Source: Bolinopsis microptera (lineage: Eukaryota; Ctenophora; Tentaculata; Lobata; Bolinopsidae). Taken from it: a stretch of 64,000 nt of DNA. How positions within the stretch are numbered: the first letter of the stretch is position 1; the number at the start of each line of letters is the position of its first letter. The stretch is taken from positions 20,481,510-20,545,509 of the forward strand of contig NC_087077.1 of NCBI RefSeq assembly GCF_026151205.1, written 5' to 3'. Positions 1 through 64,000 of this stretch are shown here, piece after piece. A model generated the notes under the pieces. The model ran no database searches. It was given only the letters and a program-made list of their open reading frames with translations, and was not told the DNA's origin. The position numbers and the translations under genes were made by a program.

Positions 1-475
1 TGAAGTGGGATGGCACGCTATTTTATGTGCGCGGCCGGCGCTCTTTTGAAGCGTTCTGAACATGAAGCTCCGATACTACGTGAGAAAAGCGAACAACAGA
101 CTAGCAAGCTATTCGCATTAACAGTTTAATGAAAAAAGTTAGGACGAGCGATTTAGTGAGCGCGGCATGGGGCAGAGACTTAGGACCATTACGCTGGAGG
201 CTTACAATGACCCTTTTTGAACCCCATGGCAGTGCTAGTTTTATTATGGTACAAATTGTAAAGCGAAGTTATGAAAACGATCAATGATATGCATAAAATG
301 TAAAATCAAAAATCGAAAAAAAATTGGTGCGCCGCGCATATTTTAATTGGTGCGCCGCGCGCTTATTTAGTATTTTAACTGATTTATATCGCACTGTAAA
401 ATCGAGCGCTACATAAACAACTAGTTATGTTGAATCCCTTATATTATCTTTTCGTGAATTTTCAGATTTACCTCT
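1..475. other. Left flank, no gene seen
   Basis: I see no convincing coding region here. The stretch is AT-rich with short GC-rich islands, including a duplicated segment containing TTGGTGCGCCGCGC near 325-360. It borders the left LTR of the Ty3 element. Confidence 0.4.
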
Positions 476-580
476 TGATATAACAAGGAACAGTCTATTT
501 GGAACTAGCCATAAGAGGCTAGGGAAGTTCATTGATTAGTAAATATAACAATATCAATTATAGTAATACAATATATAACA
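476..580 (-). repeat. 3' LTR of the Ty3-like element (105 bp)
   Basis: This stretch is identical base for base to 11816-11920 and in the same orientation. On the minus strand it starts TGTTATATATTG and ends TTATATCA. An LTR of 105 bp is unusually short for this group. Confidence 0.85.
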
Positions 581-988
581 ATTCCCCTCGCTAGGTTAAC
601 CGAACAGTTCTGATCTCGCCTGGTCTGCGGCGCGCGCGCGCGCGACCAAAAGTCAATCGCTAAATGTTTAGCGCTATTGCTTTTGTTCGGTCAAGAACTG
701 TTTGGCGTCCACGCGTTACATACATATTCTTTCCAGTCCAATACCGGCCCTCACTTGGCGCTCGGTTGACTGTCACTATTACTCTCCACATTTCAAATAT
801 TAAAAACTCACATTATCAAACGGTTCACAATAAACATTAAAGTAAAAAAAACTGTAAAATTATTTCTCTGTCTTATTATAACATCTATAAAACGGTAACG
901 ATAAAAATAATGTCTTAATATAACATCTGTCCGAAAAATTATTTACAATTACAAGGCCAAAATATTACATATTTTAGCTCAAATACCC
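581..988 (-). other. 3' untranslated region and polypurine tract of the Ty3-like element
   Basis: Read on the minus strand, the sequence next to the 3' LTR is GCGAGGGGAAT followed by TGTTAT. That is a purine-rich tract in the expected polypurine position for plus-strand priming. The rest is non-coding and AT-rich. It contains a CG-alternating run near 629-645 and a short inverted repeat (CCGAACAG near 600, its partner near 685). Confidence 0.6.
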
Positions 989-3696
989 TTACGTCATCTC
1001 TTTCATCTTTATCAGTGCATTAGTCTTAGCCCTTCTACTCAGCCTTTCCTCTGGTCTGGCTACAGACGAACGGACTACAGACGGACTGTTAGACGCTACG
1101 CTAGAGCTACTAATCACGGACGAACCAGACACTAACTCACTATTTACAATCGGACTCGACTGGGACTCACGGACCAACCTACCTGGTTGCTCCACAGGTG
1201 AAGCTGATCGAGCTGACTGCTGAGGAATAACATTTGTTGTCATGTGGTCGGAAACAGGTATGTGTGACTCCGCTCTCTGTCGTCTACGTTCCAGGACCTC
1301 GTTTAGTTTTTGACCCTTCATCATTAAATATCGGTCCCCGTCCTCTGTCAACCGTCGTCTTTGACTCTCGGGTACATCATCTCTCTTCATACTAATTACC
1401 GGTGAGTATCTAGGTTTTAGCACATCTGCGTGTTTCTTAACCACTCTGCCTTCGTGCTGGATTGCGTAGTTGTTTGAGTTATCACCGTATCTCTTGATCA
1501 CTCGAGCTTGTACCCACGGTCCTCGATTGTCCATTCGTACAAAAACTTGTTGGTTCTCCATAAATTCTCGTGTCTTTTTTTGCTCATCTACGACTTTTTG
1601 CAGTTTCTCAGTCTGTAAAGCTTGAACCTTCATGTGGTCGGCTGGTTTTATCTGGTGTAGACTAAACCTCAGCGATCTGTTCCAAGCTAAAACTGCTGGT
1701 GTTTGTCCAGTAGACGAATGCGGGGTGTTTCTATATGTTAACAGGAAATCATATAGATTTTTACTCACGTCTTTACTCGACTCATTCATTTTCTTTAAAG
1801 CTCCTTTAAAGGTTTGCACCAAGCGTTCACAAATTCCGTTTGACTTTGGGCTATAGGTCGGAACTGTGACATGTTTCACTCCATTGGAGCGCAGGTAACT
1901 CTCGATTTCCTCAGACACAAACTGGGGTCCATTGTCGGATACTAGTGTCATAGGAATACCTGTTCGTGCAAATATCGATCTTAATGCACGAATTGTTGCT
2001 CTAGATGTTGTATTAGCATTCATCTGAATTACTTCAGGCCATTTACTATAAGCATCTACCAGTAAGAGCCACATACTGCCTAAGAAAGGCCCAGCAAAGT
2101 CTACATGGACCCGTTGGAATGGTGCTGTTGCTCTAGCCCACGGATGATCTACCAGTTTGGGTAGGTTCTTACCGTACTTGCCACACGTCTCACACGTCCG
2201 AGCAGTATCCTCGATTTGTGTGTCAAGACGAGGCCAGTATACATAAGAACGAGCTAAGCTCTTCATACCTGACATACCAATGTGGGTCGAATGTAATATA
2301 CGTATCACAGTATCTCTCAACTTTACAGGGATGACCACTCGAGCTCCCCAGGTCACACAGCCTAGTTCCACTGTCAGCTCGTCTCTCCTGCTCCAAAAAG
2401 ATGCTAGTTCTCCCTCACATTTCAGGTAATCTGGCCATCCTTCCAGAATATAACACAAAACCTTGCTCAGTATCGGATCTTTCTTCGTTTCTCGAGCCAC
2501 CAACTCGGCGTTGAGCATGGCTTCACTCACTGTCAGAGAAAACATATCCAAACAGTCATCTTTAACCACAGTTGGGTGTCTCACCTCCTTTGGTAGTCTC
2601 AACAGCATATCACAATTTGCGTGATCTTTTGTGGTGCGATACTCGATGTCGTATTGGTAGTTCATCAGGAATAAGGCCCACCTTGTTATCCGGTTAGCTG
2701 TCATCTCTGGAATTGGTTTGTCTCCAAAGATTCGAACTAAAGCTTTGTGATCCGTGACCAGTTTAAATCTCCTTCCATAGAGATAGATATGCAGTCTCTT
2801 TATTGACCATACTATTGCCAAAGCTTCTTTGTCCATTTGTGCATAGTTCCTTTCTGCAGACGATAAGGTTCGTGACACATACTCGATCGGGCGTTCTTCT
2901 CCATTAGGCATTATGTGAGATAATACTGCTCCTATTCCAGATTTAGACGCATCCGTATCGAGTTTCAGAGGTAGCTTAGGGTTGTAGAATGTCAACACAC
3001 GACGAGAACACAACAAGTTCTTCAAACTTTGGAACGCTTTCTGCTCCTCATTGGACCACTTCCACGGCACTCCCTTTGCTCTTAACCTATCTAGGGGAGC
3101 AATAACAGATGACAGGTTCGGTAAATATCGTCGATAGTAGTTCACTGCACCCAGAAAACTGACCAGTTGGTCCACGTTTTTGGGTTCAGGAGCCAACTTT
3201 AAACTGTCTACTTTACTCTGTACCGGTTGTATCCCCTCTGCTGATACTCGGTGTCCCAAGTAAATCACTTCTTTCTCCATAAGGCAGGTTTTCTCGAGTT
3301 TGCACTTGAATCCACGTCTCTCCAAGCGAGAAATCACTCTGTTCAGGTTAATCAAGTGCTCTTCGTCATTTTTACCCGATATTAGGATATCATCTATTCT
3401 GCAACAAGTCATCGGCACACCGCGTAGGGTATCATCCATTATTGACTGAAAGATTGCTGCAGAACTACTGATACCATAGGGTAATCTATTCCATTGGTAC
3501 AGTCCTTTGTGTGTGTTAAGTGTCGTCAAGACTCGGTCCTCCTCTCTAATCTGGATGTTATTATAAGCTTTCTTGATGTCAACTTTTGAAAACTTTAGGC
3601 CACCCCGAACTGTATTAAAGCACTCTTCCGCTGTGGGCAAAGGGTACTGTCGGGTGCTCACACACTTGTTCAACGTTGACTTGTAGTCTCCACATA
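989..3696 (-). CDS. pol: Pol polyprotein, 3' part: reverse transcriptase, RNase H, integrase
   Basis: The reading frame gives the C-terminal part of a Ty3/gypsy Pol. It opens inside the RT fingers (GDYKSTLN), followed by KVDIKKAY and then CRIDDILISG, the place where most relatives have a YxDD box. The RNase H connection shows KLDTDASKSGIGAVLSH and the D of VTDHKALVRIF. The integrase has an HHCC-type zinc region (HSTHIGMSG..., CETCGKYG) and a DDE core (VDFAGPF, VSDNGPQF, then E of NGICERL). An Arg/Ser-rich C-terminal tail follows the core. The 5' part of the gene lies beyond the LINE at 9930-11803. The RT catalytic motif reads IDDI rather than the usual YxDD. No stop is seen within this half. 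Confidence 0.88.
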
Positions 3697-4222
3697 TTCA
3701 AGAAAACAACAATTTTTTTCAAGAAAACAACAATTTTTTATTTAAATCAATTATAGCAACAATTTGAATAACTTTAAAGTTCTTCTATTACCATGGAATA
3801 TACTACGGGTATGGTGACTTGGGCTATTGGGTTGTTAAGTAGATTAAGATTAGTAAACCTGCACTTGCATTGTATTTATAAAAACTAGAAATTAGGCTTC
3901 ACGGTAAAATGGAGAAGCAGGCTGATCTTGGAGAGAGCAGACCGTAAAGTTTACGCACCCACCAGGGCTACCTACCTACCCCAGTTGTTCTTTTTGGTTT
4001 ATCAGCTTGTATTGTTATATTTATGGACCCCAAGTCACCACACTAAGAAGGAGTATGTAAAAAAAAATAATAAGTTAAGTTAATATCATCATATCAGTTT
4101 AAAACAGTAAATGTTAAGTAGAGGATTGAATTTCCTAGTTAATTTAATGGTTCAAACGTTTGGGAATATAATAATGTTGGTATTTGTATCTGCTGCAGCA
4201 ATAATATCGATATGTCATTTGT
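3697..4222 (-). other. 3' untranslated region of the LINE
   Basis: This is non-coding sequence downstream of the ORF2 stop. It includes a TAGGTAGGTAG motif (plus strand CTACCTACCTAC near 3968) and the terminal duplicated TTGTTGTTTTCTTGAA block next to the interrupted pol gene. Confidence 0.55.
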
Positions 4223-7200
4223 CTATAAAATTTTCGCCACTTCAATAGATATTGGGTCGGCAATTTGGTGAGTGAGTGATGAACTGGTTTGGTCTGTGAC
4301 TGAGTGAGGGTCGATGTGAAAGTTGTGGTAAGTCCAGGTGTTATTATTGTTGATGGATTGGGATCCCAGGATGATACTTTTACAGCGTAATTTAACCAAA
4401 GATACAGAAGTAGTGAGGATTTCCCCATTCTCATTTAGAATCCGTTTATGTATGCTATTCCACAATTTGGAGGCTATATAAAGAAACGTGTTGGATTTTC
4501 TTGGGAGGATTATGACATTACTTGTATCACGTTTTGATGAGTCTATAGTACAATACAACGAGTATGGAGTGCGAAATTTCATAATTCGAAATATCTCAGA
4601 TATACAGTGGTATTTGTACAAGTTTTGAACAGTAAGCAATTTTAGTCGATTAAAAATGGGCTTGGTGTGCTCCTTTTCGAAAAAAGCAGCTCCTAACCTC
4701 TGTTTTGTATAAGGTCTGGCTCGTGCACAAGTGGCATGTTTGTCAAGGTATGCATTTAGGTCTCCAAAAAGGATTCTTATACAACGTTTCTGAGTTATGA
4801 ACAGCTTATCGTTTGGTTGGTCTTTGAGGGCTGAGCCCCAAACACTTATTCCGTAAGCAAGATGTGATTCCAATAATGCAGAGTATATTTTTTGGTAGTG
4901 TTCCCCTGGAACTGAATGTTTAATCCTGTTAAGTGCTCCTGTAGTGGATCTAATTTTTTTTCTTAGATATTCTATATGTGGGCCCCAGCTAAGTTTTTCA
5001 TCAATTACTACACCAAGAAATTTGGTGTTGCTAACCTTGACAATTTTGTGTCCATTTATAAATATTCCTTGTGATTTGTCATATTCATTGGCATACGGCC
5101 TAACTCTGGCGCAGGTTTCATCAGATTCGTATGCAGGTAGAAAATGTATGTAGCAACATTTAGACATATTTATATGTAAGAGATTACTTCTCATGAATTT
5201 GCATACGAAATCAAGAACTTTATTGGCCTTCAAGTATGTTGATTCTTTGGACGGTCCAGTGATAAATATATTTGTGTCATCAGCATAGAGCACAAATTTG
5301 CATTCATCACCTTTGTAACAGTTTATTATGTCGTTCATATATAATAAGAAAAGTAGAGGGCCTAGTATGGAACCTTGGGGAACTCCATATTTTACATTCA
5401 TAGTCTCTGATGTAGTGTTGAGAAATGAAACATACTGTGATCTATCCGATAAATAGCTTTTTAGAAGTCCTAGAGCTAGACCTCTAACCCCATAATTTTC
5501 CAGTTTCCTCAGGAGAATGCCATGGTCAAGAGTGTCAAAAGCTTTGCTTAGGTCAATAAAGATTCCTAGAACATGATTACCACTGGATGTTGATGTTGTG
5601 ATTGAATGAACTGATTTGTGGAGTGCATGTGAGGTTGAGTGGCCTTTTCGAAAACCAAATTGTTCATTACTGAGAATGTCATTAGCAGTGAAAAAGGTAT
5701 AAAGCCGTTTGTATATTATTTTTTCAAATATCTTACCAAAGATTGGCAATATTGACACAGGTCTATAATTTTCAATATTTTCTTTATTATCTTTTTTATG
5801 GATAGGAGTTACTTTGCCTATTTTGAATATGGGTGGGAACGTGCCTTTTTGAATACATGTATTATACAAATTTGCTAATATGTTGGATAAGAGATAAGCC
5901 GGTTTCTTGATAACTGCTATTGGTATATCACTGGCTTTTCCGTTAACGAATTCTTGAATTATTTCAAGAATCTCCTCAGGATGAGTTTCTTCTAGATGTA
6001 TTGAACTGTTGACTGATTTCGACATAAACTCAACAAATGATTGCATTGGTTGGATAGACAGTTGGTTGTCGGACAAAACTTTCTCATTTAAATTACTAGC
6101 TAAAGATGTAAAGTAACTATTGAATTTATTTGCAATTGTCCGCCTACAAATTACTCTAGTTCCATCTATAATGAAGTCATCTTTTAGCTGATTCTTCTTT
6201 TTGCCACGAAGCTCGTTGATTATTTGCCAGGTTTTTTTGGAGTTATGGCTATTTTTCTCAAACTTTTCAGCATAATACCTGGTTTTGGCAGTTTTTATGG
6301 CAATTTTAAGATATTTTGAGTAGTCCTTGTAAACATTATGTTTTTCTGGATCCCCATCTGGAATTAACAATGTTTCTGTTTTTTTCCATTCAAAATAAAG
6401 TCTGGCTTTTTTCTCCACAGAGTTGATAAGGCCGTTTGTGATCCATGGATTTGTTATGTTATTTCGTTTGGTGGTTTTTGGTGAAGCCAATTTGCAAGAT
6501 ATATCTATCTTTTCTTGAAACAGATCCATGAAGGATTCAAAAGAGTCACATCTGTGGTAAAATGTATCTATGTCGTTTTCAATTTCTTCACAGAGCTTAT
6601 CAAGGTTTGCATTACTATAGTTATAATAAATGGTTGTTTTTTCAGGTGGTTTATTCTGTTCCGAACTAGCATCAGAATTCATTACTTGAAGGCAGAAAAT
6701 GGGCTGGTGATGTGAAGCACTATCCTGAATTACTCCAGATATAGTTGATGAGTGAATGTCATTAGTGTGTATGTTATCAATGCACGTTTTTGAGCAGTGG
6801 GGCATTTGGTGTGTGGGAATGGATATTGTGGGCGTGAACCCATGACTATAAATAACTTCTTCAAATATATCTTCATCTGGGCCTGATAAATTGGTTATGT
6901 TAACATTGAAGTCCCCTAATATGTATGCTTTATGTCCTTTCAGTGCAGTAAGAACTTCTTTATACTGTGCATTGAAGTTAACAAGTGGATTGCTTGGTGA
7001 GCGGTATACAACTCCAACTGTTACTGGTTCTGGAGCATTACTTATTGTTACAAATAGGGACTCAAAGTGCTCTGTACAAACAGATAACTTTTCAATCACA
7101 CTAAAGTTAAAGGAGTTGTGAATGTAGAGAGAAACTCCACTTCCTTTCCTTTTTACCTGTTGTGTCTTATTAGAAACGAAGCGTTTTTGGTAACATGAAG

Positions 7201-7726
7201 TATAGTCATTAAGTTGGTACAGCTGACTATTGCAGGGATCAATGTTTGTTTCTGCTAGACCTATCACAGAAAATTTATGGTCTATGCAGGCTAATTCTAA
7301 AGCCAATTTGTCAAAGTTAGTACCATTTCCATCAATATTTCGAAAGTAGTGTGAGAAAATGCTCTTTGATGTTGATTGAGGAATCTGCTTTATGAGGTTG
7401 TTGAAGTTTTTAGTAGAATATGATTGACAGTTCTCAAGAGTTTTTGAGATTGTACCTATTGAGTCTATATAGTCGTGAGGTTCATTGTCAAGTAGTTCGT
7501 TGTTTGAAAAGTGAGGTGCTTGATAGAATGGATTATAACGAATTATATCATGATTTTGAATACAATTTGAGCAGTAAGTTTTTTCTCTAAAAGTGGCAAT
7601 GTTTTCCTGTGTTTTACATCTCTTGTGAATGATGCAGTCACACTTATTGCAATTTATAAATGGGTGTCCAGCACGAATAGGTTTGCTGCAGCAGACACAG
7701 TTCTCACATATACGTTTGGCTATCAT
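4223..7726 (-). CDS. LINE ORF2: zinc finger, AP-like endonuclease and reverse transcriptase
   Basis: ORF2 is 1167 aa. Residues about 9-57 form a PHD/treble-clef-like cysteine-histidine zinc finger (CENCVCC, CNKCDCIIHKRC, YCSNC). Residues about 120-345 are an exonuclease-endonuclease-phosphatase domain (VIGLAETNID, VGVVYRSPS, LGDFNVNI). Residues about 590-900 are an RT with FRKGHST, GIFIDLSKAFDTLDH, YGVPQGSILGPLLF and the catalytic FVLYADD. A C-terminal domain with KQRLGAAFF and ASKLWNSIHK motifs follows. This order is that of CR1/L2/Crack-type LINEs. The start ATG overlaps the ORF1 stop as ATGA, suggesting coupled translation. No frameshift or stop is seen. Confidence 0.93.
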   Translation of the reverse strand: MIAKRICENCVCCSKPIRAGHPFINCNKCDCIIHKRCKTQENIATFREKTYCSNCIQNHDIIRYNPFYQAPHFSNNELLDNEPHDYIDSIGTISKTLENCQSYSTKNFNNLIKQIPQSTSKSIFSHYFRNIDGNGTNFDKLALELACIDHKFSVIGLAETNIDPCNSQLYQLNDYTSCYQKRFVSNKTQQVKRKGSGVSLYIHNSFNFSVIEKLSVCTEHFESLFVTISNAPEPVTVGVVYRSPSNPLVNFNAQYKEVLTALKGHKAYILGDFNVNITNLSGPDEDIFEEVIYSHGFTPTISIPTHQMPHCSKTCIDNIHTNDIHSSTISGVIQDSASHHQPIFCLQVMNSDASSEQNKPPEKTTIYYNYSNANLDKLCEEIENDIDTFYHRCDSFESFMDLFQEKIDISCKLASPKTTKRNNITNPWITNGLINSVEKKARLYFEWKKTETLLIPDGDPEKHNVYKDYSKYLKIAIKTAKTRYYAEKFEKNSHNSKKTWQIINELRGKKKNQLKDDFIIDGTRVICRRTIANKFNSYFTSLASNLNEKVLSDNQLSIQPMQSFVEFMSKSVNSSIHLEETHPEEILEIIQEFVNGKASDIPIAVIKKPAYLLSNILANLYNTCIQKGTFPPIFKIGKVTPIHKKDNKENIENYRPVSILPIFGKIFEKIIYKRLYTFFTANDILSNEQFGFRKGHSTSHALHKSVHSITTSTSSGNHVLGIFIDLSKAFDTLDHGILLRKLENYGVRGLALGLLKSYLSDRSQYVSFLNTTSETMNVKYGVPQGSILGPLLFLLYMNDIINCYKGDECKFVLYADDTNIFITGPSKESTYLKANKVLDFVCKFMRSNLLHINMSKCCYIHFLPAYESDETCARVRPYANEYDKSQGIFINGHKIVKVSNTKFLGVVIDEKLSWGPHIEYLRKKIRSTTGALNRIKHSVPGEHYQKIYSALLESHLAYGISVWGSALKDQPNDKLFITQKRCIRILFGDLNAYLDKHATCARARPYTKQRLGAAFFEKEHTKPIFNRLKLLTVQNLYKYHCISEIFRIMKFRTPYSLYCTIDSSKRDTSNVIILPRKSNTFLYIASKLWNSIHKRILNENGEILTTSVSLVKLRCKSIILGSQSINNNNTWTYHNFHIDPHSVTDQTSSSLTHQIADPISIEVAKIL

Positions 7727-9708
7727 GACATAACTACGGATCTACGAGAACGTGGGGAAAATCTTTTTTGGGCCTTGGTAACATCACTGAACAACCTCCC
7801 ATCAACAGGGCTACCTAGGATCTTATGGGCAATTGCCCGGGAGAGTTTAAAGATACCGCTTGACCCCAGGTGGATTGGGTCATCCGGCTTCTTGTATCTA
7901 CAGAACTGCTTGTCCAGTAGACCCTCCTCATCAACAAAACTATCAAAATCTAAAGTGCCTATTCTAGTATTAGTATTACAGTACCCAAATAATAAACTAT
8001 TAAACTCCATGGCTCTGTCATTCAGCCAGGAGGACCTAGTTGGAAGGATGGGTGAAACTATAACTTTAGAGTATGGACACATATCACAAATATTCTTGAG
8101 CTTCTTTGTCAGCTCATTAGCCCAATGTTTAACATCATCCCCTCCCCTCTTGATATTATTTACACCACAGTGTACTACAACGTTCTTGTATCCTACACAA
8201 AGAACAGGGTCTAACTGATCTATTGTGAAACATTCAATTCTTTTCCCAGGCAGTTTGTGACCAAATGTTCCTTTTCCAGCCCCAAATTTGAGGAACCGGG
8301 TGTTTGAATCACCAATAATCAATGTCGCATTGGTGCTCCTGCTTACGTAGCGAAAGGTTATACTGTATCTCAATTCCCTTTTATCTGTGCTCTTATCAAT
8401 TCGGTGGTCCCACAGAAACTGGGACTGTTTGCTCATCACATAGAGACTACGTCCCTCTATTGTCTCTACGATTTCTCCTTCAAGTTGATCCTTTTTTGTG
8501 AATTTGACAGAGCAATCACCACCTAAGGATACTGTAAAAATGGAACTATCATGGACCAATGATTGCTCGTTATCAGAGTGCTTAGGAAGAAAGCTGTTCC
8601 CATCGGTGTACCGATTTATCAAGCACTGATTGACTGTTGAACTAGGACATTCTTCCTTTATCTTGGAGACAAGCTGATTAAGAACCTCAGGAAATTCTGT
8701 TGATGTCGGTTTTTCAGCTTTAGCCCCCGGGTACTGATAAGGTTCGCCAAAGCTCACAACCCCATGTCCATTTTCGGAGTTACTATCAAAGGCTTCCTTC
8801 TGTTGGTCTAAGAAAACTGAAAGCTCAGAGTTCAATTTTTCATCTACAAATTCTGGGACATACGACAGAATGTGCTTGGACTTAGGGTCGTCTACACTTG
8901 CATGCTTCTGTGCATCTAGGAGAAGCTGTTCTTGGTCTGTTTCACATGGAGCAGGTGACCTTATATGGAAAGGAGGCATGGTCAGATCAGGGGTGGAAAC
9001 ATTTGACGACCTACTGTTTTTAAAACAGTTGATGTCAAGTTTGAGCTCAGCAAGCTTGTTGTTGATAGAGTCGAGAGTTTTGAGATGGCTATCATTGTCT
9101 TTGAGGTTCTTGATGGACATCTGGATGGCTTCTAGAGAATGGTGTATAGAGCTACCATCAGATGTAGTGTGACCCGTTGGCATGCTCATGCTGCAGGGAG
9201 CTGACAAGTAGGAAGGGGACTTGACTTCGTTGTCAACTCTCTGTCCATTCACCACAGCGCAAACACTTTCAGCAAGACCTAGCAGGGATAGGAGACCTTC
9301 TGCTAGGGTGAGCTTGTTCAGAGATGAACAGCTCTTGATCATGTGTGGAGTAATGATTGCAAACTTATTTATTTCAAGTTTTAAGATACTGCAAATGTTA
9401 ATCTTGATTAAGTCTACCTCGGAGCGTAGGTTCTGTGCATGGGTTAACAGATAGGTGTCGAGGGGAGCAGATCTATTTGAGAAGAAACTAAGGAGACTGC
9501 TGACATTTTTGTCTTCTTCTGAGTCCTGATTTTCTGAATGAATTATTTTATCGACATCTCGAAGCATTTCGTCAATATCATCAATGACTGAAGCTGAGGG
9601 AGTGGTGGGTGTATCCTGATCGGGAACCGTAGTGGACGAAGTCTGGTCTGCAGCAGGTTGAGGTTTCTCACACTTTTCTGTTTGAGTGTCAGTGGGGGTT
9701 TCCATCAT
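7723..9708 (-). CDS. LINE ORF1 with AlkB-like dioxygenase and SGNH esterase domains
   Basis: The frame is open from 9852, but the first Met in a normal context is the MMETP pair at 9708, giving 661 aa. Numbering below is from 9852. Residues 80-330 are low in recognisable motifs and partly coiled-coil-like. Residues about 360-503 match an AlkB-type 2OG-Fe(II) oxygenase: NRYTDGNSFLPKHSD supplies the HxD iron ligands (H425, D427), WDHRID the distal His (H483), and RYSITFR the paired 2-oxoglutarate/substrate arginines (R495, R501). Residues about 509-680 are an SGNH/GDSL hydrolase: IIGDSN (S516), CGVNN (G and N blocks) and DPIH (D658, H661). SGNH esterases are known in ORF1 of CR1-group LINEs; the AlkB domain is the unusual part. 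The catalytic residues of both look intact. Confidence 0.88.
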   Translation of the reverse strand: MMETPTDTQTEKCEKPQPAADQTSSTTVPDQDTPTTPSASVIDDIDEMLRDVDKIIHSENQDSEEDKNVSSLLSFFSNRSAPLDTYLLTHAQNLRSEVDLIKINICSILKLEINKFAIITPHMIKSCSSLNKLTLAEGLLSLLGLAESVCAVVNGQRVDNEVKSPSYLSAPCSMSMPTGHTTSDGSSIHHSLEAIQMSIKNLKDNDSHLKTLDSINNKLAELKLDINCFKNSRSSNVSTPDLTMPPFHIRSPAPCETDQEQLLLDAQKHASVDDPKSKHILSYVPEFVDEKLNSELSVFLDQQKEAFDSNSENGHGVVSFGEPYQYPGAKAEKPTSTEFPEVLNQLVSKIKEECPSSTVNQCLINRYTDGNSFLPKHSDNEQSLVHDSSIFTVSLGGDCSVKFTKKDQLEGEIVETIEGRSLYVMSKQSQFLWDHRIDKSTDKRELRYSITFRYVSRSTNATLIIGDSNTRFLKFGAGKGTFGHKLPGKRIECFTIDQLDPVLCVGYKNVVVHCGVNNIKRGGDDVKHWANELTKKLKNICDMCPYSKVIVSPILPTRSSWLNDRAMEFNSLLFGYCNTNTRIGTLDFDSFVDEEGLLDKQFCRYKKPDDPIHLGSSGIFKLSRAIAHKILGSPVDGRLFSDVTKAQKRFSPRSRRSVVMS

Positions 9709-9929
9709 GGTGAAGAAGCAATGGGGGTACCAGGCAGACCAGGGGGCACCTTCACGTCCAACCAGCACACTCACTGAAAAGAAGGAAGAGCAGAAAGTAG
9801 TTTGAAATGTTCTGTTGTGGAAAACAATGAAAGTGTAAACTGGATTAGTCAAAATGATTCAAAAGATTGAAAAATTGAACAGACTGACGGACTACGACAC
9901 ATGGGACAAGAGAGTGAGTGAGAGACTCA

Positions 9930-11803
9930 CCTCCGTCTTTCTTTACTGGAACTAGAGGAGTCCCCCACGGGCTATCATCTACTTTGGACAGGATACCGCT
10001 TTCAACCATTGAGTTAAGTTCATCCTCAACTTTGTGTCTCAAGGCATACGGCAGGTTTCTAGCCTTCAACATTATAGGCTTGGAGTCGTCTCGCAGGACC
10101 AAACTCGCCTCCACATCCTTCACTAGTCCAAGTCCCGATTTGAACACATCACTCAGTTTGAGCTCCTCCAAACTTCTGCACTGATCCACTCTGGTACAGT
10201 CATCATTGAGTTTTAAATCATTCTTCACGTTGGTCCCATCAGTTTGCATCATTGTTCCCCCTCTACCGTCGCATCCTGCACATTTCTCACAGTTGTTCAC
10301 CTGCTGAGAATCTTCAGAACGCTGGGTTGTCTCAATTGCCAAACGGTTGACCAACCTGGTACTTAGCAGCTTGTCTAGCCAGTTCTCACCACAGAACTTA
10401 GTTATCCAGGGTCTCCCTAACAAAGTTGGGAAATCCTCGGCTACATACAAGTGCAAGTCCGGAACTTTTTTACCATTCATTGTCACATCCACCACTGCAT
10501 AGCCATCCACGATCACCTGCTGTCCACTAGCCACTCTCAGTGTTTTCCTGCTGGGTTGTAATGTTAAACTTGACAAACCACAGGACACTAAGACACGTTT
10601 ACTGACAACAGATGCCGCCGAACCAGAATCAAATTCCATATTTAAGATTTTACCGTTAATCAATACATCAACTGTCGGTTTACCTTCCAACTGGTTTACA
10701 ACATAAATCAATTTATCGGAATTAGAATTAGATTCAGCACTATTCAATTTAAACTTGGAATCAGCAATATTTTCATGCAACCGAGAAATCGTACAAATCC
10801 CCAAAGAATTTACAATTATGGAACAATTATCATGCAACTGTGATCGCTCATTAACTTCTATGAAGTTACACTGAAGCCCATAAAACTCCTCGTCGAGAAT
10901 GCTGTTGCAGTTGTCGTCAAACTCTTGTAGTTCTGCATCGCTGTCTACATTGTTGACATCTCGCTTGTTCCAATTATTCCTACACTTGCTACTGATGTGC
11001 CCAAGTCCCGAACATTTGTAACATCTCACCTCACATTTATCAGCCTCATGACCCCTTAAACCACACTTCTTACACTTGGTTTTTGATTTGTTGTTTGAGT
11101 CCCGATTTTCCGGCTGATATTGTTTTTTGTCCATTTGAGATGACTCCCCCTTCTTCAGATAAGGGTTATTTACTGTTCTCTTGAATGTTGGATGTTTACT
11201 ATACTTAACACTGTTCACTGTGGCAGACATACTACCATGCATTCCTTGAGCCTCTTTCTGAGCTTGCTCTCTGTTGAGCGCTTCTCTTATGGCTGTTTCC
11301 AGATCCAAATCTGTTTTGACTAACAGTTCCGATACCAGTTTCTCGTCCTTCAGACCGCACAGAATCTGATCTAGCAAAGCTTCGTTATAGTTTGTGCCAA
11401 ATTCACACTCATTTGCCAGTGACCTTAATCTTGATATAAAGCTGGCTCCAGACTCATCTGACTGCTGACGTCCACTCCTAAATTTGTGCCTTTGAGCGAA
11501 TTTAGTAGGTGCCGGTGCCAGGTGGTCCAATAACAACTTCCTCAGTCTAGGGTGGTTTGAGTCAGCTACATTCTCCGGCGCACACAAAGCTTTTAAAAGC
11601 TTGAATATTTCAGCATCACATTTAGATATGAACACCGCTACATTCTTTTTTATGATCAAGGTTCGCTCTGCTGCGTTACTGCTGTCTTCTGCTAGGTCCG
11701 GCACTGTCCCCATCCAAGAATTGGCCAGGGCGTGAAAATCAAACCTTTCTAACCAACTTTTCACGTCCGCCATTAGTGACAGGTTCTCCAACTTGTTTGC
11801 CAT
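9930..11803 (-). CDS. gag-pol: Gag, protease and N-terminal RT of the Ty3-like element
   Basis: The likely start is the ATG at 11803 (MANKLENLS), just inside the 5' LTR and primer-binding site; the frame runs open further into the LTR but without meaning. The gag part has a retrotransposon capsid-like segment (FRSGRQQSDESGASFISRL) and two CCHC knuckles (CKKCGLRGHEADKC and CYKCSGLGHISSKC). An aspartic protease follows with MEFDSGSAASVVS (DSG in place of DTG) and LLGRPWI. The RT N-terminus (KARNLPYALRHKVEDEL, then SPWGTPLVPVKKDGG) breaks off where the LINE begins near 9930. Gag and pol share one frame. The continuation is at 3696-989. Confidence 0.88.
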
Positions 11804-11815
11804 CTCGTCGCCAGT
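11800..11815 (-). promoter_or_regulatory. Putative primer-binding site of the Ty3-like element
   Basis: Directly after the 5' LTR, the minus strand reads ACTGGCGACGAGATGG. TGGCGACGAG near the LTR edge is the expected place and type for a tRNA 3'-end complement. It overlaps the region just before the gag ATG at 11803. The matching tRNA was not checked. Confidence 0.5.
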
Positions 11816-11920
11816 TGATATAACAAGGAACAGTCTATTTGGAACTAGCCATAAGAGGCTAGGGAAGTTCATTGATTAGTAAATATAACAATATCAATTA
11901 TAGTAATACAATATATAACA
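11816..11920 (-). repeat. 5' LTR of the Ty3-like element (105 bp)
   Basis: Identical to 476-580. On the minus strand it has TGTTA...TATCA ends, with the primer-binding region downstream. Perfect LTR identity implies a recent insertion, since the two LTRs are equal at integration. Confidence 0.85.
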
Positions 11921-12268
11921 CCTGATTTGATTTGAAACTTTTACAAAATAGCAAGTATACAAATGTACAGCAATTCGAACAAACATATAAAATGGGCCGA
12001 AATGTATAAATGCTAAAAAGCGTGGGTCAGTGAAACAAGTACAGAGGACAACTTTCAGAACAGGAGTTTTTTGGCCGCCCAAAGTCTCAATAACATCACC
12101 TCCACCTAGTAATGAATTATGAAACGTGAAAAGTGTGAAACAATCAAATAATAATGTATTTATATAATATAATTGTCTCTCAAATACAGATAACGTCCGT
12201 AAACTCTTAAAATACCCCTACAAGTACATATTATACTGATCGGTGTCCGAGAAACATGAATTACGTCA
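11921..12268. other. Intergenic, no gene recognised
   Basis: AT-rich sequence between the Ty3 LTR and the stop codon of the ORF1-like gene at 12269. Only short spurious frames are present. Confidence 0.4.
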
Positions 12269-13189
12269 TCATGGTGCCTTCTTAACCCGGCTACAGACCT
12301 TCCCGTTACGGATGTAGTGGTCGAGATGAGTCTGTTCAGCCCTCTTCTTCTTCAGGTCAGTTACCACGTTCTTCCTTGCTGCACGCTCTTCACTGGATCT
12401 ATCAGGACAGATCCATACATCTTTGTGTGCATCAGCCATCCTCAGTCTCCCTGTTTTCATCAGAATCTGATGAACTGCTGTTGAGCTTGGGACGGTGATC
12501 TTGACTGGTCGGATAGCCGTGATACCTGGCCTCTTCCAGCCGACTCTAGTCGCTTCAAAATGAGGTTTCTCCCCGATCTCCTCCAATACTGCGGTTACCA
12601 GAGCTGGAAGCTGTTCTCCATCCTCTTCTTTCAGTCCAAACACTATCAGATTCTTGCTCCTGTCCTCCTCTGCAGCCACACTCTTTATTACATTCTTCAG
12701 AATTTTACTGTTGCAGACGGCGCCATTTGTGCTGTTCTTTTGTACAGCGGCACTGTAGCTCTTAATCCCTGTCTCCACCGTTGTTTGTACTGTCTCTTCA
12801 ACTGACGTCTTAAACAACTGTAGTTGTTCGTCCTTCTGCACTAGCAACTGGTCCTGCAACCTGACCATCTTTTCCTTGTCTGCTAGTGCTTCCGTCTTGA
12901 GGCACTCAACGATTTCCATCATAGCGCTCATCTGACTACTCTGCCGACGTACGAGGTCTGCTGCTTGCATAACCCAGTTTGCCATATACCTTTTATAGAT
13001 AGACGGAGACATGAGTATTTCTTGGTCCATATCTCCACGAATTTCGAAGTTTTCTAATTTCAGTTCTCTTGCCATCGAAGTGAACCATCTATCAGCACAG
13101 CCCTCTACATCTTCCTTTTCTTCATAGTTGAAATCCTTGAGTTTCTTCTGAGATCGGGTCAACTGTAAATCACCCTCCGTGGTGTACAT
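12269..13189 (-). CDS. LINE-ORF1-like protein (coiled coil plus RRM-like domain), no ORF2
   Basis: I start at the ATG at 13189 (MYTTEGDLQL), giving 306 aa; the upstream extension to 13294 has a composition unlike protein. Residues about 80-150 are a heptad-like, Gln/Glu/Leu-rich region with coiled-coil character. Residues about 180-285 resemble the RRM and C-terminal domains of LINE ORF1 proteins: RSKNLIVFGLKEEDGEQ, then RVGWKRPG...RPVKITV, and VWICPDRSSEERAARK. The C-terminus is basic (KKKRAEQ). No endonuclease or RT follows within the 350 bp before the Ty3 LTR. It could be a truncated LINE, an ORF1-only element, or a captured host gene; the frame is intact over its whole length. Confidence 0.65.
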   Translation of the reverse strand: MYTTEGDLQLTRSQKKLKDFNYEEKEDVEGCADRWFTSMARELKLENFEIRGDMDQEILMSPSIYKRYMANWVMQAADLVRRQSSQMSAMMEIVECLKTEALADKEKMVRLQDQLLVQKDEQLQLFKTSVEETVQTTVETGIKSYSAAVQKNSTNGAVCNSKILKNVIKSVAAEEDRSKNLIVFGLKEEDGEQLPALVTAVLEEIGEKPHFEATRVGWKRPGITAIRPVKITVPSSTAVHQILMKTGRLRMADAHKDVWICPDRSSEERAARKNVVTDLKKKRAEQTHLDHYIRNGKVCSRVKKAP

Positions 13190-13858
13190 TGTATAGTAAT
13201 GTACAAGTATACACACGCAAAGGCTTACTACGCGGTAGCAGCAAACTGAACTTATCGCAAAGTTACAAAAGATAAGGGAGCTCGATAATTGCAACGTAAG
13301 CTACACACACTACACACAATGAATTTTACTTGGGGATCCAATGCTTTGTGTTTATAGACACACCGATTGAAGATAATATTAATATGACTGCGAAGCTTAA
13401 GTATTACCCTGAAGCAATTATTACTTCGAAGAAATTTGCACAAGTTCTTTAAAACAATCTTTACCAAATTATGGCAACATTTAAAACGAACTTCGGTTTT
13501 CAGCATAAACATAGTTTTTCAGCAAAATATTGTAGGTTCCTAGCAAGTTCTCAACTTTCTGGAGATGGGAATTTATGACTAAATGTAAGAACTATAAATA
13601 AACTTGCTATTTATCTAGTAGTATAATATACATCCCAATTCCATTCATATTTTCCATACTGATCTCATATAGCTAGAATAAAAGGTAAATATTAAAACGA
13701 ATTAACTCTAGCACTTAGCAACATCCTGGATGAGTTTATAACAGAAAACGCTGGCAAGCTTAATGTTAAAGCACGTTGGTGTTATTTTCATAATAATCCC
13801 TCGTGCTCCGCAAGTAAGTGCGTGCCGGCGTTATGTGTGCTATAGAATACAGTGTCAT
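13190..13858. other. Intergenic between the ORF1-like gene and TRP gene B
   Basis: AT-rich with short frames only. It may hold the 5' region of the ORF1-like gene and the 3' untranslated region of the channel gene. No repeat family or motif was recognised. Confidence 0.35.
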
Positions 13859-15897
13859 TCAAGTGCAACAAAAACATGACTTTATCCGCTCCATTTCGAC
13901 ACTCATAGCCCGTTCTTCTTTGATTGTTTCAGTGTCCCATTCAACCTTAATATACAACCTTTGTCTATTGATTTCATATTGAGCATTGTCTGTAATGAAT
14001 TTGTACTCAATGGACAGTTTGGCAATACACATATTAAGTACCACCAAAGAGAAGATCGACATTGCTACTGGATAGAAGAATGACAAAAAAATTGAATGTT
14101 CACGTTCAAAGTCATAATCATGGAAGTTGTCCAAGGTGAGTAATTTGAAAATGTGTCCTATCACAAAAAGAATCGTCTGTCCCACGTTGGTATTATTGTC
14201 ACCCACATATACAGTCATATTTTGCATAAATGAGATTTTGACCAGAATCAAGATGAAGGGAATGGCTATGATAAATGCCACCAACATGATCTCAATAATT
14301 GCAAACATGCACCTGAGAACGACCAAACCGTAAACTACCAGACAATCAGGCATGATAGTCAACCAAAGTAACTTTCGATACAACTCCCACCAAATTAGCA
14401 CCAGTGCAGCACTGAGAAGGTAATCTCGTGTATTTATTTCTCCTTTCTCCACTTCATTAGGCATGAATTGGCAGGCTAAAACAGTCACCTTTCCAAGAAG
14501 GCAAATCACTAGTTCGATTGAGTGAAGAATGGCTTTTTTAACCATGACCCTTTGCATGCTTTGCGCTTGTTTTATTGTCATTGCCTTATCAGCTGATATA
14601 TCTGGATGGTATGGCGTTGATTTGTATCCTGATAGACTTTGCAAATCATCTCGTTGCACTTTAATCATTTTAACTGAATGAACCATTTCTTTTGCCTGAT
14701 AAAAGTCAATAACGATCAAGACTATAGTCAAAAGAATTGCTATTCTGTACAGAATCTGTGATATTTCTATAGAGCCGTCAATTTCAAAGTAGCCATTAGC
14801 TTCATGTTCATTTGTCATACACAACCAGTTGACACAAACTGTCCCCAAGACGTAGCATAGCAGAGTAATCAATTGAAGTTCTAGCGTTTTTCCTTTGTTT
14901 ATATCACCAATAATGTGCTTTATATATGGATGTAACATGAGTTTATTGTCAACCTTGGTGTTATATAGAATTTGAACATCACTTTTTGTCATAATTGACC
15001 GACTTGGATCCTCTTTTTCTTTCTCAAGAGCCCTATGAAATTATTTTAATTATAATTACATTGATAAATGCTGATGTACATTAATTAAGGGAAAGAGACA
15101 AATAGTGAGAGCATGAATTAATACATATTCTAGTGCCTACTTTCATTGGCTTTTAGAAAAGAATTTGTGAACTAAATAAAACCTGGTTAATGATTGGCCA
15201 TGACTTACCAGTCCATTAGACTCATCATTAGATTAGGGCAGCTAGTGGATGCCATACCAAGTGCACTGTATTTAAATGATGTTATCACTTCGGGATCAGC
15301 TCCCAGTCCCAGTAAAACTTCGCCAAGCTTGTGTTTTTTATACTGAGCAGCACAAAAGAGAGGTGTTCGTCCATAAACATCTGTCTCATTTATAACAGTC
15401 TCGCTGATGTTGTTTACAATGTATTCAATCATTTTAGCCTGCTTTTCAGTGTTCCCTATCCCCAAAACAGCCACGTGAAGAATACTGAATTGGAAGTGAT
15501 TACAGGGTTCATTGAAGTTGGAATTTCTGTGCACATAAAATGATGCCATTGCTTCGATGTTCCCATATGATGCAGCAGTATGCCAGGGATAAAAGCCATT
15601 ATCATCTGTATCTGCCTTGAATCCTTGTTGCAGTAATTCCCTAATCGAAACTGCCTCATTTTCTCGAGCCAGCAAATGGTATATTGTCTCTCCATTAGTG
15701 TACCTTTGTGGTGTGGAATATGTTTGTAACCATCTCGTAATTTCAGATTTACTCCTCACAGCCACAGACGATTGGGATTTTCTTGATTTTTTGGATGACG
15801 AAGTTGCACAAAGCAATTTTGTGGGTCTGTTTTCATTCCACTTATCCTTCATGATTTCTTTTCTGTCAGTGAATATCGTCTGTAAGTTCTGTTCCAT
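13859..15897 (-). CDS. Ankyrin/TRP-type cation channel, gene B (two exons)
   Basis: Exon 1 is 15897-15209 and exon 2 is 15032-13859, giving about 620 aa. The donor TG|GTAAGT and acceptor TTTCATAG|G join in phase 2 to a Trp codon. Exon 1 carries about four ankyrin-type repeats (NGETIYHLLARE, FYPWHTAASYGN, FSILHVAVLG, YGRTPLFCAAQ). Exon 2 has six hydrophobic segments, a pore loop around HIFKLLTLDNF and a last helix FSLVVLNMCIAKLS, followed by a charged cytosolic tail. This is the layout of TRPV/TRPA-like channels. It is a tandem paralogue of gene A at 16246-18391, with the same intron position and phase. A splice-acceptor-like TTTTCACTTCAAG lies directly before the ATG. TRP subfamily is not assigned. 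Confidence 0.75.
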
Positions 15898-16245
15898 CCC
15901 TTGAAGTGAAAACAAGGTTTAGAGAGCGCATTTTTGATATACAGTATTTTTCCCAAATTAAAGATTAACTCTTCAATATGTAATTCAAATATAAAATCTC
16001 GAGGTACCAATATTATATAATATGAAATGAAACTCATTACAAATCACAAAAAGTAATATTTTGTAAGCTATTTATTTTTACAGCTATTCTACATAAAATA
16101 GATGAAGCCAATCGCATTTATCAATGAATCCAATTTATCACAGCTGAAAGCGTATAACTTTAGTGCAAGCTAGTAAATTAGGAATTTACAGTTTGCAACG
16201 AATCACTCATGATATTAGAGTACCTTCAAATTGCCGAGATTTTCT

Positions 16246-18391
16246 TCAAACATTGTTTTTTATTACAGTATGCTTTATTTCTGCAGCATCTTCTGCACTG
16301 GTGAACATCCCAAATAAAATGATTGAGAAGATTCGATGTTTCAAGATTTCTGCTTTGGAGTTGTCAACAAAGTCCTCATAAGTCTGACTTGTTTGAGCAA
16401 TGATGAGGTTCATAATGACAAGGGATAATAGAAAAACTATGCATATGTGGTAAATCAGGAAGAATTCTGGGTGTTTATCGTTGAAGTAGTTCACCTGGTA
16501 ATCGTCTGTGAGCATGACTTTGAAGATATAGGAGAGACTCCAAGCTATTGCTGGCAAAGTTTCTGTTTCATTTCCATCAGGTCTCTCATATTCAGCAATG
16601 TTAGTAAAGTAATGCTTTTCTTTAAAGGTGAATTTTAGAGTTATCAGAAAATAGGGCATGGAAAACATCAGAATTGAAACTAAGCTTACTGCAAAACTGC
16701 TTAATGCTTTCTTCATGCTGAGCAATGTTATCATTACTGAATTAGGAATGATCAAGAGATCGTTGCCATCATGAAAAAAGATGTCAAAAAATACAGCTAA
16801 TGTTGCAACAAATATAATGTAGTGCTTGGAGTTGTTATTCATACCCTCAGTTAAAGAAAGGTATACTACACAGGTTCTTGCAATTGTCCCTGCCACCGTC
16901 CAGAACGCCTCTACATACAGTCTATCCATCTTTTTGCGTCTGAGTTGTTTATGGAAGCGGTTGAAAACTGAGTTATCTTGCTTTATTCGTTCATTCGCAC
17001 ACCTTTTGCTGCAGTTAATTAGCTGTCCAGATATATCGTTCTGATGACTTGTGTAACTCAACTTTATAAAAGCAACAAACTTGCCTATTTTATAGCTGGC
17101 ACAGATTCCAATCCAGACAACAGAAATTATAACAAGCATTATTTCAATCCAATCTCTGTCTTCGCTTTTCAAAAGAGTGATGATCTCGTTTTGCTCAATC
17201 ATGCATAAAAAAGAGATGGAAAGAATGTCCAATAAAAACCAAATCACAAAGCCAATCAATCCTTTAATATTTTTGAAATAGATACCGTCAATAAGCTTAT
17301 GTGTTAAAGAATGGACTATTATGTCATTGCATATTGGAGAAACTAGGATTATACTCAGATCTGTTGATTGAGAGAACTTTAGGAAGTGTTCAGTAGGGAT
17401 CTTCCCCTCATCGTGCCCAAGTATTGTACACTTGTGTAACCTGAAAAGACAGAATATTTGAGTCCATATCTCAGAGGATATTATTACCCCTGATATACTT
17501 ATCTTGTTGCAAATAATGGTTCCATTTTCGTTGATCGTATAATTGTATAGGGGGGTAGACCAAAAATATCATAAAATTTTGAAGATGGATTTATATATGA
17601 TATATATTATATAATTTATTATTATATATTTGATTTACTAAAAAAATAAGCTATTTTTGCACTCACTCATCTAGGAAAGGGATGGCCAGCTCTGGCATGA
17701 AGTAAGCGGAGAGGCCCATAGGAGTTATCCTCAACTTAGTTTTCTCTGTTTGATCAGCCCCATATTCCAGCAAAACGTACACAGCCTCTCTTTTCTGGTG
17801 CTGTATAGCCAGGAATAGTGGGGTTCGACCGTAATAATCTTTTTGATCCACTGCCAAGATCTCATTATCCAATACATATCTAATGAACTGGGGATGGTTT
17901 TTCAGAGCAGCCAGGTGGAGGATTGACCACTGTGAGGACTCACACACTGAATATATCACGTGCCCTGCAGCCTCGTGCTCCTCTAAAACTCCAACACTCC
18001 CAAAAATAGCTGCTGTATGCCAAGGATACTGTCCAAACTGGTCTGTGCTCTGAGCCACTTCTGCACAGTTACTCACGAGGTATTTAGTGAGCTCAGGTAG
18101 GTCCAGTCTTGCTGCAGCATGAGCCAGTGTCTCCTCATACCTCCCCCTCTCCTGAACTCCTTGTGTTTCTGTTTTCTCAAGGTACTCTATAATTCCCTCT
18201 CCAAGGATCTTCCTACCCTCCAAATCTGCTGGTTTTTCTGTGCTGGTGATAAAAGTTCCGATGTAGCTCATGTTTTGTATTGACGATACGAGTCCTAACA
18301 TAGCAAAAGTATTTTTGCTGCCTTCTTTACTGTATGTCCACCTGCTCTTATCAGTGAGGATGTTGTATGCCCTTTCTATCAAGTCTGGCAT
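16246..18391 (-). CDS. Ankyrin/TRP-type cation channel, gene A (two exons)
   Basis: Exon 1 is 18391-17667 and exon 2 is 17440-16246, giving about 639 aa. The donor GATGA|GTGAGT and acceptor TTTTCAG|G join in phase 2 to give Glu-Leu-His-Lys. Exon 1 has ankyrin repeats (ETLAHAAARLD, QYPWHTAAIFG, WSILHLAALKN, YGRTPLFLAIQ). Exon 2 has S1-S6-like hydrophobic stretches, a pore-loop candidate AWSLSYIFKVMLTDDY, and S6 FLLSLVIMNLIIAQTS. The membrane topology is typical of TRPV/TRPA-like plasma-membrane channels, which assemble as tetramers. It lies about 350 bp upstream of gene B in the same orientation, and the pair most likely arose by tandem duplication; low identity outside the ankyrin and pore regions suggests an old event. 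The ligand or stimulus cannot be predicted. Confidence 0.75.
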
Positions 18392-19010
18392 GATAGATGT
18401 TACTCAAACAAAATACCAAAGCAATCAAATAACGAATAAGAATCAAGAATAGTCTATAGCGTAGGTAAGGAAAATTACATGGCCTCGAAAAGGACACTCG
18501 TCTACTATCACACCGGTCAGTGTTATCACGTGTATAATTACCTTATATTATTTATTTAGGCACGCTCGTAGGATCGATTAAACTAACAGCTGAGATCTAT
18601 TATCAAGCCGGGGAAAATAATTATAGTTATCTCAATAGAAAAGTAGATAATAGGAGATAGTTATATAGTATGCACTATACTTATTCCAAACAAGATCACT
18701 TGCAATAATTCTGCGACCTAATGGTCCATGATGGTCGTTTGAAGATCGTTTACGTCGTTAAAAGCTACGTTTACTTTGCGTAGTGGCCATCACATGGTTT
18801 ATCAAAGCTAACGAAAAACATTAGCTCAGTAAGAATATTTCTATGGCAAGGGTAGGTAATTTAACAATTGTTATTATATCGTGTCCTGGTCAGAAACATA
18901 CATAAGCTTAGAAGAATCTAGATCTTTGGAAAGATCGACTGTTTTTACTCCTAGAACAAGCCTGGTACGTTAACCAATGCTAATACATTTCACTGCTATT
19001 ATTATAGGTT
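18392..19010. promoter_or_regulatory. Divergent intergenic region between TRP gene A and the JmjC gene
   Basis: Two head-to-head genes start from this 620-bp gap, so it should hold both promoters and 5' regions. On the plus strand, TATTATTATAG sits three bases before the JmjC ATG and resembles a 3' splice site. No certain TATA or initiator element was identified. Confidence 0.4.
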
Positions 19011-20520
19011 ATGATATGGCTCACGCTAGCTATTCTGATACAGAAGACTACTTCAGTCTGGTTTAAAGATACATTCCTAGTTCCATCATCTACATGTGGG
19101 CTCATTCCTCCGGTAAGATTTAATATTATTTTATTAATCTACGACCAATTTGGTCGTAAAACAGAAATTGCCTACTATATTTCGGGTCTAAATCACAATT
19201 ATTATATTGTATGAGACTTTAATTTAATCACTGTAAGTATTGATCTTGTCATGAAAACAATAATAATAACTGGTATATTAAACTTAACTGTATTGGCAAA
19301 AGACGAATATGAGAAACTTACACTAGGAGATCTCAACTCTAAATATAATAATTAGATAGCTTCTTAGTAACTTCACGCTCTGATTACGATTCTGAGCGGC
19401 TGTTGTGAGGTTTACAATTGTCTGCTTACAATTCCTATATTTCATGTGATTGCTCTATGGGCTGACAGTATGATGTTACCTCTTAACTTCTCTAGAAGCA
19501 GAGTGTAGTTACTAGAATTAACCTGTCACTCGTTAACTAACACCTAACACTAATCAACTGTCGTGATAACACTTTCAGGGCCATCTGTACCCTTTTGGAT
19601 ACCACAAGCAGCCGCTAAGCGCCATGGATATTATTCCTAATAATATTTCAACTGAGGAGTTCGACGAGCTATACATAAAGGTATAATAAACTATACATAA
19701 AGGTATAATAAAATATACATAAAGGTATAATAAACTATACATAAAGGTATAATAAACTATACATAACGGTATATATATAATAATAAAGGTATAAATATAA
19801 TGCTTTATCTACAGCTGTAACGAAGTGGTTTCAAGTACACATTATAATAATCTGTTTTAAGTCGGTTTACACCATAATTCTTTAAAAACGCTTTATGTGG
19901 GGGTTCTGAAAGATTGTTTTGACTATTTAATCCCTTTTTTTAATTAAACAAATTTAAATAAATATGCAGCTGATAAATTAGCTACTTTATAAGTAAACTA
20001 GAAAACCCGTGGTCACAGGGAGGAAGCTAATAGTATTTTTTGTTCTAGTAAGTTTAAATCATGTCAAAAAATATCCTACACAACCGAAGATACAGCCGAT
20101 TAAAATGTTGCTCGCACTAAACACAACGTAATATCAACAAAACTGATAAAAATGCCGTTCGCCAATCTTTGCACGTGCACGTGCGTGTAATAACCCTCGT
20201 TACCATGCAGTTACTACGCAAGTTCATATTTCTCGTCTGATTTGCACGTGGGCGGTCGTACAGACAGACAGACAACAGAAAGAATTCTCTGAATTATATA
20301 AGTAAAAATTTAAGTAAATTTATTAAGTAATCTATCGATATAGTCTGTAGTCGAATAATATCTTGTTGTTTTCAGCCGAAAGGATACCGCCCAGGTGTGT
20401 TCAGAGGTATACAAAAGCACACTAACTCAGTGTTAAAATGGAGTGACGAGTATCTAGGTGAGAAGTTTGGGGACTACAAGGTGCTCACGGAAGTGAAACA
20501 CGAGCAGAGACAAAAGTTCG
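19011..20520 (+). CDS. JmjC gene, exons 1-3
   Basis: Exon 1 (19011-19112, phase 0) encodes the signal peptide and ends at CCG|GTAAGA. Exon 2 (19579-19680) begins after CTTTCAG with GHLYPFG, the conserved start of JmjC cupin proteins, and ends at AAAG|GTATAA. Exon 3 (20376-20520) follows TTTTCAG and encodes WSDEYLGEKFGDYK; it ends in phase 1 at TTCG|GTAAGT. Exon 1 starts at the only in-frame Met that gives a hydrophobic leader. Confidence 0.8.
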
Positions 20521-23500
20521 GTAAGTACAGGAGGTACATGGTACATAACGTAAAGAGATATAACTTGGGGAAATTCGTGGCATGATAAAGGTACAATCTA
20601 GACAATGCACGGGAAGAAAGCTGGAATGATGAGCTGCTTTACCCGATGTGACAAAGCACATGCATGTGAATAGAGAACTAAAGATGGTAAAGTCTTTAGG
20701 GGGGGGGGGGGGGGGGGCGGGGGTCAGGCCATGATTACGTAATTTTGCTGTCAGGAGGGGGGCGGGGTCTTGATTACGGAGGGGGTAAAAATTGCTAAAA
20801 TATTGATTACGTAATTATATGTGAACGACCCCTGATTACAAAATCTGATCAGTAACTATTCAAGAAGAGAACAAACTGCCAAGTACATAGTAAACACACA
20901 AAATCATCGACAAAATCCAAGCATTAGCGATTCAAGTAATATTTGGTGACAGCCGCCAATTTGACCATCTGTGTGACCGCCCACGTGCTAAACTTCACCC
21001 AAGCGCAAGTACAAGCATATTGTAATGCAGAACAACTATTGAACACAGTATATTGTAATGATTTAGCAGAACAACTATTGAACACAGTATATTGTAATGA
21101 TTTAGCAGAACAACTATTGAACACAGTATATTGTAATGATTTAGCAGAACAACTATTGAACACAGTATATTGTAATGATTTAGCAGAACAACTATTGAAC
21201 ACAGCATATTGTAATGATTTAGCAGAACAACTATTGAACACAGTATATTGTAATGATTTAGCAGAACAACTATTGAACACAGCATATTGTAATGATTTAG
21301 CAGAACAACTATTGAACACAGTATATTGTAATGATTTAGCAGAACAACTATTGAACACAGTATATTGTAATGTTTTAGCAGAACAACTATTGAACACAAT
21401 ATATTGTAATGATTTAGCAGAACAACTATTGAACACAGTATATTGTAATGATTTAGCAGAACAACTATTGAACACAGTATATTGTAATGATTTAGCAGAA
21501 CAACTATTGAACACAGCATATTGTAATGATTTAGCAGAACCACTATTGAACACAGTATATTGTAATGATTTAGCAGAACAACTATTGAACACAGTATATT
21601 GTAATGATTTAGCAGAACAACTATTGAACACAGTATATTGTAATGTTTTAGCAGAACAACTATTGGACACAGTATATTGTAATGATTTAGCAGAACAACT
21701 ATTGAACACAGTATATTGTAATGATTTAGCAGAACAACTATTGAACACAGTATATTGTAATGATTTAGCAGAACAACTATTGAACACAGCATATTGTAAT
21801 GATTTAGCAGAACAACTATTGAACACAGTATATTGTAATGATTTAGCAGAACAACTATTGAACACAATATATTGTAATGATTTAGCAGAACAACTATTGA
21901 ACACAGTATATTGTAATGTTTTAGCAGAACAACTATTGAACACAGTATATTGTAATGATTTAGCAGAACAACTATTGAACACAGTATATTGTAATGATTT
22001 AGCAGAACAACTATTGAACACAGTATATTGTAATGATTTAGCAGAACAACTATTGAACACAGCATATTGTAATGATTTAGCAGAACAACTATTGAACACA
22101 GTATACTTAAAATAACATGCTTGTGTTGGCTGGTTGCAGTACATATTAGTGAGTATGTAGATAGTGAGTATGTGGGTTGATGGCAGCTCGTTCTTTCGAC
22201 TATCTTGATTAATGAACAATAGTGACAAGGATTAGAGAAATATTTTCAAATTTGATTATAATATTTTAATAGTTTATGATAAAATATAATGGAACAAGGA
22301 ATGCTGGGCTGAATCAAACAAAGATTTTGAGCTTTGCAACTTTTCAATACGTCTTAAAGTGACCATTGCACCATTTCGTACATCTTTGTCTTGAAAGTCA
22401 TGTTCAGGACAGCCGCATTTGCTGCATTTGTAAATAGAAATAACTAATATGGAAAATTCGGTTATTACAATTTGCTTTTCACAAATTGTTACTACTACCC
22501 TGCCACTGTAATCTGTTTAGGTGTTTTAATTTTAAGTGTTTTAATTTTAAATTTACTTGTCACTCTACTATGATTAATAACGTTTTACTTTATCATTGTA
22601 TAATTTGGATAATAAAAACTAAGAGGGTAATAAGCTACCAGCTGTGCGTGATGTAGTAATTCTATCATTAACAATAGCAGGTGGTTTCAAGACACTGCCC
22701 AGTAACCATAATCATTCATGTGGACAGTAAACACACGTGCTACTCATCCATGTGGGCAGTAAACACACGTGCTACGCCCAGATAGGGGGTGCTACGTTAT
22801 TAGTACACACACGTGCTAATGATACGGTCACGTGCAAGTAATTAGGAGCGTAGTTTATTGTAATATGACTGTAGTCATGGTAATTTAATCAGTAATTATC
22901 TCCTCAACTCCTTCCAGACCATTCTTCCACTTTACTGTTATGATCACGTAATAACAACAAAACGGCTGCGTTGGTTTGGACATGTCAGTAGAATGCCTGA
23001 AGATCGGTTACCCGACTATCTACTTGAATCTTTGAATGGAAACCCAAGCATGGAAAGAGATCAAGAGGCAGGCCTAGGAGGAGCTTGAATGATGTATTTA
23101 TTGAGGATGCTGAGCAGAGATTGGATCGGAATGGACTCACGATTGATTGTATGAAAAGATTAGCTGCAGACCGAAAGGGATGGAGAAATGTTACCCGCCG
23201 AAGTTGTATAATACAAAGTAATGACGCAGTCGACGCAGACTAATCCTTTGGACGGAGGTCTCGCCATGTAACATGTATGTAATGTACATGTAACATATTA
23301 ACGGCCAGGCTCACCATATGAGCACCATAATATCTTCTTATATTCTGGGATAAACACAGTGTAGTAGCAATTCCCAGTACAACTGTAAAGTCACTGCAAT
23401 TACTGTAAAGTCACTGCAATAACTGTAAAGTCACTGTAATTACTGTAAAGTCACTGCAATTACTGTAAAGTCACTGCAATAACTGTAAAGTCACGCTTTG

Positions 23501-26500
23501 CTATCATGACATAACTTGGATGTTCTAGAATTGATAGCTATGTCTTAGAGTTTGAGAAATTAGCTTGGAACAATAATATTAAATAACTGATTGTTCTTAG
23601 TACTACCACTATGTTTAATAAAGAATGCAACAAAAGGAAGGAATAAGAAATATTATAATTATAATAAATGGTCAGCTAACCTTTTGTTAAACAGTCAATT
23701 AGTTAACCGACGACCAATAATTATTGTAACACATAACACAAAGTAGTTACCATAGTTACACTACTAGTTACCATAGTAACACATAACACAAAGTAGCCTC
23801 TAATTATTGTTACACATAACACAAAGTAGCCTCTCAAAGATTCACGAATCTTACTTACTTTACACTGTAAAATATCTAACTCTCTTGATGAAAAGTTATG
23901 TACACCTTCGTATACAACTGGCCCAATTTGCATCCGCATTTAAATATTTATTTGTGCAGGTTAAACAATGCTCTTATTGCGTGATCAGCGCCCCAATTTT
24001 ATAGTAAATGGAGATCGGAGAGATTTATTGAACATTAATAAACTAGTAAACTCAGTCTACTAAGTTAACCTCCCCTCGTAGAGCACAACATGTGCTCCTA
24101 GTGAAATTTGTTGATCAGTTTAAAGAAACTGTGCATGACCAGGCTAGTGAAATTTGTTGGCAGTTCAAAGAATCTGTGTGTGACCAGGCTTATCTTTTCG
24201 ACTTTTCAATAATTTAATTTGTGTTTCGTCATGAAATTCAGAAAATTTGGGTTGTTCGTGCGAAAGATAAGTGCGGCTGATAGGAGTAGTATCACGTGAT
24301 AATACTACTTCAATAGCACTAGTTGGCCCCTTGCCAAACCTGTGCCATCGTGATAATTCATTATCGTGTCTTAGTCTTGTAAATTTAACATTCTTTGGGT
24401 AAAGTTTTTTATTCGTGGCCCCCTCTTTCCAGCCTTGCGTTACCAGCCAGTTTTAGTCCCTTTAATCTAGAATGTGAGTACAAGGTTTTCAGTAGGAGTA
24501 TGACCCTAAGTCGTGTGTAGGTCTCGTTTTAAGCCACTATTCCTTTAGTTGTAGTCTGCTTGAAGAAGCACGAGTCTCGTTTTAAGCCACTATTCCTTTA
24601 GTTGTAGCCTGCTTGAAGAAGCACGTGTCTCGTTTTAAGCCACTATTCCTTTAGTTGTAGCCTGCTTGAAGAAGCACGTGTCTCGTTTTAGGCCACTATT
24701 CCTTTAGTTGTAGTCTGCTTGAAGAAGCACGTGTCTCGTTTTAGGCCACTATTCCTTTAGTTGTAGTCTGCTTGAAGAAGCACGTGTCTCGTTTTAAGCC
24801 ACTATTCCTTTAGTTGTAGCCTGCTTGAAGAAGCACGTGTCTCGTTTTAAGCCACTATTCCTTTAGTTGTAGCCTGCTTGAAGAATGAAGAAGCACGTGT
24901 CACTTTTTAAGCCACTATTCCTTTAGTTGTAGTCTGCTTGAAGAAGCACGTGTCTCGTTTTAAGCCACTATTCCTTTAGTTGTAGCCTGCTTGAAGAAGC
25001 AAGTGTCTCGTTTTAAGCCACTATTCCTTTAGTTGTAGTCTGCTTGAAGAAGCACGTGTCTCGTTTTAAGCCACTATTCCTTTAGTTGTAGCCTGCTTGA
25101 AGAAGCAAGTGTCTCGTTTTAAGCCACTATTCCTTTAGTTGTAGTCTGTTTGAAGAAGCACGTGTCTCGTTTTAAGCCACTATTCCTTTAGTTGTAGTCT
25201 GCTTGAAGAAGCACGTGTCTCGTTTTAAGCCACTATTCCTTTAGTTGTAGCCTGCTTGAAGAAGCAAGTGTCTCGTTTTAAGCCACTATTCCTTTAGTTG
25301 TAGTCTGCTTGAAGAAGCACGTGTCTCGTTTTAAGCCACTATTCCTTTAGTTGTAGCCTGCTTGAAGAAGCACGTGTCACTTTTTAAGCCACTATTCCTT
25401 TAGTTGTAGTCTGCTTGAAGAAGCACGTGTCTCGTTTTAAGCCACTATTCCTTTAGTTGTAGCCTGCTTGAAGAAGCAAGTGTCTCGTTTTAAGCCACTA
25501 TTCCTTTAGTTGTAGTCTGCTTGAAGAAGCACGTGTCTCGTTTTAAGCCACTATTCCGTTATTTGTACTTTGTATTCTGCTTGAAGAAGCACGAGTCTCC
25601 CTGCTCCTCCGACTGATGACTGTTTAGTTCTTGTACTAGTTAATTTGTCTGCCAAAAGCTCCTAAAGTCAGGTTAGAAATAGGTTGTCCCCTTCTAAAGG
25701 TGGTATTTCTACAGGGAAGAGTTTGAACACATTGTCCAAGTTCCTAAAAGAGTACAACACAACTAATCAGTACGTTGTGACAGTCCTCCCCGACGAAATG
25801 AGACACGAGGTACACATGCCTCCTTTCTTACAGTGCGGCACTTACAGTCACAACTTACTGGTAATTACTTTATATCTCGGAGCTCAATATAACAGATATA
25901 TCGTATCCAGATTTTTATGCTAAAATTTATTAACTCTGTTAAACATTTCCCCTCCACACTTAAATTTAAGCCTCTGTAATCTATCCAGGAGTTGAACCTG
26001 TGGATGGGATCAGGTGACACAGCTTCACAAGTACACTACGATGCTGACCACAATATACACTGTCTGCTTGCAGGTAATGTGTTCACGCACTGTAGTTATA
26101 TATGACAATACTCACTTTCCAATCATTCCTCTTAACATAAAACAACTTTGTTTTATGACAATACTTACACGATTACACGATTTTTACACGATTAGAAAAT
26201 TTATTAGTTATACTGGAATAATAACAATTTTAAAATTAAAAAAATACTCACTTTCCAATCATCCCTCTTAACATTTCCTCAATGTTTACCTTTTCAGGGA
26301 AGAAATCCTTCTTTATGATCCATCCTGACCAGTATCATAAGATGTATATGGAGCGATTAGAACACACTGGCTCTAATTACTGCCCCAATATAAACCAGGT
26401 GGGAATTATACCAGATATTTTGCATCTTTCTGTGCAAGCAGTGTATATTAGGCTATGTATTCTTAATATTCGTGGCACGCCCCCATTTCTTGCCCCCATA

Positions 26501-29500
26501 GAAACAAATAATGTTAGATTGTAAAATAAACCATCCTAAGGGTTTTTACTAAAATTGTGGCACAACTTGCCTCTATCAATAAAGCGTCTTATTACTTGCT
26601 CAATTATTGGTAAGTGATTTCCATCATAGTTGTTAATAGCTTAAGCAGACTAAGCTAGAGTAGGGTAGAAAATACTAGTAATAGCTCGATAATTAGCAAA
26701 TGACGAGATGAGGGCCGTGTCACAAAAATCTTGAATACACCCCCTATTATATAATATCCATCCTCTCTGTGATTATTTGAAGACTCATATAACTAACTGC
26801 ATGTGCGCGCAAACTCCAAATGACAATTTTGTTTACATCATTGCGCAACAAATACGCGCGGTTGCGCGCGCACATATTCATTATTCGAGTATATTATTGT
26901 GGCTCTTAAATTGTTTGGCTGGCATTATCAATTGAATACTAATATTCTCAAGATGTGTGTGTTCGTTCGCGTGTAATTTCCGAGCGGCTTAATCAAGAAA
27001 CCGGTAAAAGGTTCCTGTAAGTGCTCGGCCATGGTTGTCCGAAGTAAAAGAAAAAGGGTGGTTTTCATAGATGACCCTGCTGCCTTGCAGCTAAACAACG
27101 TAAAGTAAGTATTAGATATGTGGGAGGCACCCAGAATAAAATTGTGGTCTGTTTGGAATGAGCCAGTTCAATAAAAAAAAAGTGATTTTGCATGACTTAT
27201 TGTATATTCTGAACAACTCCAAAACAGAGGTACTGTTTCAGAACAGAGTGGATATGTTAGAACAAAGTAGCATTGCAGATGTAGATTACCAGTGGGACAT
27301 GCTCTACCCAGGCGACTGTATCTTTATCCCCGCCCAATACACTCATCAGGTAAATTTCATTCTTTCTTCTTTGTGTCTGTAATTTTAACATGTAAGATCA
27401 TGTCTCGCAAAAAACCGGAGAAAGGTTTGTTCAAAGTGACAATGTAGTATCTACCCAGGTCCGCTCTTACGGAAGAAGTTTATCAGTAACAATACTCTGG
27501 GTTACACTACTAGTTATCATAGTTACACTACTAGTTACCATAGTTACACTACTAATTACCCAGGTCCGCTCCTACGGAAGAAGTATATCAGTAACAATAC
27601 TCTGGGACCCAACTGTGCAGTTTGACATCAGCAGTCTGGTTAACTGCCTCCCCAATAACCTGTCCTCTATTGCTGACAACCATGTGGTACGTTTATAGTT
27701 TCTAATTACAAAGGTTGATAGGGCTCATTCATTAAAGTTATTAAAGTTAGTTACTGTAACACCACATATTTTCGCGGGCACTTATTTTCGCGGGAACTTA
27801 TTTTCGCGAATTTAAATGATTTAATGAAGAAATAAGCTGAAGGGGCTATATTATATTATTAAAAGAGCTCGTTAATACAATTAATAAATCTTGAAAAATG
27901 GAAATATTTGTTAATTTGGACTGTACCGAACTGATAATATGATAAACCAGTAATATGCTTAATGAAGCTATGAAGTAATGTTGACATCATTGTTAATGTT
28001 AGATCTTCTGATGATACTTGACGTTCTTTTAGGTACATGATGCATTCATTTTGATAAGTTTATAGCATGTTGAACTAAGACTAAGCGTTGTTGATGAGTT
28101 TACACATCAGTGACTGACAATGTACCTGAATGCTTTTTTCACTAATTCACTTTGTATGTCGTCATGGAATTTAGAAAATCCGGGTCGGTCGAAAGATAAG
28201 AAGGATAAAGTTAAAGTGTGGCCTGGTCAACTGTCACCCCCCCCCCCCCCCCCCCCTGTGGCCTTAATATCATTACTAGGTACATTTTACAACGAATAAG
28301 CAATATCTATGTTTTTAAAATGCAGGTTACAAATCTTTTAAAATCATGCAATAAAAATTATAGATATACAGTTTACAGTATAAAAATCAAAGCGAAAATC
28401 ATAGCGGTATGATGAAAAACATTGTCATAAACAATATAAATAATTCACCCGTGCAAATGTGTGTACAATAGGTATAACTAGCAAAAGATTATATTCATCT
28501 TAAGTAACAGTCTTTTTTTGGTTCAGTACCCCGGCTGTGCTGATTCTGTCCTAGCGTGTTCTGTCTTACTGTTTAGTAGTAGAAGAGTTCAATAGCACCA
28601 AGGTAGTCCTTGATCCATTCTCCGAAGATGGTGTATTTTTGTCCAGCGTCGGTCAGTTTACCGCTCACACTTCGGCTGATATCAGCATCGAATCTGAAAG
28701 GAAATGACGTAAGAAGTCAATAAAATTTACCTTACTATGTAGTATGACAGTAAGATTTGCAGAGTAAGAAATCAATAAGGAATAAAAAGCAGAGAATCTT
28801 ATATAAAGTTTAAACTCACTGGGGTCCCAGGAAGTAGGTGATAGAGTATCTATCAAAGTCAACTTCAGCAACTCTGTGTCTGACTGAGGGCACCTTGTTG
28901 TCGATAAGGTCATCTACCAGCTTTCCGATGTTGACGATGAAGGAGTTTTCTCCGGTCACAGGAACGGCTCGGTACTGGTTCTTGTAGAGCACCTAAAAGA
29001 TTTCATCGTTTAAAAATTGAAAGAATTCTCGTTTAGTGGCTGAGAGTTATGAAAATATTAATTGACCTTTCATCTGGATCAAATTTTAAGGGGAGCACAT
29101 TTCAAATTTTGCATTAGGATTTAAATTGTTACCTCAAGACCATCGTTGTTGAAGGTGGAGAGGACGGTGACGGTAGAGTCAATGTGTTCCAGTTCTCTCA
29201 GGAGAGTTCCGTCAAAGTCAGAGTACATGTTGCTGTTGATCCTTTGAGAAATGTATTGTCAGAAAGGATTGGTAAACAAGAGGTTATTTAAATTAAGGAA
29301 ATAAAGGTAATTCTAAGGTTATTTAGGATTCAGAACGTGAGCGAATATACGTGACTCTAAAGTCTGACAATTCGGCTGATAGTACTGGACGAAGAAGAAT
29401 GTGTCTTACTTTCTTCGGATGGGGTATTTCCTGAGTCCCATAGCAGAGAACTCGTCCTCAGAAAAGAGAGCGGGCAGGTTGGGGTACTCCATGGCTCGGG

Positions 29501-32500
29501 CAATGCTCCTGATGAAAGCTCTTCCGACGTTCCTCCTGATTTCGAATCCAGCCTGGAAGGTCTCCTTGAATACTTTGTCGAAGGTGCAGTTACCGGTCTC
29601 GGGCCATACGTTGGGTTCCTGGCAGTCGTATCTGAGTTTCTCGAGGATGTCGTCACTCTCGAAGCTTGCAGCTCGGGTCTCGTGGGGTCCAATGTTGTAG
29701 AGGTTCTTGTATTGGAGGGTGTTCTCAACATCGTCAAGTCCGGGGCAGTATCCTGGATATTGGTTATTTTAGCGCCATATTCAAGAATTGCATCACCTGT
29801 ATTAGCAAAATTATAAATCTTAGATAATTTGTATGATAAATGAAAATTAATTAAATGATCACCTCGATAAGCATTCTTGTTGGCGGGGTTGTGTCTCCTG
29901 ATAGCAATCTCGTCCTTGACATCCTCATCCAGATCGTAGAACTGCTTCATGATGTCCTGCTCAAGAGAAGCGCTGTACTCAGGGACATCCACAACGTAGA
30001 AGTATCCGTATTTCTTCATGGACTGGAGGAGGAAGGGGTCGATGTAGGAGTTGTCGTTGAGGAGGTCCAAGTATGGGATTCTGGCTACCCCATCGAACAC
30101 ACCCTCATTTTGTTCCGGTCACAGTCTGCAGGATTAATGATTGGTTATGATTGGTTCAAAACTGTTTGGAAAAAGTTAATCCTTGCAATTATAGGTTGCT
30201 GCTTAATGATTAATAATTAAGTATGTTTATCTTCGAAGTTATGTACTTACTTTTCCAAAAGGTCGGGAAGTAAAGCTGTTGCAGGAGCAACCAAAAGTAA
30301 AACCAGTGCGAACAGTTTCATAGCTATAATAAGATTTAGTAGGATTAAAGTCACTGCAAATTAGGAATTTAAGTACTTTAAATTAATTAATCAGCGAATA
30401 TAATTGGGAGTTTTCCGGACTTAATTGGGAGCAACATTTCTAATAAATAATTTAAATGAACAATAAAACAGAAATATCAGCGTTTTATAATGCATTTCAA
30501 TTGTATGGAAATAGTAGATAATCCTTAAATATAAAATGTATATGTGTACAAAGTTTTAGTTTAAAATAATCCTAGTCTTTACGGCAAAGAAAAAGTTTAG
30601 AAAATTTAAATTTCTCAATTTCTAAACAAAAATTCAGTCAAACATTTAGGTCCACTTATTTTAGAAGATGTCGTCATTTCATTCAAAAACCTTCGTTATG
30701 CCGAAGGTAATTGAATTCCTCATACCGTTTCAATCTAACCACGCTGAGAGTTCATCATCTCCTAAGGATTAAAGGCTGTCATAAAAAGTAATAAGGTTTT
30801 AATAACAGGACATTTGTAAACCTAAATAATAAATAATTCAAAGATTCTTAGCAAAACTTCGATGGGTCTTTACAGGATTTGAGGAGTTAGCAGTAAATGT
30901 ATAGTTTTTGAGGATCTTACTGTTTAGTAGTAGAATAGTTCAATAGCACCAAGGTAGTCCTTGATCCATTCTCCGAAGATGGTGTATTTTTGTCCAGCGT
31001 CGGTCAGTTTACCGCTCACACTTCGGCTGATATCAGCATCGAATCTGAAAGGAAATGACGTAAGAAGTCAATGAAATTTACCTTACTATGTAGTATGACA
31101 GTAAGATTTGCAGAGTAAGAAATAAATAAGGAATAAAAAGCAGAGAATCTTAAAAACAAAGTTTAAACTCACTGGGGTCCCAGGAAGTAGGTGATAGAGT
31201 ATCTATCAAAGTCAACTTCAGCAACTCTGTGTCTGACTGAGGGCACCTTGTTGTCGATCAGGTCATCTACCAGCTTTCCGATGTTGACGATGAAGGAGTT
31301 TTCTCCGGTCACGGGAACGGCTCGGTACTGGTTCTTGTAGAGCACCTAAAAGATTTCATCGTTTAAAAATTGAATGAATTTTCGTTTAGTGGCTGAGAGT
31401 TATGAAAATATTAATCGACCTTTCATCAATATCAAATTTTATAGAGCACATTTCAAATTTTGCATTAGGATTTAAATTGTTACCTCAAGACCATCGTTGT
31501 TGAAGGTGGAGAGGACGGTGACGGTAGAGTCAATGTGTTCCAGTTCTCTCAGGAGAGTTCCGTCAAAGTCAGAGTACATGTTGCTGTTGATCCTTTGAGA
31601 AATGTATTGTCAGAAAGGATTGGTAAACAAGAGGTTATTTAAATTAAGAAAATAAAGGTAATTCAAAGGTTATTTAAGGATTCATAACGTGAGCGAATAT
31701 ACTTGACTCTAAAGTCTGACAATTGGGCTGATAGTACTGGACGAAGAAGAATGTTTCTTACTTTCTTCGGATGGGGTATTTCCTGAGTCCCATAGCAGAG
31801 AACTCGTCCTCAGAAAAGAGAGCGGGCAGGTTGGGGTACTCCATGGCTCGGGCAATGCTCCTGATGAAAGCTCTTCCGACGTTCCTCCTGATTTCGAATC
31901 CAGCCTGGAAGGTCTCCTTGAATACTTTGTCGAAGGTGCAGTTACCGGTCTCGGGCCATACGTTGGGTTCCTGGCAGTCGTATCTGAGTTTCTCGAGGAT
32001 GTCGTCACTCTCGAAGCTTGCAGCTCGGGTCTCGTGGGGTCCAATGTTGTAGAGGTTCTTGTATTGGAGGGTGTTCTCAACATCGTCAAGTCCGGGGCAG
32101 TATCCTGGATATTGGTTATTTTAGCGCCATATTCAAGAATTGCATCACCTATATTAGCAAAATTATAAATCTTAGATAATTTGTATGATAAATGAAAATT
32201 AATTAAATGATCACCTCGATAAGCGTTCTTGTTGGCGGGGTTGTGTCTCCTGATAGCAATCTCGTCCTTGACATCCTCATCCAGATCGTAGAACTGCTTC
32301 ATGATGTCCTGCTCAAGAGAAGCGCTGTACTCAGGGACATCCACAACGTAGAAGTATCCGTATTTCTTCATGGACTGGAGGAGGAAGGGGTCGATGTAGG
32401 AGTTGTCGTTGAGGAGGTCCAAGTATGGGATTCTGGCTACCCCATCGAACACACCCTCATTTTGTTCCGGCCACAGTCTGCAGGAGTGATGATTGGTAAT

Positions 32501-35500
32501 GATTCGTTAACTGTTTGGAAAAGGTTAATCCTTGCAATTATAGGTTGCTGCTTAATGATTAATAATTAAGTATGTTTATCTTCGAAGTTATGTACTTACT
32601 TTTCCAAAAGGTCGGGAAGTAAAGCCGTTGCAGGAGCAACCAAAAGTAAAACCAGTGCGAACAGTTTCATAGCTATAATAAGATTTAGTAGGATTAAAGT
32701 CACTGCAAATTAGGAATTTAAGTACTTTAAATTAATTAATCAGCGAATATAATTGGGAGTTTTCCGGACTAAATTGGGAGCAACATTTCTAATAAATAAT
32801 TTAAATGAACAATAAAACAGAAATATCAGCGTTTTATAATGCATTTCAATTGTATGGAAATAGTAGATAATCCTTAAATATAAAATTTATATGTGTACAA
32901 AGTTTTAGTTTAAAATAATCCTAGTCTTTACGGCAAAGAAAAAGTTTAGAAAATTTAAATTTCTCAATTTCTAAACAAAAATTCAGTCAAACATTTAGGT
33001 CCACTTATTTTAGAAGATGTCGTCATTTCATTCAAAAACCTTCGTTATGCCGAAGGTAATTGAATTCCTCATACCGTTTCAATCTAACCACGCTGAGAGT
33101 TCATCATCTCCTAAGGATTAAAGGCTGTCATAAAAAGTAATAAGGTTTTAATAACAGGACATTTGTAAACCTAAAATAATAAAATAATTCAGAGATTCTT
33201 AGCAAAATTTCGATGGGTCTTTACAGGATTTGAGGAGTTAGCAGTAAATGTATAGTTTTTGAGGATCTTACTGTTTAGTAGTAGAAGAGTTCAATAGCAC
33301 CAAGGTAGTCCTTGATCCATTCTCCGAAGATGGTGTATTTTTGTCCAGCGTCAGTCAGTTTACCGCTCACACTTCGGCTGATATCAGCATCGAATCTGAA
33401 AGGAAATGACGTAAGAAGTCAATGAAATTTACCTTACTATGTAGTATGACAGTAAGATTTGCAGAATAAGAAATCAATAAGGAATAAAAAGCAGAGAATC
33501 TTAAAAACAAAGTTTAAACTCACTGGGGTCCCAGGAAGTAGGTGATAGAGTATCTATCAAAGTCAACTTCAGCAACTCTGTGTCTGACTGAGGGCACCTT
33601 GTTGTCGATCAGGTCATCTACCAGCTTTCCGATGTTGACGATGAAGGAGTTTTCTCCGGTCACGGGAACGGCTCGGTACTGGTTCTTGTAGAGCACCTAA
33701 AAGATTTCATCGTTTAAAAATTGAAAGAATTTTCGTTTAGTGGCTGAGAGTTATGAAAATATTAATCGACCTTTCATCAAGATCAAATTTTATAGAGCAC
33801 ATTTCAAATTTTGCATTAGGATTTAAATTGTTACCTCAAGACCATCGTTGTTGAAGGTGGAGAGGACGGTGACGGTAGAGTCAATGTGTTCCAGTTCTCT
33901 CAGGAGAGTTCCGTCAAAGTCAGAGTACATGTTGCTGTTGATCCTTTGAGAAATGTATTGTCAGAAAGGATTGGTAAACAAGAGGTTATTTAAGTTAAGG
34001 AAATAAAGGTAATTCTAAGGTTATTTAAGGATTCATAACGTGAGCGAATATACTTAACTCTAAAGTCTGGCATTTCGGCTGATAATACTGGACGAAGAAG
34101 AATGTTTCTTACTTTCTTCGGATGGGGTATTTCCTGAGTCCCATAGCAGAAAACTCGTCCTCAGAAAAGAGAGCGGGCAGGTTTGGGTACTCCATGGCTC
34201 GGGCAATGCTCCTGATGAAAGCTCTTCCGACGTTCCTCCTGATTTCGAATCCAGCCTGGAAGGTCTCCTTGAATACTTTGTCGAAGGTGCAGTTACCGGT
34301 CTCGGGCCATACGTTGGGTTCCTGGCAGTCGTATCTGAGTTTCTCGAGGATGTCATCACTCTCGAAGCTTGCAGCTCGGGTCTCGTGGGGTCCAATGTTG
34401 TAGAGGTTCTTGTATTGGAGGGTGTTCTCAACATCGTCAAGTCCGGGGCAGTATCCTGGATATTGGTTATTTTAGCGTCATATTCAAGAATTGCATCATC
34501 GATAGTAGTAAAATTATAAATCTTAGATAATTTTTATGATAAATGAAAATTAATTAAATGATCACCTCGATAAGCATTCTTGTTGGCGGGGTTGTGTCTC
34601 CTGATAGCAATCTCGTCCTTGACATCCTCATCCAGATCGTAGAACTGCTTCATGATGTCCTGTTCCAGAGAAGCGCTGTACTCAGGGACATCCACAACGT
34701 AGAAATATCCGTATTTCTTCATGGACTGGAGGAGGAAGGGGTCAATGTAGGAGTTGTCGTTGAGGAGGTCCAAGTATGGGATTCTGGCTACCCCATCGAA
34801 CACACCCTCATTTTGTTCGGGCCACAGTCTGCAGGATTAATGATTGGTTATGATTGGTTCAAAACTGTTTGGAAAAAGTTAATCCTTGCAATTATAGGTT
34901 GCTGCTTAATGATTAATAATTAAGTATGTTTATCTTCGAAGTTATGTACTTACTTTTCCAAAAGGTCGGGAAGTAAAGCTGTTGCAGGAGCAACCAAAAG
35001 TAAAACCAGTGCGAACAGTTTCATAGCTATAATAAGATTTAGTAGGATTAAAGTCACTGCAAATTAGGAATTTAAGTACTTTAAATTAATAAATCAGCGA
35101 ATATAATTGGGAGTTTTCCGGACAAAATTGGGAGCAACATTTCTAATAAATAATTTAAATGAACAATGAAACAGCAATATCAGCGTTTTATAATGCATTT
35201 CAATTGTATGGAAATAGTAAATAATCCTTAAATATCAAATTTATATTATGTGTACAAAGTTTTAGTTTAAAATAATCCTAGTCTTTACGGCAAACAAAAA
35301 GTTTAGAAAAATTTAAATTTCTCAATTTCTAAACAAAAATTCAGTCAAACATTTAGGTCCATTTATTTTAGAAGATGTCGTCATTTGATTCAAAAACCTT
35401 CGTTTTGCCGAAGGTAATTGAATTCCTCATACCGTTTCAATCTAACCACGCTGAGAGTTCATCTCCTAAGGATTAAAGGCTGTCATAAAAAGTAATAAGG

Positions 35501-38500
35501 ATTTAATAACAGGACATTTGTAAACCTAAAATTAATTCAAAGATTCTTAGCAAAATTTCGATGGGTCTTTACAGGATTTGATGAGTTAGCAGTGCAGTAA
35601 ATGTATAGTTTTTGAGGATCTTACTGTTTAGTAGTAGAAGAGTTCAATAGCACCAAGGTAGTCCTTGATCCATTCTCCGAAGATGGTGTATTTTTGTCCA
35701 GCGTCAGTCAGTTTACCGCTCACACTTCGGCTGATATCAGCATTGAATCTGAAATGACGTAAGAAGTCAATGAAATTTACGTTACTATGTAGTATGGCAG
35801 TAAGATTTGCAGAGTAAGAAATCAATGAGGAATAAAAAGCAGAGCATCTTAAATAAAGTTTAAACTCACTGGGGTCCCAGGAAGTAGGTGATAGAGTATC
35901 TATCAAAGTCAACTTCAGCAACTCTGTGTCTGACTGAGGGCACCTTGTTGTCGATGAGGTCATCTACCAGCTTTCCGATGTTGACGATGAAGGAGTTTTC
36001 TCCGGTCACGGGAACGGCTCGGTACTGGTTCTTGTAGAGCACCTAAAGATTTCATCGTTTAAAAATTGAAAGAATTCTCGTTTAGTGGCTGAGAGTTATG
36101 AAAAGTTTAATTGACATTTCATCAGGATCAAATTTTATAGAGCACATTTCAAATTTTGCATTAGGATTTAAATTGTTACCTCAAGACCATCGTTGTTGAA
36201 GGTGGAGAGGACGGTGACGGTAGAGTCAATGTGTTCCAGTTCTCTCAGGAGAGTTCCGTCAAAGTCAGAGTACATGTTGCTGTTGATCCTTTGAGAAATG
36301 TATTGTCAGAAAGGATTGGTAAACAAGAGGTTATTTAAATTAAGGAAATAAAGGTAATTCTAAGGTTAATACATGATGAAGAAGAATGTTTCTTACTTTC
36401 TTCGGATGGGGTATTTCCTGAGTCCCATAGCAGAGAACTCGTCTTCAGAAAAGAGAGCGGGCAGGTTGGGGTACTCCATGGCTCGGGCAATGCTCCTGAT
36501 GAAAGCTCTTCCGACGTTCCTCCTGATTTCGAATCCAGCCTGGAAGGTCTCCTTGAATACTTTGTCGAAGGTGCAGTTTCCAGTCTCGGGCCATACGTTG
36601 GGTTCCTGGCAGTCGTATCTGAGTTTCTCGAGGATGTCATCACTCTCGAAGCTTGCAGCTCGGGTCTCGTGGGGTCCAATGTTGTAGAGGTTCTTGTATT
36701 GGAGGGTGTTCTCAACATCGTCAAGTCCGGGGCAGTATCCTGGATATTAGTTATTTTAGCGCCATATTCAAGAATTGCATCACCTATATTAGCAAAATTA
36801 TAAATCTTAGATAATTTTTATGATAAATGAAAATTAATCAAATGATCACCTCGATAAGCATTCTTGTTGGCGGGGTTGTGTCTCCTGATAGCAATCTCGT
36901 CCTTGACATCCTCATCCAGATCGTAGAACTGCTTCATGATGTCCTGTTCCAGAGAAGCGCTGTACTCAGGGACATCCACAACGTAGAAATATCCGTATTT
37001 CTTCATGGACTGGAGGAGGAAGGGGTCAATGTAGGAGTTGTCGTTGAGGAGGTCCAAGTATGGGATTCTGGCTACCCCATCGAACACACCCTCATTTTGT
37101 TCCGGCCACAGTCTGCAGGAGTGATGATTGGTTATGATTGGTTAACTGTTTGGAAAAAGTTAATCCTTGTAATTATAGGTTGCTTCATAATCGTTTATAG
37201 TCGGTCAGATTATTGCAATAGTTTCTTTTTCGAACCCATGATTCTTAAATAAGTATGTTTAACTCTGAAATTATGTACTTACTTTTCCAAAAGGTCGGGA
37301 AGTAAAGCTGTTGCGGGAGCAACCAAAAGTAAAACCAGTGCGAACAGTTTCATAGCTATAATAAGATTCGGTAGAATTAAAGTCACTGCAAATTAGGAAT
37401 TTTAGTACTTCACCGAATACAATTAGGAATTTTTCCCGACAAAATTGGGAGCAACATTTCTAATAAATACTTTTTAAATGAACAATGAAACAGCAATATC
37501 AGCGTTTTATAATGCATTTCAATTGTATGGAAATAGTAGGTAATCCTTAAATATCAAATTTATATGTGTACAAAATTTTAGTTTAAAATAATCCTAGTCT
37601 TTACGGCAAAGAAAAAGTTTAGAAAAATTGAAATTTCTTCATTTTAGAGTTTGCTTATCTTAACAATAATTTAGTTACACATGTAATTCTAATGTCCATT
37701 TATTTCAGAAGATGTCGTCATTTCATTTATAGACCGTTGTTATGTCGAAGGTATCTGAATTTCTCATACCGTTTCAATCTAACCACGTTGAGAACTCATC
37801 CTCATCTCCTAAGGATTGATAAGCTGTCATAAAAAGTAATTAGGACTTAATGACAAGAAATTTGTAAACCTAAAATAATTCAAAGATTCTTAGCAAAATT
37901 TTGATGGGTCTTTACAGGATTTGAGGAGTTAGCAGTAAATGTATAGTTTTTGAGGATCTTACTGTTTAGTAGTAGAAGAGTTCAATAGCACCAAGGTAGT
38001 CCTTGATCCATTCTCCGAAGATAGTGTATTTTTGTCCAGCGTCGGTCAGTTTACCGCTCACACTTCGGCTGATATCAGCATCGAATCTGAAAGGAAATGA
38101 CGTAAGAAATCAATGAAATTTACCTTACTATACATAGTAATCTTACTGTCATACTACATGTAGTATGACAGTAAGATTTGCAAAGTAAGAAATCAATAAG
38201 GAATAAAAAGCAGAGAATCTTAAACAAAGTTTAAACTCACTGGGGTCCCAGGAAGTAGGTGATAGAGTATCTATCAAAGTCAACTTCAGCAACTCTATGT
38301 CTGACTGAGGGCACCTTGTTGTCGATGAGGTCATCTACCAGCTTTCCGATGTTGACGATGAAGGAGTTTTCTCCGGTCACGGGAACGGCTCGGTACTGGT
38401 TCTTGTAGAGCACCTAAAAGATTTTATCGTTTAAAGATTGAAAGAATTCTCGTTTAGTGGCTGAGAGTTATGAAAATATTAATTGACCTTTCGTCAGGAT

Positions 38501-41500
38501 CAAATTTTATAGAGCACATTTCAAATTTTGCATTAGGATTTAAATTGTTACCTCAAGACCATCGTTGTTGAAGGTGGAGAGGACGGTGACGGTAGAGTCA
38601 ATGTGTTCCAGTTCTCTCAGGAGAGTTCCGTCAAAGTCAGAGTACATGTTGCTGTTGATCCTTGAGAAATGTATTGTCAGAAAGGATTGGTAAACAAGAA
38701 GTTATTTAAATTAAGGAAATAAAAGTAATTCTAAGGTTAATACTGGACGAAGAAGAATGTTTCTTACTTTCTTCGGATGGGGTATTTCCTGAGTCCCATA
38801 GCAGAGAACTCGTCCTCAGAAAAGAGAGCGGGCAGGTTGGGGTACTCCATGGCTCGGGCAATGCTCCTGATGAAAGCTCTTCCGACGTTCCTCCTGATTT
38901 CGAATCCAGCCTGGAAGGTCTCCTTGAATACTTTGTCGAAGGTGCAGTTTCCAGTCTCGGGCCATACGTTGGGTTCCTGGCAGTCGTATCTGAGTTTCTC
39001 GAGGATGTCGTCACTTTCGAAGCTTGCAGCTCGGGTCTCGTGGGGTCCAATGTTGTAGAGGTTCTTGTATTGGAGGGTGTTCTCAACATCGTCAAGTCCG
39101 GGGCAGTATCCTGGATATTAGTTATTTTAGCGCCATATTCAAGAATTGCATCACCTATATTAGCAAAATTATAAATCTTAGATAATTTTTATGATAAATG
39201 AAAATTAATCAAATGATCACCTCGATAAGCATTCTTGTTGGCGGGGTTGTGTCTCCTGATAGCAATCTCGTCCTTGACATCCTCATCCAGATCGTAGAAC
39301 TGCTTCATGATGTCCTGCTCAAGAGAAGCGCTGTACTCAGGGACATCCACAACGTAGAAATATCCGTATTTCTTCATGGACTGGAGGAGGAAGGGGTCAA
39401 TGTAGGAGTTGTCGTTGAGGAGGTCCAAGTATGGGATTCTGGCTACCCCATCGAACACACCCTCATTTTGTTCCGGCCACAGTCTGCAGGAGTGATGATT
39501 GTTTATGATTGGTTAACTGTTTGGAAAAGGTTAATCCTTGCAATTATAGGTTGCTGCATAATCGTTTATAGTCGGTCAGATTATTGCAATAGTTTCTTTT
39601 TTGAACCCATGATTCTTAAATAACTATGTTTAAATTATGTACTTACTTTTCCAAAAGGTCGGGAAGTAAAGCTGTTGCTGGAGCAACCAAAAGTAAAACC
39701 AGTGCGAACAGTTTCATAGCTATAATAAGATTCGGTAGAATTAAAGTCACTGAAAATTAGGAATTTAAGTACTTCACCGAATACTATTGGGAGTTTTCCC
39801 GACAAAATGGGGAGAAACATTTCTAATAAATACTTTTTAAATGAACAATGAAACAGCAATATCAGCGTTTTATAATGCATTTCAATTGTATGGAAATAGT
39901 AGGTAATCCTTAAATATCAAATTTATATGTGTACAAAATTTTAGTTTAAAATAATCCTAGTTAAGTCTTTACGGCAAAGAAAAAGTTTATAAAAATTGAA
40001 ATTTCTTCATTTTAGAGTTTGCTTATCTTAACAATAATTTAGTTACACATGTAATTCTAATGTCCATTTATTTCAGAAGATGTCGTCATTTCATTTATAG
40101 ACCTTTGTTATGTCGAAGGTATCTGAATTTCTCATACCGTTTCAATCTAACCACGTTGAGAACTCATCCTCATCTCCTAAGGATTGATAAGCTGTCATAA
40201 AAAGTAATTAGGACTTAATGACAAGAAATTTGTAAACCTAAAATAATTCAAAGATTCTTAGCAAAATTTCGATGGGTATTTACAGGATTTGAGGAGTTAG
40301 CAGTAAATGTATAGTTTTTGATGATCTTACTGTTTAGTAGTAGAAGAGTTCAATAGCACCAAGGTAGTCCTTGATCCATTCTCCGAAGATGGTGTATTTT
40401 TGTCCAGCGTCGGTCAGTTTACCGCTCACACTTCGGCTGATATCAGCATCGAATCTGAAAGGAAATGACGTAAGAAGTCAATGAAATTTACCTTACTATG
40501 TAGTATGACAATAAGATTTGAAGAGTAATAATTGTCTTGTTTGTAATTTGTAAAGTTCGTAGATTCCTCTACAGGGTCATCGAATAGTTCGATCGCCCTT
40601 GTTTTACAGTACACTACATTGTAGATGTTCTGAAGGAGTATCCTACGATTCTTGATCTTTTGGCACAGGCATCTCTCCTCATTTAACCCTCAATCAAGTT
40701 TCCTATCCGTCGGTTGAGTCGACCGAGGAGATCGCATAGATCCAATGAATCCTTAGCTACTCCCTAAACTGAGTGACACAGGGATTCGAACCCTTAACCT
40801 TCTGTACAGAAGGTGGAAGCTCTAACCACTAGGCCACCCAGCCCCAGTAAGAAATCAATAAGGAATAAAAAGCAGAGAATCTTAAACAATGTTTAAACTT
40901 ACTGGGGTCCCAAGAAGTAGGTGATAGAGTATCTATCAAAGTCAACTTCAGCAACTCTATGTCTGACTGAGGGCACCTTGTTGTCGATGAGGTCATCTAC
41001 CAGCTTTCCGATGTTGACGATGAAGGAGTTTTCTCCGGTCACGGGAACGGCTCGGTACTGGTTCTTGTAGAGCACCTAAAAGATTTCATCGTTTAAAAAT
41101 TGAAAGAATTTTCGTTTAGTGGCTGAGAGTTATGAAAATATTAATTGACCTTTCGTCAGGATCAAATTTTATAGAAGACATTATAAATTTAGCATTAGGA
41201 TTTAAATTTTTACCTCAAGACCATCGTTGTTGAAGGTGGAGAGGACGGTGACGGTAGAGTCAATGTGTTCCAGTTCTCTCAGGAGAGTTCCGTCAAAGTC
41301 AGAGTACATGTTGCTGTTGATCCTTTGAGAAATGTATTGTCAGAAAGGATTGGTAAACAAGAGGTTATTTAAGTTAAGGAAATAAAGGTAATTCTAAGGT
41401 TATTTAAGGATTCAGAACGTGAGCGAATACATATGAATCTAAATTGTAAATGTACGGCTGATAGTACTGGACGAAGAAGATCATTTCTTACTTTCTTCGG

Positions 41501-44500
41501 ATGGGGTATTTCCTGAGTCCCATAGCAGAGAACTCGTCCTCAGAAAAGAGAGCGGGCAGGTTGGGGTACTCCATGGCTCGGGCAATGCTCCTGATGAAAG
41601 CTCTTCCGACGTTCCTCCTGATTTCGAATCCAGCCTGGAAGGTCTCCTTGAATACTTTGTCGAAGGTGCAGTTACCAGTCTCGGGCCACACGTTGGGTTC
41701 CTGGCAGTCGTATCTGAGTTTCTCGAGGATGTCATCACTCTCGAAGCTTGCAGCTCGGGTCTCGTGGGGTCCAATGTTGTAGAGGTTCTTGTATTGGAGG
41801 GTGTTCTCAACATCGTCAAGTCCGGGGCAGTATCCTGGATATTGGTTATTTTAGTGCCATATTCAAGAATTTTATCATCGATAGTAGTAAAATTATAAAT
41901 CTTAGATAACCCGTATGATAAACGAAAATTAATTAAATGATCACCTCGATAAGCGTTCTTGTTGGCGGGGTTGTGTCTCCTGATAGCAATCTCGTCCTTG
42001 ACATCCTCATCCAGATCGTAGAACTGCTTCATGATGTCCTGCTCAAGAGAAGCGCTGTACTCAGGGACATCCACAACGTAGAAATATCCGTATTTCTTCA
42101 TGGACTGGAGGAGGAAGGGGTCAATGTAGGAGTTGTCGTTGAGGAGGTCCAAGTATGGGATTCTGGCTACCCCATCGAACACACCCTCATTTTGTTCCGG
42201 CCACAGTCTGCAGGAGTGATGATTGGTTATGATTCGTTAAATGTTTGGAATAAGCTAATCATTTCAATTATAGGTTGCTGCATAATTGTCTATAGTTGGG
42301 CAGATTATTGTAATAGTTTATTTTTCGAACCCATGATTCTTTGTGTAGTTATGGCAACCAGTATTTGAGAGGTAAATTTATAAACTCACATGATAAATAT
42401 ACTCACTTTTCCAAAAGATCGGGAAGTAAAGCTGTTGCTGGAGCAACCAAAAGTAAAACCAGTGCGAACAGTTTCATACCTAAAACAACATAAAATCAAG
42501 TTAATCTTAGGCCCAAGTTCACTACAAATATTTGAATTTACTTCATGGATTTAAATATCGACGAATTTACTATCAAGGACACGTAAAGGGCGTCATTTAG
42601 AGATATAGAATGTGTTATGAACAAAGAGGTCAAAGTGGACATTGGCTCGAGAGCAAACATGAGAACTTTTCCTCTCGAGAATTGTGAGGATGACTGAACA
42701 GAGGAGTCTATTTAAATGCTTTTGTGGCATCATGTGATCATGTGATTGCAACTCCAATTACACCTCTGCAACGTGGTAAATGCGATTTTAGAGATAAGGA
42801 AACCAGAATAGAACAAGCTGTTCCACGCTGCAGTTTTGGCAAGCTGCACTAAATTAAATCAAAAGTATCATGGTAATTGTACCAGCCTATTTTCGTAGCA
42901 GATAAGGTTTTAAATGCTTGATATCTTTATTGATATCAAAAACAACGGACGCGGATGTAAAAAAGCAGCTTCTGTTATATTCCTGGTCTTAAGCAAGATT
43001 AGGCGAGGAACTTGATAATATCTAACAGTATTAGAAAGTGCAGGCATGGAGTTACCTTTTCTTGGAAAAATCTAGATAACAAATCTAGATGCTTAATAAT
43101 CCAAGTCAAACTAACTGAATAAACTTTGTAATATTTCATGTGATTCGAATTTACTAAAGGCCATGACTTGAGCCCAATGACTTACCCCTTTTTTCAGTAC
43201 TCTTACTTACTAAAATATAAGATAATATTATACATGTTAAAAATTTTTGACGCACAAATTAAGTTTTGCACAAACCATTTTATTACGGGTTGATTATCCG
43301 GGGTCCCTTATTTTAACGCCACTTTTTAACTGCATTGGTACTGTGATATTTTATCCAAGTAAAAGGACATGACGATGGTAGACGAGTGTCTGGGTGAATT
43401 TAAAGTTGGAAACTCAGCTCTGCTAATCTGTTAGAGAACGGTTTCTTTAAAGCTTTCTGTAAAGAACTGGTTTCCACAGTAACACGTGTAGTTGTAAAGA
43501 ACCTGTCGACTTTTTTGTTGGGGACTGGCCCGTGGTACCAGCCAATGTTTACTCATATCAATGGTAATAAGAAATTCAACCCCGTGGGGCACATGCATAA
43601 ATATATTATGTAAAGGAAATCTCAATTTATTTAATTTAGACTCTACCGGTAAAGTACAATGAAGGTTTATAACTTAAAGTTTTATTTCTCAAATGGTTAA
43701 TAGGTAACAGATAAAAAATAAAACAAGACTGAGCACTTCATAATTTTAAGAATTGAGATAATTTTAAGAATTGACTTAGTTTTTTCAATTTTTAAAATGG
43801 ACGGCGTGTTTGTAACTTGATTTGAAATACGCAGAGATATAAAAGAATGTTGGCAGTGTAATTGATGAGATATGCGACGTTTATTGAGTGATGCTTAAGT
43901 TTGTGCATTATATAATCTAAGATGTAGAGACAAGGTTATTATCGGCATTTTGGTTTATGTTACGCTTTGATTTTCTTAGTCCTGTTATGCAAAATAACAT
44001 GAAATTAGGCCATTCGTCTTCGATGTTTTCATTTTGCTGATCGATGAGCATAGTTTTTATACAAGTTTTATAAATGTTCAGGTTAAATAGACTCGGCGGG
44101 GAAGTTGCTGCAACATTATATCGGTTTATTGCTAATAATGGACCTTTAAAAAATACTGAGTTGTTGTAAGGGTGTTGACCATACTTTTCTGACCATTGTG
44201 TATAACCATTAGTTATCTGCGGTGCAGTTAGAACTTCTGCAGCTTAGTTTTCTGCGGTGCAGTTAGAACTTTTGCAGCTACGGTATCTGATATATCTAAT
44301 TGTACCACTCGAACTTCAAATTTTTGGATATCAAATTTTACCAATATCTTATAATAAAATTATATATCAATAATTCAATTTGTCCATTGAACCTCATGTA
44401 CTTCAAAATTCCAATATTTATTCAGCGATACATCTCACGTCATTAGTTCACCAGAAGCAGGAAAATAAGTAGCCCAGTTTTAATATCTCACTCATTTACT

Positions 44501-47500
44501 GCCTGATTAAGAAGTGCCAGCTTTTGAGAAAAGACAATTTTTTTGAGAAAAAACAATTCTATTATTTATCACCAATTCAATACACAATCAATCAATAAAT
44601 TTTTTTTCTGGATGGTCACCGTAATGGGTGCCACATGCCTAGCATGAAATATTTACCTACTTACTTGCACTTGTGTAGGTCTGTAGAAGCATTAGAATCG
44701 GGCGTTGCCTGCCACAGGCTATCCCGAATTTAGAAGCTTGCTTTAATAATAATTAATAATATCCGAATAAACTTGATTTCAAAGTAAATGATACAAGTAT
44801 GCTGGCAGCTAGCGCGCTTGTATTTAATAATAATACACGCTGTTAAAGTGGGTGGTTTTGTAGGTGATTTTGTCACTGTCAGGGATTATAGTATATAGCT
44901 ATTAGTTGGGTAACGATTGTTGCAGGCCGCGGTTTTTAACTAATCGATAACGCGAGGTTAAATACGTGGCAGCGGTGTAAATTAGTAAAACTAGCAGGAA
45001 CCCGTCTAACCCTAAAATGGTGTCAAGACTCAAGAGACTAAAACAATTATTACCTATTTAATTCGCGTTTTTGACTGGGGTAACGTAAACAATGTTTATA
45101 TTTTAAAATGTAATTTGACTTGTTGCCGATTTGGATTGAAATTTTCTGCCTTATAAAATGACGCGAACGTGCACATCTTTTTTATAATACCTTTTTCTGT
45201 AACAGCTATTCTTTAATGTAATGTATTACCTACTTTGGTTACTTTGGTGGGGAGGCCGACAAAGGGGGGTCCCCGAATATAAGGAGTCAGATCATAAACA
45301 GGATTAAACAGGATTAAACATAAATTTGTCAATGAGAGCCCTAACACTCACGTCTTGACTATACATCAATATAATAGAAATATGACGTATAATTAGTGAT
45401 GTGACGTATAATTAATGATGTGATCCATCAGTAGAATTTAATTGACCCAGAAATGAGCTAGATATAGGGTAGAACATTCTTCAACTTCTGGCTGAGCTCT
45501 GAGTCGTTGATCTCAGTATGAACTATGAAATGTGTCAGTTATAAGAGGAGAAGAGTCAGTTTCAGAAACACTTTGATTATGAGACTGCTGAGTAGGGGAG
45601 GTAGTCTGACTGTTCTGCCCACTCATAATCCTGGACAATGCGGGATCCAGTTTGGTGACACTGTTATGTCTAGATTTAGATTTCCTGGGTTTGTCGGGGT
45701 TGTGTGAAGCTTTACAGTCCCAACACATCCACACGTGACCAGATAGGAGACTGATTATAGACGCTTCCGTCATACATTTATGAAAGTTTTGACAAACTCA
45801 CAGTTGTGTGATCCCTGGTAACATGTGCAACAATGAAATAAAGGTGACTCTTCAGCATCCAATTCGACAACATACTGTTCGTTGCAGTCGTTGCAGGAGG
45901 TGGGAACTGGGAAGAAATGAAGAGATACCAAACATGATGTGGTATACCAATGATTCCTTCGTATACAGTTTATTTTTATCTTCGTCAGCAAGGTCAATAC
46001 TGAAAAACTCTGCACGTGGCTCAAGCATATCGAGATTGAACTGATTCAGTTGTTTGTAGTTGACTGTTCGCAGAGCCACACTTTGACTTAATTACTGATA
46101 CCTCTCCAACAAGACCTGACAACTTTACAAGGCCAAAAGAGATAAAGCTTGAAGTAAGTTTGATAGCATTGATAAAGAGTTATTTATAACTAGGTAATGT
46201 AGCGTAATAATTCAGTAATATAAAGTGAGATTATAGCGGGATTTGGTGAGGGATTGGGGGATTATATTACAGTTAATATTCTAGAGAGATGTGTTGGTTG
46301 TCGAACATGTCATTGACAGAGAGGTAGTAGTCCCGGAAATATTGCAGTGAGGACACGTTTAACCAGTATGACTGTGCTAGGTGAAATTAAATTCCTTCAT
46401 TTTCTTCATGTTAGTTATTGCTGCTATGCTAATCTTTGTATTTGTTTTGGTTTCCTAACCTTATCTCTAAGTCTATTTAGGTACAGCAGAAAATATTATG
46501 CCCCCTGAATAAAGATTTAACAGGTTCTCCAGAAACCTTTTGTGTCTTATTGAATTATTTTTTAGGGAACAGGACTGGTTTTTGGTACACCGGCCAATAT
46601 TTACAAAATCATATGATACATAAAAATACAATTTGATTAGATATACGTGAATAGGAGTATTAACAAGAATTTCGCCGCGGTAACACCACGCACGATCAAA
46701 TTTCCCTACTGCATACAATCTAATTGTTCTACTTTATTGTATCCCAGAGTGGTGTTTGGCGCATGTACAATGTAATAAACGTTAATATTATATTAGGCGT
46801 GCAGAACTTGAAAAATCCTGCGCGCATCTGAGGTGTCGCCGTCGATCTGTATGTGGTTTGGTTGTAGATCATTTCATACTTTGCGCGGTTTTGTTTCGTG
46901 TTAACAATAACGATATGCGTATCATGTCACGTCATATTACTGCATCGTATGCCAACTTATTGACTGTAATAAAATATGCTGTCTCGTCTTAGTTATTATT
47001 TGTATCTAACATAAACTAATACATTTTGATTCTTACTCGACACATCACAGCACCATCGACTTTCGAGCCTTTTATTCGATATAGGATTCTTTAAAAGCAT
47101 ACCACAATCTTGATATTATAGATGCTTCTTGAATGTAACTGTGAAGTAACATTTGTTCTCAACTATGTATTCCAATGCTTTCTACCATTCAGTGTCGATT
47201 AACTGTTAAAGGTAATCGTACTGTAGTGCGACACGTACTCTAGTGCGACACGTACTCTAGTGCGAAGTCCGACAAAAACACCCTATGTCGCACTACAGTA
47301 CGTGTCGCACTACGATCCAGGTAGCGTACCCTAGTGCGACAAAATATCCTGACTTATTTCCAAGTTCAGGTCACATCCTATCCTTCTTATGGACCATTAA
47401 GTGATTCGTCGGGTCGGTTCACGTCACTTATTTCGAAGTGATCTTGCGAATACGATTCGTCGGTTCACATCACGTGTTTCGAAGTTATCCACTGATCATA

Positions 47501-50500
47501 ATTCCTTCGGGTCAGTTCAAGCCACGTATGCAGTGTGTGATCCACTGGGTAACTCTTAAGCAGCATATGATCCTCATTCCTATCACACGCATCGTATGAA
47601 GGTATATCTCCGATTGGGATAACAAGTTCATATGCTTGGGCCATAAATAAGGTCACCTACCTACCTATTGAACCTATTGATAGGTTTAGAAGTAGGCATC
47701 TTCACGGCCATCACGCAATCTGCGGACCACCTCCTTGACTGCACCAGTCTATTATCGAGTTAGAGTTTTCTGCACTGTATCCAGGAGTAGGGGGCTTGTC
47801 TGGAAGGGTGTCTAGGAAGTTTCCAAGAGATGTCTTGAAGCTTGTCAAAGTCCTTTGAGTATTGACAATTTTGGGGAGAACATTCCAGAGTCTTCCAGCT
47901 CTCACTGCGAATGAGTGGTCGTAGGTGGAGCGTGCAGCAGCTGATGCTTTTTTTGTGAGAGAAGGGAGTATAACTTTAACTCCCAGTCTGGCATTCTCTC
48001 TGAACTGTACATCTAGGTCATTTGGACATATACCCTGGAGAACTTTCCACAGATGTATGATAGTGTAGCGTTCTCGGCGTCTTTGCAGTGATGCAAGTTT
48101 CAGTTCCTTCAGTCTATTCCAATAATCGGTGTCTCTGAGCCCTAGAATTCGTCTAGTGAACTGGCGTTGTATGCTCTCGATAGACTGGATATCATAGATC
48201 TTGTTTGGATTCCAAAGCGGGCAGCAGTACTCCACTCTGGACCTTATCAGGGATTTGTAGAGCTGGAGCATAACAGGTGTTGTCCTGTCTTTGAATACTC
48301 CAAGAACCCAAGATGCCATCTGACGTGCCTTGTCAACCATGATGTTGATATGTGGTGTCCAGGAGTAATCATCGGACATGTTGACTCCTAGGTCACGCAC
48401 TAATGGGCTTCTTTCTATGACTGATCCATTTGGAGTGGTGTAGTTTGTGATGTCACTCATAAATGGCAGCTCCTCTGAAAGTGATTTAGAGGCCGGTGTT
48501 CTATAGCAAACAAGTTCAAACTTGTTTTCGTGCAGTTTCATGTTGTTGTCCTCGGACCAACGTATGATTCTGTTTAGATCTTCTTGAAGAAGATTGCAGT
48601 CGTTTAACGTCGATATTTTTCTGCCTATTCGGGTGTCATCGGCAAAGCTGCTAAGTTTGGAATCTTTCACGTACTGATCTAGATCGTTGACGTAAAGAAG
48701 AAAGAGGATTGGACCAAGTACAGTCCCCTGCGGTACTCCACTGATAACCGGCATTGGCCTAGAATGTTTTCCGTCGACAATGACCGTTTGAGTCCTATCA
48801 AGGAGGAATTGCTCAATCCATTTGTACAGATTACCTTGTATTCCATACGACTTAACCTTTTTAAGAAGTAGGGAATGATCCACCTTGTCGAAGGCTTTAG
48901 CATAAGTCACGATGATTCATTGATTCTACCAAAGCATCGAAAAACATCAACATGTCTTCTTCAATCACCTTCATTCCTGGACGCACTACTGGTTCAAGAA
49001 ACGTTATCCACGACGGATACCGCTACTGCCTGGATAAGAATCGCGACGACAAGACCTACTGGCGATGCACTGAGAAGACTTGCTCCGGACGTCTCAGTCT
49101 GACGAACAACACTACTGTGACCTGGACGCAGCTGAAAGCAACCCTTCCCTCGGAGATGGATTCCTTTGCTGCCTAGTGACTACTACGAACGTACCTGGGT
49201 CGGAACACAAACCTCCTCTCCCCCTTGATGGGCTGCACCAACCCTACTATCTGGCGATTTATCGACGTCCTGAAGAAGGAGCAGGATCTAACCCAATGGA
49301 AGATCAACCAGAAGAATGAAGATGCTCAGACAACTACCTCCTCGCCGACTGGAGAAGTGCACTGATTACGACCGTCGCTTGAACGCTGTGATTGATAGCT
49401 ACGATGATTATGACAGAATGGATTAGTTGAAGTGTGTTGGAACAATGATTTTGAATTGAATATTGTGATTGCAATCTTTGATTTTATATTTAACCCCATT
49501 ACCCATACACGACTACACTCTTGTCATTAAAAATGGAAAGTAAAATTTTTATTGAATGTGTTAAGTGTTTTGTCGCACTTTAGTTCGTGTCGCACTACAG
49601 TCCAGGTAGCGCACTGTAGTGCGACAGTGTCGGCCTTGAAAATTCTCTGTCGCACTAGGGTACGTGTCGCACTACGATCCAGGTAGCGTACTCTACTGCG
49701 ACACTGTCGATCTTGGAGGTTTCGCACTAGGGTACGTGTCGCACTAGAGTACGTGTCGCACTACAGTACGTGAACCACTGTTAAATAATCAGCCCACAGC
49801 CACGAGTTTATCAGCTGACATCATAATTTTATTTGTTTTGACTTGCTGAATTTTATCACTCGGTAATTTATTAAGCTTGTTTCACACAAATAACACCTAA
49901 ATTGATGATTGATCCGTTTGTAACAGTCGTCAAGCACCAAAAACTGGTTGCTATGCCTGTAATTAATTAACTCATAACCAGCGTCGCGCGCGCAAAATAG
50001 ACTCCTTTTATACACATAATTATAGGGGAGTGGTCTATATTGCGAAGGAGCAGACTTTTGTCGACACCGTAGGACCGTCGGGCCACCTCATATATCCAAA
50101 CCCGATTACTTATTCCCTACGATCTTTTTGCCTTCGGCAAGAGTAGGGAAAAAAATTACGATGCGACCTTAAACCTCTATCGTTTATTCATTAAAAAAAC
50201 CAAAACTTAAAAAATTAAAACTTGCATATCATGATTTATTAACATAGTTAATACTCATTTAACTCATTTAAACTCATGCTACTCATTTCCTCTCTGAGCT
50301 AGCTAGTGTATAATGTATATCAGTTTTTGTTGGTGTTTTGTCTGTGTTTGTTTGTCCGTAGTAGGAATTTACTGTTAAGTTTGGAGGTTGGGCGCAGTAA
50401 TGTCCCGGAGGGTTTGTAACATCATGGATGCTGACTAAGCTTACCTGATCCTCTCCAACTTGTATTAGTACACTACTTCATCCACACCAGTCATTTCACT

Positions 50501-53500
50501 ACATTAAACTGATTGAAGTGATGCCCTTTGTACACGCTGAAGCGATATGCTATGATGAGTGGAATATGAGTTAGGATCTGTTTGGTCCGTTTCATGGCAA
50601 AAACATTTATTGATTTATTAACATAGTTAATTTAATTAATTTTCTAATCCTAAATAGTAAATCTGACATATATGTATTACTGCCCTAGGTGAAATTAAAT
50701 TCCTTCATTTTATTTATTGCTACTATGTTAATCTTAGGTACTGCAAAAAATATTATGCCCCTAAATAAAGATTTAACAGGTTCTTGAGAAACATTTAGTG
50801 TCTTTTAGGGAACAGGAGTCCGTTTCCCCATCAGAAAATACATCGATTGAAGTTGGTATCAACTGTCAGGGGCCCTTTTAGAAAAATCTCGAAGATCGAG
50901 TGTAGACTGGAGAGTGATTTATTTTTTATCACATTTTTATCACATTGCACATTTTTTCATACAGAAACCGGAAAAAATTATAACAAATAATACCTTGGCT
51001 TAGATTTGTGCCCCGCTAAAGCATCGGGAATTATCGCGATGTAGAGTGCTTTAACTCAATAACTTAATGTGTAGAGTGCTTTAACTCAATAACTTAATGT
51101 GTAGAGTGCTTTAACTCAATAACTTAATGTGTAGAGTGCTTTAACTCAATAACTTAATGTGTAGAGTGCTTTAACTCAATAACTTAATGTGTAGAGTGCT
51201 TTAACTCAATAACTTAATGTGTAGAGTGCTTTAACTCAATAACTTAATGTGTAGAGTGCTTTAACTCAATAACCTAATGTGTAGAGTGCTTTAACTCAAT
51301 AACCTAATGTGTAGAGTGCTTTAAGGGGAGATACACCAAAAACGTTTTTGCTCCGAACATCGATTTTATTTTATATTATGGTTAAATAGACAAAAAGAAT
51401 AAGATTGCACACCTTCAAAATTTTCTAAAAATATTCCCTCATCGAGAAAAAAAATATTTTTATTTTTCGAAAATTTCTAAAATTTGGAGAAGTCTATCAC
51501 TGTAATACCGATAGTTCAGTCATTTTAAAAGTTTTTTAGCTGATTTTTTTACTGATCATTACTTACACTCCGTACAAGAAGCCATTGAAAGGATTATATA
51601 ATTGAACAATAAATGACCAAGTTACAGACCGAACAAGGCGAAAAAAGAAAAAGTGGGATTTTTGCCTACCACCAAAATTGTACATTTTACCACTCGCCCA
51701 GGTCATCAGATATCGCTTCAAAAATTCTTGTGAGTGTAGCTGATGATCATATCAAACTTTTTGGAACAGGATTTCTCCCAGTTTTGAGTTTTAAGGTATG
51801 AAATGTGGCCTCAAACGACTTATTAAAATTCATCGTAAAAAAGGGCCAAACATGGCAGATTTAAGGCTTAAAATGCCTATAACTCAAAAAGTATCAGTTT
51901 TTTTGAAATAATTTTTACAGAATCGTAATCAGCTTGGTAAGACGAATCTTTTAGTACCACATTTATAATAGTTAAAGACACAAAATTTATTAAAAAATGT
52001 GTACAATTTGTACGAAATTTATACAAGGTTGTGTTCGAGCTGGAAAATTATTTAAGACAATTTGTCTTCTAAAATCACCTATTTGGTACTAAAAGATTCG
52101 TCTTACCAAGCTGATTACGATTCTGTAAAAATTATTTCAAAAAACTGAAACTTTTTGAGTTATAGGCATTTTAAGCCTTAAATCTGCCATGTTTGGCCCT
52201 TTTTTACGATGAATTTTACTAAGTCGTTTAAGGCCACATTTCATACCTTAAAACTCAAAACTGGGAGAAATCCTGTTCCAAAAAGTTTGATATGATCATC
52301 AGCTACACTCACAAGAATTTTTGAAGCGATATCTGATGACCTGGGCGAGTGGTAAAATGTACAATTTTGGTGGTAGGCAAAAATCCCACTTTTTCTTTTT
52401 TCGCCTTGTTCGGTCTGTAACTTGGTCATTTATTGTTCAATTATATAATCCTTTCAATGGCTTCTTGTACGGAGTGTAAGTAATGATCAGTAAAAAAATC
52501 AGCTAAAAAACTTTTAAAATGACTGAACTATCGGTATTACAGTGGTAGACTTCTCCAAATTTAAAAAATTTTCGAAAAATAAAAATATTTTTTTTTCTCG
52601 ATGAGGGAATATTTTTAGAAAATTTTGAAGGTGTGCAATCTTATTCTTTTTGTCTATTTAACCATAATATAAAATAAAATCGATGTTCGGAGCAAAAACG
52701 TTTTTGGTGTATCTCCCCTTAACTCATTGCATTCATTATTGCATCTAAATTATTTCACTTGCATTAGGTTTAGAAATTTATTCTCTGGTTAACAGATTTC
52801 AAATGTTTAATTAATTTGTAGTATGACAGTAAGGTATATAAGAAGTTATTTAATTTTGCTTGGGCTATTATATTGACTATTGAGGTTTAATGATGATATG
52901 GAATTTGAATTTTACATAAATTTACACTATGTGGTTGGGGCATTTTGCATAGTAAATATGGTTACTACTCCTATATATCATATTATTTGATTGGTATTCG
53001 ATTTCTGATTATTTCCCTAGGAATATGATTATTATATCTCAATTTGGCTTTAGGTAGGGTGCCCCGCTAAAAGAACTGGATTCTTCCAGGAAGCATCCCG
53101 TGCACAGAGCTTGGTCTACATATATATTAAATTATTAACCATTCATTCTGTATGTGCACGAAAATTTATTTCAATCAAAAACTCAATAACTTAATGTGTA
53201 GAGTGCTTTAACTCAATAACTTAATGTGTCTGTAAAGGAACCATGTTCAGACCTCTAACCACCTCTCATACTGAGTCTGTAAAGGAACCATGTTCAGCCT
53301 CTAAGCACCTCTCATACCGAGTCTGTAAAGGAACCATGTTCAGCCCTCTAACCACCTCTCATACTGAGTCTGTAAAGGAACCATGTTCAGCCTCTAACCA
53401 CCTCTCATACTGAGTCTGTAAAGGAACCATGTTCAGCCCTCTAACCACCTCTCATACTGAGTCTGTAAAGGAACCATGTTCAGCCTCTAAGCACCTCTCA

Positions 53501-56500
53501 TACCGAGTCTGTAAAGGAACCATGTTCAGCCCTCTAACCACCTCTCATACTGAGTCTGTAAAGGAACCATGTTCAGCCTCTAAGCACCTCTCATACCGAG
53601 TCTGTAAAGGAACCATGTTCAGCCCTCTAACCACCTCTCATACTGAGTCTGTTTTAATTAAAGCAATTCAGATCTGCGTATATTCGGTTATTAAATCTCA
53701 TAAGAGGTCTACAACAACTACTATGTCTACAATCTAATATAATGCTACAATCTGATGCTTATGTGATAGAATTCGCATTATAGCTTTATAGCTAGACGAC
53801 CCTATTTGACAATAAATCGTATTATGAAACCCTTATTAACTCCCTTACAATGCTATAATATAATATACCTCTTAAATAAGACCAATAAAAACCAACGTCT
53901 GCTCACTGGTGTTCCACCAAAATGTGGTAATGCAATGTATTACGCTAATATTATGCTAATTTAGCGTATATGAGGTTGATGTCACAATTACCACCAATTT
54001 AACTGTGATATTTTCAGGTGTGGAATCACAAGATGGGGGACATATTCCTTGACGTGGGCTATGCTACCCCCCACATTATGCGGAAGGAAGTGGGGCAAGT
54101 GTGGGCAGAGTGGACACATAGGTTACACCAGGTTTGTTACTTTTTTATTCATATTTAAAAGAGTGTACGACTTTCCGCCCCTTGTTATTTCGTGCCATAA
54201 CGGCTAAGGGTAAAATGCTGGGACCTAATCAAGTATAGTTTTTTGTTGACTATACGTGCAACAGTCTGCTTAATAAATGGTTCTTGGGGTTCATTTAAAA
54301 TTGTATTTCAGGAAGGAGCAGATTCTCCAGAAGGCTGGAGTTACAATGAGTTTATTTCTTTAATGTTCGATTTAAAGAGGTGGCATCTCCCCGAGTGCAC
54401 GGTATTTTGTTTTAGCATTAACTTATATGGTAGCGTTACTATGGTAACACTATATTCCTGCAATACACTAGAAGCTGGGTTGTACTGATAACATTACCTT
54501 ATATGGTGGTATTACTATGGTTATTATGGTACCTTATATGGTAGCGTTACTATGGTAACAATGCATTCCTGCAGTACACTAGAAGCTGGGTTGCACTGAT
54601 AACATTACCTTATATGGTAGCGTTACTATGGTAACACTATATTCCTGCAGTACACTAGAAGCTGGGTTGCACTGATAACATTACCTTATATGGTAGCGTT
54701 ACTATGGTAACACTACATTCCTGCAGTACACTAGAAGCTGGGTTGCACTGATAACATTACCTTATATGGTGGTATTACTATGCTACCTTATATGGTAGCG
54801 TTACTATGGTAACACTGTATTCCTGCAGTACACTAGAAGCTGGGTTGCACTGATAACATTACCTTATATGGTGGTATTACTATGGTTATTATGGTACCTT
54901 ATATGGTAGCGTTACTATGGTAACACTGCATTCCTGCAGTACACTAGAAGCTGGGTTGCACTGATAACATTACCTTATATGGTAGCGTTACTATGGTAAC
55001 ACTATATTCCTGCAGTACACTAGAAGCTGGGTTGCACTGATAACATTACCTTATATGGTAGCGTTACTATGGTAACACTACATTCCTGCAGTACACTAGA
55101 AGCTGGGTTGCACTGATAACATTACCTTATATGGTGGTATTACTATGGTACCTTATATGGTAGCGTTACTATGGTAACACTATATTCCTGCAGTACACTA
55201 GAAGCTGGGTTGCACTGATAACATTACCTTATATGGTAGCGTTACTATGGTAACACTATATTCCTGCATTACACTAGAAGCTGGGTTGCACTGATAACAT
55301 TACCTTATATGGTAGCGTTACTATGGTAACACTATATTCCTGCAGTACACTAGAAGCTGGGTTGCACTGATAACATTACCTTATATGGTAGCGTTACTAT
55401 GGTAACACTGCATTCCTGCAGTACACTAGAAGCTGGGTTGCACTGATAGCATTACCTTATATGGTGGTATTACTATGCTACCTTATATGGTAGCGTTACT
55501 ATGGTAACACTATATTCCTGCAGTACACTAGAAGCTGGGTTGCACTGATAACATTACCTTATATGGTGGTATTACTATGGTTACTATGCTACCTTATATG
55601 GTAGCGTTACTATGGTAACACTGTATTCCTCCAGTACACTAGAAGCTGGGTTGCACTGATAGCATTACCTTATATGGTAGCGTTACTATGGTACCTTATA
55701 TGGTAGCGTTACTATGGTAACACTGCATTCCTGCAGTACACTAGAAGCTGGGTTGCACTGATAGCACACGGACTTGACACAGATCACAGTCTCCTCATCT
55801 CCCCTGCCGAGATAGAGTCCTCCTCAGACCAGCTCATGAAGGCTGTGTCTCACTTTGTGGACGCTCCTAATCTTAACGATGAGATTTATAACTTCTGTCA
55901 AACTCAGTTCTTCTACATTCCCCCGGAGGTGGGTTTGTTTTAGCATTACCTTATTTGGTAGTGTTACTATGGTAACACTATATTCCTGCAGTACACTAGA
56001 AGCTGGGTTGCACTGATAGCACACGGACTAGACACTGATCACAGTCTCCTCATCTCCCCTGCCGAGATAGAGTCCTCCTCAGACCAGCTTATGAAGGCTG
56101 TGTCTCACTTCGTGGACGCTCCTAATCTTAACGATGAGATTTATAACTTCTGTCAAACTCAGTTCTTCTACATTCCCCCGGAGGTGGGTTTGTTTTAGCA
56201 TTACCTTATTTGGTAGTGTTACTATGGTAAAATTACCTTATTTGGTAGTATAACTTCCGTCAAACTCAGTTCTTTTACTTTTTCCCGGAGGTGGGTTCGT
56301 GAAGTTAGATTTCAATTTCATGGATAAACAAGAAATGCGGCCGCTTTTCTTTTGTGGATGGCCGCTCAATTTCCCAAATCGTGATGGCGTATTTTTATTT
56401 ATATTCCATACAACCTGGGGACCCCAGTCGTTATTGTTTATAAGTCATGGATCGGGAAAAAATGAAAAAATATGAGTTATTTATTATTCTTTGGTATTGG

Positions 56501-57007
56501 TAATTCAAGATATCCCAATTTATCCGGCTAGTTTCCTGTTCAACCTAAATTGAATTTAAGGTGAACCCGGACAGTCGTACATACGGGCGCCAACAATCTC
56601 ATATCACGGTTCCCAAACAACTCATACCAAAACTGTATTAACTTCAGATGAGACCACCCAGTATTATCTGTTCCGAAATCAGATTACCTGCTTGGTGAGA
56701 TTAAGTGACTTCAGCTGACTTTCCGCTTCTGCAATTCTCAAGAAAATTACCCTAAATTTCCTTAAAATCCATGTTTTATTGAGTTCTAAACTCGCCGTGA
56801 TTTTATCAGGTGGTCACTAAGGAGGAGATGGAGGAAATAAAAGCAGTCGGAACGGAGAAGTGGTTACAACAGAAGGGTTACCAATCTTCCAAAAACTTTT
56901 CGGAGTTGTTTTTCGACTTCCTTAAGTATGTGCGTGATAAAATACACGGTCAAAGTGAGGATGATGAGGGTGATGATGAGGATGATGATGATAACGATGA
57001 GGATTGA
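19011..57007 (+). CDS. Secreted JmjC-domain (cupin-type 2OG oxygenase) protein, 12 exons
   Basis: Exons: 19011-19112, 19579-19680, 20376-20520, 25715-25860, 25989-26073, 26298-26398, 27242-27349, 27564-27686, 54018-54131, 54312-54401, 55737-55928 (or its duplicate 55992-56183), 56810-57007. All are bounded by GT...AG and phases agree, giving about 501 aa with one exon 11 copy, 565 with both. Residues 1-17 are a signal peptide (MIWLTLAILIQKTTSVW). The JmjC domain starts at GHLYPFG and includes WSDEYLGEKFGDYKV, LNLWMGSGDT, the HxD iron ligands VHYDAD (H181, D183) and the distal His in PAQYTHQ (H262), then VRSYGRSISVTILW. The C-terminal half holds an EF-hand-like loop (DTDHSLLISPAE) and an extremely acidic tail, suggesting a calcium-handling lumenal protein. 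The catalytic triad is complete; the substrate is unknown. Intron 8 (26.3 kb) contains the FYY array on the opposite strand. Confidence 0.85.
19668..19775 (+). repeat. 22-bp tandem repeat containing the exon 2 donor site
   Basis: The unit CTATACATAAAGGTATAATA, about 22 bp long, occurs about five times. The first copy straddles the exon 2/intron 2 junction (CATAAAG|GTATAA), so each later copy reproduces the end of the exon and a potential 5' splice site. Confidence 0.75.
20700..20722. repeat. Poly-G tract
   Basis: A run of G broken by one C in intron 3 of the JmjC gene, followed by a G-rich stretch to about 20770. Its exact length may be a sequencing approximation. Confidence 0.6.
21016..22106. 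repeat. 39-bp minisatellite, about 28 units, in intron 3 of the JmjC gene
   Basis: The unit contains TATTGTAATGATTTAGCAGA followed by ACAACTATTGAACACAG and is highly homogeneous. As 39 is divisible by three, three frames stay open through the whole array (13-residue periods on either strand), which produces long but meaningless ORFs. Confidence 0.9.
22107..22950. other. Intron 3 sequence, nothing recognised
   Basis: AT-rich intron sequence. A short duplicated segment with ACACACGTGCTA occurs three times around 22730-22820. No coding potential was seen. Confidence 0.35.
22955..23220 (+). pseudogene. Decayed LINE C-terminal fragment
   Basis: Frames read, with one break, as a C-terminal LINE segment: RLRWFGHVSRMPEDRLPDYLL, then GRPRRSLNDVF and DRKGWRNVTR. 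RWFGHV.RMP and W..... end motifs are typical of RTE/CR1-like ORF2 C-termini. A frameshift near 23050 separates the two halves. It lies in intron 3 of the JmjC gene. Confidence 0.7.
23379..23494. repeat. 20-bp tandem repeat, about six units
   Basis: Unit ACTGTAAAGTCACTGCAATT with small variations, located in intron 3 of the JmjC gene. Confidence 0.8.
23725..23835. repeat. Short tandem block with ACACATAACACAAAGTAG and X-box-like 14-mers
   Basis: ACACATAACACAAAGTAG occurs three times, with GTTACCATAGTTAC and GTTACCATAGTAAC between copies. It shares its core 14-mer with the arrays at 54.4-55.7 kb and 60.8-62.9 kb. Confidence 0.6.
24520..25598. repeat. About 53-bp minisatellite, some 20 units, in intron 3 of the JmjC gene
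   Basis: The unit contains TCTCGTTTTAAGCCACTATT followed by CCTTTAGTTGTAG and CTGCTTGAAGAAGCACGTG. Units alternate between TAGTCTGC and TAGCCTGC, suggesting higher-order duplication of pairs. It ends about 115 bp before exon 4. Confidence 0.88.
25715..27686 (+). CDS. JmjC gene, exons 4-8 (catalytic core)
   Basis: Exons 25715-25860, 25989-26073, 26298-26398, 27242-27349 and 27564-27686. Phases match: exon 3 ends in phase 1 and exon 4 supplies the two bases that complete a Gly codon. This block holds the iron-binding HYD motif (exon 5), the lysine-containing strand KKSFFMIHPDQ (exon 6), PGDCIFIPAQYTHQ with the distal His (exon 7) and the last strands RSISVTILW (exon 8). Introns here are short except intron 6 (843 bp). 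Confidence 0.85.
27032..27106 (+). other. Short ORF with basic cluster followed by a donor-like site
   Basis: An ATG opens a 25-codon frame (MVVRSKRKRVVFIDDPAALQ...) that meets AAA|GTAAGT at 27104. It lies in intron 6 of the JmjC gene on the same strand. It could be an alternative first exon, a fragment of a mobile element, or chance. I do not recognise the protein. Confidence 0.25.
27459..27501 (+). pseudogene. Partial duplicate of JmjC exon 8 (acceptor plus 43 bp)
   Basis: CTACCCAG|GTCCGCTC followed by TTACGGAAGAAG matches the start of exon 8 at 27564 with two substitutions over 43 bp. It stops at CTCTGGG and passes into TTACACTACTAG repeats. It retains a usable acceptor but no donor. Confidence 0.8.
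27687..28572. other. Start of the 26-kb intron 8, no gene
   Basis: Contains TATTTTCGCGGG repeats near 27770-27810, an 18-C run at about 28239-28256, and a segment near 28157 (GTCGTCATGGAATTTAGAAA) that resembles 24229-24270, so it is probably a dispersed repeat. Ends at the 3' end of the first FYY gene. Confidence 0.45.
28573..30321 (-). pseudogene. IPNS-like FYY oxygenase, copy 1, with an in-frame stop in exon 2
   Basis: This copy has the same six-exon layout as copy 2 and keeps the signal peptide, the HID...H iron ligands and the C-terminal FYY. However, the second codon of exon 2, TGG (Trp26) in the other five copies, is TGA here (plus strand GGTCACAG at 30115-30122). That would end translation just after the signal peptide. 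The rest of the frame is intact, so either the mutation is very recent, the copy is rescued by alternative splicing or initiation, or it is a sequencing error. It is the most downstream copy of the array relative to transcription. Confidence 0.7.
30924..32670 (-). CDS. IPNS-like secreted Fe(II) oxygenase with C-terminal FYY, copy 2
   Basis: Exons 32670-32600, 32477-32215, 32104-31762, 31592-31484, 31345-31173 and 31044-30924 join in phase to 359 aa. Residues 1-16 are a signal peptide (MKLFALVLLLVAPATA). The DIOX_N-type region has VARIPYLDLLND and KKYGYFYVVDVP (about 37-72). The double-stranded beta-helix carries the iron ligands in EHIDSTVT (H245, D247) and VRHRV (H301), and the substrate-binding RYS motif (R310, S312) of the IPNS family. 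The protein ends GAIELFYY. IPNS homologues ending in FYY are known from luminous ctenophores and were proposed to supply or process the Phe-Tyr-Tyr backbone of coelenterazine; that function is not proven by sequence. An acceptor-like TTATTATAG lies two bases before the ATG. Confidence 0.88.
33275..35024 (-). CDS. IPNS-like secreted Fe(II) oxygenase with C-terminal FYY, copy 3
   Basis: Same six exons and phases as copy 2, with exon 2 intact (TGG at Trp26, then a synonymous CCC for Pro27). Signal peptide, HID, distal His and RYS motifs and the FYY end are all present. Coding differences from copy 2 that I noticed are silent. Its introns and the upstream intergenic sequence closely match copies 1 and 2, placing it in the younger subgroup of the array. 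The likely role is as for copy 2. Confidence 0.86.
35628..37353 (-). CDS. IPNS-like secreted Fe(II) oxygenase with C-terminal FYY, copy 4
   Basis: Six exons as in copy 2 and the frame is open by eye. Exon 6 begins FNAD instead of FDAD, one of few amino-acid differences seen between copies (Asp322 to Asn). Intron 5 is slightly shorter, and intron 3 lacks the segment found in copies 1-3 and 6. Its 5' flank and first intron resemble copy 5, including an extra segment around 37190-37250 (GTCGGTCAGATTATTGCAAT). Confidence 0.85.
37966..39717 (-). CDS. IPNS-like secreted Fe(II) oxygenase with C-terminal FYY, copy 5
   Basis: Six exons as in copy 2, all open. One base is missing in the acceptor of exon 4 (CTCAAG in place of CTCAAAG), but the AG is kept. 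Intron 5 contains a small inverted repeat (TAGTATGACAGTAAGAT near 38159 with its complement at 38137-38155). Signal peptide, iron triad and FYY end are present. Confidence 0.85.
40334..42477 (-). CDS. IPNS-like secreted Fe(II) oxygenase with C-terminal FYY, copy 6 (first in transcription order)
   Basis: Six exons as in copy 2; exon 1 is 42477-42407 with donor GTGAGT. The last intron is about 300 bp longer because a tRNA-derived SINE (40529-40845) is inserted in it. The 5' flank differs from all other copies, with ATG directly after TTTTATGTTGTTTTAGGT, so this may be the founder copy with its original promoter. Coding sequence is intact, with signal peptide, HID/H/RYS motifs and FYY end. Confidence 0.86.
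40529..40845 (-). mobile_element. tRNA-derived SINE in the last intron of FYY copy 6
   Basis: On the minus strand the element begins GGGGCTGGGTGGCCTAGTGG with an A box (TGGCCTAGTGG, 40837-40827) and a B box (GGGTTCGAATCCC, 40793-40781), as in tRNA promoters for RNA polymerase III. The body is about 240 bp. It is flanked by AGTAA (40524-40528 and 40846-40850). The other five gene copies provide the empty site AGAGTAAGAAAT. Confidence 0.85.
42478..45512. other. Intron 8 sequence upstream of the FYY array, no gene
   Basis: AT-rich. The first few hundred bases should contain the promoter of the FYY array. A 35-bp tandem duplication (CTGCGGTGCAGTTAGAACTT) occurs at 44215-44280. No other coding region or element was recognised. 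Confidence 0.4.
45513..46079 (-). pseudogene. Degenerate Cys/His zinc-finger ORF, retroelement-like
   Basis: Three overlapping minus-strand frames read as one protein with two frame changes: MALRTVNYKQLNQFNLDML..., then CNDCNEQYVVELDAEESPLF HCCTCYQGSHNC, then CMTEASIISLLSGHVWMCWDC and a Ser/Gln-rich tail. The spacing C-x2-C, C-x2-C, H, C, W-x-C-W-x-C resembles the PHD-like fingers at the N-terminus of LINE proteins. The frame changes near 45890 and 45775 suggest a decayed copy rather than introns, as no consistent GT-AG pair was found. Family is not certain. Confidence 0.35.
46375..46575. repeat. Dispersed repeat, copy 1
   Basis: Shares GTGAAATTAAATTCCTTCAT, AATATTATGCCCC, AATAAAGATTTAACAGGTTC and TTTAGGGAACAGG in the same order with 50688-50822. 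Similarity is partial, with indels. Family unknown. Confidence 0.65.
46580..47210. other. No gene seen before the MULE
   Basis: AT-rich intron sequence; ends with the nine-base target duplication ACTGTTAAA at 47202-47210. Confidence 0.4.
47660..48912 (-). pseudogene. 5'-truncated LINE reverse transcriptase fragment inside the MULE
   Basis: The frame 48910-47711 gives about 399 aa of an ORF2 starting in RT motif A (YAKAFDKVDHSLL) and continuing SGVPQGTVLGPILFLLYVND, SSFADDTRIG (FADD catalytic box), the C-terminal CPLWNPNKI and RRILGLRDTDYW motifs, and KIVNTQRTLTSFK. The endonuclease and N-terminal RT are missing. The 3' end on the minus strand carries TAGGTAGGTAGGTGACC, a short tandem tail of the CR1/L2/Rex type. 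The retained RT part has no stop, so the insertion is fairly recent. Confidence 0.85.
48952..49176 (+). CDS. FLYWCH-type zinc-finger ORF of the MULE
   Basis: A 74-codon frame encodes GYRYCLDKNRDDKTYWRC then CSGRLSL, matching the FLYWCH consensus (Y/F...YW.C....C..R). FLYWCH domains occur in MULE transposase proteins and host factors. The frame ends in MDSFAA without a transposase core, so this is a remnant or an exon of a larger lost gene. The start could also lie upstream of 48952 because the LINE insertion has cut the 5' side. Confidence 0.6.
   Translation: MSSSITFIPGRTTGSRNVIHDGYRYCLDKNRDDKTYWRCTEKTCSGRLSLTNNTTVTWTQLKATLPSEMDSFAA
50688..50822. repeat. Dispersed repeat, copy 2
   Basis: Shorter relative of 46375-46575, in the same orientation, ending in the same TTTAGGGAACAGG. 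Confidence 0.65.
50836..50915. repeat. Dispersed repeat matching 59850-59930 in inverse orientation
   Basis: ACATCGATTGAAGTTGGTAT, CAACTGTCAGGGGCCC and TCTCGAAGATCGA are the reverse complement of a segment at about 59850-59925 with a few substitutions. Confidence 0.65.
51039..51320. repeat. 30-bp tandem repeat, about nine units
   Basis: Unit GTAGAGTGCTTTAACTCAAT followed by AACTTAATGT, almost uniform. The last unit is cut at GTGCTTTAA by the TTAA foldback element. About two more units occur at 53180-53229 beyond unrelated sequence. Confidence 0.9.
51325..52718. mobile_element. Foldback DNA element with TTAA target duplications (piggyBac-like)
   Basis: Two nearly perfect inverted arms of about 635 bp (51325-51960 and 52083-52718) flank a spacer of about 122 bp. 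The ends are GGGGAGATACACC and its complement, directly flanked by TTAA on both sides (51321-51324 and 52719-52722), the target preference of piggyBac-type elements. Both arms contain the same 62-codon frame (MTKLQTEQGEKRK...) in opposite orientations, with no transposase. The near identity of the arms suggests a young element. Confidence 0.9.
52723..53228. other. Intron 8 sequence, no gene
   Basis: AT-rich, with two units of the 30-bp repeat at its right end (53180-53228). Confidence 0.4.
53229..53650. repeat. 46/47-bp minisatellite, about nine units
   Basis: The unit contains CTGTAAAGGAACCATGTTCA, then GCC(CT)CTAACCACCTCTCATACTGAGT. Two variants (TAACCACC...ACTGAG and TAAGCACC...ACCGAG) alternate, giving a two-unit higher-order pattern. 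Confidence 0.88.
54018..57007 (+). CDS. JmjC gene, exons 9-12 (C-terminal region)
   Basis: Exon 9 (54018-54131) begins VWNHKMGDIFLDVGY and is in frame with exon 8, 26.3 kb upstream. Exon 10 is 54312-54401. Exon 11 exists as two copies (55737-55928 and 55992-56183), each of 192 bp, encoding the same 64 residues with an EF-hand-like loop. Exon 12 (56810-57007) ends in a run of Asp/Glu and a TGA stop. The region between exons 10 and 11 is filled by an array of truncated exon 11 acceptors. Confidence 0.8.
54448..55736 (+). repeat. Array of truncated exon 11 acceptors in intron 10 of the JmjC gene
   Basis: About 14 units, with spacings of about 70-110 bp, each contain TTCCTGCAGTACACTAGAAG then CTGGGTTGCACTGATA, the same as the acceptor and first 33 bases of exon 11, followed by ACATTACCTTATATGGTAGC and GTTACTATGGTAAC. 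Most keep CTGCAG; three have lost it (CTGCAAT, CTGCATT, CTCCAG). The final unit runs into the real exon at 55737. Confidence 0.9.
55737..55928 (+). CDS. JmjC gene exon 11, copy a
   Basis: 192 bp, phase 0, bounded by TTCCTGCAG and GTGGGT. Encodes 64 residues including VALIAHGLDTDHSLLIS and ending FFYIPPE. The DTDHSLLISPAE stretch fits an EF-hand loop with acidic residues at positions 1, 3 and 12. Confidence 0.82.
55992..56183 (+). CDS. JmjC gene exon 11, copy b (tandem duplicate)
   Basis: 192 bp with the same splice sites as copy a, separated by a 63-bp intron. It differs at four positions, all third codon positions and all silent (CTT/CTA, ACA/ACT, CTC/CTT, TTT/TTC). Either copy, or both, would keep the frame with exon 12. 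Confidence 0.82.
56247..56300 (+). pseudogene. Relic of a third exon 11 copy
   Basis: TATAACTTCCGTCAAACTCA then GTTCTTTTACTTTTTCCCGGAGGTGGGTT matches the last 40-odd bases of exon 11 and its donor with several changes. The 5' part is missing. Confidence 0.75.
56301..56809. other. Intron before exon 12, nothing recognised
   Basis: No ORF or repeat of note. It ends in the acceptor GATTTTATCAG used by exon 12. Confidence 0.4.
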
Positions 57008-57395
57008 CTGATTGAGCGATTTCAGATTTTCATGATTGCACATTTATATGCACAGAAATTGTATCATCTTATTTGATGATTTATTGCAGATTGTAATTCT
57101 AAAATATTTATTTTCGCATACTTTTTAATGATTGTTTAATTATTTATTGCACCTTTTTGGGATGATTTCAGATACGTTTATTGTCTCTTGTCCAGAGTTG
57201 AATTTGTGTCTATTCATCGTTTACAATATTTTTTTGGAACATTTAAAATATAATTTGGAACATTATTCAGATCAATGTTTTTCATATCTCAAACAGAAAA
57301 AATTTATTCAAAGCTATAATGCTTTTGGACACGAAGGGAAACGGACTATCACGTGACTTTAATGGCGTGATTTCATTGGTCACCTCTATAACCGG
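57008..57395. other. 3' flank of the JmjC gene
   Basis: AT-rich sequence after the TGA stop. AATAAA-like motifs were not clear; it should contain the 3' untranslated region. No gene is seen. Confidence 0.4.
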
Positions 57396-58530
57396 AGTGC
57401 TAAAGCTGGAGTGCTAAAGCTAGAGTGCTAAAGCTGGAGTGCTAAAGCTGTAGTGCTAAAGCTGGAGTGCTAAAGCTAGAGTGCTAAAGCTGGAGTGCCA
57501 AAGCTGGAGTGCTAGAGCTGTAGTGCTAGAGCTGTAGTGCTAAAGCTGTAGTGCTAAAGCTGGAGTGCTAAAGCTGGAGTGTTAAAGCTGGAGTGCTAGA
57601 ACTAGAGTGCTAAAGCTGGAGTGCTAAAGTTGGAGTGCTAAAGCTTGAGTGCTAAAGCTGGAGTGCTAAAGCTGGAGTGCTGAAGCTGGAGTGCTAAAGC
57701 TGGAGTGCTAAAGCTGGAGTGTTAAAGCTGGAGTGCTAGAACTAGAGTGCTAAAGCTGGAGTGCTAAAGCTAGAGTGCTAGAGCTGTAGTGCTAAAGCTG
57801 GAGTTCTAAAGCTGGAGTGCTATTAAAGCTGGAGTGCTAAAGCTGGAGTGCTAAAGCTGGAGTGCTAAAGCTAGAGTGCTAAAGCTGGAGTGCTAAAGCT
57901 GTAGTGCTAAAGTTAGAGTGCCAAAGCTGGAGTGCTAGAGCTGTAGTGCTAGAGCTGTAGTGCTAAAGCTGTAGTGCTAAAGCTGGAGTGCTAAAGCTGG
58001 AGTGTTAAAGCTGGAGTGCTAGAACTAGAGTGCTAAAGCTGGAGTGCTAAATTTGGAGTGCTAAAGCTTGAGTGCTAAAGCTGGAGTGCTAAAGCTGGAG
58101 TGCTAAAGCTGGAGTGCTAAAGCTGGAGTGCTAAAGCTGGAGTGTTAAAGCTGGAGTGCTAGAACTAGAGTGCTAAAGCTGGAGTGCTAAAGCTAGAGTG
58201 CTAGAGCTGTAGTGCTAAAGCTGGAGTTCTAAAGCTGGAGTGCTAAAGCTAGAGTGCTAGAGCTGTAGTGCTAAAGCTGGAGTTCTAAAGCTGGAGTGCT
58301 AAAGCTGGAGTGCTAAAGCTGGAGTGCTAAAGCTGGAGTGTTAAAGCTGGAGTGCTAGAACTAGAGTGCTAAAGCTGGAGTGCTAAAGCTGGAGTGCTAA
58401 AGCTGTAGTGCTAAAGCTGGAGTGCTGAAGCTGTAGTGCTAAAGCTGGAGTGCTAAAGCTGGAGTGCTGAAGCTGTAGTGCTAAAGCTGGAGTTCTAAAG
58501 CTGGAGTGCTGAAGCTGGAGTGCTAAAGCT
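57396..58530. repeat. 14-bp minisatellite, about 80 units
   Basis: Unit AAAGCTGGAGTGCT with variants (TAGAGTGCT, GTAGTGCT, AGAACTAGAGTGCT). Longer blocks of about 200-250 bp with the same variant order repeat, showing higher-order duplication. A few more units at 59095-59160 lie beyond an inserted element. Confidence 0.9.
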
Positions 58531-58675
58531 GGTACCGCGACAATTGACCCCCCGACAATTGACCCCCCGACAATTGACCCCCTATGTAATTAAAATTACA
58601 ATGTGGTCAGTTGTCGCGAAATCTAGGGTTTAGTACGACAATTGACCCCCCGAGTTAGGGTTAGGGACTAGGGTT

Positions 58676-59008
58676 CAGTGGCGTAACTTAGGGCCCCGTA
58701 GACCCCGCTGTGCGGGGGGGGGGCGCCGTATAAGGGGGGCGCAATTTTCCTGAATTTTAGGCCCTTTCACTGAAAAAACGCCTTGTTTGTGTATTTCCCT
58801 GTCCAATTTAGCGTTCGGTCGACGCGAAAAAAATATTTGGGGTACCCTATTTTGCTTCAGGGGGCGCAAAAAGCTGTAGGGGGGCGAGAAAAAAAGTACC
58901 CGACCTTTTTTTTTATTTTTTTCTTTTTTTTTAAGGGACACAAAAAATTTAAGGGGGGCGCTTTTCGTCACTGAGCGGGGGGCGCCAAAAGGCAAAGTTA
59001 CGCCACTG
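58676..59008. mobile_element. hAT-type MITE (333 bp)
   Basis: Terminal inverted repeats CAGTGGCGTAACTT and AAGTTACGCCACTG, flanked by the eight-base duplication CTAGGGTT (58668-58675 and 59009-59016), the hAT signature. The interior is unusually G-rich on the plus strand, with several GGGGGGCGC blocks, and no transposase. Confidence 0.88.
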
Positions 59009-59040
59009 CTAGGGTTAGGGTTAGGGTTAGGGTTAGGGTT
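59009..59040. repeat. Interstitial telomere-like TTAGGG repeats
   Basis: About five units of TTAGGG follow the hAT MITE, and two to three lie before it (58655-58675). Similar degenerate units occur at 60056-60140. Confidence 0.75.
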
Positions 59041-59350
59041 AAAATTGTATTAAATTATATTGTCGGGGGGTCAATTGTCGCCCACCCCTAAAGGCAAAGC
59101 TGTAGTGTTAAAGCTTGAGTGCTAAAGCTGGAGTGCTAGAGCTAGAGTTCTAAAGCTGGACAATCAAGTATTATAATAGCTGTAGTATAGCTCCACAAAA
59201 ATATCTGATAACCATCTCAACTGAGTGTAAAATACAGATAAGAAAAGTAAACAAGAGATAACCGTCCGATGCTCCTGTTTGCTGTTACGTGATTGGTCGG
59301 ATCTGAGTCACGTGACGTAACTCATTCATGGCTATTGGCTGCTAGAGAGG

Positions 59351-59449
59351 ATGGACCACCAATCAGGAGCAGCAGACACCACGGTCATTGTATCATCCAA
59401 ATGTGTTTTGCTTACCAGAAGTTACCTGTCTAATTGTCTAGTTGGCATG
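59351..59449 (+). CDS. Possible first exon of the downstream plus-strand gene
   Basis: An ATG at 59351 follows promoter-like elements: two inverted CCAAT motifs (TGATTGGTCGG, CTATTGGC), CACGTG and TGACGTAA between 59290 and 59345. The 33-codon frame (MDHQSGAADTTVIVSSKCVL...) meets ATG|GTAACT at 59449. It could splice to the exon at 62883, but the phase does not prove it. No family is recognised. Confidence 0.3.
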
Positions 59450-60838
59450 GTAACTGCTGTGTGTTCCTTTTTGAATCTGTTGTCGCACTCTGCTCTTATA
59501 AACATTAATTCTGTTTTTTATAAAGATCGTTCATTTTGGCAAAGGCTTCAGCTTCTTAAATTTTGACCATTTTGAAGGCTTCTCCATTTTTAAGTCACCG
59601 CAACCCGTCTTTAATTTTCAGTGCAAGAATCTTACGTTCAATAATTAATATAAATGCGCATAATTAATTGTAAGAAAGTCATTTAAGACAACTCGGGTGT
59701 GTTATCATACCTCACACCCATCCCAAATAGTGATATACCAAATCATTCTTCATATCAGTGCTATGTGGTCAAATTGGGAATTGGGATAAGAATCAATTTT
59801 TGAGATCGAGAATGAGTTTTTCGCCTCTCATGATCCCCCCGAGCGTGCTAAATCAGTCGATCTTCGAGATTGTTCTAAAAGGGCCCCCGACAGTTGAAAC
59901 CTACTTTAATCGATGCATTTTCGAACGCTGATTCCGAATCACCCCCCATGACATAGGGTTAAAATGCTCCCCTGACGAGATATTGGCGAAAAACTGTCTC
60001 GATCACGTGATATGATTACGACCATTATATAAGGAAGTTAATCTAATTTCTCGTTAGGGTTAGGGTTTTAGCATATGCTTTTGTTAAGGATTGGGTTAGG
60101 GTTAGAGTTGGGATCAGATTTATAAAGGGTTAGGGTTTTCGAATAGTCGTTCGGGACCAGCTAGAAGTAGAGAACGGGTTAAAAAAGTCACGTGACAGTC
60201 GAGTGTAGAGTGATCAATCATCCCCCCAAACTTTAAAGTATATAATATTATGTTAAATTATTATCAAAAATAATAAGGTATTTACCTTATTCAAGGTCCA
60301 ACAAATTTGCGTATATTCTCCACTTTTGATTTTGGGCTGTTAAATTTGCCAAAAAATATGGAAACGTGCAGCACTTTTAAATTGAAAAGTTAAAATAATT
60401 TACCATTTTTTGTGCGTATTTAACAAACCAAAAATAAAACTTGAATTCAAATTTAGGAGCACGCACTTATTTTTGTTCCCGTGGTTGTATTTTTCAAAAA
60501 ATTCGGCAATTTAATTTCTGGGAAAAATTCGTATGTTAATAGAATATGACATATTACCATAACACACTATTACAGCTCAAAACTATGTGGTTAAACGACG
60601 CCAGGCAGTATCCAAACTAGGGTTGCCGTAACTAGGGTTGCAAATAGTTCCCTGAAAAGAAGGCTACCCAGGAGTGCATATCATCGACTATCATTGTAAT
60701 CCCGCCAGACAGGGCAAACCAGGTATGAGGTACATTATATATTATTGCATATCATTCGGATTCGGTCAAGCAGGTTTCACTCTTGCAGACTATCATTTTA
60801 ATCTAGAGAGAGGTTAATTTACAGCAAATAATTCAACA
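59450..60838. other. Non-coding, with dispersed and telomere-like repeats
   Basis: Holds the inverse copy of the 50836 repeat (about 59850-59930) and degenerate TTAGGG repeats (60056-60140). No coding region is seen. Confidence 0.4.
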
Positions 60839-60839
60839 C

Positions 60840-62878
60840 CCTCACAGTAACCATAGTAACCTTAGTAGTAACACCCTCACAGTTACCATAGTAACCTTAG
60901 TAGTAACACCCTCACAGTTACCATAGTAACCTTAGTAGTAACACCCTCACAGTTACCATAGTAACCTTAGTAGTAACACCCTCACAGTTACCATAGTAAC
61001 CTTAGTAGTAACACCTCACTGTTACCATAGTAACCTTAGTAGTAACGCACTCACAGTTACCATAGTAACCTTAGTACTTTAGTAGTAACACACTCACAGT
61101 AACCATAGTAACCTAAGTACTTTAGTAGTAACACCTCACAGTTACCATAGTAACCTTAGTAGTAACACCCTCACAGTTACCATAGTAACCTTATTACTTT
61201 AGTAGTAACACCCTCACAGTAACCATAGTAACCTTAGTAGTAACACCCTCACAGTTACCATAGTAACCTTAGTAGTAACGCACTCACAGTTACCATAGTA
61301 ACCTTAGTACTTTAGTAGTAACACCCTCACAGTAACCATAGTAACCTTAGTAGTAACACCCTCACAGTAACCATAGTAACCTTAGTACTTTAGTAGTAAC
61401 ACCCTCACAGTAACCATAGTAACCTTAGTACTTTAGTAGTAACACCCTCACAGTAACCATAGTAACCTTAGTAGTAACACCCTCACAGTTACCATAGTAA
61501 CCTTAGTACTTTAGTAGTAACACCCTCACAGTAACCATAGTAACCTTAGTAGTAACACCCTCACAGTTGCCATAGTAACCTTAGTAGTAACACCCTCACT
61601 GTTACCATAGTAACCTTAGTAGTAACACCCTCACAGTTACCATAGTAACCTTAGTAGTAACACCCTCACTGTTACCATAGTAATCTTAGTAGTAACACCC
61701 TCACAGTTACCATAATAACCTTAGTAGTAACACCCTCACTGTTACCATAGTAACCTTAGTAGTAACACCCTCACAGTTACCATAGTAACCTTAGTAGTAA
61801 CACCCTCACAGTTACCATAGTAACCTTAGTAGTAACGCACTCACAGTTACCATAGTAACCTTAGTACTTTAGTAGTAACACCCTCACAGTAACCATAGTA
61901 ACCTTAGTAGTAACACCCTCACAGTAACCATAGTAACCTTAGTACTTTAGTAGTAACACCCTCACAGTAACCATAGTAACCTTAGTACTTTAGTAGTAAC
62001 ACCCTCACAGTAACCATAGTAACCTTAGTAGTAACACCCTCACTGTTACCATAGTAATCTTAGTAGTAACACCCTCACAGTTACCATAATAACCTTAGTA
62101 GTAACACCCTCACTGTTACCATAGTAACCTTAGTAGTAACACCCTCACAGTTACCATAGTAACCTTAGTAGTAACACCCTCACAGTTACCATAGTAACCT
62201 TAGTAGTAACACCCTCACAGTTACCATAGTAACCTTAGTAGTAACACCCTCACTGTTACCATAGTACTTTAGTAGTAACACCCTCACAGTAACCATAGTA
62301 ACCTTAGTAGTAACACCCTCACAGTAACCATAGTAACCTTAGTACTTTAGTAGTAACACCCTCACAGTAACCATAGTAACCTTAGTACTTTAGTAGTAAC
62401 ACCCTCACAGTAACCATAGTAACCTTAGTAGTAACACCCTCACAGTTACCATAGTAACATTAGTACTTTAGTAGTAACACCCTCACAGTAACCATAGTAA
62501 CCTTAGTAGTAACACCCTCACAGTTACCATAGTAACCTTAGTAGTAACACCCTCACTGTTACCATAGTAACCTTAGTAGTAACACCCTCACAGTTACCAT
62601 AGTAACCTTAGTAGTAACACCCTCACTGTTACCATAGTAATCTTAGTAGTAACACCCTCACAGTTACCATAATAACCTTAGTAGTAACACCCTCACTGTT
62701 ACCATAGTAACCTTAGTAGTAACACCCTCACAGTTACCATAGTAACCTTAGTAGTAACACCCTCACAGTTACCATAGTAACCTTAGTAGTAACACCCTCA
62801 CAGTTACCATAGTAACCTTAGTAGTAACACCCTCACAGTTACCATAGTAACCTTAGTAGTAACACCTTCACTTCACCC
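60840..62878. repeat. About 36-bp minisatellite with X-box-like cores, 50 or more units
   Basis: Typical unit ACACCCTCACAGTTACCATA followed by GTAACCTTAGTAGTA, with variants (CAGTAACC, CACTGTTACC, an extra CTTTAGTA). Blocks of several units recur in the same order. Many units contain GTTACCATAGTAAC. The array ends four bases before the acceptor of the exon at 62883. Confidence 0.9.
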
Positions 62879-62882
62879 TCAG

Positions 62883-63008
62883 ATTGCACAGTTCTGTTAC
62901 CATAGTAACGACGTTTTCTCTCCTATTTCTCCTAAATCCGGGGTCGAGCTGGACGGAGCTAGATACGATGTGTCAGACGGAGGAATTATCCTGGGGGCTG
63001 ATGAAAAG
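62883..63008 (+). CDS. Internal coding exon of an unidentified plus-strand gene
   Basis: 126 bp between CACCCTCAG and AAG|GTAACT. The phase-0 frame encodes 42 residues (IAQFCYHSNDVFSPISPKSG then VELDGARYDVSDGGIILGAD). A second frame is open too, but this one has a more protein-like composition. The rest of the gene lies beyond the window's right end or in unseen exons upstream. No domain is recognised. The exon itself contains GTTACCATAGTAAC as coding sequence. Confidence 0.5.
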
Positions 63009-64000
63009 GTAACTTAGTTTCAATTTCACAGACTATCTTAAGGATATACAGTTGACTGCTGAGTAGACTATTTTAAGGATATAGTTGACCAGACTCCAGA
63101 GATCGCTGTTTGTGAGTGAATTTCAACCAGCCTCTTAGGTGTCGTTCACATATTACGTAATCAATTTATTATTATTTAATTTTGCGTGGCATTTTTAGGA
63201 ACGTACATGAACAAGTTAAAATTAATCTTTAGTCTAGTAAGCGATCCACTTTTGCAATTCATATTAGAGGGCTGAAAAATGGTTAAGTGCATTATCACTA
63301 TCAAAAATGATTAAAATTGGAGGTCATACTGAATAAGTTTACAAAGGAAAGTGGAAATAAATATTTGCAAAATAAATTATTGGCGACAGCAGAACACAAG
63401 AATCCTAATTTAATTGACAATTTGAATAACAGAGATTTCAGCTTTATTTTAATTCGTTAATTCGTTTCCTTTAAGTGTTAAGTAACACTGCTAGTTCACT
63501 TTTGTTATTAAGTCTTGTTGATGAACACATTTGTCCTATCCGACATCAAAAAGTAGGCCTCCCCACTGTTATAGTAGACATTCCCTGATAATAATGGTAC
63601 CAGGACCTGGTACAACGTTCCAAACAGGATTACAGTTACAGTAAAGAGAAGGACTTCTTTGTAGTCCAGATTAGGGTTACCATGGTAATTAGGGTTACCA
63701 TGGTAACATTAGGTTTAACAGTTAAGATTGTTAGGTTTTCTATCCTGCTGTTCTGAAAAATATTGTATTAGGGACTAGTTATGAGGGAAGCATTGTTTGG
63801 AACGTCCTGAACTAATGAATAATATTAAATAAATGTTATCACTCGAAGCCACACTCACTCGAAACTTGATTGAGTCAATGAGTCACGTTTCATTTTTATC
63901 TGTCACGGCTGGAGTTGTTCGACTGCAGGGCGTTTTATCTATAATCAGACGTTTAGCAAAAAGTCTCATCCTCTTGATTCTGAAAAAATAGATTAAACTG
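63009..64000. other. Right end, no gene recognised
   Basis: AT-rich, probably intron. GTTACCATGGTAA motifs occur twice near 63668-63705, and a short inverted pair (GTTCCAAACAGGA near 63619 and TGTTTGGAAC near 63795) flanks about 170 bp. Confidence 0.4.

Follow-up and report, generated by a model that had tools for sequence, protein, structure and literature searches.

Coelenterazine is a very widespread marine luciferin; its route of synthesis in animals is unsettled in the literature examined, and the FYY proteins of ctenophores, which end in Phe-Tyr-Tyr, are published candidates. Both a role in coelenterazine production and self-processing of the tail were already proposed by Francis et al. 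(2015; PMC4488382). That article reports that, in a 24-species set, FYY proteins occur in almost all of the luminous ctenophores and were not found in the two non-luminous ones, that non-FYY groups are present in non-luminous ctenophores, that FYY proteins are more conserved than non-FYY proteins, and that Mnemiopsis carries two FYY genes in tandem. Since both non-luminous species belong to one family, the correlation with luminescence rests on about one loss. A later article stated that, as of 2018, the coelenterazine idea had no expression or knock-out test (PMC6140675), and a functional test of FYY proteins is announced in none of the literature titles and abstract openings searched.

Three other systems are relevant here. 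The iron of IPNS is occupied by Gln330, the penultimate residue, and seven C-terminal residues rearrange around the tripeptide substrate (PMC5637899). Borosin precursors are modified in their own C-terminal core by the same protein (PMC7878506). In Mnemiopsis, photoprotein clusters are maintained through purifying selection together with concerted evolution, which provides a precedent for a dose function (Schnitzler et al. 2012, PMC3570280). Here, we describe a window of 64,000 nucleotides from Bolinopsis microptera (NC_087077.1, positions 20,481,510 to 20,545,509), in which several copies of an FYY gene can be viewed together on one contiguous piece of genome.

RESULTS

Six FYY genes in tandem

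Splice models, whose spliced frames were translated, yielded six FYY genes arranged head to tail on the minus strand from 42477 down to 28573 (Table 1), and the tandem array of the preliminary description thus proved exact in its coordinates. Each gene comprises six exons of 71, 263, 343, 109, 173, and 121 nt. The GT-AG introns lie at five positions common to all units, and each spliced frame is 359 codons long. The terminus is GAIELFYY-stop in 6/6 copies, which bears out the uniform ELFYY end noted earlier. The same description had all six copies encoding a complete enzyme, which holds for the five open ones and fails for copy 6, which is interrupted by an early stop. Four of the open genes encode one identical protein, and the fifth departs from it at a single residue (Table 1).

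Table 1 Positions in the window of the FYY genes and of the premature stop codon
Feature	Position	Strand	Exons	Product or remark
FYY gene copy 1	40334..42477	-	42477-42407, 42207-41945, 41834-41492, 41322-41214, 41075-40903, 40454-40334	359 aa, open
FYY gene copy 2	37966..39717	-	39717-39647, 39483-39221, 39110-38768, 38660-38552, 38413-38241, 38086-37966	protein identical to copy 1
FYY gene copy 3	35628..37353	-	37353-37283, 37112-36850, 36739-36397, 36288-36180, 36042-35870, 35748-35628	single missense D322N
FYY gene copy 4	33275..35024	-	35024-34954, 34828-34566, 34455-34113, 33943-33835, 33696-33524, 33395-33275	protein identical to copy 1
FYY gene copy 5	30924..32670	-	32670-32600, 32477-32215, 32104-31762, 31592-31484, 31345-31173, 31044-30924	protein identical to copy 1
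FYY gene copy 6	28573..30321	-	30321-30251, 30125-29863, 29752-29410, 29241-29133, 28992-28820, 28693-28573	TGA at codon 26, open elsewhere including FYY tail
Premature stop of copy 6 (codon 26)	30119..30121	-		TGA; TGG in the other five copies

In the repeat families that include exon 3 (D1 to D8), identity between array units is 95 to 100%, which together with the common intron positions excludes a chance resemblance. Copy 1 has an upstream region of its own, unlike the other copies. Differences between copies are scattered over exons, introns, and spacers, a pattern that speaks against a plain duplication made during assembly. Searches of the window with Rfam (gathering threshold) and ARAGORN returned nothing. 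A loose TTCTACTACTAA scan pointed to the minisatellite at 60835-62871, and a link to the array was rejected because its period-35 unit is unrelated to the FYY exon.

Family assignment and relatives in the genome

A Pfam search matched 2OG-FeII_Oxy (E 6.6e-10), and among solved structures the family profile matched IPNS best (E 1.8e-19; positions 35-324 of the profile aligned to 7-294 of IPNS). Y221, H245-x-D247, H301, and R310-x-S312 are present in all six translated array frames, and Y221, H245, D247, H301, and the RxS at 310-312 are invariant in a four-member alignment. With both a family match and the metal-site residues, the protein is assigned by sequence to the IPNS/2OG-oxygenase superfamily. 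We conclude from these features that the array product is the FYY protein that Francis et al. (2015) described in ctenophores, by sequence an IPNS-like Fe(II) oxidase, and the preliminary description was correct in placing it with the FYY proteins of luminous ctenophores. NCBIfam assigned no family to any of the four members searched, and a prokaryote scan with two short peptide patterns found a single weak relative, in a Bdellovibrio MAG (24% identity).

In a single-sequence alignment, 34 residues follow the last aligned pair in FYY and 37 in IPNS, so that the two tails lie in about the same place as measured by sequence length only. The N-terminus, judged by eye, is a hydrophobic leader with PATA-LL, suggesting a secretory-pathway protein.

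A genome-wide pattern search gave 22 matches, the six array genes included, and all 22 fell in FYY-family loci. Beyond the array, the genome holds an intact dispersed copy (A7), a diverged full-length paralogue (B), and two fragments covering exons 3 to 6; A7 and B also carry the GAIELFYY tail, bringing the open FYY genes to about 7 (five in the array, A7, and B). The array family (A) is 84% identical to B and 46% and 36% identical to L016 and L017, two paralogues in this genome that are not FYY proteins. On these pairwise identities within one genome, the array family appears closer to FYY than to the non-FYY groups. An AIELFYY-stop minisatellite lies downstream of B-type genes; special meaning was rejected for it since the same kind of repeat occurs, by eye, at the non-FYY L016. 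The repeat at both kinds of locus consists of an exon end plus a splice donor and so is no special trait of FYY genes.

Selection on the whole protein

Across the array 26 codons vary, 24 of them in a purely synonymous way, the others being one missense and one nonsense. Among copies dS ranges from 0.022 to 0.063 and dN is at most 0.0012. With changes treated as independent, neutrality had a binomial P of 2e-14 (26 changes) or 1e-15 (28 changes), values to be read with the possibility that gene conversion among copies inflates the apparent count of shared silent changes. Coding divergence between copies is 0.6 to 1.4% (6 to 15 of 1080 nt), and aligned intron sites differ by 0 to 24%. The predominance of purely synonymous codons shows that strict selection acts on the whole protein, not specifically on its tail. 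This synonymous-dominated variation, which measures selection on a multi-copy FYY locus, is what is new here.

Invariance of the tail had earlier been taken to mean that the tripeptide itself is selected. That argument fell away: given the observed number of changes, a 9-nt tail would stay unchanged by chance with P=0.79, nearly the whole protein is unchanged as well, and copy 6 keeps its FYY despite the stop at codon 26. Invariance of a tail inside an array was therefore rejected as proof of selection on it and is no evidence of tail function. In the A-B comparison, 1 nonsynonymous change in ~44 sites falls in the last 18 codons, versus 10 in ~50 in the 21 codons before them (P 0.009). The last 18 codons have the lower synonymous divergence too (0.375 versus 1.73; weak alone, P 0.10), and this A-B contrast may thus reflect gene conversion.

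Photoproteins and the surroundings of the array

The genome contains 60 photoprotein matches, 53 of them at E<1e-9, and the one that was tested is berovin/mnemiopsin-like (1e-121 to berovin and mnemiopsin), in keeping with the earlier link to a luminous type of animal. None of the 53 strong matches lies on the two contigs that carry FYY genes (C6 and C4). Ten window segments were scanned for protein families; they gave Cupin_8, ankyrin, an ion-channel match below cut-off, reverse-transcriptase ORFs, and an AlkB-type domain inside a retroelement-like ORF, with one segment blank and no obvious peptide-cyclising or protease gene among them. The array, which the preliminary description had presented as a candidate pathway cluster, is one gene repeated; with no strong photoprotein match on either FYY contig and no obvious pathway partner in the ten segments scanned, it does not form a cluster of physically linked pathway genes. 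C6 has two matches, both very weak (E 0.08 and 0.81), which do not count as photoprotein evidence.

Six translated photoproteins begin with MPLDE... or MPGL... and have no leader visible by eye. The apparent contrast between leader-bearing FYY and leaderless photoproteins is a mismatch in compartment, for which any role of FYY in making coelenterazine would have to account. Acceptor-like TAG sites occur just before or near the ATG of many FYY and photoprotein genes, which suggests upstream introns or trans-splicing.

DISCUSSION

The reading that we tentatively favor, at slightly below even confidence, is that the array raises the dose of a single secreted IPNS-like oxidase that plausibly serves luciferin production catalytically and uses its tail as an active-site lid. 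One gene, the ctenophore FYY protein gene, has been amplified in tandem, and its product would be a mononuclear Fe(II) oxidase of the secretory pathway. Strong selection acted on the entire protein while the five open copies and the early-stop copy diverged. A higher dose of one enzyme would be the simplest reason for keeping several copies. The enzyme plausibly takes part in luciferin production, where its likeliest task would be an oxidation, either ring-forming or dehydrogenating, on the way from Phe/Tyr units to coelenterazine, acting on a separate substrate rather than on its own tail. By analogy with the IPNS C-terminus, ...GAIELFYY would be a flexible tail closing over the active site.

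A serious possibility, though one we consider somewhat doubtful, is an IPNS-like oxidase with no part in luminescence, e.g., a secreted modifier of matrix, mucus, or defensive metabolites, which ends in FYY by happenstance. The non-FYY paralogues L016 and L017 agree with it, since such groups occur in non-luminous ctenophores (PMC4488382), as do the leader-like N-terminus and the lack of physical linkage to photoprotein genes in our search; yet FYY is reported to track luminescence and to be more conserved than non-FYY (Francis et al. 2015), and the array combines strong conservation with amplification.

It is unlikely that the enzyme consumes itself, its own or a neighbour's C-terminal Phe-Tyr-Tyr being cyclised and released as coelenterazine by a ribosomal-peptide route in which one chain is both enzyme and substrate, in the manner of fungal borosins, with an array because each molecule is single-use. 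The tail matches the coelenterazine backbone, is present in all six array copies, A7, and B, and lies about where the IPNS C-terminus meets iron, and borosin precursors modifying their own C-terminal core offer a precedent (PMC7878506). The deficit of nonsynonymous A-B changes in the last 18 codons also speaks for it, but this contrast may be gene conversion, the array is silent on the tail, and the whole enzyme is as invariant there as the tail. Moreover, set beside the 53 strong photoprotein matches, the roughly 7 open FYY genes would not suggest a one-for-one demand, and a protease or cyclase partner was not recognised in the ten nearby segments scanned. An animal ribosomal-peptide luciferin factory, in which the IPNS-like oxidase cyclises its own FYY to coelenterazine and was amplified since each molecule is spent once, is a shade less probable again. 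As for a copy number that is polymorphic, neutral or recent, or was expanded in assembly, and that has no dosage function, one copy is already stop-bearing and the window is rich in tandem repeats, but coding and intron differences make most copies neither assembly echoes nor brand new, and the almost entirely synonymous coding changes indicate selection while the copies diverged, leaving this the least probable reading.

For an FYY knock-out, the locus supplies an inventory of five open array copies, one dispersed copy, and one full-length paralogue.

Compared with known systems, FYY shares with IPNS (PDB 1bk0) the H-x-D...H and RxS residues and a C-terminus in about the same relative place; it differs in its leader-like N-terminus and in the last ~35 residues, which have no sequence match, Gln330 having no assigned counterpart. 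The likeness to borosins (OphMA; PMC7878506) is one of anatomy, a catalytic domain and a candidate core (the terminal FYY) in one chain, whereas the borosin enzyme is a methyltransferase rather than an oxidase, and modification or release of the FYY tail is hypothesised only. With ctenophore photoprotein clusters (PMC3570280), the array has in common a tandem, head-to-tail arrangement, regular spacing, purifying selection, and the dose argument, but those clusters encode another protein in single-exon genes, and the strong photoprotein matches of this genome are on other contigs. The closest relatives are the Mnemiopsis FYY proteins (ML199826a, MLRB263543, and others; PMC4488382), which have the same GAIELFYY end, RELEHxD motif, ATA-LL leader, and numbering of Y221/H245/D247/H301/R310-S312, both being apparent IPNS-like Fe(II) oxidases. 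In place of the Mnemiopsis tandem pair described there, the present genome has six genes in tandem plus an intact dispersed copy, a diverged full-length paralogue, and two fragments, and to the published FYY genes it adds a stop-bearing array copy and a measure of selection and conversion.

Structure and origin of the array

Splice models placed six head-to-tail FYY genes on the minus strand, from 42477 down to 28573, each with six exons (71, 263, 343, 109, 173, and 121 nt), GT-AG introns, and a frame of 359 codons ending in GAIELFYY-stop; the stop-to-next-ATG spacing is 602 to 616 bp. The coordinates and protein length in the preliminary description were therefore correct, but not all six copies are complete as it had stated, since copy 6 carries a TGA at codon 26. 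Copies 1, 2, 4, and 5 encode an identical protein, from which copy 3 differs by D322N. A tRNA-like, SINE-looking insertion was noticed by eye in intron 5 of copy 1, with no ARAGORN call.

The 264.65-Mb assembly (232 contigs), in which the window occupies C6:20481510-20545509, was also searched for further family members, which are listed in the table. The GAIELFYY-stop pattern yielded 22 matches, all inside FYY loci: 10 mark the ends of genes or fragments, and 12 belong to repeats 3′ of the B-type genes. Its reversed control yielded 0 genome matches. Exons 1 and 2 were looked for at the L014 fragment pair and were not found.

Features of the window and related loci in the same genome
Feature	Location	Strand	Description
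A7 (L015)	C4		Intact array-type copy, 1 amino acid from copy 1
Paralogue B (L013)	C4		Full-length, 84% identical to copy 1, ends GAIELFYY
L014	C4		B-type inverted pair of exon 3-6 fragments, one with a frameshift
B-type minisatellites	L013:2-776; L014:412-715, 3580-3883		38/46 bp, 3′ of the FYY stop
L016	C12		Non-FYY paralogue
L016 intron repeats	~6740-6380, 3700-3390		Exon 3′ end plus splice donor (by eye)
L017	C6		Non-FYY paralogue
L035	C10; L035:285-1376		363-aa DIOX_N-type oxygenase ORF
SINE-looking insertion	Window ~40847-40550	-	Copy 1, intron 5
Cupin_8 gene	Window 25980-27379	+	JmjC-like exons, putative Fe(II) oxygenase, convergent with array
LINE-like element	Window 4223-9852	-	First ORF at 7723-9852
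Tandem duplication	Window 55692-56230	+	255 bp

The minisatellite unit 3′ of the B-type genes joins the closing stretch of the final exon (AIELFYY-stop) to a splice-donor-like sequence. Repeats built alike in introns of the non-FYY paralogue L016 suggest a recurrent mode of minisatellite seeding in this genome. The oxygenase ORF of L035 is single-exon, whereas the FYY relatives are multi-exon.

In the flanking sequences that were compared, the dispersed copy A7 matches only copy 1 on its 5′ side (82% over 73 bp) and only copy 6 on its 3′ side (89% over 300 bp). Copies 2 to 6 have a common upstream region, and copy 1 has its own. From the flank matches we infer that A7 retains the outer flanks, on either side, of one ancestral gene and that the array expanded by internal tandem duplication.

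Selection and gene conversion

Among the six copies, 26 codons vary, of which 24 are purely synonymous, the others being D322N and the copy 6 stop (dS, 0.022 to 0.063; dN, ≤0.0012). The probability of two or fewer non-silent changes under neutrality, with changes treated as independent, is 2e-14 for 26 changes and 1e-15 for 28. This silent excess, together with an intron divergence of 0 to 24% between copies, indicates that the array protein is under selection rather than merely of recent origin. The invariant tail, previously taken as a sign of selection on the tripeptide, does not support that view, since conservation extends over the whole protein and a 9-nt tail would stay unchanged by chance with P = 0.79.

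Between A and B, synonymous divergence is far lower in exons 3 and 4 (0.17 and 0.09) than in exons 1 and 2 (1.8 and 1.4; P = 4e-12), a contrast indicative of gene conversion. Amino acids are better conserved over the last 18 codons than over the 21 codons before them (P = 0.009); because synonymous divergence in those 18 is also lower (0.375 versus 1.73; P = 0.10), conversion may explain part of this conservation. The basis for tail-specific selection is thus the between-species data reported by Francis et al. (PMC4488382), not this locus.

Photoproteins and the surroundings of the array

With an aequorin sequence as query, at least 60 photoprotein matches were found, at least 53 of them at E<1e-9 (at least 8 on C1, 4 on C2, 13 on C3, 15 on C5, 1 each on C9 and C10, and 11 on C13). 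The one protein tested was berovin/mnemiopsin-like (E ~1e-121). These data indicate, at the sequence level, an animal of the luminous type. None of the 53 listed strong matches lies on C4 or on C6, the contig of the array, and C6 holds two of the seven weaker ones (E, 0.08 and 0.81). The array is therefore not a physical luminescence cluster, and the pathway cluster proposed earlier finds no support at this locus. By eye, six translated photoproteins show no leader peptide, unlike the FYY gene.

Ten window segments were scanned for protein families. Of these, the ones nearest to the array gave the Cupin_8 gene; others gave retroelement ORFs, ankyrin repeats, and an ion-channel match that fell below cut-off. 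In the LINE-like element, the first ORF has an AlkB-type 2OG-FeII_Oxy_2 domain (E, 1.4e-18), together with a weak match to GDSL esterase below cut-off, and adjoins an endonuclease/reverse-transcriptase-like ORF named by eye. The 255-bp tandem duplication, with two near-identical 78-aa frames, is possibly a duplicated coding exon.

Protein family and role of the tail

Pfam assigned the FYY protein to 2OG-FeII_Oxy (E, 6.6e-10), with DIOX_N slightly below cut-off. Among solved structures, a single FYY sequence retrieved ethylene-forming enzyme and isopenicillin N synthase (IPNS) at the top (E ~6e-6), and a family profile of four members (copy 1, B, and two non-FYY paralogues) retrieved IPNS first (E, 1.8e-19; profile positions 35 to 324 aligned). 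Y221, H245, D247, H301, R310, and S312 are invariant in all four, with the same numbering in the Mnemiopsis proteins of Francis et al. (PMC4488382).

In IPNS, as described in PMC5637899, Gln330 near the C-terminus coordinates the iron when no substrate is present; once the tripeptide is bound, seven C-terminal residues close over it. The C-terminus lies 34 residues from the aligned core in FYY versus 37 in IPNS (single-sequence alignment), which makes a tail placed in the active site plausible by analogy. There it may act as a lid or, less probably, serve as the enzyme's own substrate, as in borosins (PMC7878506). Francis et al. proposed coelenterazine synthesis and even self-cleavage of the tail for these proteins (PMC4488382). 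The lid is favored on two counts: within the array, the tail is no more invariant than the remainder of the enzyme, and the genome has about 7 open FYY genes but at least 53 strong photoprotein matches.

Taken together, the array is real, well conserved, and of a known candidate family, with one copy bearing an early stop, and its putative coelenterazine role is plausible. According to Francis et al. (PMC4488382), the C-terminal FYY defines a family present in nearly all luminous ctenophores they sampled and not found by them in Pleurobrachia and Hormiphora, and Mnemiopsis has two such genes in tandem. The family, the coelenterazine hypothesis, and the tandem arrangement are thus already known from that report, which the Bolinopsis array extends to six genes in a row.
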